NCBI GenBank assembly: GCA_017979445.1
Contig: CM030706.1
Location: forward strand, 23,639,884-23,703,883
Direction of reading: 5' to 3'
Length of the DNA: 64,000 nt
Source of the DNA: Akebia trifoliata
Lineage: Eukaryota > Streptophyta > Magnoliopsida > Ranunculales > Lardizabalaceae
Shown: piece by piece, positions 1 through 64,000 of the stretch
Numbering within the stretch: position 1 is the first letter of the stretch
How the letters are laid out: each line of letters begins with the position of its first letter
Position numbers and translations under genes: made by a program
Notes under the pieces: generated by a model
Seen by the model: the letters and a program-made list of their open reading frames with translations, nothing else
Databases searched by the model: none
What the model was told of the DNA's origin: nothing

Positions 1-299
1 TATATTGACCAAGAATGTGAGAAAGATTAGTCACGGGTCTACCCCTGATTAGAATAAAACATTTGATCAGATAAATTAATTTGACCCTAAGATCGAATCT
101 TTTTAGTATAAAATGGTCTGAATCTTTGAAAATAAAACCAATTAGTCCAACTAGTTTGATGTTGATCAGTTTGATCAATTTATTGATTGGGCCAATTGAT
201 TTATATTTCACACATTGGGTCGGACCGATATTGCGGGTTTAGTTTGAATGGTCTGGATCAGTTCGTCCACTTACCTATTGGTTGGATTGATTATAGCAA

Positions 300-1060
300 C
301 CTGAGAACACCCATAATCGATTCAGGTCATGACCTATAGGAAGGTTCCTAGACTCTAAGTTTACTATGTGCAATGCAATTTATCTTGCCACTATTGCCCA
401 AGTACACCTATATACCTCTTGATACGTGGTGATTTGGTTTGATATACCGTATAGATGATAATCTAAGACTTCAACTTACTTCTCTGAAGTCAAAAACAAC
501 CAGTTTAATCCTCAGATCAGAGGTGGCGCGCGATGCTTGAGCAATGACATTCTTAAATCACCTCTTTTCTAGAATAGATATAGTTTTCCTCCTAGTATCG
601 TAGTACATCAGAGCAGGATCTCGTTTACGCACTGATTTTGATCAAGAAGTGCAATTGATGTACTTATATTATCTTTGATATACCTATGGGTACGAGTCAA
701 GAGTTGTAGCTTTCATAAATGGTTTGGCATCCCACGAGGGGACTGACCACGTACTAGTATTACGTTGGCAATTGGGACATGTGATTCTGTGTTTTACAAT
801 AGGTCAAAGGCTCAGGTCACTCCAGCCTGGGTACATTGATATACCTTTCAGAGTCACTTGATCAAATGGTACTGATGCCCCAGTTTTATATACCCTAAGG
901 TACATGACTGGAGTTGTGATTTTCATGAATGACGTCGCATCTTCGAAGAAATCGGACCATGCACTAGTGCCACGTTGGCTATATGGGACATGCAAGAGTG
1001 CAAAGTAATAAACGTGCTAGTAGTGTGTGCAAAATAGGGTGAGGTGTACCCAGGGCCTTT
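300..1060 (-). repeat. Conserved Ogre leader block (inverted copy of 20530-21320)
   Basis: The reverse complement aligns along its length with 20530-21320. Shared landmarks include CAACGTGGCACTAGTGC, GACGTCATTCATGAAA, ACCTTAGGGTATAT and GAGCCTTTGACCTATTG. No long open frame is shared in the sense direction, so it looks like conserved untranslated leader. The first 300 bases of the window are AT-rich leader with no recognisable motif. Confidence 0.8.
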
Positions 1061-1490
1061 TTCAAACAAATGGGCCCATGTGTACAAGTAAATGTATTAA
1101 ACCATACAAAAAAAATATATACATTGATCGAGAAAGATTAAAAACATATCTATATGGTTCAATGCACATTTCATGTATATATCAAAGACAAATCAATCAA
1201 TGAATATGGCATGAAATAATTGATCAGATCCAAACATTGCAATAGGCATAATTTCTATAATTTTATGGTCCAATCAATGATCACTTTTGGGTGATTCAAA
1301 ATAAATCGAGATTATCTATTACATTGATGATAGAATGGTAATTGTTGAGATGAGGAGCGATGAACCCTTTTTTTATTTTTTTGAAATTATAAAAAAAAAG
1401 TAGAAACACATCCCAAAAGAATATCAAAGAAAAAGATTCTAGTGTCAAATGAGCTCATTCTCACAAAATAAATCAGGAATATTAATTGTA
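1061..1490 (-). other. AT-rich leader of the left Ogre-type element
   Basis: Between the conserved leader block and the tandem repeats. It contains A/T runs and no recognisable coding or RNA gene. Assigned to the element only by position. Confidence 0.5.
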
Positions 1491-2663
1491 CTAACACTAG
1501 ATAAATTTGGATTTTCTATGAATTAGAAAAATACAATCCGAACTTGCATCTATGATATCCAAGGCTCTCGATAACGAAATTGAGTGAACTCAGGTTCTAA
1601 ATTAATCTACTCAATGAGATCTACGTTTTATTAAAGGTGCCTAGACTTAATTCTTACTAGAATATTCTGTAAAAATGTTTTAACATTGCTATCCCAACCT
1701 TAATTCAGCAACAATTCTAGATTTATAGAATACAATCTGAAGTTGCATCGATGATATCCAAGGCTCCCGATAAAGAAATTGAGTGAACTTAGGTTCTAAA
1801 TTAATCTAAACGATGAGATTTACATTTTATTAATAGGTGCCCAGACTTAATTCTCATTAGAATGTTCTGTAAAAATGTTTTAACATTGCTGTCCCAACCT
1901 TCATTTAGCAATAATTCCAGATTTACAAAATACAATCCGAACTTGCATCGATGATATCCAATGCTCCCGATAACAAAACTGAGTGAACTCAGGTTCTAAA
2001 TTAATTTACTCGATAAGATCTACGTTTTATTAATAGCTACCTGTAGACACCCCATTTTTGCATCCGCCTAATTAATCAACTCGTCAACCTGATCGCAACG
2101 GTTCCCCAATGATGGATGTCCATTCCAATGCTTTATTTTGTTACTAGATATGTTTTAGAAATCCGGATAAGGTATCTCGAACTGACAAAACTTTATAAAC
2201 CACGCTACGCTAAGAAAATACGACCCCAGAAACATAGAAATCATCATCTTGCAGACCAAAAAGAAGTTTCACGATAAAAATCATTAAAAATGATCAAATT
2301 ACCAAAATACCCCTAACATCAAAACAACCCTAGAGCCTACGTTACGCTTAGGAAGACCCATTCAAAACACATAAAATAACAAATCGAAATCAAATAAACC
2401 ACTTCGCTAATTTTCACAAAATTCGACAAAATTACGAAAATACCCCTCATAAAATTCATGACTATTTCACATAAAAAATTTCATTAATGATAAAAACCAA
2501 CATTCCCATTGAATTCCTTATGAAAATCTGATTCCAAAATATCCTGAAACATTGAAAATGACTTAAAACATAAAAAATCCTTTCCGAGGGCAAAACGGTA
2601 ATTCTACAACTTTAATAATTAAAATTTTTGAAATTAATAAACAAATTATTAAATAATGTAAAG

Positions 2664-2950
2664 TGAAACATTAAAGTCAATCAAGTAAGACTAAAGTCAA
2701 TCTTAAAGTCAATCAAGTAAGACTAAAGTTAAGATATTAAAAGTCAACCAAGAAAGACTAAAGTCAAAACCCTAAATCAAAACCCTAATCTAAACTAATC
2801 AAGTCAATCTCATAAGACTAAAGTCAAAACCCTAAATTAAAACCCTAATATAAACTAATCAAGTCAATCTCATAAGACTAAAGTCAAAACCCTAAATTAA
2901 AACCCTAAAGACTAAGTCCATCTCATAAGACCAAAGTCAAAATCCTAATT
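2664..2950 (+). repeat. U3 subrepeats upstream of the LTR TATA box
   Basis: About six degenerate copies of AGTCAATCAAGTAAGACTAAAG alternate with AAAACCCTAA stretches. Equivalent arrays occur in the other LTRs of this family (17400-17560, 33000-33160, 41650-41820, and reversed at 4920-5040). The position just upstream of the promoter suggests enhancer-like repeats. That role is inference. Confidence 0.7.
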
Positions 2951-3417
2951 AAAACTCTAAAAGAAACCCTAATCAAACCCTAATGCTTCTAAAAAATTTT
3001 ATAAATAGGAGCCTCCACACCCTATTTTCGTATAAAAGAAAAAATCCTAAGAAAAGTAGGTGAAGAAGCCTCCACAACCTCTCCAAAACCCTAATTTTGG
3101 AGTCCCAACTCCTTACCTAACATCCCTGCTTCGATTTTAGCCTAAAAAATACCCAGAAACCTTTTAAAAACACCCTAAAATTCACAATAAATTCAAAGCA
3201 CCCAGATCCAAGAAGGAGATACCTTACCTCGGAGATCAGAAATCAGATCTGGAGACAGAACGAAGTAAGGAGTACGGTACAAGGAGCATTTTCACCAGAT
3301 CTGAGGGAATAGAACCTTTGCGGATCGAAAGTAAGATTTTTATTATTATTTTTATCTAGGTTTTGTCATTAGCGATGTAGTTATATTTTGGATAAGTAGA
3401 GACCGGCGTTGGCCGGG

Positions 3418-3446
3418 GGGGTTGGTGCCTAACACATTCCAACCCC
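3418..3446 (+). other. Loop-conserved LTR hairpin, copy 1
   Basis: Stem GGGGTTGG (3418-3425) pairs with CCAACCCC (3439-3446) around the 13-nt loop TGCCTAACACATT. It lies about 420 bp after the TATA box and about 160 bp before the LTR end. One loop base differs from the consensus. Confidence 0.8.
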
Positions 3447-3985
3447 GTAATATGATCCCCGGATTCAGTTTTTCTGTAATAGATTAGTTTTTTATCCGTT
3501 TTAGAGTTGGTTTGGTTCCTAGACCATAATAACTAGGTGGCGACTCCCAAACCTCAAGGGTCAAAAGCGGATCCGCGCACCCCGCGGATCGAGGGCGCTT
3601 TCACTACCCAGACTTAATTCTCACTAGAATGTTTTGTAAAAACGTTTTAATATTGTTATCCCAACCTTCATTCAGCAATAATTTTAGATTTACAAAATAC
3701 AATCCAAACTTGTATCGATGATATCCAAGGCTCCCGATAACGAAATTGAGTGAACTCAGATTCTAAACTAATCTACTCGATGAGATTTACGTTTTATTAA
3801 TAGGTGCCCAGACTTAATTCTTACTAAAATATTTTGTAAAAATGTTTTAACATTGCTATCCCAACCTTCATCATTCTATCATTTTCATATGTCAATTTGA
3901 ATATTTCATTATTTTGGGGTCATCAAAAAGTGACCCTTAATTGGACAAAAATACAATACCCAAAATCATCCACAATCAAGTCACA

Positions 3986-4018
3986 AAAATAAATAAATAA
4001 ATAAATAAATAAATAAAT
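3986..4018. repeat. (AAAT)n microsatellite
   Basis: About eight uninterrupted tetranucleotide units in the short leader segment between the tandem repeats and the primer site. Confidence 0.95.
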
Positions 4019-4097
4019 CGAACTAAATAATAAAAAAACCTAGGTCATCTAGGCAATGTTCCTATAGTTGGAATTTTTTAAGTTTGATCCTCAATAG

Positions 4098-4115
4098 TCC
4101 CCAGTGGAGTCGTCA
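4098..4115 (-). other. Primer binding site (tRNA-Arg type)
   Basis: The minus strand reads TGACGACTCCACTGGGGA one base after the LTR end. It matches the 3' end of a plant tRNA-Arg plus CCA with two mismatches, and differs by one base from the site at 18344-18361. Confidence 0.8.
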
Positions 4116-4116
4116 T

Positions 4117-5815
4117 TGAAAGCGCGCACGATCGGCAAGGGTGTCGGATCCTCTTTTGACCTTTGAGGTTTGGGAGTCGCTGCCTAGTTATTACGGTTTA
4201 TGAACCAAATAATGACTCTAAAAGGTAAATAATATTAATCTACGAAAAAAATACGGGTCCGGGATCCACATTACGGGGTTGGAAGGTGTTAGGCACCAAC
4301 CCCGCCCGACAAACACCGATTTCTACTAATTCCCAAATAAAACTACATTGCTAAAAAGACCTAAGTAATAAAAATAAAAAATAAAAATCTTTACCTTTAC
4401 GAGTGCAACGATTTTGTTCCCTCAGATTTGATAGAATAGTTCCTTGTATAGCACTCCTCACTTCGTTCTGTCACCGGATTAGCTTCAGATCTCCAAGATG
4501 AGGTACTTTTTTCTTAGATCTGAACTTTATGACTTTTTATCAATTTTTGGGTGAGCTTCTAAGTATTTTTTGAGCTAAAGTTGGGGTATGGATGTTAGGT
4601 AAAGAGTTAGAACTTCAAAATTAGAGTTTATGGGAGGCTAGGGAAGTTTTTTGACCTATTTTTTCTAGGGTTTATTTTTTCATATGAAAATAGGTTGTAG
4701 GGCCCCTATTTATAGATTTTTTTACGTGCTTGTTTTGATAGAGTTAATGTTTAATTATAATTCTTTTAGAGAGAGTTATTTTTTAATTATAATTATTTTA
4801 GGTAGAGTTATGTTTCAAATAAAATTTTTTTAGATAGAGTTATTATTTAATTAGGATTGTTTTAAATAGAGTTATTATTTAATTAGGATTTTTTTAAATA
4901 AGGTTATTGTTTAATTAGAATTCTATTGACTTTAAGATTTTGACTTTAGTCTTATTTGATTGACTTTAAGATTGACTTTAGTCTTACTTAATTGACTTTA
5001 AGATTTTAACTTTAGTTTTACTTGATTGAGTTTAATTTTTTGGAGGACCCCCTTTTATTATATCATTAATTTTTTGGGCCCGCAAATGGAGGGGTCCTTT
5101 AATAAATATCTGGGCAACCATCAACAATTTTGCCTGAGAGCCTAATTGATCGATTTTTTTGGTTCAAAATTTTAAATTAATTTTATTAATGTTTCACTTT
5201 ACATTATTTAATATTTTATTTATTAATTTCAGAATTTAAATTTTTTTTAATTGAAAAATTATCGTTTTGCCCCTAAAAAGAACTTTTGCGTTTCAAGTCA
5301 GTTTTTGATGTTCCAGGATGTTTTAGCATCGATTTTTTGTAAGGAATTCAATGGAAATATTGATTTGTGTCATTTATAAAAAAATTTGTGCGAAATGATT
5401 GTGAACTTTATGAGGGGCATTTTCGTAATTTTATCAAATTTTGTGAAAATTGGTGAAATGATTTATTTGATTTCACTTTATTGTTTTATGTATTTGAATG
5501 GATTTTCCTAAGCATAATGTATGGTCTAGGATTGTTTTGAGGTTAGGCTTATTTTGATAATTTGATCATTTTTTAGTGATTTTTATCGTAAAGTTTTTTT
5601 TTGTCTGAAAAATGATGATTTCTATATTTTTTGGGTTATATTTCCTAGCGTAGTGTGATTTCTATAGTTTTGTCAATTCGAGATACCTCATCCGGATTTC
5701 TGAAACATATCTGGTAACAAAATAAAGCATTGGAATAATCATCCATTATTAGGAACCGTTGCAATCGGGTTGATGAGTTGATTAATCAGGCAAGTACAAA
5801 AATGGGGTGTCTATA
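4117..5815 (-). mobile_element. 5' LTR of the left Tat/Ogre-type element
   Basis: Minus-strand LTR from (mutated) TATAGACACCCC at 5815 to GCGCTTTCA at 4117, adjoining the primer site. It has a TATAAATA box (4707-4714 reversed), the same U3 subrepeats and the loop-conserved hairpin (4274-4304). It is clearly related to the LTRs at 2042, 16603, 32210 and 41013 but more diverged from them than they are from each other near the U5 end. Confidence 0.88.
4274..4304 (-). other. Loop-conserved LTR hairpin, copy 2
   Basis: In LTR sense, stem CGGGGTTGG/CCAACCCCG (9 bp) closes the consensus loop TGCCTAACACCTT (13 nt). Confidence 0.85.
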
Positions 5816-8292
5816 GGATTCTAAGTATTTTGTCAAGCACTCTGAGAACCACTTAGCAGTTAATAACACCAGTTTCATTAAAAATAAGTTACGAACAGAG
5901 AATTACAAATTACTTCCAATTTCATATAACTTTGGATGATATACAATTATCTCTTTTAAAGGTTGGTGTTCTATTTTGGTTCGAAATTAAAAGTTCTTGC
6001 TTTTATGTTAAAAGTGGGTTTTTATTGCTTTAATTATTTTGTTTTTATTTTTTTATTTTTTTATTTTGGAAATCAAAGTTCAAGCATTAGAGGAAAGTTC
6101 AAAACTTTATAATAATTTTTATATTGGGACCGAATGATTGTTGGTTCATTATTCCAATTCTTTGTAGTTGAACATTTAAATCCAACTAAAAAAGTTTATT
6201 AAGCTTAAACCCATTTGAGACATTTTCTTCAAAGGTTTAAAGAACTTCAAATCGAGAGTACGGTTTTAGAGATTTCCAATGAATAGGCAAAAAAGTTTGA
6301 TTATGTCACATAGAGTTGAAGAATACGTGGAACGAATAGAAGGTTGGATATGTCCTTAATCATCAATATGAACTTCTTATGGTTATGTAAGGCATTTGCC
6401 ATACATATGTTTTGTTGATAACCATTCATCCTAATGCTTTTGTGTACATAGGTTTCTTGATAATCGTGAATCCTTATTTAGTTTGGGAAGATATGCTTTG
6501 GGTAAGATGTTTACTAATGAATTTGCTTTGTTGCATTGGGCACAAAGTATGAATAACTTACTATCAAGTCAATTATATGGCACAGTTATATAGGTCTATT
6601 TCATAAATGGCGTGCTTTCTTAGGCATTTGTTATCGCTTGCAAAGAGAAATCCCCTTATAGGTACAAAGTTGAAATTCATAAGAGGTTGGGAAGAAAAGA
6701 TCTAAAATAAAGTAGTACTTACAAAACTTTAGAAAGGCGTATGTATCAATTGATTCAGGTTTCGCATCAAACTGAGATTCCTCGAATGACCCATTGGGAT
6801 GGAAAAATTATTTGCTCAAAAATATTCCAGAGTTTTCAATTTATTACTCTATTGTATCATGTTTGGATATTGTATTATATCCAAGGCTACCAATGGATCA
6901 GATTAGATCCTAAATCTGACTTGTTCTAATAAGAATCCAATCCAATTGAAAAACCTATCAGATCCATTTGGTTCTAGATCAACCGTGTCCCCATCCAAAA
7001 GGAGTTTGATACAATAAAATGTGAGAAAATATGTAAATTATATAGATGAAATTACTACTAGGACAATAGTTTTGAAATTGAGTTTGGATTAAAAAGAAAT
7101 ATGATAATTGAGTTTAAGTTTTCCTTGGAACCTGCGAACTTTAAGGCAAGGTGCATGCTGCCCTTGCAACCACAATTCATTTCCACCGTAATCATAAACC
7201 AATCACAAAGAGCATGAGAAATGCGTAATAGTAAGACAGTCTCAATGACGAACTTGTAACATTTTGCTTGTGGCTACACCACAGTATTTTTTTATGCATA
7301 AAAAATCTAAGGCTACACCACAGTATGTCTCAAGTAAAAATACCAAATGGTTTGCCCAAAACCTCACATATCTGTAAGGACGATATCAACAAGAATGTCA
7401 GACATCTATAGTTTGAGAAAATACTCATCGAAAATGGAAGGTATCAAAGGGCCCCAAAATAAGTCAAGTTAAAATAGAATATAGAAGGTAACCTAAGCAA
7501 GGATGAAGAATGCATCCCAATCAAATTAAAAGGAAAATTTTTTCCAAGACAAAGTTAAATTTTATTTATTTATAAAAACTATATGGCTAGCTTAGGAACC
7601 CCCCACCATTAGGAAGTCCTAAAAAGAAAGAGAATTTGAAAATCTTGTTCTAGATGACCCCATTACAAATGTCAAAGATCGCTTGCACAACCTGAATATA
7701 AGAAAATGTGACTCAAAGAAAACTCAGAAATGAAACTGTTATTGAAGAAGGTTTAGACATGGATTTTGTAAATTATTACTGAAATATATAGAATATAGAA
7801 AAGAGAATACATCTTCAGTTGAGCTAAATATGTATTAAGATAAAAAGGCAGAACAAAAAAGAAAAATAAGATTACCTCCATTAATCCAATGTGAATGGCT
7901 AAACCATTAAAGAATAGTACACCAATTCTACTCAAGAGGATAAGCTAAGTGTCAAAGAAAAAAAAGTGCTTAAAGGGTAGCACAACTAAATGGAAAGCAT
8001 GTATTATGTGTTGATTGCATACATGAATAATAGGTGTCAATTTCAGACTTGGAATAAAAACAATGGATCATGAGAAAGCCAGAGTTATATGCTAATAACA
8101 AACAAGTAATGAACGTTCAAGTCTATTAGAAGTGGTTAGAAGAATGTCATTAGATAAACATAATACATTTAAAAACAAATAAACAAATAAGCATCAAGTA
8201 CATAACACTAACGATGAAGCATGAATACATTAAAGCTGTTGTCCAATTAGCTTCCACCAAATCAGACCCAGTATAATCCCTTGTTTGGATTT
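5816..8292. other. Low-copy-looking DNA with exon-like blocks on the minus strand
   Basis: No LTR, primer site or transposase motif was recognised. Frames are short. The clearest signal is the exon-like block at 7876-7944. The right end (from about 8230) continues across the solo LTR at 8293-11460 into 11461 onward, judged by the gattt target duplication. It may be a host gene or gene remnant; no product is identified. Confidence 0.4.
7876..7944 (-). CDS. Exon-like block of an unidentified spliced gene
   Basis: On the minus strand this is 69 nt (23 codons, no stop). It is preceded by a textbook acceptor (a pyrimidine tract with TTTCTTTGACACTTAG) and followed by a GTAATC donor. The peptide starts LILLSRIGVLFF and ends IHIGLME. 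A second acceptor (ATTTTCTTATATTCAG) precedes 7691, after which the frame reads VVQAIFDICNG before a stop. I do not recognise the protein. It could be an exon of a live gene, a pseudogene, or chance; the splice signals make chance less likely. Confidence 0.35.
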
Positions 8293-11200
8293 TGTGGCGC
8301 TCCGCCGAGCACTAAAACAAATCCCCATGTCAGATCTCGAGGTACTAGGTGGCACCTCGAAATTTCGGCATGGTCTCTTCTGTTTATGTTAGCATTCCAA
8401 GGCGTTCAACATGCACCTGATAAACGACATACAATCATGCATATACATGCGTAATATAATAATTAGCGGAAGCCTATATACATTTAATATCGTACAATAG
8501 ATCAGAGTGCGAAAAAAGGAATTTATACACACGATTATACAGGAATTCTTACTCTAACAAAATTCCTAACGCTCAAAATAGGATCCACAAAACTACCTGG
8601 AGGAACTGACACCACTAGGGGTAATAACCCCAATACTCACCAGGTAATGGACTCTGGTCGTCTATTTGACCCACCAGATGGTCCTCACTCACTGGTTCTA
8701 TGCCCGCCTCGCCAATTGCAGGCTCTGAAGCTAAAAAAAAGGAAGGAATGGATGAGTAACAATGGTTACCCAGTAAGGAAACAAACAATTTCTGCCAATA
8801 ACCTCTCTTAGCATAAACAAATAAGCATATTAAATCATTTTAACAATATAAAATTTTACAGAATAAACTATGATTAACTGGTACATATAGCCAGGGATGA
8901 GCAACTAAACATTTTAAAACTCATATTACATCGATCATCATTATTCACTATAACATTCTCTTTTTATACAAATCTAATTGATCAAATGGAAATATTAAAC
9001 ATGAATTTCATTTTATATATCAAAATAAGCAACAGATACATAATACACAATGGTGGAGTATTGGAATTAGAAAGTTGGGATTCACGATTGGATCGCTCCC
9101 AGTCGGGACATGATGTTACAATTCTTCTCTGACTTTTAGTTCCTGATTTTGTATCCGGTCGCTGCACTTACCACGCTTGGTTGACCATTTATCCAGCTCA
9201 AGTTGGCCGTTTGACGTGACCATAAGCAATGGATCTCTTTTTGATGTGTCAGAACGTTCGACTATTATAGATTGTTAGTGATCACTGACTAATCATCTTC
9301 GTCTATGCCTATCAGGCGTGCATGTGATTCCCAAATATACAAACCATTCGTATACGACCACCTTTACATTACAAGTTCATTGATAAAGATAGAGAGGAAT
9401 AACCCAGATTCCAGTTGTGACTCCACTCTCATACGCGTCCCATACCACGTATGAGCTTGGTGGTCCCTACCGTACATCCCAGGATAGTACACCACTCCGG
9501 ATGATATGACGTACTATCCCTTCAGGCATTCACAAACTCTTTAACAGCTCACAAAATAGCTACTTATATATATTATTTTCATTTGAAAACAAAAGAGAAA
9601 TTAACAATACAAGGTTGAGAATGGATATCCAGTTTCCTACCATGCAAGTGTGGCCACCCGGCCTAAAATAAATAACAAAACGGAAACGTAAACAGCGCCT
9701 CGCGCTAACAGAAATTTAAATAAACATGCAACCAACAATATTATCTCTGGATATCTGTTCACCAACCTGTACACAATACAACAACGTAAAATGCAGACAT
9801 CACCCCTCGGGTGTGACTCTGACATTTTATCGTTTCATACCCTTTTTCCCTTTTTTCGATTTTTACAGTTTTTAATCTCTTCATAAAATATCCATTTTCT
9901 GATATTCATCAACTCAATATGAGTTCATTGAATATTAAATCACATTTTTCAACTATAGAATTTATTTCTATCAATAATATTGAAAAAATATAAATTTCAT
10001 ATCAAAACGGGGTCCGAGCAGTGCACAAGACCCAATTTATGGCAATAACCCGTTAAAATACCCTACCCACGTATAATTTATTAAAAATACAATTAAACAT
10101 ATCAAACATGCAATTTCTGGCGTGAATTTTTGAAATAACAAAAGAATTCTATATTTTAGAAATATATCCAAATGTTTTCGATAAAATCTTAAGTGTAATT
10201 TTAACAATCTACGATTATTAATAGAAATTGAGAGTTCCTTACAATCTCTAGGCGGAAGGATCGAAGCGTGTACGCGAAAATCGAGGTGATCGGCATAGAA
10301 ATCGAGATAGATCAAACTTCGAAGCGGTTGATTTTCGAAACTGTTCCAGTGATTTTGAAGATCTCGATGTGATCGTCCTTTCTCCTTTCTGCGGCGGAGG
10401 ACGGTTTGACCCCGAAACGAATGAAAATCGAGGTCGAAGTTACGAAATCTCCGTATAAAAATACGATTGATTTTTGACTATACGGGGTGAAAAATATGAG
10501 AAAACGGAAGGAATTTGGGTGGATTATGTAGAGAATGAGACTGCGGACGTTTCTCCCTTCTGCGTCGGAAGACGATTTGACCCCGAAAAAGATGAAATCT
10601 GAGGTCAAAGTTTCAAAATTGTCGTATACAAATACGGTTGATTTTTTACGATATTGGATGAAAAAGAAAGTGAAATGGAAAGAGGTTGTGTGGGTTTTGT
10701 AGATGTTGAGGCTGCGGATCTTTTTCTCTTCTACGACGATCGTCAACAGTAAGCCGTTTGTCGTAGATCTGTGGTGGAAGTTTAAGAAAAAAATAATTTT
10801 TTTTTCTTTAAACGTTGGCTGTTGGACGGTTGGAGAAGACGAGTTTATAAAAAAAAAATTAAAATTTTTATTTATATAAAATTTGGGACGAATTCGGTAT
10901 TTTGTCAATTGTTTTGATCGATGATAACTTGATCATTCGGACTCCAAAATTGACAAATGAATACTCTATTTCGCCTAATTTTTCGTTCTGGATCTAATGG
11001 TGCAATCAATTTCTACAAATTATGTCTCCATCAAAAATTTACATTTTTAGCCTGAGGTGACCCCTAAACTTGATGTCGTTTTCGTTTTTGACGATAATAC
11101 GACTTCTTCATCTCCAAAAATGACAAATAAATAGTCCATGTTCAATAATTTTTTGTTACGAACCCAATGATATAATCGAATCTTAATAATTCTTTCTCTA

Positions 11201-11460
11201 CCAACTAGTCACTATTTTAGCCTAGTCCGACCCGGTAATCGAGGATTTTGCAACTTTTATATTCGGACTTGCATTTAAGCGTGCTTACAGGCTAAAGTAT
11301 GTTTTTCGATCATTTTGAATCCAATGGTGAGGTCAGATTCCATTAAAAATGATTAGAAATATCCTAAAGTTTTACCCCTAAGTCCTACTTTCAAGATTTT
11401 CTTAAAATTCCATTATTTATTTTTTCCTCGAAATACGAATTAAAAATTCGGGGTTTTACA
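8293..11460 (-). mobile_element. Solo LTR of a Tekay/Del-like chromovirus (3168 bp)
   Basis: The minus strand starts TGTAAAACCCCG at 11460 and ends GCGCCACA at 8293. It is flanked by a perfect 5-bp duplication gattt (8288-8292 and 11461-11465). Its sequence is collinear in reverse with 49693-52678; for example the reverse complements of 8390-8470 and 9640-9830 match 52510-52600 and 51130-51330. Long LTRs of about 3 kb fit the Tekay/Del chromovirus group, and a related copy at 40474-44861 has a tRNA-iMet primer site. The open frames inside it (around 10037-10908) have no retroelement motifs. Confidence 0.9.
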
Positions 11461-13155
11461 GATTTCATGGCCATGGGAAAAGTATATGTAATTTTGAAAT
11501 CAAATATAAAAAATTCAGAAAAAATCTTCTTTGAGCATAATAAATGAGGTAAATATTTGATCAATCATGGTAATGATGTGAAAAGAAAGGACTTACCACA
11601 TAAATCACCTTCATATATAGAGGCTCCATTTGTTAACATGCTCTACCCTAGGTCTAAAATGTAATAAATACATTAGGATTTTGCAACAAATTTACTATTC
11701 ATAGATCATAGAATTGACAAAAAATAAAATTTAGAAGAAATTGTTGATGATCTACCTATTTTTGTTAGAGCTATAGGTAGTGAAGAATCAACAAAAAGTA
11801 AAGAACAAAATAAGAATTTTAGATTCTTTGCAGAGTGAACTCTTTTGAAGCTTAAAAAATCCAAATGGACAATTAAGATAATTGTAAGAAAAGAATTCTC
11901 TCATAAATCCATAAATAAGACAAGAAAGACACACAAGAGAGATAGATACCCATTATCCATTAATTGTACAATTGAAGCAAATATTTCTATTTTCCTCAGC
12001 AAATAATCCATTACCCATTAATGTTCCTCCTAAAAAATTAACCAAAAATATCTTCTTCCTTTTTGTTTTTCAAGAGGAAGAACCTGTAACTCCAGGCAAT
12101 GTAACTGGAAACTAGGGAGAAAGCCGAGGCTCCAAGTCTTTTAGTGTAGAAATATGTGATTGATGCAAATAGAAACGCTTCTCTGTGAAAAATTACATCT
12201 GCACCAGGAACTCTTTCGAGAACTGTTACCAAATAATTCAAAAAAAAAAAAAATTATGAAAAATTTGTTAAAATATTTTATATGTTGCTATAAAACATAA
12301 AAGAATAGTTCTGAAACAAGAATTTCTATCAATGAAAAATTTAAAAATAAAAATAGGAATTTTTTTTTCTAAGTAATCATACATCAGATCCAAAACATTA
12401 TGTCTACATTCAAAAGAACTTTAAAGAATTCAATTGAGAGATTTCACCAGAAGCAAAATAATATTGATTTGATCAATGGAAAATAAGAGATAACTGAACC
12501 TGAAAATTTGTAAGACCCTAGAATTCCAAAATATTAGAAATTTCTAAGATTTGGGGGAAAAAATCTGAAGAAAACATACCTTAAAGAGTGAGAAAATCCT
12601 AGCAGAAACTCGATGAGAGAGATCAAAACCTAGAAAGTTGAAATCGGATAGCGTCTAAGAGAGATCGAAACCTTAGAGAGGAGCATTTGAGAGAGAGATA
12701 GAGAGTTGATGCGAGAGAGAAAGCAAATATAATTGATGATTAATGCCAAATGACTTCATCAAAGGTGACGGTTCTGATTTGTAGTTAACATTGACATTAA
12801 ATCCAACTAAAAATCGGGTCATTTTCATTGGGACTCCTGATGAAATCTGTCGGATAACAACGACTGCTTATCGCAGTCCTTTTTGCAGCAAAATCAGAGT
12901 CGCACTTTATCTGTTATGACATAGTGTATCAACTTAACCCATTAATTTTATCGTAATTTTTTTAACCTTTCGGACTACGATCATATGTTATGATTACTTC
13001 AAATCTTTGATCGATTTATTGGACTAAGTGAAATAGCCATAACTTCCACCTGAATCAAGTCAACGGTTACTTGACCTTTGTTGCTTAGAGGGGAATAAGG
13101 GTACAAATGGAGAGAATAAGAAAAGGTCCAAGAAAAGATATAGGAGTCAATGTGA
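11461..13155. other. Low-copy-looking DNA, possible minus-strand gene remnant
   Basis: It continues 5816-8292 across the solo LTR. On the minus strand, 12790-12580 is CT-rich like a plant 5' leader, followed by a possible donor GGTATGTTTTC. Around 11593-11645 there is a block ending in a GTAAGT donor, and at 12040-12220 a frame beginning after TTTGGTAACAG and containing HREAFLFASITYFYTK. None of these matches a protein I can name. Treat as a candidate 5' region of the same unidentified gene. Confidence 0.3.
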
Positions 13156-14107
13156 TGTTGGAATTCCTCTACTTGATGATTACATAATCTTATTAAATTA
13201 ATCTATTCACTTAACTTAATCTAGTAGATAATAATGTAAGCAACATAAAAATAAGAGATTCATTCAACCACGACACACATGAATTTTATCTGGAAAACCA
13301 TTTTTGGGAAAAAACCATGAGACCTCATCCAAAATAATTCACTATAGACATAAGACTACAAAATTTATCCACGTATAAGATGACTGACATACTTGAATCC
13401 ATGATCTACCAAAATTTGCTTCAACACGTCTTTTGTAGTACTCCACGATCTACTAAATTGCACACTCAATTCCACAAGGAATCACTAAATAAAATTCAGG
13501 TTTTGGTTGTTGTTGGAATTTCTCAAACTCTCATCAATATCATCAATATGAAATGAAGAAACCATTTGTGAAAATCTCAGTTTCTCAGAACTTAAGATGT
13601 AATCTTTTTCTTTCAAAAGTTCTCTGAGAAAATACTTTTGTGTGTATTTTAAAAGCCCAAGACAAAAGTCTTTTTATAGAGAAAAATAAAAGAATCGTAC
13701 ATGAGCTAAAAGTGACGGGAAAAAAAAGGAAGTTTTTGCATGAAAAAATTAATATGACCAATTGATCGGTTGGGAGAGTTGATCGATCAATTTTTAGTCT
13801 ACATCAATCATCGTACAAGAATGGTTGATTGATCACTGTTAAGTGTAAATTGCCTTTTGAAATTTCAAACCAATTTTGGACATTTGTTTTTCAAAAAATT
13901 CTAATCCCCCATGATTTAAATGTTCTCTAAGTCACTTACCATCATATACATGGAATCAAATGGTCCTCAATGAAATCTTCAATATTATGATTGATTTTGA
14001 CTTTGAACTTCAAATTGATTTTTAAACCATACGAAGACTAGACTCAACTGATTTTGAAAAAAAATAAAATTGTAAAAAAATAAAATTATAACAATAATTT
14101 TCTAACA
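13156..14107 (-). mobile_element. Ty1-copia-type LTR (952 bp), 3' end of a truncated element
   Basis: The minus strand starts TGTTAGAAAATT at 14107 and ends GGAATTCCAACA at 13156, so the ends form a short inverted repeat. A TATA box (CTATAAAAAG) lies near 13670. It is preceded in sense by a copia-type polypurine tract at 14108-14120. Only about 100 bp of possible internal sequence remains upstream; after that the sequence belongs to an Ogre-type 3' region. Confidence 0.72.
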
Positions 14108-14120
14108 ATCTCCCCCTTTT
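14108..14120 (-). other. Polypurine tract of the copia-type element
   Basis: The minus strand reads AAAAGGGGGAGAT directly before the LTR start TGTTAGA, the arrangement common in plant Ty1-copia elements. Confidence 0.75.
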
Positions 14121-14474
14121 GTAGTTCTGTGACAAAATACACTTTAACAACTTTAAAAAGACAAACATAAGTCCCAACCAATAAAACATATGACTTACTT
14201 TTTAAAACACACTAAAAATATAACAACTTTCTTCCCCTGTTTACAAAGCAGCCCTTAAATACTTGCAAGATTCAACTTGACTGACTTAATTTGAAGAACT
14301 TGATCTGCCCATTTGGGTTTTCAACTTAGCAGACTTCTTATGTTTTCTTGGATTTGCCGTAACTTGTACCTAAGTCGTGCTTTTAGATTTTCAATTTAGT
14401 GGGCTTTAGATTTTTTCTGGGGATTTTCATTGACTTTTATCTAGGTTGCCCTTTTGGGTTTTAAATATAGCAGT
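14121..14474 (-). mobile_element. Fragment of a minus-strand Ogre-type 3' region (piece 1)
   Basis: On the minus strand this carries diverged copies of the hairpin repeat seen at 30399-30602, such as CTAAATTGAAAATC followed by CGACTTAGG, and CTAAGTTGAAAACCC. The first ~120 bp (14121-14250) is probably residual copia internal sequence. The fragment continues at 16397-16602 and 33951-34480 once the two inserted elements are removed. Confidence 0.6.
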
Positions 14475-16396
14475 TGTAGACACCCGAATTTGAGCGGGCC
14501 CTCGACGCAAAATACTCAAAAAAATCAAAAAATTGGAATGGGCCACCCAAGCCCAAACCTACAAAAACCCAATACATTTTCCATTAATAAATGTCCGAGG
14601 CCACTCACGTGGCCCATGGACCCGCACACCTCACTACTCTCGTACATCCTTAAAACCAACAAACAACCTAAAACCTACCCAATCTACTACTAAAGCCCAA
14701 AGTCCAAGTCCACTACCATTATTATTCAATCCCCTAACCAATTACCCACCTAAGCCCAAACAACAACCTAAAACCCTACCCAATCTACTACTAAAGCCCA
14801 AAGCCCAATCCACTACCCAAATCCAATCCAACCCATCATCATCACATCAAACCAATCACCAAGAGATGACACATGTCATCATCTCCTTCCACCTCCCTCA
14901 TCTAATCAACTCAACCCATAACCCTACCCTAACCTAACCTATTCCCCATCCTCTCATCATCAACCACCAATACCACAACCCATACCCTACACACCCTAAC
15001 CTATTCCCCATCCTCTCATCATCAACAACCAACAACTCAACCCATACCCTACACACCCTAACCTATTCCCCATCCTCTCATCATCAACAACCAACAACAT
15101 AAACCCATACCCTATACACCCTAACCTATCCCCCATTCTTTAACAACCCACATCATAACCTATATCTCCCACACATCAAACCATCACTTTCCCTTAAAAT
15201 ACTCCCACAAAATCACCACAACCCATACCTCCCACCATCACCCCCACACTCTTCTCTCTAATCAACCAACCACCATCACCAATCAACCAATCTCTTCATC
15301 TCTCCATTTGCCACATGTCATCATCCCTTCAATCCTCTCAAAATCAAATCAATCACTACCCATCCCCCCAAATCAAACACCTTACCTCTTCAACCATCTC
15401 AACACTCCTTCTCCAAACAACTCCCTTACACCACCATTCCTCCCATCAACCATCACTCATCTCACCCCACCAAACACTCTACCCAAATGGATTTGGGTAA
15501 GATCCAAACCATTTGTGTTAAAACACAACCCATTTCCCTCATTACAAAATTACCCTCATTTTCATCTCAAATTTCACACTCTTTCTCTCTAAAACCCATG
15601 CCATTATCCACTATTCTCATCCCTCACCCCATTATACCCTTAAAATGCCTCCCAACTTCTATAAAAACCCCTCCATTCTTCTCTTACAACAACTAATGAA
15701 AAATTAAGCAAAATACCTCAAAAATATCACAATTCACCTCAACTCAACTCTCCATTCTCAACCCTCTACTCTTTCTCTACCTCATAACCACCATCAATTC
15801 TCAACTCATCTTACCATTCTCAAATCTCAACCTTCTCTCAAGTAAATCAAGGAAGCAAGTCCAAGTCCACTCAAAAGAAGAACATCAAGAAAAGCCTTGA
15901 AGATCAAGATTGGGACAAGGTGGGTTCGAAAAAGAACCATCCCCTCTAACCCCCTCATCTACTCTCCCTTTTCCCACACATTTGCACACACTACCATGGG
16001 TTAAATCACCAAAGGGCCCCTTCTCCATAAGGGTGCCCTTAATGATTGAAGCTAACATTAAAAGTCCCTCACACTTGAGGGCACACATCGAATTTTTCTT
16101 CGATTTTATTTATTTTTATTTTAAGAAAATCGAATCCGAGGTTACCACATTGTGTGGGTGGAGTAGGGTGCCTAACACCTTCCCTACTCCACAAATGGAC
16201 CCCCTTACCTTGAATCAAAGGTTGGGCCACGTGCATTATCCAACGAGAGTCATCAACATGTCAAAATGCCATGTTTTTCAACGAAAAACAATTTCGGGTG
16301 ACCATTCACACCCCTTTTCCAATTTGAATGGTGGGGACTCCAAAACACCCCAAAGTGGAGGGATGTTTGAAGAATGTTTAAAATCCCATGTCCACA
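14475..16396 (+). mobile_element. Solo LTR of a Tat-lineage Ty3 element with strong strand asymmetry (1922 bp)
   Basis: Starts TGTAGACACCCG and ends CATGTCCACA. The flanking 5-mers are gcagt (14470-14474) and gcagg (16397-16401), a 4/5 match expected of an old target duplication. TATAAAAA is at 15660-15667 and the loop-conserved hairpin at 16158-16192. From about 14640 to 15880 the plus strand is C-rich and almost lacks G. The many overlapping open frames here reflect that composition (few TAG/TGA possible) rather than genes. Confidence 0.82.
16158..16192 (+). other. Loop-conserved LTR hairpin, copy 3 (different stem)
   Basis: Stem GTGGAGTAGGG pairs perfectly with CCCTACTCCAC (11 bp) around the consensus 13-nt loop TGCCTAACACCTT. 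The stem shares only the GG next to the loop with copies 1, 2, 4 and 5. Confidence 0.9.
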
Positions 16397-16602
16397 GCAG
16401 GCTTTTGAATTTTTTGAGATTTTCTCTAACGATTTCTTAAGTTGTCCTTTCAGGTTTTTAGCTGAATAAGCTTTTAATAGTTTTCTAAATTTGCCTTGGC
16501 TCGCTTTTCTAGATTTTCAACTTAGCAAACTTTTCATTTTCTCTTTTGAGAGATTCCTTTCGGTGATAGCGCAAATTTTTCTTGACAATATCACATGGTA
16601 CC
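16397..16602 (-). mobile_element. Fragment of a minus-strand Ogre-type 3' region (piece 2)
   Basis: On the minus strand it contains further hairpin-repeat relatives, such as AAACCTGAAAGGACAACTT, which matches the unit near 30466-30480. It lies between two insertions: the solo LTR ending at 16396 and the full-length element starting at 16603. Confidence 0.6.
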
Positions 16603-17731
16603 TGTAGACACCCCATTTTTGCATCCGCCTGATTAATCAACTCGTCAACCCGATCGCAATGATTCCTAATGATGGATGTGTATTCCATTACTTTATTTTG
16701 TTACCAGATGTGTTTCAGAAATCCAGATGAGGTATCTCGAACTGACAAAACCTTAGAAACCAAGCTACGCTAGGAAAATAAGATCCCAGAAATATAGAAA
16801 TCATCATCTTGTAAACAAAAAGAAGCTTTACGATAAAAATCATGAAAAATTGACCAAATTATCAAGATACCCCTAACCTCAAAACAACCCTAGAGCCTAC
16901 GTTACGCTTAGGAAAACTCTCTCAAACACATGAAATAACAAATCGAAACCAAATAAATCATTTCACCAATTTTCCCAAAATTCGACAAAATTACGAAAAT
17001 GACCCTCATAAAGTTCACAACCATTTCACACAAAAAATTTCATAAATAACAAAAACTAATATTTCCATTGAATTCCTTACGAAAAATTGATTCTAAAACA
17101 TCCTAGAACATTAAAAATCGACTTAAAACGTGAAAAGTCCTCTCCGGGGGCAAAACGGTAATTTCATAATTTTCATAATTAAAAATTACGAAATTAAAAA
17201 ATAAAATATTAAATAATTAAAGTGAAACATTGATGAAATTAATTTAAAATTTTGAATTAAAAAATTGATCAATCGGGGGCTTTCAAGTAAAATTGTTGAG
17301 GGTTCGTGAGATATTTCTTTAAGGACCCCTCCATTTGGGGGTCCAAAGAATTAAAGAAATAATGGAGGGGGGTTCTCCAAAAATTAAAAGTAAATCAAGC
17401 AAGACTGAGGTCAAGGTATTAAAGTCAATCAAGTGAGACTAAAGTCAAAATTAAAGTCAATTAAGCAAGACTAAAGTCAAGATATTAAAAGTCAATCAAT
17501 TAAGACTAAAGTCAAAACATTAAAAGTCAATCAAATAAGACCAAAAGTCATAATAGAGTTCTAATTAAATAATAACTCAATCAAATAGAGTTCTAATTAA
17601 AAACAATTCTACCTAAAATAATTCTAATTAAAACACAATTCTACCTAAAACAAGTCTAACTAAAACACAACTCTAATTAAAAGAACTCTAATTAAATACT
17701 AACTCTATCCAAATCAACTCCTAAAAAAATC

Positions 17732-17739
17732 TATAAATA
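17732..17739 (+). promoter_or_regulatory. LTR TATA box (5' LTR)
   Basis: TATAAATA, in the same context (CTATAAATAGAGG) as in the 3' LTR. Expected to drive genomic RNA transcription, with the start about 30 bp downstream. Confidence 0.75.
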
Positions 17740-18152
17740 GAGGTGCTCACACCCTATTTTCGTATCATATCATAAACCCTAAGAGAAGTAGGTCTAAAAG
17801 CTCTCCTAGCCCCCCATAAACCCTAGTTTTGGAGCCCCAACTCCTTATCTAACATCCCTCCTTCAATTTTAGTCTAGAAAACACCTAAAATCTCTCCAAA
17901 AACACCTCCAAATCCGCAAAAAACTTGAAGAGTTTAGATCCAAAAGCAAGGAGATACCTTGATCTCGGAGATCCGAAATCAAATCCGGAGACAGAACGAA
18001 GCAAGGGAGTACAGTACAAGGAGCTCTTTTTGTCAAATCTGAGGGAGGAAATCCTTGCTATCGGAAAGGTATGAAATTTTTATTTTTATTTTTATCTAGG
18101 TTTTTAGTAATGTGATATATTTGGGAAGTTAGTAGAGACCGGCTTTGGCCGG

Positions 18153-18185
18153 ACGGGGTTGGTATCTAACACCTTCCAACCCCGT
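18153..18185 (+). other. Loop-conserved LTR hairpin, copy 4
   Basis: Stem ACGGGGTTGG/CCAACCCCGT (10 bp) around TATCTAACACCTT, which differs from the consensus at two loop bases. A smaller hairpin, CCGGC TTTG GCCGG, lies just upstream. Confidence 0.85.
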
Positions 18186-18343
18186 AACATGATCCCCGAA
18201 TTCAGATTTTTTAATGGTAGATTATTCTTTTTATCCATGTTAGAGTCAGTTTGGTTCCTAGACCTTAACAACTAGGTGGCGACTCCTAAACCTCAAGGGT
18301 CAAAAGTGGATCCGCGCACCCCGCGGATCGAGGGCGCTTTCAG

Positions 18344-18361
18344 TGGCGACTCCACTGGGGA
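18344..18361 (+). other. Primer binding site (tRNA-Arg)
   Basis: TGGCGACTCCACTGGGGA, one base after the LTR. It is complementary to the 3' end of plant tRNA-Arg (ending ...CCCCAGCGGAGTCGCCA) with one mismatch. Confidence 0.9.
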
Positions 18362-21300
18362 CATTGAGGATCAAATTTGAAAAACCCCAAGTAGGGGAGC
18401 GTTGTTAAAAGTGGCTAGATTGTTTTTATTTATTATTTTTTTTTTAGTTTGATTAGCTGGTTATTTTATCAATTTGTTTTTATTCCGGTTCGATTATTGC
18501 GTATGTGTTGGACTTTATATTTGGCATATTGTTGTGTGATTCGATCAAGCATTATTTATTATGTTTTATATCCAATTGAAGGTTGTTTACGGTAATTCTA
18601 AATGATGCAAAACTCCAAAAGGTTGAGGTTATTAATGGATTAATGGTGATTGAAGTGGAGATCGCCGATTTTTTTCTTCTTTTTAGGCACGCGTTGGTTA
18701 TGTTTAAATGTTTTTTTTTTAAATAAAAATAAAAAAAATCTTTCGATTAATTTTCGTAGGTGTGTGGTAGTTTTTTTATTTATTTTGGTTTTTATTTTTA
18801 TTTTTTATTATTGTGATTGTCTTGCTTTGATAGAAGAACTGTGCTGTCCTTTGACAGCAAGGGAGATTATAAAAAAAGAAGAATTTTTTTTTTTTTGGAG
18901 TGTGTTGGCGACAGCCAGGGTAATTGTAGTGGGTGCGTTAAGTAAAAAAAAAGAAAAGGTTTTTTACTCTTAAAACCCTTTTACTTTTAAAAGAGATTTT
19001 TCTCTTCTCTTCGTTCTCAACCGAGCCAGATTAGAGAGAATGGTTGAAACCTAGCCGATCGGCTGTGATTGTGTACGGCTGTGTTTGATAGAGCTTTGAT
19101 CGATTGCTGATCTCTGAAAGGTACCATGCACCTTCGATGATTGAGCATGAAGCTCCAAGTCGATGGCTTCTCCATTGATTCGAACTTCGTCTTCTCAACG
19201 AGAACCCACTGGTTCTAATCAGAAATCGATCGACTTACTCTCTCAAGCCTTATCGATTTGAGTTCTATTAACTTCACACCCTCTGGCTACAAGAATCTTC
19301 GATCAATCGAGAGAACATGAGAGTTTTCTGCCGAAGGAAACATGTGTGGTATCATAAGTCTCAGCGTCTTTTAAAATTAAAAAAAATCTGCAATGTCGTT
19401 TCCATGAGAGATTTTGTTGGTTTCTAACGATTTTCAAAGCTTTTAGAGGTTCGATTCAAGCTTTGCTTGAGCTTTCTCTGTGATTTTTATAATAAAAAAA
19501 AAAAAAACAAAATCCATCTGTTCTGCGTTTGGATTATGAGACATGTTCTTTCTGCTCGTTCTGATCTGGCAGAAGAAACTTGCTTTTTTATGTTCGATCT
19601 GCTACCAGCTGTTGCTCTAGTAAAATTTCTAATATGATTGTATCGCAAACAATGAAGTTTCGTGAGTATGTAATCACGGCTAGAGAGCCATTCTATGGAC
19701 GGTTACCAGCACGGATTTTTTTTCATTGATTATCTCTTTAAAAAAAAAAACTTTTGGATTTCGATTCTGGGATTGTTGTAACGATGCTGATTGTGAATTA
19801 TGGTGATAGCGAATTTGACCGGCAATTGTTGAATAAGTCAAAAGATTGTGAAAGATTGATTTCCTGTGTTCCAAAGTATAATGGTTTATTTTATTTTATT
19901 CTATTATTCTTTCATAAAAAATCGAAAATATAAAAGGACTAAAAGGATAAAAATAATGGATTGATGAACAGACTTGAATTCGATTTGAGGAAGTTTATTC
20001 GTTTACTTATTGGGTTTATTTTGTTGACACACCAATTGCCACCCCGGGCATTATGTTGAGGTTCTGTGTTTAATCCCAAACCCGTGATTGGTATGTCAAT
20101 AAAATTGTGATTGGACGGTGTTTTTGATTGGTCTTTAGTAGTAGGTGTTTTTTAGTTTTTTAATTTGTTAAATAAAGGTCTTTGTTTTTGTTTGAAAAAA
20201 TAAAAATCATGTATTGAAAAAAAAAAGAGATGCATCGCCCCATACTTCAACTACCATATCCTATTAGCGGCTCAATCTTGAACTATTTTAGATTACTCAA
20301 AATAACCTTTGGTTGGACTATAAAAATTACAAAATCATGCTTATTGCCACGATCGGATTTAATTCATTATCATATGCCATATTTATTAATTTACCATGAT
20401 CTTGCTTGAAATACATGATTGATGTTGATCGTAATGTTAATGTGCTTATGTGATGGGAATAATGTGATCTTAATTGAATATTCATATGATTTGAATGATT
20501 TTGGTTTTGATTAAATGTATGATGGTATGGTCAGGGCCATGGGCCCATTTGTTTGAAAAACCCCCGGGCACACCCCACCCTGTTTCGCACACACCACATG
20601 CACGTTTACTGCTTTACTCACTTACACGTCCCATTTAGCCAACGTGGCACTAGTGCGTGGCCCAGTCTCTTCGGAGATGCGACGTCATTCATGAAACCCA
20701 CAACTCCAGTCACGTACCTTAGGGTATATCAAACTGGGGGCATCGATACCATCTGATCAGGTGATTCTGAGAAGTATATTGATGCACCCAGGCTGGAGCG
20801 ACCTGAGCCTTTGACCTATTGTAAGCCACATAGTCACATGTCTCGATTGCCAATGTAGTATTAGTACGTGGTCGGTCCCCTCGTGGGATGCCAAACCATT
20901 TATGAAAGCTATAACTCTTGACTCGTACCCGTAGGTATAAAAGATAATCTAAGTATATCAATTGCACTTCTTGGTCAAAATCGGTGCCTAAGCAAGATCT
21001 TGTCCCGCTGTATCCTACTGTACGAGGGAGATAGACTACGTCTATTCTAGACGAGAGGTATTTAAGTGGGCCCTTGCTCAGCATTGTGCGCCACCTCTCA
21101 ACTGGAGATCAAACTGGCTGTTTTTGGCTTCAGAGAAGTGAATTGAGGTTTTAGATTATTACCTATACGGTATATTAAACCAAGTCACCACGTATCGAAA
21201 GGTATATAGGTGTGCTTGGGCAAGGGTGGCCAGATGAAAATGCATTGCACGTAGTAAGCTTAGAGTCTAGAAACCTTCCCATAGGTCACGACTCGAACTT

Positions 21301-21740
21301 ATCGTGGGTGTTCCCGGGTTGTTTATTGAATGAATGCATGTGATTGATGAATGTATGTGGTGATGTGAATGATGAGATCAAAGTGTATGATTGTCCTCAA
21401 GGATCAAAAAATTTTATTTTTGAAAATTAAAATGGGTGCACCGACCCAGTAAAGAATCCATTCTTTTACAATAATGACCCAGTCCATCCCGATCCAACAA
21501 TCATGATGGACCGGGCCAGTTAAATCAAAATGGAAATCGAATTTTCAAAAAAGAAAAAGAAAATATTTTTCAAAAAAGATTATTTTCCAAAAGAAGTGTT
21601 CTTTAGAAGAAACATTTTCCATAAAATATATTTTCTAGAAAATATTTTCCATAAGAATAAAATTTTCCAAAAGAAAATAAATTGATCTTTTACATGGACC
21701 ATTGGAAGAGTACTAAAATACCCTTTTATGTCAAATCAGG
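18362..21740 (+). other. Long leader of the full-length element
   Basis: About 3.4 kb between primer site and ORF1. It contains T/A-rich low complexity (18420-18960, 19490-19500, 19740-19750), unassigned sequence (19000-20500), the conserved block 20530-21320, and degenerate ATTTTCCAAAAGAA-like repeats at 21540-21680. The short open frames here, including one at 18650-18973, look like compositional artefacts. The origin of 19000-19900 is unclear; captured host sequence is possible but unsupported. Confidence 0.7.
20530..21320 (+). repeat. Conserved Ogre leader block with an internal diverged duplication
   Basis: It matches the reverse of 300-1060. Within it, about 20600-20735 and about 20830-20950 are a diverged direct duplication: CCAACGTGGCACTAGTGCGTGG against CCAATGTAGTATTAGTACGTGG, and ACGTACCTTAGGGTATA against TCGTACCCGTAGGTATA. 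Conservation in an untranslated leader suggests an RNA or DNA-level role, possibly packaging or translation initiation; that is inference. Confidence 0.75.
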
Positions 21741-22922
21741 ATGTTAGCCGTCGGCGATGACCCAATCGATCAGTTAGTCAAAACAACCGTCATAGGAATG
21801 CACCCTGTAGAGAAGATCAATTTTGGGAGATTCATGTTGAGGAGTGCTCTTTACTTCCATGAGTTTGAGATAGACTGGAACCTCTTACATGCTATGGCTA
21901 AGCGATGGAACCCCTACCTTCACATATTCCACATTGGGCGTATACACTTGTGCCCTACTCACGAGGATTTTTGTGGTATTATGGGGATATCCACTTCAGG
22001 ACCTCTAGTCAGGCCCTCATTGAAGATCGGATATTCTGGTGCCCTCGCCACAGGATTGAATATTTCCAAAGAAGAAGCCAAGGCCCTAATCCATAATGGG
22101 AGACTGGATTTAGTACCTTTACTGGGCCCGTACCGCTCCCGCAGTCATCCTATCAATGTAAAACCCGAAGCCTGGAGAGCCACTAGAGACTATCGATTAT
22201 GCTAAGGAATCCTAGCCCAATACATACTGACCTCTAATAGTGATGGCCAAACTATCCCTGAGTCCTTCATAGATATAGCCTCTCAACTCTCGAGAAAAGC
22301 CAACCCAGTACCCCTCATCTTAGTTGAAACTTTCTCAGGTCTAGATGCCATAAAAAATGGTGAGCAGGAAAGCTTCAAATGAAGCCCCTACTTACTCTAT
22401 ATGTGACTTTGTAATCATCTTAAGATTGTAGATGTTCCCTCAAACCTCGAATATGGGCCAGAACACTTTTCCAAGAGAAACCTGTTAGTACATCACAACT
22501 TAGTCAAAGCCTGGAGTAAATGGTTAAACTCTCGCTTAGCTCGTCATATCGGTTTAAGATGTCCTTGGTAGATGACTGATCCTCCCATTCTAAGAACCAA
22601 AGGATCCTACTATGTCCGTCTGATCGATTTAGAAGAAACATCCTTTTACCATCCTAATTTGATCCCAGAACAGTATGATGTACCCATAGAGTTATCCTTA
22701 TCTCAACCCAAAGCTTTCTTTTCCCCCGAGCCTTTGACTGAAAAGTTAGTACACCTCATTGAGAAAGCTTGGAACAAGCGCACCTTGGGGTATCCAGACG
22801 GACCAGCAGAATTCAGAGAGCCAGTTGTTAGAGCTAAGAGGGTCAAGCCTGACAGCAATCCTGATGACCATCAAGACAAAGCCAAGCGTCCATGTAAAAA
22901 TAGTTCAAAACAAATTTGTTGA
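21741..22922 (+). pseudogene. Ogre ORF1, plant-mobile-domain-like protein, broken
   Basis: One frame of 394 codons runs from ATG at 21741 to the stop at 22920-22922, interrupted by four in-frame stops at 22203, 22380, 22404 and 22569. The residues between stops read continuously (for example FEIDWNLLHAMAKRWNPY near codon 40 and ILRTKGSYYVRLIDLEETS in the C-terminal third). An extra ORF upstream of gag is a feature of Ogre elements; its product resembles the plant mobile domain of aminotransferase-like proteins, and its role is not established. The stop-only damage with a retained frame suggests fairly recent decay. Confidence 0.75.
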
Positions 22923-23112
22923 AAGATGTTTTAATAAGAACGTATTGTTTATCATTTTCAATAAAACTATCTTTCTTTTTGAATAAATATTTATTTCCTT
23001 TTCAAATACTCATTGTGTGAATGGATTAATTAATGGATTGGTGCACGAACCTCAATAAAATGATTCTTAAAATGTTATCAGGGGGTAATACTGAAATTGA
23101 CTAAATCTACCT

Positions 23113-24486
23113 TTGATAGGGTCATATAGGATTATCATTGCGTCCAAACTCGAGTGTCCACCTCCTAGTTGGAGTCGTAAGTCCAGTCGGTTAGAAAGAA
23201 CCACAGTACCAAGTCAACAAGCAGAGATTGCTTCAGAATCTGAGCTCACAGAGATCCGTAAGATCTTGGCAGCCTTTGCCAATGATATCAGCAACATAAA
23301 AGGCAAAGTGGAAATGTTAGAACAGACATCGGAATCGATGGAAATTCCATTAGACCCAAAGGGGAAAAAGGTTGAAGAGAAACGTCCACGTGAAGTCTTC
23401 GAGCTCGACAGAGACGAAGAATATGTTGATGAAAATCTGGCGTTATCTAATAGAATGTCTCAATTGGAGTCAGCGATGAAGAGTATAAAGGGTATTGATG
23501 AAATTGCAGCAGGCATTGAAGCTTTGAATCGCATCCCTAGAATCTATTTGCCAGAAAATTTTGTGATGCCTGAAATGGACAAGTTCAGTGGGACAGGGTG
23601 TGCGAAAACACATCTTAAGGTGTATGTTACCAACATGCGCACTATGGGGCTCAGCGACGAACAGATGACATTGTTATTCCAAAGAACTCTATCGGGATCA
23701 GCACTATGTTGGTTAATGTCTCAAGATCCAGTTACTGTGGGTACATGGGAAAGCATGTCAAAGGCCTTCTGGCATCAATATAAGTACAGTACCGAGATTG
23801 AGACTTCAAGAAGGGATCTGGAAGTAACTAAACAGAAAAACGGGGAGACCTTCACTGATTTCATTGGTCGCTGGAGGGCCAAGGCTTCTCAAATGTGGGA
23901 TAAACCTTCGAAGAAGGAACAAGTAGCAATTATCCTAAAGAACCTCTCTCAAGGATATGCTCAACACCTAGTGGCCCAATACCTCCCTACTTTTGAATCC
24001 TTGTTGCAAGCTGGGAGCCAACTCGAGGACACATTTGCCTCTAGGATCCTTTCTAACCCCTCAGATAATAAGCCTAAGAAATCATATGTTCCCAAACCCA
24101 ACATCAACCATACTTACATCGACAATACCTCAGTTACCTCAGCTCAACCCCCAACCCAGACTAATAACCAGGTTCACCCAAGTCAACCTCGGACTCTGCG
24201 TCAGTTCACCAATCTAGGGATGAGTCTCACTGTAGCGCTTCACAAATTGATGAAAAAAAGGCTTCTTACCCCTATCCAACCTCGACCTTTACCTAATCCC
24301 TTGCCAGCTGGACACAATGCTAACGTATTCTGCGAGTTCCATCAAAATCCTGGCCATCACACGGATCGATGTATCACCTTGCGCCATGCCATCCAAAACC
24401 TTATTGACAACAAAAAAGGTCACCATCCTAGCCCACCAAATGTCACCACTAACCACTACCTGCTTATCAACCTCCACCAACCCTGA
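23113..24486 (+). CDS. gag: gag polyprotein of the Ogre/Tat element
   Basis: Open for 457 codons, but the frame begins at a non-ATG codon, so the true start is uncertain (an ATG occurs near codon 66). A coiled-coil-like N-terminal third is followed by a retrotransposon gag core (about residues 145-310, with CWLMSQDP and GETFTDFIGRWRAKA). A zinc knuckle of the form CX2HX4HX4C follows at residues 407-420 (C407, H410, H415, C420), a variant of the usual CCHC. Gag forms the particle and binds genomic RNA. It ends at a stop and the pol frame does not follow directly. Confidence 0.88.
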   Translation: MIGSYRIIIASKLECPPPSWSRKSSRLERTTVPSQQAEIASESELTEIRKILAAFANDISNIKGKVEMLEQTSESMEIPLDPKGKKVEEKRPREVFELDRDEEYVDENLALSNRMSQLESAMKSIKGIDEIAAGIEALNRIPRIYLPENFVMPEMDKFSGTGCAKTHLKVYVTNMRTMGLSDEQMTLLFQRTLSGSALCWLMSQDPVTVGTWESMSKAFWHQYKYSTEIETSRRDLEVTKQKNGETFTDFIGRWRAKASQMWDKPSKKEQVAIILKNLSQGYAQHLVAQYLPTFESLLQAGSQLEDTFASRILSNPSDNKPKKSYVPKPNINHTYIDNTSVTSAQPPTQTNNQVHPSQPRTLRQFTNLGMSLTVALHKLMKKRLLTPIQPRPLPNPLPAGHNANVFCEFHQNPGHHTDRCITLRHAIQNLIDNKKGHHPSPPNVTTNHYLLINLHQP

Positions 24487-24920
24487 ACATGGTTTCTCAC
24501 ACCCCATTACCATTTGACCCTGTTTCTCTCATCCATCCAATCCAGGTTAAACCGCCCAATTACCCCCTTGCGGGATAGCCTTCACTGATGAGGTTTTCAC
24601 TACGAATTATGAACCGTTTGATCTAACCTCGGATGATACCTATTGTTTATCCCCGCCTCGTTATGATAGTCCCTCGCGTTCACTAGTTACCTGTTGGCCC
24701 AAATGAATCTGAAAAACCTTGAAACCTTTGACAGCCGAAGATCCATACTGTTGTTAACTGAGGAAGATGAGCTTTTCCCCCTTTCCTGTGATGAAGTTAG
24801 ACATATGACTCGAGGGGAAGAGTTTTTAAGCCACAAGAACTCTGTGTTGAAAATCCTACAGCCCTGGCAAGAAAAGAAGGAGAAGATCCCACTAAGGAAA
24901 GCATCGAAGAGGATAACTCC
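24487..24920 (+). pseudogene. Gag-pol junction, frame-shifted coding remnant
   Basis: Coding-like pieces in two frames bridge gag and protease, such as AFTDEVFTTNYEPFDLTSDD near 24580-24640 and LTEEDELFPLSCDEVRHMT near 24755-24810. At least one frameshift separates them. No catalytic motif is present. Confidence 0.6.
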
Positions 24921-26651
24921 GTGATCAAACAGTTGAAAAAATCATGGGCCAATATCTCAGTATGGGGTTTACTCATGGCTTCCACTGCTCATAGGGAAGC
25001 TGTTCTCAAAGCACTTAACACAGCCCAAGTTTTCCTTGAAACTTCTCCAGATCAGCTGGCCAGTATAGTGGGGGCAACTTACGTGGAGAATATCCTATCC
25101 TTCTCGGACTCAGATCTCTCAAAAGAAGGGGCAAGCCATACTAAGCCGTTGCACATTACAGTTGACTGTAACGGAATGAGGGTACCTTTGGTTTTGATTG
25201 ATAACGGGAGTGCACTGAACGTTTGCCCGCTGAAAACGGCTACTTGCCTCGGGTTTGAGGCTGAAGATCTCAAACCTATTAATCAAGGTGTTAGAGCCTA
25301 TGATAACACCAAGAGGGATGTACTGGGAATTCTGCACCTTCGACTGTCCACATGCATAGTTAAATTTCCTGTGGAATTTCAGGTTATTGATATCCAGTCT
25401 TCTTTCAATTTACTATTAGGGAGACCATGGTTACACCAGATCAAAGCCATCCCTTCTACACTACACCAGAAGGTCAAATTTATCAAGGATGGGCTGGTAA
25501 TTACTCTTCATGGAGATGCTGAAATTGTAGGGATCATAAATAATACTGAAGCTAAGGATAAGCCGTTGCTTGAGATTCAACCAGAACAACAGGGAGTAGA
25601 GCTCAGTGGGTTCGAATTTGAAAAGATATGCTCAGTCCAATGGGATCAAGCCAAGAAAGAGTATTTTCCAATGGAAAATACCTCTAATTGCTGCATGACC
25701 AATATATTCAAGAAAATGAGATTCTTCCTTGGTATGGGCCTAGGTCGCAAGCAGCAAGGTATTAAAGAGGCACCAATGATTAAAGAGGCCATCAGCACAT
25801 TTGGACTAGGATATAAGCCTACTAAGGAAGATTGGGCCCAATACTGGAAAACAAAACGGGATAAGGCCATTGCTAAAAGGCAAAGGTACACCACAGATCT
25901 CATTAAAATGAAGTCATATCGAAAGACCCTCAATGGTTACTTTGTGAAAGAAGGAGAAGACTTCCGCTACTGTGGGTTCCCAGAGCCGTTCATTGATCAC
26001 ATCACAGGTACTCGTCTGCCGGGGTTTGAAATCTTCTTTGGCATGGAATGGCCTGAAAAGGAAGCAACCACAAAAGTTAAAGAGAAAAAAGTTGAAGACT
26101 GGCAACTCGATCTGGACTCCCTCAACATCGATCAGCTATTCATTGAAGACCATAGTGTTTTAGTGTTGTCGAATGAGAAAGGGATCCCAAATCCTCAGTC
26201 TGTAATCAAACCTGCTGTTGGGGTTTTGTCAAATTATCATGTAATCAGTCATGTGTTGCATGTCAAGGCTGGGTTTGTCGATCCCATTAGTCCTGTTCAG
26301 TCTGACATGCTAGTTGAGTCATTTATTCCAGTTGAGTCATTTATTTCTACTGAGTCTGTTGCTTCTAGGGAGTCTGTTTTTCCTACTGAGTCGAGTGAGT
26401 CTATCAAGTCTGCAATGAGTCCTGTTACCCCATCTCTTTTTAATGAAATGAAAGAAATTTTTGATTACCCCGAGCGCAATAATAATTCAACTAATAATCT
26501 GACTTCGGAGGGAGAATCTTCTGACGAAGAACCTCCCCTTGAAATAATCAAATTACTTAAACAAGAAGAGGAACGTCAGGCTCAACCTCTAATAGAGGAA
26601 GTAGAGGTTTTTAACCTCGGAACAAAAGAAAGTCCTCAAGAATTAGTATAG
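24921..26651 (+). CDS. pro: Protease-containing pol segment with a G-patch-like motif
   Basis: 576 open codons beginning at a GTG, so this is a segment of a larger pol rather than a proper start. Aspartic protease: VLIDNGSALNV with D94 at the catalytic site (DNG form, usual in Tat/Ogre) and the second conserved motif FNLLLGRPWLH about residues 163-173. Around residues 267-300 is a glycine-rich G-patch-like stretch (GMGLGRKQQGI, then FGLGY). The C-terminal part has an ES-rich imperfect repeat (about residues 470-500). A one-base deletion near 26640 ends the frame just before the reverse transcriptase. In some Ogre elements an intron lies in this pro-RT interval; I see no clear need for one here. 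Confidence 0.85.
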   Translation: MIKQLKKSWANISVWGLLMASTAHREAVLKALNTAQVFLETSPDQLASIVGATYVENILSFSDSDLSKEGASHTKPLHITVDCNGMRVPLVLIDNGSALNVCPLKTATCLGFEAEDLKPINQGVRAYDNTKRDVLGILHLRLSTCIVKFPVEFQVIDIQSSFNLLLGRPWLHQIKAIPSTLHQKVKFIKDGLVITLHGDAEIVGIINNTEAKDKPLLEIQPEQQGVELSGFEFEKICSVQWDQAKKEYFPMENTSNCCMTNIFKKMRFFLGMGLGRKQQGIKEAPMIKEAISTFGLGYKPTKEDWAQYWKTKRDKAIAKRQRYTTDLIKMKSYRKTLNGYFVKEGEDFRYCGFPEPFIDHITGTRLPGFEIFFGMEWPEKEATTKVKEKKVEDWQLDLDSLNIDQLFIEDHSVLVLSNEKGIPNPQSVIKPAVGVLSNYHVISHVLHVKAGFVDPISPVQSDMLVESFIPVESFISTESVASRESVFPTESSESIKSAMSPVTPSLFNEMKEIFDYPERNNNSTNNLTSEGESSDEEPPLEIIKLLKQEEERQAQPLIEEVEVFNLGTKESPQELV

Positions 26652-27640
26652 GGGTCACTTTATCTCCTGATGAACGCAAAGGGATAGTAGATTTACTCAG
26701 AAAGTTCAAAGACGTATTCGCGTGGTCTTACGAGAATATGCCGGGAGTAAGCACAATATTGTCCAACTCGGATTCCGTTATATCCTGATGCTCGACCAAT
26801 CAAACAGAAACTTCGACCGTATGAAGCCGAATGGACTTTGAAAATCAAAGAAGAAGTTACGAAGCAGATTAACGCTGGATTTTTTGGAAGTAGTAGAATA
26901 CCCTGAGTGGATTGCTAATGTCGTTCCGGTACCGAAAAAGGATGGAAAAGTTAGAATGTGTGTGGATTTTAGAGATTTAAACAAAGCAAGCCCAAAGGAT
27001 AGTTTCCCTGTACCACACATAGATGTTCTAGTAGACAGTACAGCATGACACACGTTATTGTCCTTCATGGATGGATTTTCAGGGTACAATCAGATAAAGA
27101 TGGATCCTCGAGATATGCAAAAGACGTCGTTCATCACACAATGAGGGACCTTCTATTACAAGGTCATGCCTTTTGGTTTGAAGAACGCTGAAGCTACCTA
27201 TCAAAGAGTAACCACGACTTTACTACATGACATGATACACAAAGAGATCGAAGTCTATGTAGATGATATGATAGTCAAATCCAAAGAACGACTAGGGCAT
27301 GTTACTGCGTTAGAAAAATTTCTCACAAGGATTCAAAAGTACCAATTCCGCCTCAACCCACAGAAATATGTATTTGGAGTAACTTCTGGAAAGTTATTGG
27401 GGTTTGTAGTCAGTCAGAGAGAATCGAAGTAGACCCTGTAAAGATTAAAGCTATCCAAGAGATGCCACCGCCCGAGACTGAAAAGCAGATTCGAGGTTTT
27501 CTGGGCAGAATCCAGTATGTTAGCAGGTTCATCGCTCAACTCACCAATGTCTGCGAACCTATTTTCAAGCTTCTCAAGAAGAATGAGCCAACAGTTTGGA
27601 ATGAGCAATGTCAAAAGGCTTTCGACCAAGTCAAGGAGTA
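26652..27640 (+). pseudogene. Reverse transcriptase domain, frame-shifted
   Basis: RT motifs are recognisable in order: VPVPKKDGKVRMCVDFRDLN, FMDGFSGYNQI, YKVMPFGLKNAEATYQR, YVDDMIVKS (YVDD at 27256-27267), and the thumb LLGFVVSQR. Damage: frameshifts near 26755, 26880 and 27420, and in-frame TGA at 27046 and 27142 (the latter where Trp is usual). The catalytic YVDD is intact but the protein cannot be made. It would copy the genomic RNA from the tRNA-Arg primer. Confidence 0.9.
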
Positions 27641-28144
27641 TCTTTCAAACCCACCTATTTTGGTCCACCTACACCGGGTGAACCACTTCTTCTTTATCTG
27701 TCAGTCACAGAAGAAAAAGCTATGGGATGCATGCTTGCACAATATGACAAAGATACTCGCAAAGAGAGGGCCATCTACTACATCAGCAAGAAGATGTTAG
27801 AATATGAACGAAAATATTCATCCTTGGAGAAAACTTGCTTAGCACTGGTATGGGCTACTCAGAGACTCCGGCATTATATGCTGTCTCATTCAATTATCCT
27901 ATTATCTCGGATGGATCCTCTCAAGTATCTTTTGAGAGAAACGGCGTTAACAGGGAGAACCGCGCGATGGTTATTGTTGCTATCAGAATTTGACATCACG
28001 CATGTTACGCAGAAATCCATCAAGGGGAGAGCTATAGCAGAATACTTGGCCGATCACCCTGTAGTAGAAGGAATAAGGCCTGTCGATCAATTCCCAGATG
28101 AGAACATCTTGCACGTTAAAGAAGAACCGCAGAACCAAACATGA
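27641..28144 (+). pseudogene. Retroelement RNase H domain (first)
   Basis: After a frameshift near 27670 the frame 27608-28144 gives LLLYLSVTEEKAMGCMLAQ, YYISKKMLEYERKYSSLEK, CLALVWATQRLRHYML and GRTARWLLLLSEFDI. This is the connection/RNase H region typical of Ty3 elements. It ends at a TGA (28142) just before the second RNase H. Confidence 0.85.
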
Positions 28145-28645
28145 CAGTTATACTTTGATGGAGCGACCAATCAAAATGGGTATGGAATAGGGGCAATCTT
28201 GTTATCTCCAGAAGGGTGCCATATTCCAATTGCTATTAAGTTAGTCTTTTCTAACATTAATAACACGGCTGAATATGAGGCGTGCATCGCGGGGCTCGAA
28301 GCTGTTTTGAACTTAGGTATTACAGAAATTGAAGTTTTCGGGGATTCAGCCTTGGTCATACATCAGTCATTGAAAGAATGGAAGACTAGGGATGAAAAGT
28401 TGAAACCCTATCATGAGTATTTGCTAAACTTAGTCAGTAAGTTTAAAGCTATCCTATTCCAGCACTTGTCAAGGGAGGATAACAGATTTGCTGACTCCTT
28501 AGCAATTTTATCTTCAATGATCCATTTGCCCCCTGGCATAGAATTGAGACCGATCACTGTTGAAGTCAAAGACAAACCCGCGTACTGCCATCAGATCAAC
28601 ATTGCTACTGACTACCCGATGGAAAGCCATGGTATACCGACATAA
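28145..28645 (+). pseudogene. Second (archaeal-type) RNase H domain
   Basis: Acidic residues appear in order: YFDGA (Asp at 28157), NTAEYEACIAGLEA (Glu), VFGDSALVIHQSL (Asp) and EDNRFADSLA (Asp). This D-E-D-D layout and the sequence style match the extra archaeal-type RNase H known in plant Tat elements, where it is thought to replace the function of the weakened first domain. The frame is open from 28145 to 28645 after a preceding stop; a frameshift follows. Confidence 0.88.
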
Positions 28646-30056
28646 AGAAAGTGTTGGAAAAACAAGAATTCCCGGAAGAAGCATCGAGGAAAGAACGACA
28701 GACCCTACTAAGATTAGCATCTCAATTTATCCTGTGCGCAGGAAGCTTATACAAAAGGTCTTATGATGGATTCACTTGTCGTGTGTTGATGAAGATCAAG
28801 CTGAACAGATAATGATTGAACTACATTCAGGAGAATGTGGCCCTTACATTTGTGGGAAAATGTTAGCTAAGAAGATTATGAGACAAGGATACTATTGGCC
28901 CACGATGGAAACAGATTGTCATCACATGGTCAAAACCTGTCATAAATGCCAAATACATGCGAACATGATACATGTGCCGCCATCTCAATAAGTGGGTCTG
29001 ACTTCACCATGGCCATTCTCAGTCTGGGGAATTGACATTATTGGTAAAATATCGCCTAAGGCATCAAACGGGCACGAATACATCCTGGTTGCCATCGATT
29101 ATTTTACCAAATAGGTCGAAGCTGCCTCTTATGCTGTCCTCACTGCATCTCGAGTTGCAAAGTTTATTCAAAAGAACATCATCAGTCGATATGGGGTACC
29201 TTCAGAGTTGATCTCTGATAACGGATCGCACTTTAAAGCTGAGGTCATCAAATTGTGTTCGAAGTTCAAAATCTCATACCATAAATCATCTCCTTACCGA
29301 CCTCAGACTAACGGAGCAGTCGAAGCAGCTAATAAGAATATTAAGACTATCCTAAGGAAAATGTGTCAATCACATCGAGATTGGTCGAAAAAACTGCCAT
29401 TTGCATTATGGGCATATTGAACCTCAATTCGATCCTCCACTGGAGCTACTCCCTACTCCTTAGTGTATGGCATTGAAGCGATCTTGCCAGTTGAAATGGA
29501 GATTCCGTCTCTCAGGGTTCTGTTAGAAAGTCAGTTGTCAGAAGCAGACTGGGTTCGCCAACGGTATGAAGAGTTGAATTTGATCGAGGAAAAATGACTG
29601 AGAGCGTTGTATCACGTGCAAGCTTATCAAAGAAGAGTCGCCCGTGCATTTGACAAGAAAATCAAGGCCCGTCATTTACAAGTCGGGGATTTAGTACTCA
29701 AAGAGAACAGGGCACCTATTTTGATCCCAGGGGAAAATTCAAACCAAATTGGGGAGGTCCGTTCATTGTCAAAGAAATATTACCAAGAAAAGCTGTCAGA
29801 CTTCAAGATCATGATGGAATCGAATTACCAGAACCAACCAACCTTGACCAAATCAAACGGTACTACATTTAAGGAGGTCATCTTTGGCCGAATCAATCCT
29901 CATATTCTCCCAGTTACCCAGTTCAACATATCCTTTCTCAACCCCTTTGCAGCCATTTCAAAAATAAAAATTATGCCTTTTTCTTTCTCAGTCCGATCAC
30001 CTAACCTAGGGGAGGGAAGGTTCGAACTACGTTTTGGTCTGATCCCAAAATTCTAG
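28646..30056 (+). pseudogene. Integrase domain, broken
   Basis: The zinc-binding N-terminus has LHSGECGPYICG then CHKCQ; the second expected His is Tyr here. The catalytic core has Asp in WGIDIIG (29034), Asp in SDNGSHF (29217) and Glu in AVEAANK (29322), the last two 35 codons apart as in D,D35E enzymes. Stops lie at about 28989, 29113, 29418 and 29596, with frameshifts near 28645 and 28770. The C-terminal GDLVL motif (HLQVGDLVLKE) is present and no chromodomain follows, as expected for Tat. It would insert the cDNA into the host genome. Confidence 0.88.
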
Positions 30057-30398
30057 GGTACGTAGGCAACCTGAGAAGTTACTTAAGGCCCAACCACATC
30101 AAAATAAAAAAATATAGTTCCCACACAATATAAAAAAAATTAAGGAAAAAATTCGAAAGTAAATAAATATGATTCAAAATAGGGAAGAAAATTTAAAGAA
30201 AAAGAAATAATGCCACACACGGGGCATTTGGGTTTTGAACCTCAAAATTCCTTTCTTTTTATACCCAGTCCTAAGCTTACCTATGAAAGTCCTCCTAAGT
30301 ACCGTGCGAAAAGTCAAGGAAGATAGCAAAGCATGATCAAACAGTAACTCTAGAAGTTCAGAGGAGAAGAAAAGGAAGATAAAAAATGATAAAGCCTG

Positions 30399-30602
30399 TT
30401 AAGTTGAAAACCCCAAAAAGGGCGACTTAGGCAAAAATTAAGGCAAGCTCGCAAGGTTGAAAATCTGAAAGGACAACTTTGGCAACAATCAGCGCCAAGA
30501 AAAAAGAAAAAAAAGAGCTCGCTAGATCGAAAACCTGAAAAGGCGATCTAGGCAAAAGTTAGAGCAAGCTCGCTAGATTGAAAACCTGAAAAGACGATCT
30601 AG
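30399..30602 (+). repeat. Four hairpin repeats with covarying stems
   Basis: Each unit has an 8-bp stem around a 14-16 nt loop of GAAAACC-TGAAAAG type. Unit 1: TTAAGTTG (30399-30406) with CGACTTAG (30423-30430). Unit 2: CAAGGTTG (30452-30459) with CAACTTTG (30474-30481). Unit 3: CTAGATCG (30522-30529) with CGATCTAG (30544-30551). Unit 4: CTAGATTG (30573-30580) with CGATCTAG (30595-30602). All stem positions pair (counting G-U), although the stem sequence changes between units. Confidence 0.8.
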
Positions 30603-31364
30603 GCAAAAGTTAGAGCAACAAAGAAAAACAGAAGAAAATCCCAAGCTGAGAGCGATCCGAGCTAAAACATCAGAAGTCCGAATAATCAAGGCATAGACTC
30701 AGAAGCCACAAGTATCTTGTCTACGATCGGTCTGAAAATTCTTACTTCCCCAAGTGAACCAAAGGAGAGAAGGATGAATTCTATGATGAGTCTTAAAAGG
30801 AAATATTTTGTTCTCTTGAGCCTGACTCAAAATCTTTAATAAAATTAATCAAAATTAAAAGTTGAATCTTTATTGCGCTTGTGGTAATCAATTATTTCAA
30901 ACCTTCATACAAGGGGCATTTTTTTTCTTTTTTAATGTAACTTTTCCCCCTTATACTAGGGGAATTCTTTTTAATTTTTGCATGATGTGTTCAATTATCT
31001 TCAAGGCCATGTTCATTGTCAAACTAGGGGCATTTTGTTTTTGAGCAATGTTAATCCTAAAAAAATTATAGGAACCCCAAACTTAAGGTTACCCTCTTGA
31101 TAACAGTTTTTTGAAAAACTTTTGAGGTTCAAAAGAAATAAAACTCAGGTTTTAAATTCATAAAACTTTTTGAATAAATTCTCGAGGTTCAAACAAAAGC
31201 ATTTTTGATTTCACATAGGAGATATGACATTCTTTCGTTTTCCAAATTTTTTTCCAGATCCAATCATTCTTAGATTCGAACATTTCTCTTCTGATTCATT
31301 CCAATCAGTCTTCTCAAAATTCATTCATTCTTTCTCAAAATTCCTTCATTCCTCTACCAGTTTT

Positions 31365-31879
31365 GCTCAGTTATCGCCGAGGGTTTTCTCGGAACTATGC
31401 TCAGATGCCGCCGAGGGTTTTCTCGGAACTATGCTCAGTTACCGTCGAGGGTTTTCTAGGAACTATGCTCAGATGCTGCCGAGGGTTTTCTCGGAACTAT
31501 GCTCAGATGCCGCCGAGGGTTTTCTCGGAACTATGCTCAGATGCCGCTGAGGGTTTTCTCGGAACTATGCTCAGTTACCGCCGAGGGTTTTCTCGGAACT
31601 ATGCTCAATTACCGTCGAGGGTTTTCTCGGAACTATGCTCAGATGCCGCTGAGGGTTTTCTCGGAACTATACTCAGATGCCGCCGAGGGTTTTCTCGGAA
31701 TTATGCTCAGGTGCCGCCGAGGGTTTTCTTGGAACTATGCTCAGTTGCCGCCGAGGGTTTTCTCAGAATTATGCTCAGATGCCGCCGAGGGTTTTCTCGG
31801 AACTATGCTCAGTTACCGCCGAGGGTATTCTCGGAATTATGCTCAGTTACCGCCGAGGGTTTTCTCGGAACTTTGCTCA
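31365..31879 (+). repeat. 34-bp tandem repeat, 15 copies
   Basis: The unit starts GCTCAG and contains CCGAG GGTTTT CTCGG, a potential 5-bp stem with a 6-nt loop. GGG landmarks recur at 31381, 31415, 31449 and so on to 31857, an exact 34-bp period. Because 34 is not divisible by 3, successive units shift frame and all three forward frames stay open for about 500 bp. The overlapping open frames are therefore products of the repeat, not evidence of a gene. Tandem repeats in 3' untranslated regions of Tat/Ogre elements are known seeds of satellite DNA. Confidence 0.95.
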
Positions 31880-32196
31880 GTTTATATTCAAATTATGCTC
31901 AGATTATACTCAAATTTTACTCAAATTTATCTCAGATTTTAAATCATACACTTGCACAGTTGTTATATCAGTCAAGGAGAATTTTTTAAATTCAAAGATC
32001 TGACACTGCCAGTGAGAGCTCGCGCTCAAGGACCTGACAATCTTTTTAATTCGGGGAGAGCTTACCCTCAAGGATCCGAACACCTTGACGAATTGCTAAA
32101 TAAGGCTGCAAAATGAACTGTCACTAGCTTTGGCATTCAGATATCGCACTATCTACCAAAATAGATTTGCTATCTAGTTTGCTTCAACCCTCTATC

Positions 32197-32205
32197 AAAG
32201 AAGGG
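32197..32205 (+). other. Polypurine tract
   Basis: AAAGAAGGG followed by CATC and then the 3' LTR start. It would prime plus-strand DNA synthesis. Confidence 0.85.
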
Positions 32206-33337
32206 CATCTGTAGACACCCCATTTTTGCATCCGTCTGATTAATCAACTCGTCAACCCGATCGCAATGATTCCCAATGATGGATGTGTATTCCATTGCTT
32301 TATTTTGCTACCAGATGTGTTTCAGAAATCCGGATGAGGTATCTCGAACTGACAAAACCTTAGAAACCACGCTACGCTAGGAAAATACGATCCCAGAAAC
32401 ATAGAAATCATCATCTTGCAAACAAAAAGAAGCTTTACGATAAAAATCATGAAAAATTGACCAAATTACCAAGATACCCCTAACCTCAAAACAATCCTAG
32501 AGCCTACGTTACGCTTAGGAAAACTCTCTCAAACACATAAAATAACAAATCGAAACCAAATAAATCATTTCACCAATTTTCCCAAAATTCGACAAAATTA
32601 CGAAAATGACCCTCATAAAGTTCACAACCATTTCACACAAAAAATTTCATAAATAACAAAAACTAATATTTCCATTGAATTCCTTATGAAAAATTGATTC
32701 TGAAACATCCTAGAACATTAAAAATCGACTTAAAACGTGAAAAGTCCTCTCCGGGGGCAAAACGGTAATTTCACAATTTTCATAATTAAAAATTGCGAAA
32801 TTAAAAAATAAAATATTAAATAATTAAAGTGAAATATTGATGAAATTAATTTAAAATTTTGAATTAAAAAATCGATCAATTGGGCTTTCAAGTAAAATTG
32901 TTGAGGGTTCGTGAGATATTTCTTTAAGGACCCCTCCATTTGGGGGTCCAAAGAATTAAAGAAATAATGGAGGGGGGTTCTCCAAAAATTAAAAGTAAAT
33001 CAACCAAGACTGAGGTCAAGGTATTAAAGTCAATCAAGTGAGACTAAAGTCAAAATTAAAGTCAATTAAGCAAGACTAAAGTCAAGATATTAAAAGTCAA
33101 TCAATTAAGACTAAAGTCAAAACATTAAAAGTCAATCAAATAAGACCAAAAGTCATAATAGAGTTCTAATTAAATAATAACTCAATCAAATAGAGTTCTA
33201 ATTTAAAAACAATTCTACCTAAAACAATTCTAATTAAAATACAATTCTACCTAAAACAAGTCTAACTAAAACACAACTCTAATTAAAAGAACTCTAATTA
33301 AATACTAACTCTATCCAAATCAACTCCTAAAAAAATC

Positions 33338-33345
33338 TATAAATA
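33338..33345 (+). promoter_or_regulatory. LTR TATA box (3' LTR)
   Basis: TATAAATA in the same context as 17732-17739. It could start read-out transcription into the right flank. Confidence 0.7.
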
Positions 33346-33759
33346 GAGGTGCTCACACTCTATTTTCGTATCATATCATAAACCCTAAGAGAAGTAGGTC
33401 TAAAAGCTCTCCTAACCCCCCATAAACCCTAGTTTTGGAGCCCCAACTCCTTACCCAACATCCCCCCTTCAATTTTAGTCTAGAAAACACCTAAAATCTC
33501 TCCAAAAACACCCTCAAATCCGTAACAAACTTGAAGAGTTTAGATCCAAAAGTAAGGAGATACCTTGATCTCGGAGATCCGAAATCAAATCCGGAGACAG
33601 AACGAAGCAAGGGAGTACAGTACAAGGAGCTCTTTTTGTCAAATCTGAGGGAGCAAATCCTTGCTATCGGAAAGGTATGAAATTTTTATTTTTGTTTTTA
33701 TCTAGGTTTTTAGTAATGTGATATATTTGGGAAGTTAGTAGAGACCGGCTTTGGTTGGG

Positions 33760-33790
33760 CGGGGTTGGTGCCTAACACCTTCCAACCCCG
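33760..33790 (+). other. Loop-conserved LTR hairpin, copy 5
   Basis: Stem CGGGGTTGG/CCAACCCCG (9 bp) around the consensus loop TGCCTAACACCTT. Confidence 0.85.
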
Positions 33791-33950
33791 TAACATGAAC
33801 TCCGAATTCAGATTTTTTTAATGGTAGATTAGTTCTTTTTATCCATGTTAGAGTCAGTTTGGTTCCTAGACCTTAACAACTAGGTAACGACTCCTAAACC
33901 TCAAGGGTCAAAAGCGGATCCGCGCACCCCGCGGATCGAGGGCGCCTTCA

Positions 33951-34480
33951 GTAGGACTTTTGTAGGTGGGCATAAGATGGAGTTTAAAAAGACTGTGTAT
34001 AAGATTTAAGCTCCCAAAAATGCTCCTAGTCTTACATTATTCTTTTTTTCCTACCATTCTTTTGATTCTCTAATTTTGTTTTTCAAAATACTTGTAGTCT
34101 AGCATTTTTTTACCTTTTGATGGGAGATTTTTATTTAAAGGACTCTTTTTTTATATTTTAACTCTTCTTTTCTTTCGAAAATTTTCTTTTAGAAAATATA
34201 TTGTTTTTTTTATTGATCTGGCTTGAAGTAGCTTCTTAGGTTGCCTGTGTACCCAAATCTTTTCTCTTTTGGGATCAAGTCAAAATGTAATTCAAATTGT
34301 TACACTTTCCCTTCTCTAGGTTGATCTTGTGGTTTAAAAGAAAAAGGCAATTTGAATTTTTACAGGTTACATATGGGTTATAAGAGGTCAAATTTGATCA
34401 AGGTAAAATTGGGAGATCAATTTTGTCAAAGATGACTTCCTTAAGTGTAGTTCCAATTGATTAGGTCAAAGTTTGTGGAT
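33951..34480 (-). mobile_element. Fragment of a minus-strand Ogre-type element: end of pol and post-pol region (piece 3)
   Basis: On the minus strand, 34480-34427 resembles the end of the integrase frame of the full-length element (compare 29820-29880: GGTCAAA and GTAGTTCC... on this strand against GACCAAATC and TACATTTAAGGAGG). 34275-34215 resembles the post-pol stretch at 30041-30075 (GATCCCAAAA, GTAC, GGCAACCT, GAAG). With 16397-16602 and 14250-14474 this gives the expected order integrase end, post-pol motif, hairpin repeats. Confidence 0.65.
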
Positions 34481-35029
34481 ACTATCAACTTGATTCAATT
34501 ATTTTCACAAAGTTTGACTTCCTTCATGGTTAGGTTTTCTTGGATGGACATCCATGGATCAAGTCCTTGATTTTCATCTTTTCACATTTTGCTCTCGAAT
34601 AACCTTTCTTCGATGTATTTGAGCATGACATAACTCTTAGAGTTACTTTTCTTTGTTGAGGTTAAGATATTTGAAAATGCTAACTTACTCTGCTTGTAAT
34701 GATTGAATTAATCTACCATCAGGATCCGCACATGCAGATGAAATAGATCATGTCTCACGTCAAAGATCCACACATGTGCCCAAAAAAACATTCAAGTCAA
34801 TATTTCTCCTAATTTCAAGCCCACCTCTTCAATAGGACAACAAACATAAGACCAAAAAGGTGGATGAAAAGAATGATCCCAAGAAGGACCACTTCAAAGA
34901 AATAATGAAAAAATTGACTCTTATTTTTTGGAAACCCATTTAAGACTAGTAAAACATGATTTTTTTTTTAATAAATAAAAATATTATTGAGATTTGTATA
35001 ATTATGGCTCAGAATACCGCGACTAGTTT
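34481..35029. other. AT-rich DNA, no recognisable feature
   Basis: Possibly more of the old minus-strand element, but I could not match it to pol. Contains the duplicated phrase GATCCGCACATG / GATCCACACATGTG near 34723 and 34765. Confidence 0.4.
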
Positions 35030-35340
35030 CCATTTATTAGGAGTTGATCAAGAGGTATAAGTTTCGAAATGGGCTGGTTTTTTGTGAAGATCATATCTAT
35101 GATGGGGCAATCATTCTCACAAAAAATTATCTCATTTTGAAACTTCTAGCCTCAATCAAAAGTGGTTTACAAGTTGAAGAATCGTGAACAATCAATTTTT
35201 ACCGTTCATTTGTTAACCAGGATGATCTCCTCACTATAGAAAACATCCTCACAAAAAATCATCCCATTTAAAAACTTTTAACCAGTGTAAGACAAAATGT
35301 TGGCTCCCAACGTTGGCTTCCACTATTGACTGTCGAATGG

Positions 35341-35345
<5 letters not shown>
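35030..35345. mobile_element. Degenerate foldback (MITE) related to 35396-35761
   Basis: It shares the phrases AATGGGCTG, GATGATCTCCTCACTATAG and TTTACAAGTTGAAGAATCGTG with the copies at 35396-35761 and 62810-63109, in diverged form. The right end touches a TA microsatellite. Ends and target duplication could not be fixed. Confidence 0.5.
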
Positions 35346-35384
<39 letters not shown>

Positions 35385-35395
35385 TATATATATAT
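35346..35395. repeat. (TA)n microsatellite
   Basis: About 50 bp of alternating TA, interrupted once; abuts the left end of the foldback element. Confidence 0.95.
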
Positions 35396-35761
35396 GGGAA
35401 ATGTTCAGCAACAAACATTTTGACAAACATTTTGGCAAAACATTTTTCAAAATATGGGTTAGAGGTTTTGGAATGGGCTGATTTTTGGTGAGGATGATCT
35501 CTACGGTGAGGAGATCATCATCACCAAAAATCAGCCCATTCCAAAACCTCTTACCCATTAAAAATGGCTTACAAAAAATGGACGGTCCACGATTTCCCAA
35601 CTTGTAAACATGGGGTTAGAAGTTTTGGAATGGGCTGATTTTTGATGAGGATGATCTCCTCACCATAGAGATCATGCTCATCAAAAATCAGCCCATTCCA
35701 AAACCTCTAACCCATGTTTTGAAAAATGTTTTGCCAAAATGTTTGTTGCTGAAAGGGACCC
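35396..35761. mobile_element. Foldback MITE, MULE-like (366 bp)
   Basis: The ends are inverted copies: GGGAAATGTTCAGCAACAAAC at the left against GGGTCCCTTTCAGCAACAAAC read from the right. Nearly the whole element is palindromic, with TTTTGGAATGGGCTGATTTTT recurring in both orientations. It inserts in a TA tract, so its duplication cannot be distinguished. It shares its body with 62810-63109, which has a clear 9-bp duplication. Confidence 0.8.
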
Positions 35762-35806
35762 TATATATATATATATTATATATATATATATATGTATATA
35801 TATATT
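35762..35806. repeat. (TA)n microsatellite
   Basis: Alternating TA with small interruptions, continuing the tract left of the MITE. Confidence 0.9.
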
Positions 35807-35991
35807 ATAAACTTGTCCTGTTGTATAAGATATTATAACATTTGATCAATCACTTGTTCAGAGAAGTAAACCAAATGCTTAACGTTTTAAAAAAAAATTT
35901 AATCTTTTTCTCACAATTTTTTAATGGACACTTTATTATATCTTCTCATCCAAGTACAAAAGAAAAAAAAAAGATCTTGAAAAGTATATTT

Positions 35992-38203
35992 TGTTGACTT
36001 GTAGTGACTCACATATCTAAAAGATAAGGAGAAATGGTCTACTTAGAAATCTAAAGTAAGGAGGTTCGATTGAGGGATAAGGAAGGTGTTAGGCACCTTA
36101 TCCCTCCTATCCTAAGATGGTTACTAATAAATGACCAAATGGTGTGATTAGGAAACTCTCTTTTTTATTTTGAAAGTAAGAAAAACTATAGAAAAAAAAG
36201 TAAAAGGAAAAAAAAAACTATAGTTTAGTTTTAGAAACTAAGAAACTAAATTAATAAGCAAGCAAAAATAGAAATGTTACTTATTAGAATTTTTTATGAG
36301 GTTAGGATTTTGTTAGGAATCCACATGGATTTCACCTTCTTGGATTCTAAAGCTCTTTCCGAAGGTTATATACTCACTTGAAAGCATCTTTTTATTAGTT
36401 TAGTCTTTTGGAGGTGTCTATGAGTTGGAGACTACCATAAAAAGACTAGAGACCTTATGCATGAGATTTTGTCCATTTTTAGACTATTTTTGTTAGCTCT
36501 AAAGGTTGAATATAGGTCCATAGAGACTTATTTTCTTACTTGTAGCTATTTTAGAAATGAGTGTGTGCAAAGTCTATACATGTGATGGACTTAAAAAGAG
36601 AAAATTACCTTCAATGAGGGATTACTCTCTAGTTCTTAAGTCATTAAAAAAGAAAAAGGAAAATCTCTATTCTATGAATTTAAATTTGTAAGAAAAGTAA
36701 AGAACAACTAATCTGAATATTTAAACATTGTAGAAAGTAAATAAACAATTATTATAATGCTCTTGAGAGCTTATTGAGGACTCATAAGAGGAGATTATCT
36801 TTAGAAAATTTTACTTACTACCCCCAAACCTCACTAAAATAAACTAAGGTGTACATTGCTACAATCAAAGAAAGTATAAAAATAAACTTGCTTAAATGTA
36901 AAAAATGAGAATAGATAGAGGAGGGAGGTTTAGATAGGGATTACATAAAAAAGATTAGGACTAAGCCCCACCTTGGTTTCTTCTTCTTCTTTTGCTTGGT
37001 TAGAACTTCTTAAGTGTTTGGGAATGGATTTTGACAGAGTTTTGGCAGCCTAAAAAGATTTAAAAAGAGACTTGGGTTGAATTTTTGATCAATGGAGCTT
37101 CTTCTTCTTCTCTTTTGCCTTGAATGAGAGTTCTATTTATAAAATTTTGGGAGACCCTTGGGGATAAACTTGTCATAAATCATAAGGTTCTTAATATTTT
37201 CAATAAAACCTCTAGAGAAAATTCAAATTACCTCTCCTCTCCTTGGACTTGATGGTCTTTCACTCACTTATAGGTCTCACCAATCATGATGATCAAGAGG
37301 ATGGGATTGTAAGAAGTCATAGTTTCTAAAGAATTCTTTGAGGATGGTCGAAAAGTCCTACGTCATTGACTTTGGGTCAAATCCTAGAGAACTAGTTTAC
37401 ATGGCATGTAAATATGAATTGGGATTTTGGATATTAATGTCATCTAGCCCAACTAATTATCTAATAACATAGGGTTAAGAATGTCTATGCTCATAATTTT
37501 TAGAGAATTCTATGGGTTGAAAAAGGTTGTCAAAACCTCTTGAACTTGGTTTAATTACATTGACACTTCTAAGATTGATGATAGACTTTGAGGACATAAG
37601 GGTAATCTACCTTGGTTTAGTTCTAACAATATGGGATTAGGGTAGTAATTACAGTTATGTTGGGACCAATTTAACCAAGGTTCTTTGTTAGAAGAATATG
37701 AAAACTACTTGGAAACCATGACGGTGGTTTATTGAAGAATTAAAGGATAGGCAAAAGAATAAAATGGAGGAACTTTTTAGGGGAAAATTCATTAATAGAT
37801 TAAAGGGTAATTATCCCTAACCAAGTTTGAACACACATAGGTTTGTAACAAACCCAAGGCCTGAACAAAATTTATGCTTGGTCATGAGTCATCCTTGGAA
37901 CAAGCAAAAGTTGTTCTTGGTCGTGGGTTAACCTTAACCAGGCAAAGAGTAAACCTGGCCAAGATTGAGGTACAACTAGGCTTAAATTTAATCTTGGCCA
38001 AGGGTGAGGTATGATTAAGCTTGGCCAAGGGTTAGGTATGGCCATGCTTAAATCAATAATTTTTCAGAAATAGTCTTTAGGCATTGTGGTTGCTTGAAAA
38101 TGATATTTTTGAACCCTCCTAAAAATTTTCTTGGGTTAAGACCCATTCTCGGAAGGTTTTTGGTGCTCTCGAGTTCTGCATAGGCAAAAATGGGGTGTTT
38201 ACA
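35992..38203 (-). mobile_element. Solo LTR of a Tat-lineage element with 9-bp flanking repeats (2212 bp)
   Basis: The minus strand starts TGTAAACACCCCATTTTTGCC at 38203 and ends GTCAACA at 35992. A TATAAATA box lies at 37134-37141 (reversed) and the loop-conserved hairpin at 36072-36106. The sequence agtatattt flanks it exactly on both sides (35983-35991 and 38204-38212). Ty3 elements normally make 5-bp duplications, so either the boundary is off by a few bases and the AT-rich match is partly chance, or this copy was inserted unusually. No coding region inside. Confidence 0.7.
36072..36106 (-). other. Loop-conserved LTR hairpin, copy 6 (different stem)
   Basis: In LTR sense and in plus-strand sense the stem is GAGGGATAAGG/CCTTATCCCTC (11 perfect pairs). 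The loop in sense is the consensus TGCCTAACACCTT. Confidence 0.9.
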
Positions 38204-40030
38204 AGTATATTTCCTACTATCATTCACCATATCATAATACTCTATCATGAAAGATCCAATTTATGTGGAGAAGTTTTATGAGGAAGAACATATCGATGAG
38301 CAGTAGCCTCCTTTAGTATGAGATTTATTAGAGTCTAGAATATTCTTTTTGTCGTTCGAGAAACTTATATTATGGCATCATGTGCCATTTTATTTAGTAT
38401 GTCGTTTATGTCTTGATGTTTAATATTGGATTTTGAATATTATTACTAGTTAGTTTTCCCTTTTTATTAATCAATTGGATGTCTAAATTTTCCGTTGCGT
38501 TTTAATTGTTGAACAAATTATTGTCTATTATTATATGTTATCATGGATTGGGATAAATAATCATGCCTTGAAATCTAGTAGTGGAATCCTTGGGATTCTT
38601 GTTGGATTTGGGGGCATGACAGTACTCTCGATAGTCATTTTGTTTTTTTCTACTTCAACTACAAAAACATCTACCTTTACACCCATCCAAACATCATAAT
38701 TTTAGCAATAAAGTCTCCCTATAGTTTCTCCTAGATATTGTTTGGTTGACCTTTTATCTAGATTTCATTCCTTTCAAAGTAATATTTGAAGTTTAGCTTC
38801 TAGGAGTATAATTTTAGTTAAATATTAGTGGAATTGAGGATACTCCAGGTTTTAGTAGGGTTCAAGAACAAGGATGGAGCTAGAGGTCGCTAAGGATGTG
38901 ATTGTAGTTTATATTTTGTATGCCAAATTATATACTTGCTAACATATTCTTTTTAAAATATTTTTCATTAGCTTAATCATGATCGTATGATCGCGTCCAC
39001 GAAATCATAAATTTTTCTTGTTAGTTAAGGATTTATTTTTTAAAGGAATTGTTGTTCAAGGGGTGCTATCATTACCATCTTAGTCAAAATAAGCTTACTG
39101 CTATCGCAGGTAGCACATGTGGGGGCAAAAATGACAATTTTCATAAATTGTTTAGTGGGATCGGTATGGATCCTCAGATCACTTAAAACCAAATTTTACA
39201 ATTAAGTATGATCTAGCTGTGAATTTTCCATTTATTCTATGATAATAATGTTTGATATCATTGATTGTATTTTCGTATAAATGCAAAATATTACATTGGT
39301 GTATTCAAGTATTTTTTGAAAAAGCTATTATATTATTTGTGTTAATTAATGTGATTATGTGTCTAACTTAGTTCGATAATATGAGTAAAACATGAGTTCA
39401 ATATAAGGAATGTGAGGAATATGTCATATTTGAGAAACAAATTTGAACTCAAAATTGAAGACTTTATGTAATTATGAGCTAAAGAGCTTCGGAAAGTTCA
39501 AAAGTTTGTTTGGAAGAATTTTAAAGTACCCAAGTCATTTGAAGACATTGTAAAATAATGTCAAGAAATAAAATCATTTACAATGTCAAAATACTTATAA
39601 AAGAGGATTCCTACACTAAAAAAATATAACAGACTAGTTAGTTAGGATCAATTAGTTCCAAGAACCATTGACTTTGGGTGAGAAAGTGCATGATGTTTGT
39701 TAACATTAAGTCCAAGAATACCTAGTGTTATTTAATTTTAGGTCAGAGAGTGCTCGTGCGTTTATGTTTGGGTTAGGAGTACCCAGGATGTGTTTATTTA
39801 TTTGTTTGAGTTATAACGAGAAAGGAAAATAGGTGCATAAGGTAGTGTACCTTGGATTTCACATGTTATTCGGATAGGAAAAACAAAGACGACTGGTCCC
39901 CATGATCATGGGAAGTCTATAGTAGTCGACCAACTGAACTTTGTAAATAAGGCCCCCAAGATCATAGGGCCCTAATCAACGACCAACCTGAGTTGGGCAA
40001 AGGGTGAACCACTTGTAATTAGGTCTGTCA
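38204..40030 (+). mobile_element. Rearranged Tekay/Del-like LTR fragments
   Basis: About 39840-40020 resembles 51660-51790 of the solo LTR 49693-52678 (TCTATAGTAGTCGA; GACCAACCTGAGTTGGGCAAAGG against GACCAGCCTGAGCCGGATAAATGG). 38204-38623 looks like an LTR 3' end (TTCCGTTGCGTTTTAATTG, ending GGGGGCATGACA) but no primer site follows. The order (3' part before middle part) implies rearrangement. The remainder is AT-rich and unassigned. Confidence 0.45.
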
Positions 40031-40180
40031 TTTTCATATGCCTTTTTGCACTCTTTCCTGATTCTGGGACATCGTCGTTATGGTTTGCATTATCAATTCC
40101 ATCTTTGTTGGCTGTCTAACATTAGATGTCCCTGCATCTGTGGGTTGGGGCATCTTGCCTGGCTTACCTCTGCTTGCCAT
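40031..40180 (-). pseudogene. gag: N-terminal gag fragment of a Tekay/Del-like chromovirus
   Basis: On the minus strand an ATG at 40180 opens a frame MASRGKPGKMPQPTDAG... through MELIMQTITTMSQNQERV, resembling the start of chromovirus gag. It is soon stopped, and homology is lost at about 40030 where plus-strand LTR sequence begins. It lies about 290 bp downstream of a primer site and LTR, as expected for gag. Confidence 0.55.
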
Positions 40181-40457
40181 CTAGTAAAATCTATAATTTA
40201 AATAATTTTTTATAATTTTTCTAAATCCAAAAGATATTTCATCAAATTCTAGGCATAGTATTAATTACACATCAAGCATTTATGCATGCAATCGTATTTC
40301 ATTTAAAACTACTCAGTCCATTAATTCTTCAAATAATTATTGTCTCGTACTTAATATCCTTAAGGAATTTCCTATTATTTCTTATCCTATCTCTAATCTA
40401 GACTCTAACAAACCTCTAGACACAGAAGAGTTCTCATCACATTCGGAACTAATATTG

Positions 40458-40470
40458 AGCTCTAATACCA
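40458..40470 (-). other. Primer binding site (tRNA-iMet type)
   Basis: The minus strand reads TGGTATTAGAGCT, three bases after the LTR end; one mismatch from the common TGGTATCAGAGC site of chromoviruses. Confidence 0.75.
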
Positions 40471-41012
40471 AGCTGTCACATTCTGAAATTCCAACACGAA
40501 TCCCTACGATTCAACAAACAGAATCTTGAGGTGTGATGTGAACATACACACAACCTAATAGAACATTCACAAGCAATAATACTTATAGAAAAGAAAACAT
40601 ACACAGCGGAATAAACATTTGACTAACATATACAAGAGTCTAGAGTAAACAGATCAATCGCCAAAAACTGATATCATCAAAGTCCCCAGTCTTATAATAT
40701 ATTGAATTACAAAAATTTATAAGAAAAACATGTTTCTTATTTACAATAAGAAACTGCTAGGATCCTCGACTAGTCCTCAAAGACGCGGCGGTGGCAACAC
40801 ATCAATCAGATCCTCTTTGAGGACCTCATCAAAAGACTCCTCAAGAATAGAATAAGCTGAAATGTGAAGGACATGGTGAGTAGCATAGGAAAGTTACTCA
40901 ATAGGATGAACGTCGTTCTAATAGTGAGTCATACATGCACGAGTAATCACTAGAATGGTTAAATAATGCATGTTTTTTATAATGTAACATACAATAAATG
41001 TTTAAACATACT

Positions 41013-42508
41013 TGTAGACACCCCATTTTTGCACTCGCCTAATTAATCAACTCATCAATCCGATTGCGATGGTTTCCAATGATGGATGGTTATTCTAATG
41101 CTCTGTTTGTTATCAGATATGTTTCAGAAATTCGGTTGAGATATCTCAAGCAAACAAAACTGTAGAAACCACGCTATGCTAGGAAAATGTGCCCTAAAAA
41201 CATATAAATCATCATTTTTCAGACAAAAAAAGCTTCACAATAAAAGTTACTAAAAAATAACCAAATTACCGAAATACCCTTAACATCAAAACATCCTTAG
41301 AGCCTACATCACGCTTAGAAAAATCCTTTTGAACACATAAAATAATAAATTGAAATCAAATAAGTCATTTCGTCAATTTTCACCAAATTTGACAAAATTA
41401 TGAAAATGCCCCTAATAAAGTTCACGATCATTTGATGCGAAAAAATTCATAAGTGACACAAACCGATAATCCCATTGAATTCCTTACAAAAAATCGATTC
41501 CAAAACATCCCAGAGCATTGAAAAACGACTTCTCAACACAAAAGTCCTCTTTAGGGGTAAAACGATAATTTTTCAATTTTAACAATTTAAAATTTTGAAA
41601 AAAGTAATAATTAAATATTAATTAATCTACAGTGAAATCCTAATTAAAAATTTTTGAGTCAAGTCAATCAAATAAGACTTAAGTCAAGACCCTAATAAAG
41701 TTAATCAAGTAAGACTTAAGTCAAGACCCTAATAAAGTCAATCAAGTAAGACTTAAGTCAAAACCCTAATATAAATAAACCTAGTCAATCTAATACGACC
41801 AAAGTCAAACCTTAACTCTAACAGAATTTTAATCAAGCACTAACTCTATCTAAAATAATTCTAATCAAATATTAATTCTATCTAAAAGAATTCTAATTAA
41901 ACACTAACTCTATCTAAAAAACAAAAAAAAAATCTATAAATAGGGACCTCTACAACCTATTTTCGTAGGTCAAAAAGCTTCCCTAGCCTCCTCCAAACCC
42001 TAATTTTGAAGCCCTAACTCCTTACCTAACATCCATACCCCAATCTTAGCTCAAAAAACACCCAAAAACCCTTAAAAAATACCCAGAAATCCATAATCAA
42101 ATCAGAAAGATTCAGATATAAGAATGAGGTACTTCGTCTTAGAGATCTGAAGAGAATCCGGTGACAGAACGAAGCAAGGAATATTACTCAAGGGGATCTC
42201 TCCGCCAGCTTTGAGAGAATCACCGTTGCGATCATCCAGGTAAATATTTTTTATTTTTTATTTAGGTTTTTTTAACAATGTAGTCTTCTTGGGAAATAGT
42301 AGAGACCGGCGTTTATCGGGCAGGGTTAGTGCCTAATACCTTCCAACCCTGTAACTTGATCCCCAGACTTTATTTTTTTTGATAAATTAATTGTTTTATC
42401 CTTTTAGAGTCGATACTCGGTTCATAGACCGTAATAACTAGGTGGCGACTCCTAAACCTCGAAAATCAAAAGTGGATCCGCGCACCCCACGGATCGAGGG
42501 CACTTTCA
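41013..42508 (+). mobile_element. Solo LTR of the Tat/Ogre family (1496 bp)
   Basis: Starts TGTAGACACCCC and ends GGCACTTTCA, flanked by a perfect duplication atact (41008-41012 and 42509-42513). TATAAATA at 41935-41942, U3 subrepeats at 41650-41820 and the hairpin at 42321-42351. It is inserted in the chromovirus LTR in opposite orientation. Confidence 0.95.
42321..42351 (+). other. Loop-conserved LTR hairpin, copy 7
   Basis: CAGGGTTAG pairs with CCAACCCTG with one A-C mismatch, around TGCCTAATACCTT (one loop change). A G-C at the outer part in other copies is A-T here, and pairing is kept. Confidence 0.75.
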
Positions 42509-44861
42509 ATACTTAGTAAACAGTTATAGTAATTTTCAATCTATCATTTCTACCATTTAAAGTAACATATGCATTTTTTAAATGAAAACATCTATCATAC
42601 ATTACCAAATAAGAAAAAGATACATAATAAGAACACGGCAGTATAATCGATAAGAGAGCAGAGGAACACGTCGATATAACCACATCGACTATGGCAATAC
42701 GATATTTTAAACTTTCAATCCGATGTGGAATCCTATCGTTAATATCTAATTTTATCGTCTGTCTAGCATACCACGATTGGATGATCATTTATCTGGCTCA
42801 AACTGACCTTTGACCAAGAACCTAATACCGAGTTTAACTAATGGTGAGGTCGACCATTTGATGACTACAGACTAAAAGTAATCACTAACTAGTCTAGGAA
42901 ACCCCTCGCGTCGAAGCCTACAAAGAGGCAATGCATGTGAACCCTGCCTACCTCTACACTATACAGAGACCACTTTTACACATAACATTCCCCAAAAAAT
43001 AAGTAGGAGAAATTCTTGGATCTCATAAGCTGTAATATGCTCTAAGGTATCTCATACTACCGAAGAGCATATGACATCTAGCACTATCCTAGATTGATTC
43101 ATCGCTTCCGGATATACAGCAATGCATCACTCTTTATGGGTTTTCCACAAATTTTTTATGATAAACAAACTAGTTTGTTTTGTATATAGTATACTAGTTT
43201 CTTTTTATCGAAAATACAAACAAAATCTAGTAGTGCTCTCCACTGACAACCATCTGTCATTTCTATCCCTCAACCTTCTTATCTATCTATCTATCATGTT
43301 TTGCGTGGCATGACCAATGCGTAGAACTGGTGGCACTATCCCAACAATCAGTTGAGAACATACATTCTCTCTATCCATCCATCAATCAATCATCTAACTT
43401 TCTACATATCTATCAAAGTATTTTCATTTTTAAAGTTATTTGAAAATCATTAAACATCAATCAAAACCATCGAATCGAATTAAGACGTGAAAACTGGAAA
43501 AACTGTCAAAATTTGACTAAGTGTTGGAAAAAGTGAATTTTCAAAGTTGTCGAAATTGTAAATGGATTTTTGTACATGAAAGACCACAATAACATGAGAA
43601 AAACCATATAATTTTTATTACTTAATTCAAAGTAATACTAAAGATACTGCATTTTTTAAATTTGACGAAAACATCAAACTTTACGTTTTGTTCTTGAGAC
43701 TAAAAATCACATTTTGATACGATGAGATTGGAATCTTAAAACCATTCTCAATGTTCCAAAATGGAGGGTAAAACCTTAATTTCATTAAAAATATTTAAGT
43801 AACTTAAATATTTTTAATGAATGAAGGGCTGAAAACAATGTATAAGCTACATGGGAAATAATGAAGAGTTGAAAATAGTGTATAAGCTGAGTGGGAAACA
43901 AAGCCAAAGGAAAATTTCAAGTTCTGAAATTTTTGGGTTCTGACGGTGGCTTACGGTGGAGATATACTTGGCTAGCGGCGGCGCCCGTCAGCAAGCATGA
44001 AGCTAAAAATAAAAAAAAAATTTTAAATGCAGATTTTTCTCAATATTCGTTATACATAATATGATTAAAATACATAAAAAAATTAGTCATAAATAAATAT
44101 GTAAACATGATTCTAATCATTCAAATATTAATAAATTGAATAAAACAATTGATTTATCGACGATCGCATGGATTTTCTCTGAAATTATCACATAACTAAA
44201 AGGTATAAAGGAAGACATCCTTCCTCGAGCTACTTTCTACGGTTTAACGAAGTCTAAGGACCACCTTCGATAGATCACAAGGGTTTTCTTTCAGTGAAAA
44301 TCAAAGTTTCTAACGTCCACGCACAACCCTCGACGAGAGGAACAACTTTTCTCTTACGACGAAGTTCGAATCATTTTCATTTGACATAGATCTGAGTTTC
44401 AAATCTCGAAAAAAAGATAGGACTGATATTTGTTTGGAGAGAAGAATAAAAAAATTCAGATTTTTCTTATGATTTCAGATATTTATAACTTAAGTGAGAC
44501 GTAAGTGTCATTTCAGAAATTATTTTCCCGAATGTTGATTTGGACAACCTTATACTCTATTTTGAGTGATTTTTCGACATGAACCTAATGGCGTGATCGA
44601 TTTCCTCAAATTATGTCTTTAAAATGTAGTTTACCTATTAGAAAAATATCTAATACGAAATTCGAGGATTTGATAATTTTTCGATTGACTTCATATTTAG
44701 GCATGCTTACAGGTCTAAAGTATGTTTCTCGATCCTTATGAATCTATCGGTGAAGTTAGTTTTCCTCAACTATTAGAAACTAAGAATCCATACTTTTAAA
44801 TCAACATAAAAATTTAAAATACTTTTCTCGAGATACACATTCAAATTTTCAAGTCATTACA

Positions 44862-45663
44862 AAGCTCTTAATCCAAAAAATCTAAGTAATCCATAATAAA
44901 TATTGGGCTCTATACCCAAATAAATGAGTTTGGCATACCAACAATCCATAGAATCCTTAAAACTGGATTTGGACGAATTTAGCATTTAAATGAACCAATC
45001 AAATCTCTTTAAGCCAAGGTATAGCTGTAAAGTTAAATTTATTTTAAGTCTATAAATAACAAAGCCTCCCTCATTTAGATAAGAGAGGATCATTTTTCTC
45101 ATAAGAAAAAAGTTCTCCATCTAAAGAAGAAAAAGTTCTCAAGCCCTCCTCTAGAGACAAAGCAAAGTTCTTCAAAAGATAATTGGATTTAGATTCAAGA
45201 GAATATCAAGTTCAAAAGCCCTTCTTTAGAAGCTAAGAAATCATTCTCAACCAATAAAGCATGAAGTCTGGAAAGAAGAAAAACTACATAAATTTCTGTA
45301 GAAGATCAAGCTCAAAATTTATTCTTGAAAAGCCAATAAATCATTTTCAACCGATAAAGCGTGAAACTTGGATAGAAGAAAATCTACACAAATCTTTATA
45401 GAAGATCAAACACAAAAATCATTATTTAGAAGTCAAGAAATCTTTCTCAGCCAATAATGCGCGAAGTCTGAAAAGAAGAAAATCTATAAAAGCCTTTAAG
45501 AAAATAAAAAACAAACAAAGCCACTGTCAAAACAACATTTTCAGGTGATCACACGTGAAGCCCGGAGGGAAGAAAAGTACACACGTCATCTTTATGTTTG
45601 TAGTTGACTTTTAATCAGATGAAAACACTGAGATTTGTATCTCATTTTTATCAAAATCAATAA
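44862..45663 (+). mobile_element. LTR-like fragment R1, related to 58976-59790
   Basis: It is collinear in the same orientation with 58990-59790 (AATATTGGGC, CTATACCCAAAT, TCAATCAAATC, AAGCCCTTCTTTAGAAG, TTTTTATCAAAATCAATAAA). TATAAATA at 45051-45058 and AATAAA near the end give it the look of an LTR. Its first ~130 bp is missing because the chromovirus LTR inserted there. Within it, ~90-bp subrepeats containing GAAGAAAATCTACA... recur three to four times. Confidence 0.55.
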
Positions 45664-46090
45664 ACAGTTCCTTGGAGACTAGCCAAACGACGTGTACACG
45701 TCTCTCGTTACGCTATGTTTCTAACCAGTTGGCATTGTCCACCCCCAAACACCACTAAGAAACAGTTACTTTGGAGATTGACCAACCAGCGTGTACATGT
45801 CTCTCGTTACCCAACGTTTCTAGTCAATTAGCATATCTGCCCTCGAGCACCATTGATTAATAACTACTTTGGAGGTTGGCTAACCAGCATGAACATATCT
45901 CCCATCACGCAAGATCTCCAGCTAGTTGGCGTTGTCTGCCCCTGAGTACCACTGATAGACAGCTATTTAGGAGACTGGGCAATTCGCATGAACATATCTC
46001 CCATCATACAACATCTTTAGTCAATTGGTATTGCCCACCCTCGAGCACAATAAGTATACAATTGTTTCGGAGATCACTCAAATGCTAGAA
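45664..46090 (+). repeat. ~98-bp tandem repeat, about 4 copies
   Basis: The landmark TTTGGAGA/TTAGGAGA recurs at about 45672, 45770, 45868 and 45967, then TTCGGAGA near 46065. Units also share CATGTCTC or CATATCTC, and TTGGCATTG or TTGGTATTG. Divergence between units is substantial. Starts exactly where R1 loses similarity to its partner at 59790. Confidence 0.8.
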
Positions 46091-46639
46091 GAAGCAGTGA
46101 GTTGCAACATTGATCCGTTGAAGAAGGGATAGTTCATCTAACGCATTGTGGTGCATCAAAGACTACCCAAACCAGATGAAGTAGAAATCTATTGTTCAGT
46201 TACCCGATCCATCACAAGTTGGTATGGCATGCTCTCTTCTTGGACTGCAATGAGAAACAAGATAGATTTTCATGGCTTTTCAAATAAAAAAAATTTAAGT
46301 GGAAGAGAAATACCTACTTTCATAGCATTCAAAGGAAAGAATGGGGTTGTTTCTTAGTAGGTTGCGAATTCTCCACGTTAAAAGAAAATTAGTAAACAAA
46401 AAACATTAAAGAGAGAGGTAAAAGAAAGAAGATGAAGAGAAGCTTATTGTAAAATTCATAGTTTTCATTTCATATAATTTTAAGGATAAGATTTGAACTC
46501 AAGACCTCTTGAGTGTTACTTGTAAAGAGTAGATTTTTCATTTTTTGGTGAAACGTAAAATAAAATTTTCCTTTTTCCTTTTTTTGTATTAGTTGAAAGT
46601 CAAAGATTCTCTTTGCTCTTTTAGTTATTAGAGTTGTAA
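46091..46639 (+). other. Unassigned AT-rich DNA
   Basis: Contains a short coding-like stretch at 46148-46250 (MVHQRLPKPDEVEIYCSV, then SITSWYGMLSSWTAM) that may be a gag-like remnant; I cannot place it. Confidence 0.3.
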
Positions 46640-46775
46640 AGGTAACACTTCAATTATTTAGTCCCATATTGGATAAATACAAGAAAATTCTCAACTTATT
46701 TATGATCCCTCTCTCTTTATTGCTAGAGTGTGAGAGAGAAAGAGGCTGGGCCTCTCGCGCACATGAGAGCCTAAG
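46640..46775 (+). mobile_element. Left part of an LTR-like sequence split by the chromovirus
   Basis: GTCCCATATTGGATAAATACAAG and TTCTCAACTTATTTATGA resemble the start of copia-type LTRs. Joined across the ctaag duplication it continues at 53787-54360, which has a TATA-like CTTATAAAATAAG near 54107 and AATAAA near 54236. Tentative. Confidence 0.35.
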
Positions 46776-47349
46776 TGTGATGGCCATAACATCTGTTACC
46801 TAGAGCTATGTATAAGCTTGCCCCGAAGCTACCTGGGAGCACCCATATAATAGTATGTAAGGCCTATTATGAAGCCATATCAGCCCCCGTGCCAGGGCAT
46901 ATTTGTTAGCTTAGAGGCACATATTAGTCTCGTGCCAGGGCATATATGTTAGCTTAGTGGCATTTCTGTAATAAGGTAGTATGACCGGCCTCCACTTTTG
47001 ATGTTTCCTTCTAGAAACCTAGGAAAGAAAAGTTATACACTTTGTAAGAAGAGTATCTAGTGCTTCCCAATCCCCGGCCTACACCCACGTTGACTGAAGC
47101 GCTCGATTCAAGCTACGTGGAAATCCCTCGTGTCATAAGATCATCTATTACTTTGTAACGCACCTTTATGCTTTTGTAACGCGTTACCCCGTGTAATCAA
47201 TATTATATCAACAAAGTTTCCGTCAGGCTTTGCCTCGTTTACTTGTTTGCTAGCTACGTTTGTGGCATACAATCATTTTTACAAGCTTACAAGTGGATTT
47301 GACCCTTTTGTGTTGCATGACCTCGCTTCAAAAGAACACGGTCGTGACA
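46776..47349 (+). repeat. 5' LTR of the chromovirus (574 bp)
   Basis: Starts TGTGATGGCCATAACATC and ends GTCGTGACA. Collinear with 53204-53786, with phrases such as GTATGACCGGCCTCCACTTTTG in both. Confidence 0.92.
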
Positions 47350-47351
47350 GT

Positions 47352-47363
47352 TGATATCAGAAC
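47352..47363 (+). other. Primer binding site (tRNA-iMet-like, degenerate)
   Basis: TGATATCAGAAC, two bases after the LTR, two mismatches from TGGTATCAGAGC. Confidence 0.65.
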
Positions 47364-47466
47364 TACAGTTGTTTGAGAACAGTTAGTATTTTAACCACGT
47401 TAGTTCAAGTTCACGTTGGTTTTATCCCCAAGTTCTTTCCCCACTTTCCATTAGTTCACGTGAATA

Positions 47467-48540
47467 ATGGTAAGAGGAGCGACAAGTACCGTAGACCAAC
47501 CTGCTCCAAACACACCACCATCATGTACAAACAAGGAACGCATTGAGGTATTAGAAGAGAAGGTAGCCATGCTATCCGGTCTCGTTGATGGTATTACGCA
47601 ATTAGATGGTCACCAAAACATGCTGGAAGAAGAATTCGTGACCTTCAGAGCTAGAATAACTGACCTCGAGGAAGATACCCGAGGACTAACCGCCTTACAG
47701 GAACAGATTACGGAGCTTACGACGAAGGTAGGTCTCCTGGTCTGAGTTGTCGTTAATGATCGGCCAACTAGTAGTGATGCTTCTCCCTCATAGTTGCAAG
47801 TCCCTGAGTCACGCACCTTCGATTGTGTTCGCGATGCGAAAGAGCTCGAAAATTTCCTGTTCTATATGAAGCAATACTTCCGTGTAGCTCGTCCGGATTC
47901 AGAAGAGATAAAAGTAACAACTGCTTCTATGTATTTTGCAGGTGATGCCAAACTATGGTGGTGAACAAATTACACCAAGATGGAAAATGGCCAATGTTCC
48001 ATTGATACATGGGAAGACCTCAAAAAAGAGTTGAAGCACTAGTTTCTTCCAGAGAACATGGAGTTCATTGCTCGTAGAAAATTGAGGTCATTCCAACATA
48101 CAGGTACAGTTCATGAGTACATCAAGCAATTTTCCGCCTTGATGCTTGATATCCGTGACATGTCGGAGAAAGAAAAGCTGTTCTCATTCCAAGAAGGGTT
48201 CAAGCCTTAGGTTCAGACAGAGCTTCAACGGCAACGTGTGCAAGATCTCGTATCTGCAATTGCAGCAGTCGAGCGGTTGACTGATTATACTCCCACAAGA
48301 GGGAGCCAACAGGATGTATATCCTCAGTTGAAAGGTTACTTGCAGCAACATGAGCACAAAAAGAAGTTTTTGAATGGTAATAATAGAGGGCATAGACATA
48401 GTTTTAGTCAGGGATCCTCACAGAATTCCTCCCCTTCACAGAGCAAAAGTACATTGCCAGTCAAGTGTCATAACAAGCATGTATGCATTTTGTATGGTGG
48501 GTCTCACAAGACCTTAAGTGCCCACAGCGAGCCAAACTGA
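47467..48540 (+). pseudogene. gag: Chromovirus gag, broken by five stops
   Basis: The frame starts at ATG 47467 and reads to 48540 with in-frame stops at 47743, 47791, 47962, 48040 and 48208. The N-terminus is coiled-coil-like (ERIEVLEEKVAML, then LQEQITELTTKV). The core has DAKLWW, SIDTWEDLKKELKH, the motif FLPENMEFIARRKLRSFQHT, and EYIKQFSALMLDIRDMSEKE. A zinc knuckle near 48482-48525 has lost a Cys (CILYGGSH) and its last Cys is in another frame, so a frameshift lies near 48520. Several stops (TGA for CGA, TAG for CAG, TAG for TGG) look like C-to-T or G-to-A changes. Confidence 0.88.
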
Positions 48541-48960
48541 CTGTACTATTAGCCTCCCAGAGTGACCCTAGTGACGAGAGTATGAGTGGGCGAGATGATG
48601 AAAATTCTCCTCATATAAGAGCCTTGCATCTATTGAATGTAATGAAGCAAACATTTGAGACTCAGAATAATAAAAAACGGAAGAGTCTTATGTATGTTGA
48701 TATTGAAATTGGTGGGAAGAGTACCCATGCAATGGTTGATACATAAGCTACGCACAGTTTCATTAACATTGTAGAGGCGAAGCGTCTCAAGATCCGGCTA
48801 GATAAGGGTTCAAGCCGCATGAAAGTTGTAAATTTCCAAGCCACTCCTATCCAAGGTTCGGCCAAGTCAGTATCCATCAAGATAGGTACAAGGAAGGGTA
48901 AGTTTGATTTACTCGTAGTTCTACTGATGAGTTTAGAGTTGTCATTGGGATGGATTTTAT
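48541..48960 (+). pseudogene. Chromovirus aspartic protease region, catalytic site destroyed
   Basis: The frame shared with 48483-48746 gives RALHLLNVMKQTF, MYVDIEIGGKSTHAMVDT, then a stop exactly where the catalytic DTG requires Gly, then ATHSFI. Downstream VNFQATPIQGSAKSVSIKIG follows the usual protease fold. The enzyme cannot be active. Confidence 0.85.
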
Positions 48961-49192
48961 GTGATAGAACAGGGTTGTACTAATGCCATTTGCGAACACA
49001 TTGGGCATATTAGACGAATGTCTAAGCTTCGTTCCTGTCTCCACAGGCAAGGAAGAGGGAAAATTGATTTCAGCCATTCAATTAAAGAAAGGTGAGCAAC
49101 CGTACATTGCTACCTTGAGAGTTAAATCCGAAGAATAGGACCATAGTTCAACTCCCACACAAGTTACACAGGTTTTAGCAGAAGTTGATGAC

Positions 49193-49528
49193 GTGATAGC
49201 GAATGAGCTTCCGAAGACACTACAGCTACATAGGTCGATAGATCATCAGAATGAATTGCTACTTGTTGCCACACCTCTTACAGAGATGCCTTTCAGGATG
49301 AATCTTCCAAGACTAACTGAGTTGAGCAAGCAACAACATGGGTCTTTGCGAGGTTGTGTTGATTATCGAACATCGAAGAAGATCACCATTAAGAATAGGT
49401 ATCCTATCCAACCGGTTGTCGACCTGTTTGATAAGTTTGGGACAGTTAAGTACTCTTCAAGATTGGATTTAAGATCAGGTTACTGTCAGATTCAAGTTGT
49501 AGATGAAACCCCTCAATTACTTCGTTAG
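49193..49528 (+). pseudogene. Chromovirus reverse transcriptase, N-terminal part only
   Basis: Recognisable: CVDYRTSKKITIKNRYPIQP and SRLDLRSGYCQIQVVDE. The frame stops at 49528, and the sequence then jumps to integrase. YVDD, the thumb and RNase H are absent. Confidence 0.85.
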
Positions 49529-49544
49529 AGTGTCAACAAGAATT

Positions 49545-49687
49545 GGGATGTGCCAAAGAGTATTGTCAGCATCAGAGATTCAAGAGTCACAGGGAAATTA
49601 TGGGACGGACCTTGCAGATTACGTAGATTCCAGCTTGACTTTCCAAACAGTGGACATCTTCAAGCAGATTGGCCAACGGAGAGATTT
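49545..49687 (+). pseudogene. Chromovirus integrase core, first part
   Basis: PKSIVSIRDSRVTGKLW and SGHLQADWPTERF are the central and C-terminal catalytic regions of integrase (SDRD...GHPQTDGQTER type). Here the Asp before RD is Ile, while the Glu in TER remains. The coding sequence is cut at 49687 by the solo LTR and resumes at 52684. Confidence 0.82.
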
Positions 49688-49692
49688 AGTTC

Positions 49693-52678
49693 TGTAAAAT
49701 CCCAAATTTTCAATTCGTATCTCGAGAAAAAAATAAATAATAGAATTTTGAGAAAATCTTGAAAGTGGGACTTAGGGGTAAAACTTTAGGATATTTCTGA
49801 TCATTTTTAATAGAATTTGACCTCACCATTTGATTCAAAATGATTTAAAAATATACTTTAGCCTGTAAGCACGCTCCAATGCGAGTCCGAATATAAAAAT
49901 TATAAAATCCTCAATTACTGAGTTGGACCAGGCTAAAATAGTAATTTTTTGTTAGAGAAAGAATTATTAAGATTTAATTATACCATTGGGTTCGTAACGA
50001 AAAATTATTGAATATGGACTATTTATTTGTTATCTTTGGAGACTAGAAGTCGAATTATCGTCAGAAACGAAAACGACATTAATTTTAGGGGTCACCTCAG
50101 GCCAAAAATATAAATTTTTGTTAGAGATAGAATTTATAGAAATGGACCATACCATTAGGTCTAGAATGAAAAATTAGATGAAATAGAGTAGTCATTTGTT
50201 ACTTTTGGAGTCCGGATGGTCAAATTATCGTCGATCAAAATAATAAGCGAAATACCGATTCCGTCCAAAATTTTATATAAATAAAATTTTAATTTTTTTT
50301 TCTCTTCACTTCGTCTTCTCCAACCCGTCCAACAACAACCCATTTTATAAAAAAAAAATATTTTTTCTTTGATCTTTCACCTTAGATTCCTCGCAAACGG
50401 CTCGTCGTCGACAATCGACGTAGAAGGGAGAAATGTCCGCAGCCTCGACATCTACAAAATCCACCCAAATTTCTTCCATTTTTTCATCTTTTTTACCCCG
50501 TATCATCAAAAATCAGCCGTACGTATATACGGAAATTTCTCAAAATTTTGACCTCTGATTTCATCCATTTCGGGGTCAAACCGTCCTCCACCGTAGAAGG
50601 GAGAAAGGACAACGACATCGAGATCTTTGAAACCACTAGACCGGTTTTAAAAATTAGCCATCTCGAAGTATGAGTTACCTCGATTTCTGTACATGTGTTT
50701 CAATTCATTTGCATAGAATTGTAAGGAACTTTCAATTTCTATTAGTAATCGTAGATTGTGAAAATTGCATTTAGGATTTTATCAAAAAAATTTTGATGTA
50801 TTTTCAAAATATAGAATTTTTTTGTTATTTAAAAATTCACGCCAGAAATTTCATGTTTGATATGTTTAATTGTATTTTTTAACAAATTATACGTGGGTAG
50901 GATATTTTAATGGGTTATTTCCATCAATTGGGTCTTGTGCACTGCTCGGACCTCGTTTTGATATAAAATTTGTATTCTTTTTCAATATTATTGATAAAAA
51001 TAAATTCTATAGTTAGAAAATGTGATTTAATATTCAATGAACTCATATTGAGTTGATGAATATTAGAAAATGGATATTTTATTGAAGAGATTGAAAACTG
51101 TAAAAATTGAAAAAAGGGAAAATATATATGAAACGGTAAAATGTCAGAGTCACACCCGAGGGGTGATGCATGCATTTTACGTTGTTGTATTGTGTGTAGG
51201 TTTGTGAACAGATATCCAAGGATAATATTGCTGGTTGCATATTTATTTAAATTTATGTTAGCGCGAGGCGTTGTTTACGTTTCCATTTTGTTATTTATTT
51301 TAGGTCGTTTGGCCACACTTGCATGGTAGGAAACTGGATATCCATTCTCAACCTTGTATTGTTAATTTCTCTTTTGTTTTCAAATGAAAATAATCTATAT
51401 ATATAGTTATTTTGTGAGCTGTTAAAGAGTTTGTGAATGCTTGAAGGGATAGTGCGTCATATCATTCGGAGTGGTGTACTATCCTAGGATGTACGGTAAG
51501 GACTACCAAGCTCATAAGTGGTATGGGACGCGTATGAGAATGGAGTCACAACTAGAATCCAGATTATTCCTCTCTATCTTTACCAGTGAACTTGTAATGT
51601 AAATGTGGTTGTATACGAATGGTTTGTATAATTGGGAATCACATGCACGCCTAATAGGCATAGTCGAAGATGATTAGTCAGTGATCACTAATAATCTATA
51701 GTAGTCGAACGTTCTAACACATCGAAAAGAGACCCATTACTTACGGTCATGTCAAATGACCAGCCTGAGCCGGATAAATGGTCAACCAAACGTGGAAAAT
51801 GCTGCGACCGACCACAAAATCAGGAACTAAAAGCCCGTAAAGAATTGTAACATCATGTCCCAATTGGGAACGATCCAGTTGTGAATCCCAACTCTCTAAT
51901 TCCACTACTCTACCATGTGTATTATGTATATGTTGCCTTATTTTAAAATATAAAATGAAATGTAAGTTTAATGTTTTCATTTGATCAATTAGATTTGTAT
52001 AAAAGGAAAATACTATAGTGAGTACTGTTGGTTGATGTAATATCAGTTTCAAAATGTTTACTTGCTTATCATTGACTATATGTACCAGTTAATCATAGTT
52101 TCTTTTGTAAAATTTTACAGATTTTAAAATGATTTAGTATGCTTATTCGTTCATGTTAGAAGAGGTTATTGGTAGAATTGTGTTCTTCCTTACTGGGTAA
52201 CCATTGTTACTCACCCTTTTCTTCTCTATTTTTTTAGTTTCAGATCCAAAGCTTGGCAAGGCAGGTATAGAGCACGAGTGAGAATCATCTAGTGGGTCAA
52301 ATAGATAGCCAGAGTTCATCACTTGGTGAATATTAGGGTTATAGCCCTAGTGGTGTCAATTTGTCAGAACTATTATGAATTTTGTCTTGAGTGTTAGGAC
52401 TTCTGTTAGAGTGAGGATTTTGTATAATTTTGTGTTTTGTTATCCTTTCGTTCTCTGATCTATCGTTCGTTATTAGATGTATGTAGACTTCCGCTATTGT
52501 TATATTTTGTATATATATATATATATATATGTACAATCATATGTCGTTTATTAGGAACAGGTTGAACACCTTGGAATGCTAACATAAACAGAGGAGACCA
52601 TGCCAAAATTTTGAGGTGCCACATAATACCTCGAGTTTTGACATGGGGTTTTGTGTTAGTGTTTGGCGGGACGCCACA
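49693..52678 (+). mobile_element. Solo LTR of a Tekay/Del-like chromovirus (2986 bp)
   Basis: Starts TGTAAAATCCC and ends GGCGGGACGCCACA, with a perfect 5-bp duplication agttc (49688-49692 and 52679-52683). It lies in the integrase gene of the 46776-53786 chromovirus. Reverse-collinear with 8293-11460, and related to 55716-58975 and 40474-44861. A (TA)n run is at 52508-52530. Confidence 0.93.
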
Positions 52679-52683
52679 AGTTC

Positions 52684-53060
52684 TGCGTTGGAGTATTTCA
52701 GGCATCTTGCCAATGCCGACCATGAGAATTAGGCGAATTTGTTCAATTCCAACTTTCAGAAGAACTCTTCCTCCAACAAGAGTGCTTTTGAACTTATCAC
52801 AGGTCAACAGGATTTAACTTCTCACACTATTGTTTCAAGCTATAGGAGATACAGTCCAAGGACATACAGATTTGCTCAACTCTGGTTACCGTACAGGTTA
52901 CACAGTATTTACTTTGTCATCCATGCAAAAAGTCTCAAGTCGTACCATACAGATCCATGAGATCCCGCGTGCAGCATTCCAACACGTACATCATCTTATT
53001 CAATTATTGAGCCAAAGCGTGTTGTCGACAAAGTTCTCGAAGACGTCAATTCAGCAGTAG
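52684..53060 (+). pseudogene. Chromovirus integrase C-terminal part and following region
   Basis: FNSNFQKNSSSNKSAFELIT then GQQDLTSHT is the SSTGKSPFEL-type motif after the integrase core. Further down, EPKRVVDKVLED at about 53010-53045 could be the start of a degenerate chromodomain region, and IEEFVRSM at 53145 its usual tail. Frameshifts separate these pieces. Confidence 0.7.
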
Positions 53061-53189
53061 TTCAATCTAGCAATAATAGCAGCAGCACGTGGAGTACTTC
53101 GTCACACAAGAGAGTGTAGAGAACCTACAACCTTTCAAACAGAAGATTGAAGAGTTTGTCAGGTCAATGCGACGAGGACATTTACAGAA

Positions 53190-53203
53190 TAAGTGGAGGA
53201 ATC
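53190..53203 (+). other. Polypurine tract of the chromovirus
   Basis: AAGTGGAGGAATC directly before the 3' LTR start TGAGGCGGCC. Confidence 0.65.
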
Positions 53204-53786
53204 TGAGGCGGCCATAACATCTGTCACCTAGAGTTAGGTCTAAGCTCATCCCGGAGCTACCTAGGAGCACCCATGTAACAGTACGTAAGGTTCAATATGA
53301 AGCCATATCAACCCTCATGCCAGGGCATATCTGTAAGCTTAGAGGCACATGTCAGCCCCGTGCCGTGGCATATCTGTTAACTTAGTAACATTTCTATAAT
53401 AAGGGAGTATGACCGGCCTCCACTTTTGATGTTTTCTTCTGAAAACCTAGGAAAAGAAAGTTATACACCTTTTAGGAAGGGTGTCTAGTGTTTTCCAAGC
53501 CCCAGCCTACACCCACGTTGACTGAAGTCCTCGAGCCAAGTTGTGTGGAAGTCCCGTATGTCATAAGATCATCTATTGTTTTGCAACGCACCTTTATGCT
53601 TTTGTAATGCGTTACCCCGTGTAATTAATATTATATCAACAAAGTTGTCTCCTAACTTTACCTCGTGTTACTTCATTTACTTGTTTGCTAGCAACGTTTG
53701 TAGTGTATGATCATTTTTACAAGCTTGCAAGTGGATTTAACCCCTTGTGCCGAACGATCTCGTTTCGGAAGAACATGACCGTGACA
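53204..53786 (+). repeat. 3' LTR of the chromovirus (583 bp)
   Basis: Collinear with 46776-47349 and visibly diverged (many substitutions, a few indels), so the insertion is old. It ends GACCGTGACA and is followed by the duplication ctaag. Confidence 0.92.
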
Positions 53787-54400
53787 CTAAGGCACACTGG
53801 GACTGCAGCACATTGTGTTTAGGGCCAACCTGTCGGAAAATCTTAATGCCCGTGTGCGCATACAATGCATGCACAGGGGGGTCCAAATATAAAAATTTAA
53901 GCCTCACGTGGTTACGCGTGAAAGGCCTATTTTTGTTAAATTTTTATTTAATCTTAACCGTTGATTTACATTATTAATTCTTTTTATCTCAACCATTGAT
54001 CTGCAAGTTAATATATTGACTGTTTGGGCTTCTCAAGGCCCAGACGACGTGTCTACATTACAATTGTGAACTGTTGGGCCTGTTGTGAACCGATGGCCTA
54101 TTGCTTATAAAATAAGATCATTCCCTATTGTTAAAACACAAAATATATATAGAACTTTCTAATTTCTCCGATTTCTCCTATCTCTCCGATACAAAATCTT
54201 GATGTTTGTACAAAGTTCGATCCCATCAAGTTTACAATAAATCTGTTATTTTCAAATGCACGGTTAGTAGACAATGATTATTGAATCTTGGAAACCAGAC
54301 GCCTGAAACCCGATTGTACTGAAGATTCATTCCTAAGGGGGTGAAATTAGTTTTAAGGACAACGGTTTCTCCGTGCCTCAGTCACTCGATAAGTTCTTTC
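53787..54400 (+). mobile_element. Right part of the split LTR-like sequence
   Basis: Continues 46640-46775 across the chromovirus. TATA-like CTTATAAAATAAG near 54107, a CT-rich stretch (TTTCTCCGATTTCTCC) at 54160-54190, AATAAA near 54236 and GACAACGGTTTCTCCGTGCC at 54357-54376. No coding motif. Confidence 0.35.
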
Positions 54401-55441
54401 AATTTCTACAAAACTTATAATTTATTGTTTCAACAAACCAGATTCAGAATTTCCAATAAGGCTTACCCGGGTAGCTGCTGCACGTATCTCTTTGTTCCCA
54501 CATATGTGCAAAATCATAACAAAAAAAAGAAGGGAGAATGAAATAAATAAAGAAAAAAGAAGTGGAATTGGAGAAGAAATATAAAATAAAAATAAAAAAG
54601 GTGGAAAAGGAGTAGGAATCTGAGTGTTGTTGGAGACGTGATGAAGAAAAAAGAAAAAGAAAAAGGTCATTGGAATTTGAAGAGTAAGGCTGAACTCACT
54701 AAGTTAATAAGATTCAAAACTTATGAAGGGCCCTTGGGTCCGTTTTGTTGGGTCCAAACACATGATCCGATGTTTCAAGGTTGTAAAGGAAAAAATTGTG
54801 TAAACTTTTTCTTTCTTAATTTTAATAGAAAAAGATTTTTATTTAACCATTGGATTGTAATTTTAATTCTTAAGTTCAGTGGAATTTGGTAGCTGTCCAT
54901 CTTCAAAACTTCGGATCAAACCTAAAATAAATTTTTATTTTTCTCTTTGTTTTGGATATGAGTTTCTATCCATGAAATCTAGGAGGACTTTGGGTTGGAT
55001 TGCCAATTTGATAATCTATTTTGGCCTAATATAAACTTAGTAAGATTTGAAACCTTACTAAGTAGTCATGCTAGCCTCCCATAAAGTAGAGTTTGTTCAT
55101 GAACAAACTTCCACTAAGGGAGTTGTGTAACATTCCAACGCGTAAGTCATGGTAAATCTCCTAAAAAAGAGACGTATAAAAAAAAACTAAAAAAAAAAAA
55201 AAACATGTTTTCATTGAAAAAAAGGAAAGGAGATTTTGAAAATAGTTTTTTTTTTTTTAAATTGATGAGAAAAAAAAAATCATTCTTTTAAAGTTCCTTC
55301 AAAATATTGTTTTTTCGAAAACATCTTCCAAAAAAAAAAAAAACAAAACAGAGAAAATTATTAATCTCTTCATTTAAAAAAAAAACTATTTTCATAACAT
55401 TTTTGAAAATAAAAAATAAAAAAAGATTTTCTTAAAAAAAA
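54401..55441. other. Low-complexity, A-rich DNA
   Basis: Long A/T runs (54530-54670, 55160-55440) and no recognisable element boundary or coding motif. The short open frames are compositional. Confidence 0.6.
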
Positions 55442-55573
55442 TTGTTTGCCTACCATTGTTGCAGGATTGCAAGTGAAGACACGTGGCCAATCCCTCTACA
55501 CTTGAAAAAGGTACATGTATGTCAACAACATCAAGGATGCGTAGTCACCAGCTACACCACCACCAACTCATCC

Positions 55574-55582
55574 TTGAGGGGG
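55574..55582 (+). other. Polypurine tract of a Tat/Retand-like element
   Basis: TTGAGGGGG followed by CATATT and then TGTAGGCATC, the same layout as AAAGAAGGG CATC TGTAGACACC at 32197-32210. Confidence 0.6.
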
Positions 55583-55588
55583 CATATT

Positions 55589-58500
55589 TGTAGGCATCAA
55601 AATTTAAATGCGTCCCCATCGTTTTCTAAGTTAACGAAAGTCCCTTAAATTAAAATTGGGCCTACAAATATAAATTAGGGCCCGTTACTTGGGATTGGCC
55701 ACATATGGTTTTGGTTGTAATACCCCGAGTTTTTAACTCATATTTTAAATAAATCAAATGATGATATTTTGAGAAAAATTCTGATAGGGACTTAGAGTAA
55801 AATAGTCAGATATTGTTATGTTCATTTGCAAGGAAAATCAACTTCGCCTTTAGATTCAAAAGGGTCGAAATATATACTTTAGCCTATAAGTAAGTTCGAA
55901 TTCGAGTTCGGATGAAAAAATTAGAAAATCCTCGAATTTTATTTTGAGTAGGAATCAAAATAATGAAATTTCGTTAGAGTAAGAATTAGGAAAATTCAAC
56001 GACATCGTTAAGTCCGCAATGAAATAATATTCAAAATGGAATACTCATTTATTATTTTCCAAGTCCGAATGGTCAAGGTGCCGTCGAAAATGAAAATGAG
56101 TGAAAAATGCCAAAATACCCTCCAGTTTTTGTTGTAAAAGAAGTTAGTCCTTCTTTTAATTCATTTTCTCCTCTCCAACTTACAAAGTACCAGCCCATTT
56201 TCCAATCCAAGGGTTTCAACCCATTCTCGGCGAGATCCCTCGCAACCAAGTCCGTATTGATCGTCGACGAAGAAGGAAAAGTCGTTGGCATCGATGAACT
56301 TCACGTTCTTGTCCTATTCAACCTTCATTTCATTTTTTTTCTCTTAGTCCCTCACCAAAAATAGTGAGTGGGTTTGATTCTATCTGCTTAGAGTCCCATC
56401 CAATTTGAAGAAGAGTAGTTTATCATCGTTGAAAGAAGAACACCTTTATCGAGGGTTTCACAACCAAACCGATCATTAGCACCCAAATTCACCCAATTTC
56501 GGAGTTCCACACCGTCGATTCTTGATTTTCAAGCTAGCTCATCATGTCCAACAACCACAACTTGTAAGCGACTTTCAATTCTTATTAGTAGCTGTAGATT
56601 TTGAAATTATGCATTTAAGTTTTTAATAAAACTTATTCTTTGTTTTTAAATCGTAGAATGTTGTTTCGTGTATTTCTAAAATCACACGGAGACCCTCATG
56701 GTTTGATGTATTTTCATGCTATTTAATATTAATTCTTGGGTGGATTAGTAGAATCGAAGAACAAGTAAAAAACCTGAAAGAAACGACGAAAAATAAAAAA
56801 AATAGCGAGTTTCAAGTTTTTGACGGTTTCATCGTCCTTGGCCATGGTTCTACTGTGTCTTGGTCATGGTTCCACCGTGCTTGACATTTTTTTTTTAGAA
56901 ACTGCCCCTTATTTTTACCTTGAACTCCCCTTCACTTGTACGTGCATTTCAACCCTTTATTTCATTAAAAATATTTAAGTAAATGGTCATTTACTTTAAA
57001 TTCTTTAATGAAATTAATGTTTTATCCCCCATTTCAGAACAATGGGAATGGTTTCAAAATCCAAAATTCAAAGGATCAAAATCTAATGTTTAGTTTCAAG
57101 AACAAAACGTAAATTTTGACATTTTTTTTTAATTTTCAAAAATGAATATCTTTTACGTTACTTTGAATTAGACAATAAAATTTGTATGATGTCGATTATT
57201 GTATTAAAAATTTTCATTTCCAAAAATCCATTTTCAATTTCAAGAACTTTAAAATTTTGAGTTTTCAACACTAAGTTAAATTATCACCAATTTTCACAGT
57301 TTTAATAACTTTGGTTCCATGCATCGTTGAGACCCCATCTTGAGTAAAATTTGATAGTTTTTCGATGAAATAAACAAAATAATTTTGAAGGATTGAAAAA
57401 GGGATGTTGTGCTTGAAAATATGAAAAGTGAAAATGTCGAAAGAATGGGAAAGGGATGAAACGATACACCCGAGGGGTGATATCTTCATTTTACATTGTA
57501 TGTTGTGTGTAAGTTAGTGAAGGGATATCTAGGGATAATGATTGGTTGCATGTTTATTTAAATTAGCGCAAGACACTGTTTATTTTTTCGTTTTATTATT
57601 TATTTTAGACTGTGTGGCCATAATTGAATGGTAAGACACTGGATATCCATTCTAACCTTGTATTGTTAATTTCTTTTTTATTTTCAAATAAAAATGATAT
57701 ATATGTAGTTATTTGTGAACTGTTAAAGAGTCTATGAATGCCTGAAGAGATAGTGCATCATATCATCCGAAGTGGTGTACTATCATAGGATGTACGATAG
57801 GGACAACCAAGCTCATATATGGTATGGGGACACGTATAAGAATGGGGTCACAACTAGAATTCGGGTCCATTCCTCTCTATCTTTATTAGTGAACTTGTAA
57901 TGTAAATGTGGTCGTATATTAATAGGATTGTATATTTGGGAAGCACATGCATGCCTAATAGGCATAGACAAAGATGATTAGTCAGTGATCACTAACAATC
58001 TAGAACTAGTCAGACGTTCTGACACATCGAAAAGAGACCCATTACTTACGATCACGTCAAACGAGCTGCCTGAGTCGGATAAATAGTCCCGCAAGTTGGT
58101 AAATAGTGACCAATCGTAAAATCAGCAACTAATACTATATTATGGAATATCATGTCCCAATTGGGAATGATCCAATCGTGAATCATAACTTTCTAATTCT
58201 TCGGCTCCACCATTATGTATTATTTAACTGTTGTTTTATTTTGAAATATAAACTGAAAAGCATGCTTGTCATTTCAATGTTGTCAATTATATTTGTATAA
58301 AAATGAAAATGTATAGTGAGTACTGAAGATTGATGTTATATGAACTTTTAAAGTGTTTAGTTGTTCATTCCTGACTATATGTACTAGTTAATCGTATTTT
58401 ATTTTGTAAAGCTTTGCATGTATTAAAATGTTTAGTATGCTTACTCGATAATGTTTAGGAGATGTTATTAATAAAAATTGGTTATGAACTTACTAAGTAA

Positions 58501-59850
58501 CCATTGTTACTCACCATTTCCTTCCTAATTTTTTTAGTTTCAGAACTTGCAGTTACCGAGGTTGGTGTAGGGTCGAAAAGTGAGGAGTATCTAGTTGGTC
58601 AAATCGACGATCAGAATCTGTTGAATGGTGAGCACTAGAACTACACCCTTCAGTGTGGTCAGTTTCATCCAGGATGTACATAGATTTTGGGGTCGAGTGA
58701 TAGGTTCATGTTAGAGTGAGAGTATTTTTGTAATCCTGTATATTGTTAAACTTTCGCACTCTGATCTACTTACATATTCGATGTATTTAGTCTTTTGTTA
58801 TTATTTCGTGTTTGCATTTTTATATACAAGATTTATTATTTATTGGATATTTAGATTTTTGAGTTCCGTAGAATACTAACATAAACATAAAGAGTCATAT
58901 CCAAATTTCGAGGTGCCACCTATTACCTTGAGACTTGACCTTGGGATTTGTGTTAGCATTTGGCAGGGTGCCACATGAGTTTTCGTAAATAAAACTCATA
59001 ATCCAAAATATCCAACCATATTTAATATTGGGCCCTATACCCAAATATATGAATCTCGCTGACCAACAATCCATATAATCTTTAAAATTGGATTTGGATG
59101 AATGTAGCCTTTAAATAAATCAATCAAATCTTTTTAAGTAGGCGCATAATTAAAAAGTTAAATTTACTTTAAATCTATAAATTATAAATCCTCCCTTAAT
59201 TAGAAAAGGGAAGATCAATTTTTCTTAAAAGATAAAATCTCTCCATCTAGAAAAGAAAAAGCTCTCGAGCCCTCCTCCAAAGACAAAGTAAAGCTCTTCA
59301 AGAGATAATTGAATTTTGATTCAAGAGAAGATGAAGTTCAAAAGTCCTTCTTTAGAAGCCAATAAATCATTCTCAACCGATAAAGCACGAAGTTCGGAGA
59401 GAAGAAAATTTACATAAACTTCTACAGGAGGTCAATATCAAAAGTCCTTCTTTAGAAGTCAACAAATCATTCTTAACCGATAAAGTAAAATGTTCAGAGA
59501 AAACAAAATCTACACAAACCTCTACAAAAGATCAAGTTCAAAAGTTGTTATTCAGAATTAAAAAAATCTTTCTCAGTTGATAAAGCTTGAAGCCCGGAGA
59601 GAAGAAAATCTACAAAAGCCTTTAAAAAAATCAAGTACAAATAAAGTCACTGTCAAAACAACTTTTTCAACCGATCACACGCGGATATCCAGAGAGAAGA
59701 AAGTTGTACACGTCATCTTTATTTTTGTACTTGACTGTTAATCAGAGGAAAACACTGAGATTTGTCTCTCCTTTTTATCAAAATCAATAAAATTATTTGC
59801 GATCTTATTTCACAAATCTTGATATAGATTTGTAAAATTTATTGTCAACA
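55589..59850 (+). mobile_element. Tat/Retand-like 3' LTR, split by a solo LTR
   Basis: Proposed from TGTAGGCATCAAAATTT at 55589 to TTTATTGTCAACA at 59850, with the solo LTR 55716-58975 inserted about 127 bp in. The right part (58976-59790) matches R1 at 44862-45663. AATAAA lies near 59785. The 55442-55573 segment upstream would be the end of the internal region. No pol of this element is in the window. Confidence 0.5.
55716..58975 (+). mobile_element. Solo LTR of a Tekay/Del-like chromovirus (3260 bp)
   Basis: Starts TGTAATACCCCG and ends GGCAGGGTGCCACA, collinear with 49693-52678 (for example TACTTTAGCCTATAAG, CACCCGAGGGGTGAT, CCATTGTTACTCACC). The flanking 5-mers are ttggt and tgagt (3/5), so the duplication is decayed or the copy is recombinant. 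No primer site follows, which supports a solo LTR. The short frame at 56107-56364 is an LTR-internal open frame without known motifs. Confidence 0.85.
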
Positions 59851-60766
59851 ATGCTATAATCTATCATCGACAAACTTGTGATCCCTAACTAAGGTGAAAT
59901 TCAGTCATGAAATCCATAGTACTTATACCTTACTTTTTGACAATATAACGTCAGTTTTGTAGTTGTATTTAAATTTCTGGTGATGAGATGTGGAAATTGT
60001 TTATGTATTGAGAATATCGTGAACTAGAAACCTAGATAATTGATCTAGGAAATTTGTTTTTAACCATAGTTTTTAATCACAAAAGTTGAGAAATGTTAAG
60101 TAATGTGGAGGTTACGAAAAATTAGTGTAATATTAAGATGTTAGCTTATTTAGAAACCTCACAAACAACAACGTTCCTTCCCCATATGGAATTTAGAACC
60201 CAAAGGCATTTGTTGAGTGAATTGTTAGAAAGACAAGGAAGAATGTTTTGGTGTAATGTATAACCAGTAATGGTACTGTTGTGTAAGTATTATGTAATTG
60301 TTCAGATTAGTCGATGTCCCACGTTCTAATGTGATGAATTTTCTCTACGTATTTATGAACTTATTTTGACAATGATCTTGTATGATATGTTTTAGTATGT
60401 TTTACTGTTTATCCTACAATATCATTGTGTTCCTATTCTACTAGGTAACATACTTGTTATTCACCCATTCTACCCCTCAGTTGCGGGATCTGAAGTTCTG
60501 TTTCAAACTTAATAAAGGATCAACATGCTAGCCTGGATTAATACCATGGAAGATTTCACAAGGAGATGTTTTGAGTCATTGTCAGAAGAGGAGGTTGCTG
60601 TGGGTTTTGTGTTTTCGGTATCTTTTGAAACACAAGAGAACAGTTTGATGGATATGACGACCAAGTTGTGGACTATAGTAGATGTCTAATAGGAGTTGTT
60701 AGGTTGTGTAAATAAATATGTATAGGTGATCGTAAGGAGTGCTTAGTTGGATAATTTTGGATGAGT
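59851..60766 (+). mobile_element. Fragment of another Tekay/Del-like LTR (3' half)
   Basis: The stretch around 60300-60500 parallels 52090-52260 (TAGTATG...; ACTAGGTAACATACTTGTTATTCACCC against ACTGGGTAACCATTGTTACTCACCC; then CAG...GATCTGAAG). It is cut at about 60766 by the minus-strand LTR to its right. The first ~400 bp is unassigned. Confidence 0.45.
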
Positions 60767-60958
60767 TGTGTAGATACGTGGTTCTTGATTACGATGGCCA
60801 CATCTACTAAGGTTTGGAGTTGCCACCATTCATATTGTAAGTGAGTGTGAATGGTCACCCGATACACATGTTTTGAAAAATGTGTCATTCTTGGCATGTA
60901 ATGATTCACAATGGATCAGGTACCGATCAATCTCGAGATCAGGGTAAGCAGCTCGATT

Positions 60959-60993
60959 GGAGAAAAGGGAAGGTTTTAGGCACCCTTTTCTCC
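60959..60993 (-). other. Loop-conserved LTR hairpin, copy 8 (different stem)
   Basis: The stem is GGAGAAAAGGG/CCCTTTTCTCC (11 perfect pairs). The loop in LTR sense is TGCCTAAAACCTT, one change from consensus. Confidence 0.88.
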
Positions 60994-62556
60994 CCGCCAA
61001 ATGGTGGTAACCTCAAAGAACTCGATCATTTTGATTAGAAAAAAATAAAAAATAAAGTGCCACGTGTTATGCATTTGTACCCTAAATAGGGGTTTGATTT
61101 ATTTTATTTTATTTTTTTATAATTTCTTTTTTAATATTTATTGACTGATCCGTGCTTGAGACACGGATGGCTTGTGGATCCATTTCTTCCATATTTGAAA
61201 AACGGATAACCCTCTCGTTTCTTTCAATTGTTTTGAGGGCACGGATCCAACAAAATTTTCTTTATCCGTACTAGTGACATGGATAGGATCAACCGTGCCT
61301 CACCCGTACTAGTAACATGGACCAGTACGAATTTTAAATGCCTGAAGCCTGCGCGCCCTCTCATTTTTGGCTCTTCTTCGATTTTCTTCGGTTTCTTCTC
61401 TTTCTCGGGTGATTTCTCTTTGATTTCTTCGCCTTGGGCATTTGGTGGATTGGTTTGGAGGCTTTGGAGCGTGTGTTGCTTTCGGATGCTCGTGGAATCG
61501 ACTTAAAGTTTTGAGAAGTTTCTTGCATGAGTAGCTCCTAATCCTACTCATCATATCTCGTGCTATCTCTTTTCTTATTGTGAGCCTACTTACTTTCCTT
61601 CACCACAATAATGATGATAATGAAGGAATCTTAAAATGAGATAGCAAATCAATATATTAAAAAAAATGTGAATTGCTTTTCCCCACTCATTGATCTTCAT
61701 TGCATTCATTTCTTTTGTTGGATGTGGGTGTATGACTTGTTGATTTATGGAATTGGTGGGTGGTGCATTTGGGGGTGAGAACTTCCTAGGATGTTTGGGA
61801 ACTTGGGGTGTGGTGAAGGTGTGGGGCCTGATTTGGGAATTTTCGTGGAGAGATTTTAGCCGGAATTGGTGGTGGTTAAGGTGAGGATTTGAGTATGTTT
61901 GCTAGGACTCGAGAGATAGGGTGGTTTGGGACTAATTTTTAAATAGGAGAAAGGGTGGTGAAGGGATGGTTTAGAGTGGGCATTATGGGTGATTTCAGAG
62001 ACTGGATTAGGGGTAGTTTTGAGTGGTTAAGGGTTTGACATTGGGATTGTTTTAGGTAGGAGTTAGTGGTCTTGTTTTAGGGACTGGATTTGGTGAGATG
62101 GGAGTGGTTCAAGGACTGTTTAGTGGACTGAAATTAGAAATGTTTGACGTGGTCACAGGACTGTTTGGGGACTAGCTTAGGGGTGTTGGACTGGATTGAG
62201 TTGGGCTGGGTTGGACTGTTTGGATTGAATTGGAATTAGGAGGGGCTTAGGAAGTGGATTGGGTTGAGCTTTGGGGATTGTTTGGATGAGAAGTAGAATT
62301 GTTTTTAGGGACTAGATTTGAGGTGAGAGTTGGGATGGTTTAAGGACAGTTTGGGATGGGATTGGGTTGAGTTTTGGGGGATCGTTTTATGAGGATTGGC
62401 ATGTTTTAAGGGGTTTTTGTATGGTGGATGATTGACTAGTTTGGGTAAGAAGTAATGTTGTCTTTAGGGGCTATTAGGGTGAGGAGATTGGGTGGTAAGG
62501 GATTGTTTTGACAATTGTTTAGGTGACGATTCTGGAATGTTTGGGGGTGTGATGAG

Positions 62557-63575
62557 CATGGTTTTTAAACTCGGTATTTGGTCTCGTCTCGTTCACCTCA
62601 GATACCGAGTTGACTCGGACGATACGTCTCGTCTCGTCGAGTCGTCTCGTTTAATATTGAAACAATGGTTTTTAACCATTTAAAAAATCTAAAAAATTCA
62701 GGAAAAATTCAGAATTGATTCCTATTAAAAAATGAACCCCCCAAAAAAATATAAAATTAGCAAAAAAGTCATAATATACCTATCAATCAAATTCAAGGTA
62801 ATTAAATAAGGGTCCCGTTCAATGGCTAACTTTTTGGCAAAACATTTTTTTAAACATGAGTTAGAAGTTTTGGAATGGGCTGATTTTTGGTGAGGATGAT
62901 CTCTACGGTGAGGAGATCATCATCACCAAAAATCAGCCCATTCCAAAACTTCTAACCCATGTTTACAAGTTGAAAAATCGTGGACCGTTCATTTTTTGTA
63001 AACTTCCTTACCGTAGAGATCATCCTCACCAAAAATCAGCCCATTCCAAAACTTCTAACTCATGTTTTGAAAAATGTTTTGCCAAAAAGTTAGTCATTGA
63101 ACGCTACCCATTAAATAAAACACATGTTTCCTAAATATTAGTATAAATTTCTAATGAAATTTTCATCAAAAAGCTTCTAAAGAAAAAATAAAACAAATTA
63201 TCAAAAATACACTTAAGTATTTATCACAAGAAAGTAATAATATCACTCAATAGCTATTGTTTGTAAAAATAAAATAGAAAATTTCATTTGTAACTTTTTT
63301 TTTTCGCAAAACTCGGTTGTCTCGGTTAACTCGGACGATATTTTGAAAATCTCGTCCGATACAACTCGTTTGTCTCGTGAGTTAATGTAAAATTTGTAAT
63401 GTCTCGGATATCTCGTTCGTCTCGGACGAGTTTTGCGAAAATATCGTCCGAGACGACTCGCTTATCTCACGATACGCGGTTGTCTCATGACTCATTGTGA
63501 GTTGGTATCGTTAGGCTGCGATACCGAGTTAACTCGGGTGATACGTCTCGGTCTCGGACGAGTTTAAAAACCATG
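62557..63575. mobile_element. hAT-like MITE (1019 bp including a nested MITE)
   Basis: Terminal inverted repeats CATGGTTTTTAAACTCG match perfectly over 17 bp, followed by imperfect inverted similarity (GATACGTCTCG, GAGTTAACTCGG). It is flanked by a perfect 8-bp duplication gtgatgag (62549-62556 and 63576-63583), the size made by hAT transposases. No transposase is encoded. Many CTCG-containing repeats fill the arms. Confidence 0.85.
62810..63109. mobile_element. MULE-like foldback MITE nested in the hAT-like MITE (300 bp)
   Basis: Flanked by a perfect 9-bp duplication attaaataa (62801-62809 and 63110-63118). Ends GGGTCCCGTTCAATGGCTAAC and GGGTAGCGTTCAATGACTAAC read inward. The arms are long inverted copies (TTTTGGAATGGGCTGATTTTT in both orientations). 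Related in body to 35396-35761. The 9-bp duplication points to Mutator-type transposases; no coding capacity. Confidence 0.88.
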
Positions 63576-64000
63576 GTGATGAGTGATGATGAGATAGGGT
63601 AGTCTAGAGGTGACATCTTAGGACTGGTCTTCAAGTGGGTGATATGGTGGTTAGAGGATGGTTTTGGGCGACAAGTAGGGATTTTTGAGGGTTGTTTGGA
63701 GCTGTTTAGGGTAGGAAGATAAGGTATGGATTAGGGATTAATTGAGATCGGGTTGTGGACTTTTTAGGGACTAGGTTTGAACTGCTTAGGAATTATTCAA
63801 ACAACTCACCTTTTCCCTCTTTTTTTTTTCTTTTGTTTGCTTCCTTTTCATGTTTCTTCTCTCGCTTTGCTTGTTTAAAATATGAACATTTTGACTTGCT
63901 CTGGGCATTTACTCATTTTCTTTTCCTTGAATGGTATCTCAACATGGTTTGCATTTATGATTGGGTAATTAGGCCTGGGTATGGGCTTGATTGGTTAGGA

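Follow-up and report, generated by a model that had tools for sequence, protein, structure and literature searches.

Retroviral leaders carry packaging and dimerisation hairpins in tandem between the promoter and the primer site, and in the retrotransposon Ty3 the second part of the primer site binds other arms of the primer tRNA. For Ty3, a member of the Ty3/gypsy group, the passages cited here describe a bipartite primer site for tRNA-iMet, with one part at either end of the RNA, and tie the 5' region to dimer formation (PMC11381356). In plants, conserved packaging and dimerisation signals are named for the Ty1/copia element BARE, and in the Sireviruses a step of reverse transcription is linked to an inverted repeat around the polypurine tract, where the 3' LTR begins (cited passages of PMC3735527 and PMC2829016, respectively). 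The cis-acting RNA signals of plant LTR retrotransposons are little known, and such elements make up much of plant genomes.

We report a structured domain in the leader of Tat-type retrotransposons, found in a 64-kb stretch of DNA (the window, meaning the whole stretch analysed) and across the host genome. From 5' to 3' it comprises a small hairpin (H1), a larger hairpin (H2), a GAGTC motif, a pseudoknot-like fold and an internal copy of the primer site, after which comes the true primer-binding site. An earlier note on this DNA had taken the hairpin alone as the element; the hairpin stands, but the description was incomplete, as H1, the fold and the internal primer-site copy were not listed. 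We show here the anatomy of the domain, the pairing of H1 and H2 kept through the replacement of their stems and the sameness of the H2 loop and the internal copy across classes.

Tandem hairpins between promoter and primer site are common to this domain and to retroviral leaders; unlike the latter, the Tat domain has a fixed 13-nt loop that is not self-complementary, exchangeable stems and a folded second primer-site copy inside the LTR. With Ty3 it shares the Ty3/gypsy group and a tRNA-binding sequence in two places, whereas in Tat one 10-nt stretch that matches the 3' end of the tRNA is present twice, the copy being 58-68 nt away from the true site (for Ty3, cited passages of PMC11381356). 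BARE belongs to another superfamily and no similar structure is described in the passages cited (PMC3735527), while the Sirevirus feature is likewise an inverted repeat in plant elements but, in those cited passages, lies at the polypurine tract rather than in the leader. The main text of PMC11963269, on Retand, contains no hairpin or secondary structure, and that of PMC12218528 does not mention transposons. Literature searches gave no match to the loop letters, and the matches listed for the primer-site letters, as well as those for an internal or second primer site, were unrelated by title; the hairpin, the fold and the internal copy are not described in the literature searched, which holds few subscription papers. 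Structured retroelement leaders are a known kind, and the Tat domain and its layout appear undescribed. With thousands of copies that carry the same loop on unrelated, self-matching stems before a folded primer-site copy, it looks like an undescribed RNA control element. Its fixed loop on changing stems offers a defined target for probing and mutation. The domain can likewise serve to tag Tat elements, and those that depend on them, at the sequence level, and to ask if a second, folded primer site is in use in plant elements.

The H2 hairpin and its host element

Eight H2 hairpins lie in the window where the earlier note had placed them, at 3418..3446, 16158..16192, 18153..18185, 33760..33790 and 42321..42351 on the forward strand and at 4274..4304, 36072..36106 and 60959..60993 on the reverse. 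A covariance model of the hairpin (46 sequences) recovers the same eight and no ninth at E<=1, and Rfam gives 0 matches in the window at gathering score. All eight loops are 13 nt long, as had been claimed; four have the exact loop and the variants are TGCCTAACACATT (3426), TATCTAACACCTT (18163), TGCCTAATACCTT (42330) and TGCCTAAAACCTT (60970). The GG/CC closure attributed to every copy is present in seven but not at 42321, which has AG/CC, and this closing position is also the single stem mismatch that had been confined, rightly, to one copy. Replacement of the stem from type to type stands too, but there are more types than the four first proposed. The stem at 16158..16192 (loop 16169-16181, supported by the covariance model and by folding) is of type GTGGAGTAGGG/CCCTACTCCAC, that at 60959..60993 of type GGAGAAAAGGG and that at 36072..36106, which has no internal primer-site copy within 300 nt, of type GAGGGATAAGG.

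The copies at 18153..18185 and 33760..33790 lie in the 5' and 3' LTRs, respectively, of an element at ~16603-33951 whose two LTRs are 97% alike. The Tat clade (Ty3/gypsy, OTA, non-chromovirus) is marked by a second RNase H domain, aRH, in the cited passages of PMC6317226. This element, the one in the window to which the domain test was applied, has RVT_1 at 27145, RT_RNaseH at 27605, RVT_3 at 28145 and an integrase match, rve, at 29115 (24.8 bits, less than the 32.6 set as its cut-off); these four matches lie in separate open frames. It also has an open frame with a gag domain from 23101, ~4.7 kb past the LTR. It has the Tat layout, and the earlier Tat-type assignment is borne out by the second RNase H beside RT-RH and integrase and by a primer other than tRNA-Met. 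A tandem array with a 34-base unit occupies 31262-31984, between the integrase piece and the 3' LTR.

The primer site is 18 nt complementary to tRNA-Arg(ACG) genes in the same genome, and its two main variants, A and G, each have a matching tRNA-Arg(ACG) gene. In the window it is found at 18344..18361 on the forward strand and, with up to 2 mismatches, at 4098..4115 on the reverse. Elsewhere in the genome, primer sites are spaced by exactly 4298 bases, five in a row at G000:C1:7584830-7602039 and two at 11028310-11032625, which suggests tandem arrays of one element segment. At L181, L184 and L189 the primer-site complementarity (~23 nt) extends beyond the place of m1A58 in the primer tRNA, which would fit a reverse transcriptase that did not stop at the modified base; a similar extension is seen at L182 and L185.

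The TATA box of the 5' LTR lies at 17732..17737 (forward strand), 431 nt before the loop. The upstream TATA box reported for the hairpins is present as TATAAA at -395 to -509 from the loop in six of the eight window copies but not in the other two, where the loop at 36083 has only TATATAA at -277 and that at 60970 only TATAAA at -139. In the 30 loci less L083, L097 and L098 (27 in all), CTATAAA precedes the loop by 427-439 nt in 12/18 of class 1 and by 435-503 nt in 5/9 of class 2, with two more class 2 loci at 557 and 758 nt; the exact motif is absent from eight loci. Transcription begins ~30 nt past a TATA box, so that the hairpin should lie ~400 nt into the RNA. This spacing and the primer-anchored LTR ends described below agree with the position first proposed, ahead of the primer site in what is presumed to be the transcribed leader.

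Pairing of the H2 stem across the genome

Every comparison was made within one genome. The exact 13-mer loop occurs 18,021 times (8941+9080 on the two strands) in the 652.5-Mb host assembly, against 10 copies (8+2) of the reversed 13-mer, and its abundance is therefore not due to chance. Of 100 exact loops among the matches listed, taken regardless of their flanks and all from one contig, 83 have at least 8/9 stem positions paired and 92 at least 7/9, where 45 of 13,504 positions of equal spacing in the same loci reach 8/9; 830 of the 900 stem cells are paired, compared with 629±16 when the right arms are re-dealt among the loci. The loop thus does not occur equally often unpaired, the outcome that would have told against the earlier note: 17 of the 100 fall below 8/9, or 12 if one-base slips are allowed. 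The reverse approach, which kept the stem constant and allowed loops of 2 to 32 nt, found 6357 sites for stem CGGGGTTGG (control 1) and 755 for stem GGAGTAGGG (control 0), with a 13-nt loop in 50/50 and 49/50, respectively, among the matches listed, the exception having 12 nt.

A further sample, which presupposes neither loop nor stem, consists of LTR ends adjoining TGGCGACTCCNCTGGGGA, a form of the primer site that the genome contains 3425 times (control 0). It numbers 69, made up of 30 loci and 39 of 40 later regions (L139 dropped). H2 is present in 66 of these, with the exact loop in 51. The three ends without it are L158, apparently a decayed copy, L174, which has the exact loop with 6/9 pairs, and L083, an LTR of another kind (G000:C1 ~4312827) that has the tRNA-Arg primer site and neither the hairpin nor the internal primer-site copy. 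Matches to a 17-mer, 2 among viral contigs and 6 among genome contigs, were taken as chance; seven of the eight have no primer-site-like 9-mer in the stretch retrieved, and L103, also taken as chance, has one, 384 nt upstream. The primer-site pattern occurs 0 times in the viral contigs, and a fragment of RT-RNase H found no relative there.

For the covariation analysis that the earlier note had proposed, the arms of 114 distinct sites were aligned outward from the loop and compared with a null in which tree, left arm and number of changes per right-arm column are preserved. Paired cells number 953/1026 against 700±56 (maximum 877 in 500 runs), and changes from paired to paired that alter both sides on the same branch number 11 against a null mean of 2.4 (maximum 10); covariation of the H2 stem is significant on this tree-aware null. 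In 46 thinned sequences it measures 0.615 against 0.259±0.021, all nine pairs have changed on both sides and up to six pair types occur per position. In slid registers covariation is 0.13-0.38 and the cells paired drop from 84% to 63% or less, although a slide by +1 still has nine pairs with both sides changed. When all pairs of a first MAFFT alignment were put through an R-scape-like test, none fell below E=0.05, and the best (E=0.35) was not a proposed pair. That alignment split the 3' arm of H2 by a gap, and deep splits leave few independent changes; the test nonetheless failed. The arms aligned from the loop outward took the place of that alignment. The tree-aware covariation and the stems of the exact loops uphold the central proposal of selection for pairing in a structured RNA element.

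The register switch suggested at the same time did not hold, the inner GGTG/CACC helix showing no covariation and the lowest-energy folds of all eight window copies using the outer stem. Two of ten loci (L084 and L086) do form the inner pairs in their lowest-energy folds, as do two alignment folds, and the inner pairing is possible, though without evolutionary support. Single-sequence folding of the eight stretches of H1 and H2 gave energy z-scores from -4.04 to +0.03, so that not all are unusual; two of the eight are unremarkable (-0.86 and +0.03).

H1, the pseudoknot-like fold and the internal primer-site copy

H1 lies directly against H2 and has at least four of five pairs at 96 of 112 sites, the 114 sites less two without a usable layout. 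Among 56 distinct pairs of arms, 215/280 cells are paired, against 187±5 in shuffled sets (maximum 204 of 1000), and slid registers reach at most 47% paired compared with 76.8%. Folding places H1 in the window at 16145..16157 (CCACA/TGTGG) and 18139..18152 (CCGGC/GCCGG), where its covariation also applies, and at 33745..33758, 3403..3416 and 42306..42319 (four pairs), all on the forward strand, and at 4306..4319 (four pairs) and 60994..61007 (one mismatch) on the reverse. In some classes, but not in all, inspection by eye suggested a helix enclosing H1 and H2, for which no claim is made.

Downstream of the hairpin, GGTGGCGACTCC occurs with at most three mismatches at 108 of the 114 distinct sites. 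The final ten letters of this block are those with which the true primer site begins, and they are complementary to the 3'-terminal ten of the primer tRNA. The copy is still inside the LTR, 58-68 nt from the true site in the 29/30 loci that have it; among the primer-anchored LTR ends it is present in 67/69. In the window the internal copy stands on the forward strand at 3538..3547, 16332..16341 (1 mismatch), 18277..18286 (TGGCGACTCC), 33885..33894 (2 mismatches) and 42443..42452, and on the reverse at 60816..60825 (1 mismatch) and 4173..4182 (2 mismatches), where the preceding fold is degraded.

Immediately before the internal copy lies a fold resembling an H-type pseudoknot. In class 1 it combines the helices NGGT/ACCN and CCTAG/CTAGG, class 3 being alike with a shorter third loop, and in class 2 it consists of GGGTG/CACCC with letters of the loop pairing with TGAATGG. 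The window has the class 2 pairing at 16296..16331 and the class 1 pairing (first helix GGT/ACC, second CCTAG/CTAGG) at 18252..18276, and the fold is also found at 33860..33884, 3513..3537 and 42418..42442 (one mismatch in the second helix), all forward, and at 60826..60860 on the reverse strand. The geometry is found at 93 of 108 sites and is strong at 83, compared with 20 and 5 of 108 after shuffling; control windows from the same LTR pieces, some of which overlap the hairpins, gave 136/648 and 59/648, respectively. The outer pair of the first helix covaries in class 1, being CG in 24 and TA in 19 of 74 sequences. Inside class 1 the second helix shows no covariation (351/370 cells, shuffled 350.6); over the distinct arms of all classes 100/120 cells are paired against 80±5 (maximum 96), a between-class signal carried by two main states. 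GAGTC or GAGTT lies between H2 and the fold at 86/108 sites against 10.9 expected. Alignment folding of 18 and 8 distinct sequences, one set for each of the two classes, pairs GAGTC with GACTC in the internal copy both times; the potential partner in the 5' LTR lies at 18243..18247 on the forward strand.

How little else is held in common can be seen from L007 (class 1) and L014 (class 2), which share, from -60 to +230, only two collinear blocks of at least 7 nt, namely GGTGGCGACTCC and the loop together with the GG/CC that closes it. Some additional short blocks are common to other pairs of classes, for example AGAGTCA in L007 and L049. From this comparison, the sequence has been replaced nearly everywhere and the layout kept. 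Two observations concern individual LTR ends. In class 1 copies a further U5 hairpin, GATCCGCG/CGCGGATC, is seen (for example within 18287-18343), which is not in the class 2 copies folded. At L086 (G000:C1 ~5897063) three primer-site-like copies spaced 61 nt stand at the LTR end, a duplicated 61-nt unit that resembles what a strand transfer out of register, between the true primer site and its internal copy, would leave.

Proposed function and rival explanations

We regard H2, with moderate confidence, as the most prominent feature of a structured RNA domain that acts in cis in the Tat leader and would serve replication of the genomic RNA, most likely as a signal for packaging, for primer placement or for both; on present data the two cannot be separated. 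Since the letters and length of the loop are fixed on exchangeable stems, a partner acting in trans may read it, and the loop would then be a recognition site for a factor such as Gag in packaging. In the span that starts 480 nt upstream and runs to 1200 nt past the primer site, any one 6-mer complementary to the loop stands at a common place in at most 2/18 class 1 or 3/9 class 2 loci. With no conserved RNA partner in that span and only chance complementarity to the tRNA, a protein, Gag first, is the simplest candidate. The loop TGCCTAACACCTT has no self-complementary stretch of at least 4 nt, as a kissing-loop dimer would call for. Primer placement is suggested by the retention of the internal copy although two close sites invite mis-transfer, of which L086 looks like a case; the folded copy might govern where and when the tRNA primer sits, and GAGTC may compete with the tRNA 3' end. 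A more specific arrangement, which we put forward tentatively and consider rather improbable as a whole, is a two-site primer system in which a second docking site for tRNA-Arg in the LTR is gated by the pseudoknot and the anti-primer GAGTC and licensed by H1 and H2. If it were true, RNA folding would switch primer loading or strand transfer, with an architecture that outlasts the sequences of its helices.

A role in forming the RNA 3' end is unlikely, though it deserves a place among the alternatives: the domain, lying in R, would regulate polyadenylation, keeping the site silent near the 5' end and letting it act in the 3' LTR. Its position in the LTR downstream of the TATA box means that both RNA ends may carry it, and in class 1 the loop of the pseudoknot is rich in A (TAATAA), but such a role needs neither a fixed loop on exchangeable stems nor a 10-nt copy of the primer site. 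Of similarly low probability, and compatible with the replication domain as the explanation of H1 and H2, is that only these hairpins matter and the internal copy is a neutral relic of a shift in the LTR boundary. The duplicated unit of L086 is what mis-transfer in reverse transcription could give; against a relic are the presence of the copy in nearly all primer-anchored LTR ends (the 67/69 above) and its identity in classes with little other similarity nearby.

We think it improbable, more so than either of these, that the fold controls translation by pausing ribosomes, or recruiting them, within a long leader; the leader before gag is indeed long (the ~4.7 kb after the LTR), but the domain is upstream of the primer site and far from gag, and the primer-site copy would be left unexplained. 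A function at the DNA level, with the inverted repeat as a protein site or cruciform in the LTR, we hold to be quite improbable. It would suit an inverted repeat found in both LTRs of the window element, and A.C mismatches (35) in the stems are not much rarer than G.U (52), a weak strand-specific excess of G.U. Against it, the stem is exchangeable but the asymmetric loop fixed, the adjoining H1 and pseudoknot-like fold are likewise kept and the site lies ~430 nt downstream of the TATA box; the fold and, weakly, the G.U excess favour the RNA level. Boxes of the yeast elements Ty1 and Ty3 pair with the primer tRNA, but that the H2 loop does so is very improbable, as its TGCCT only partly matches AGGCG in the D arm region of tRNA-Arg, in five contiguous pairs, and by our own estimate about five such matches are expected by chance.

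A site resembling a splice donor (AG/GTAW) followed by a T-rich run was noted by eye ~80-90 nt before H2 in most of the class 1 copies printed, for example at 18060-18090. If this site is used, the spliced RNA could lose the domain.
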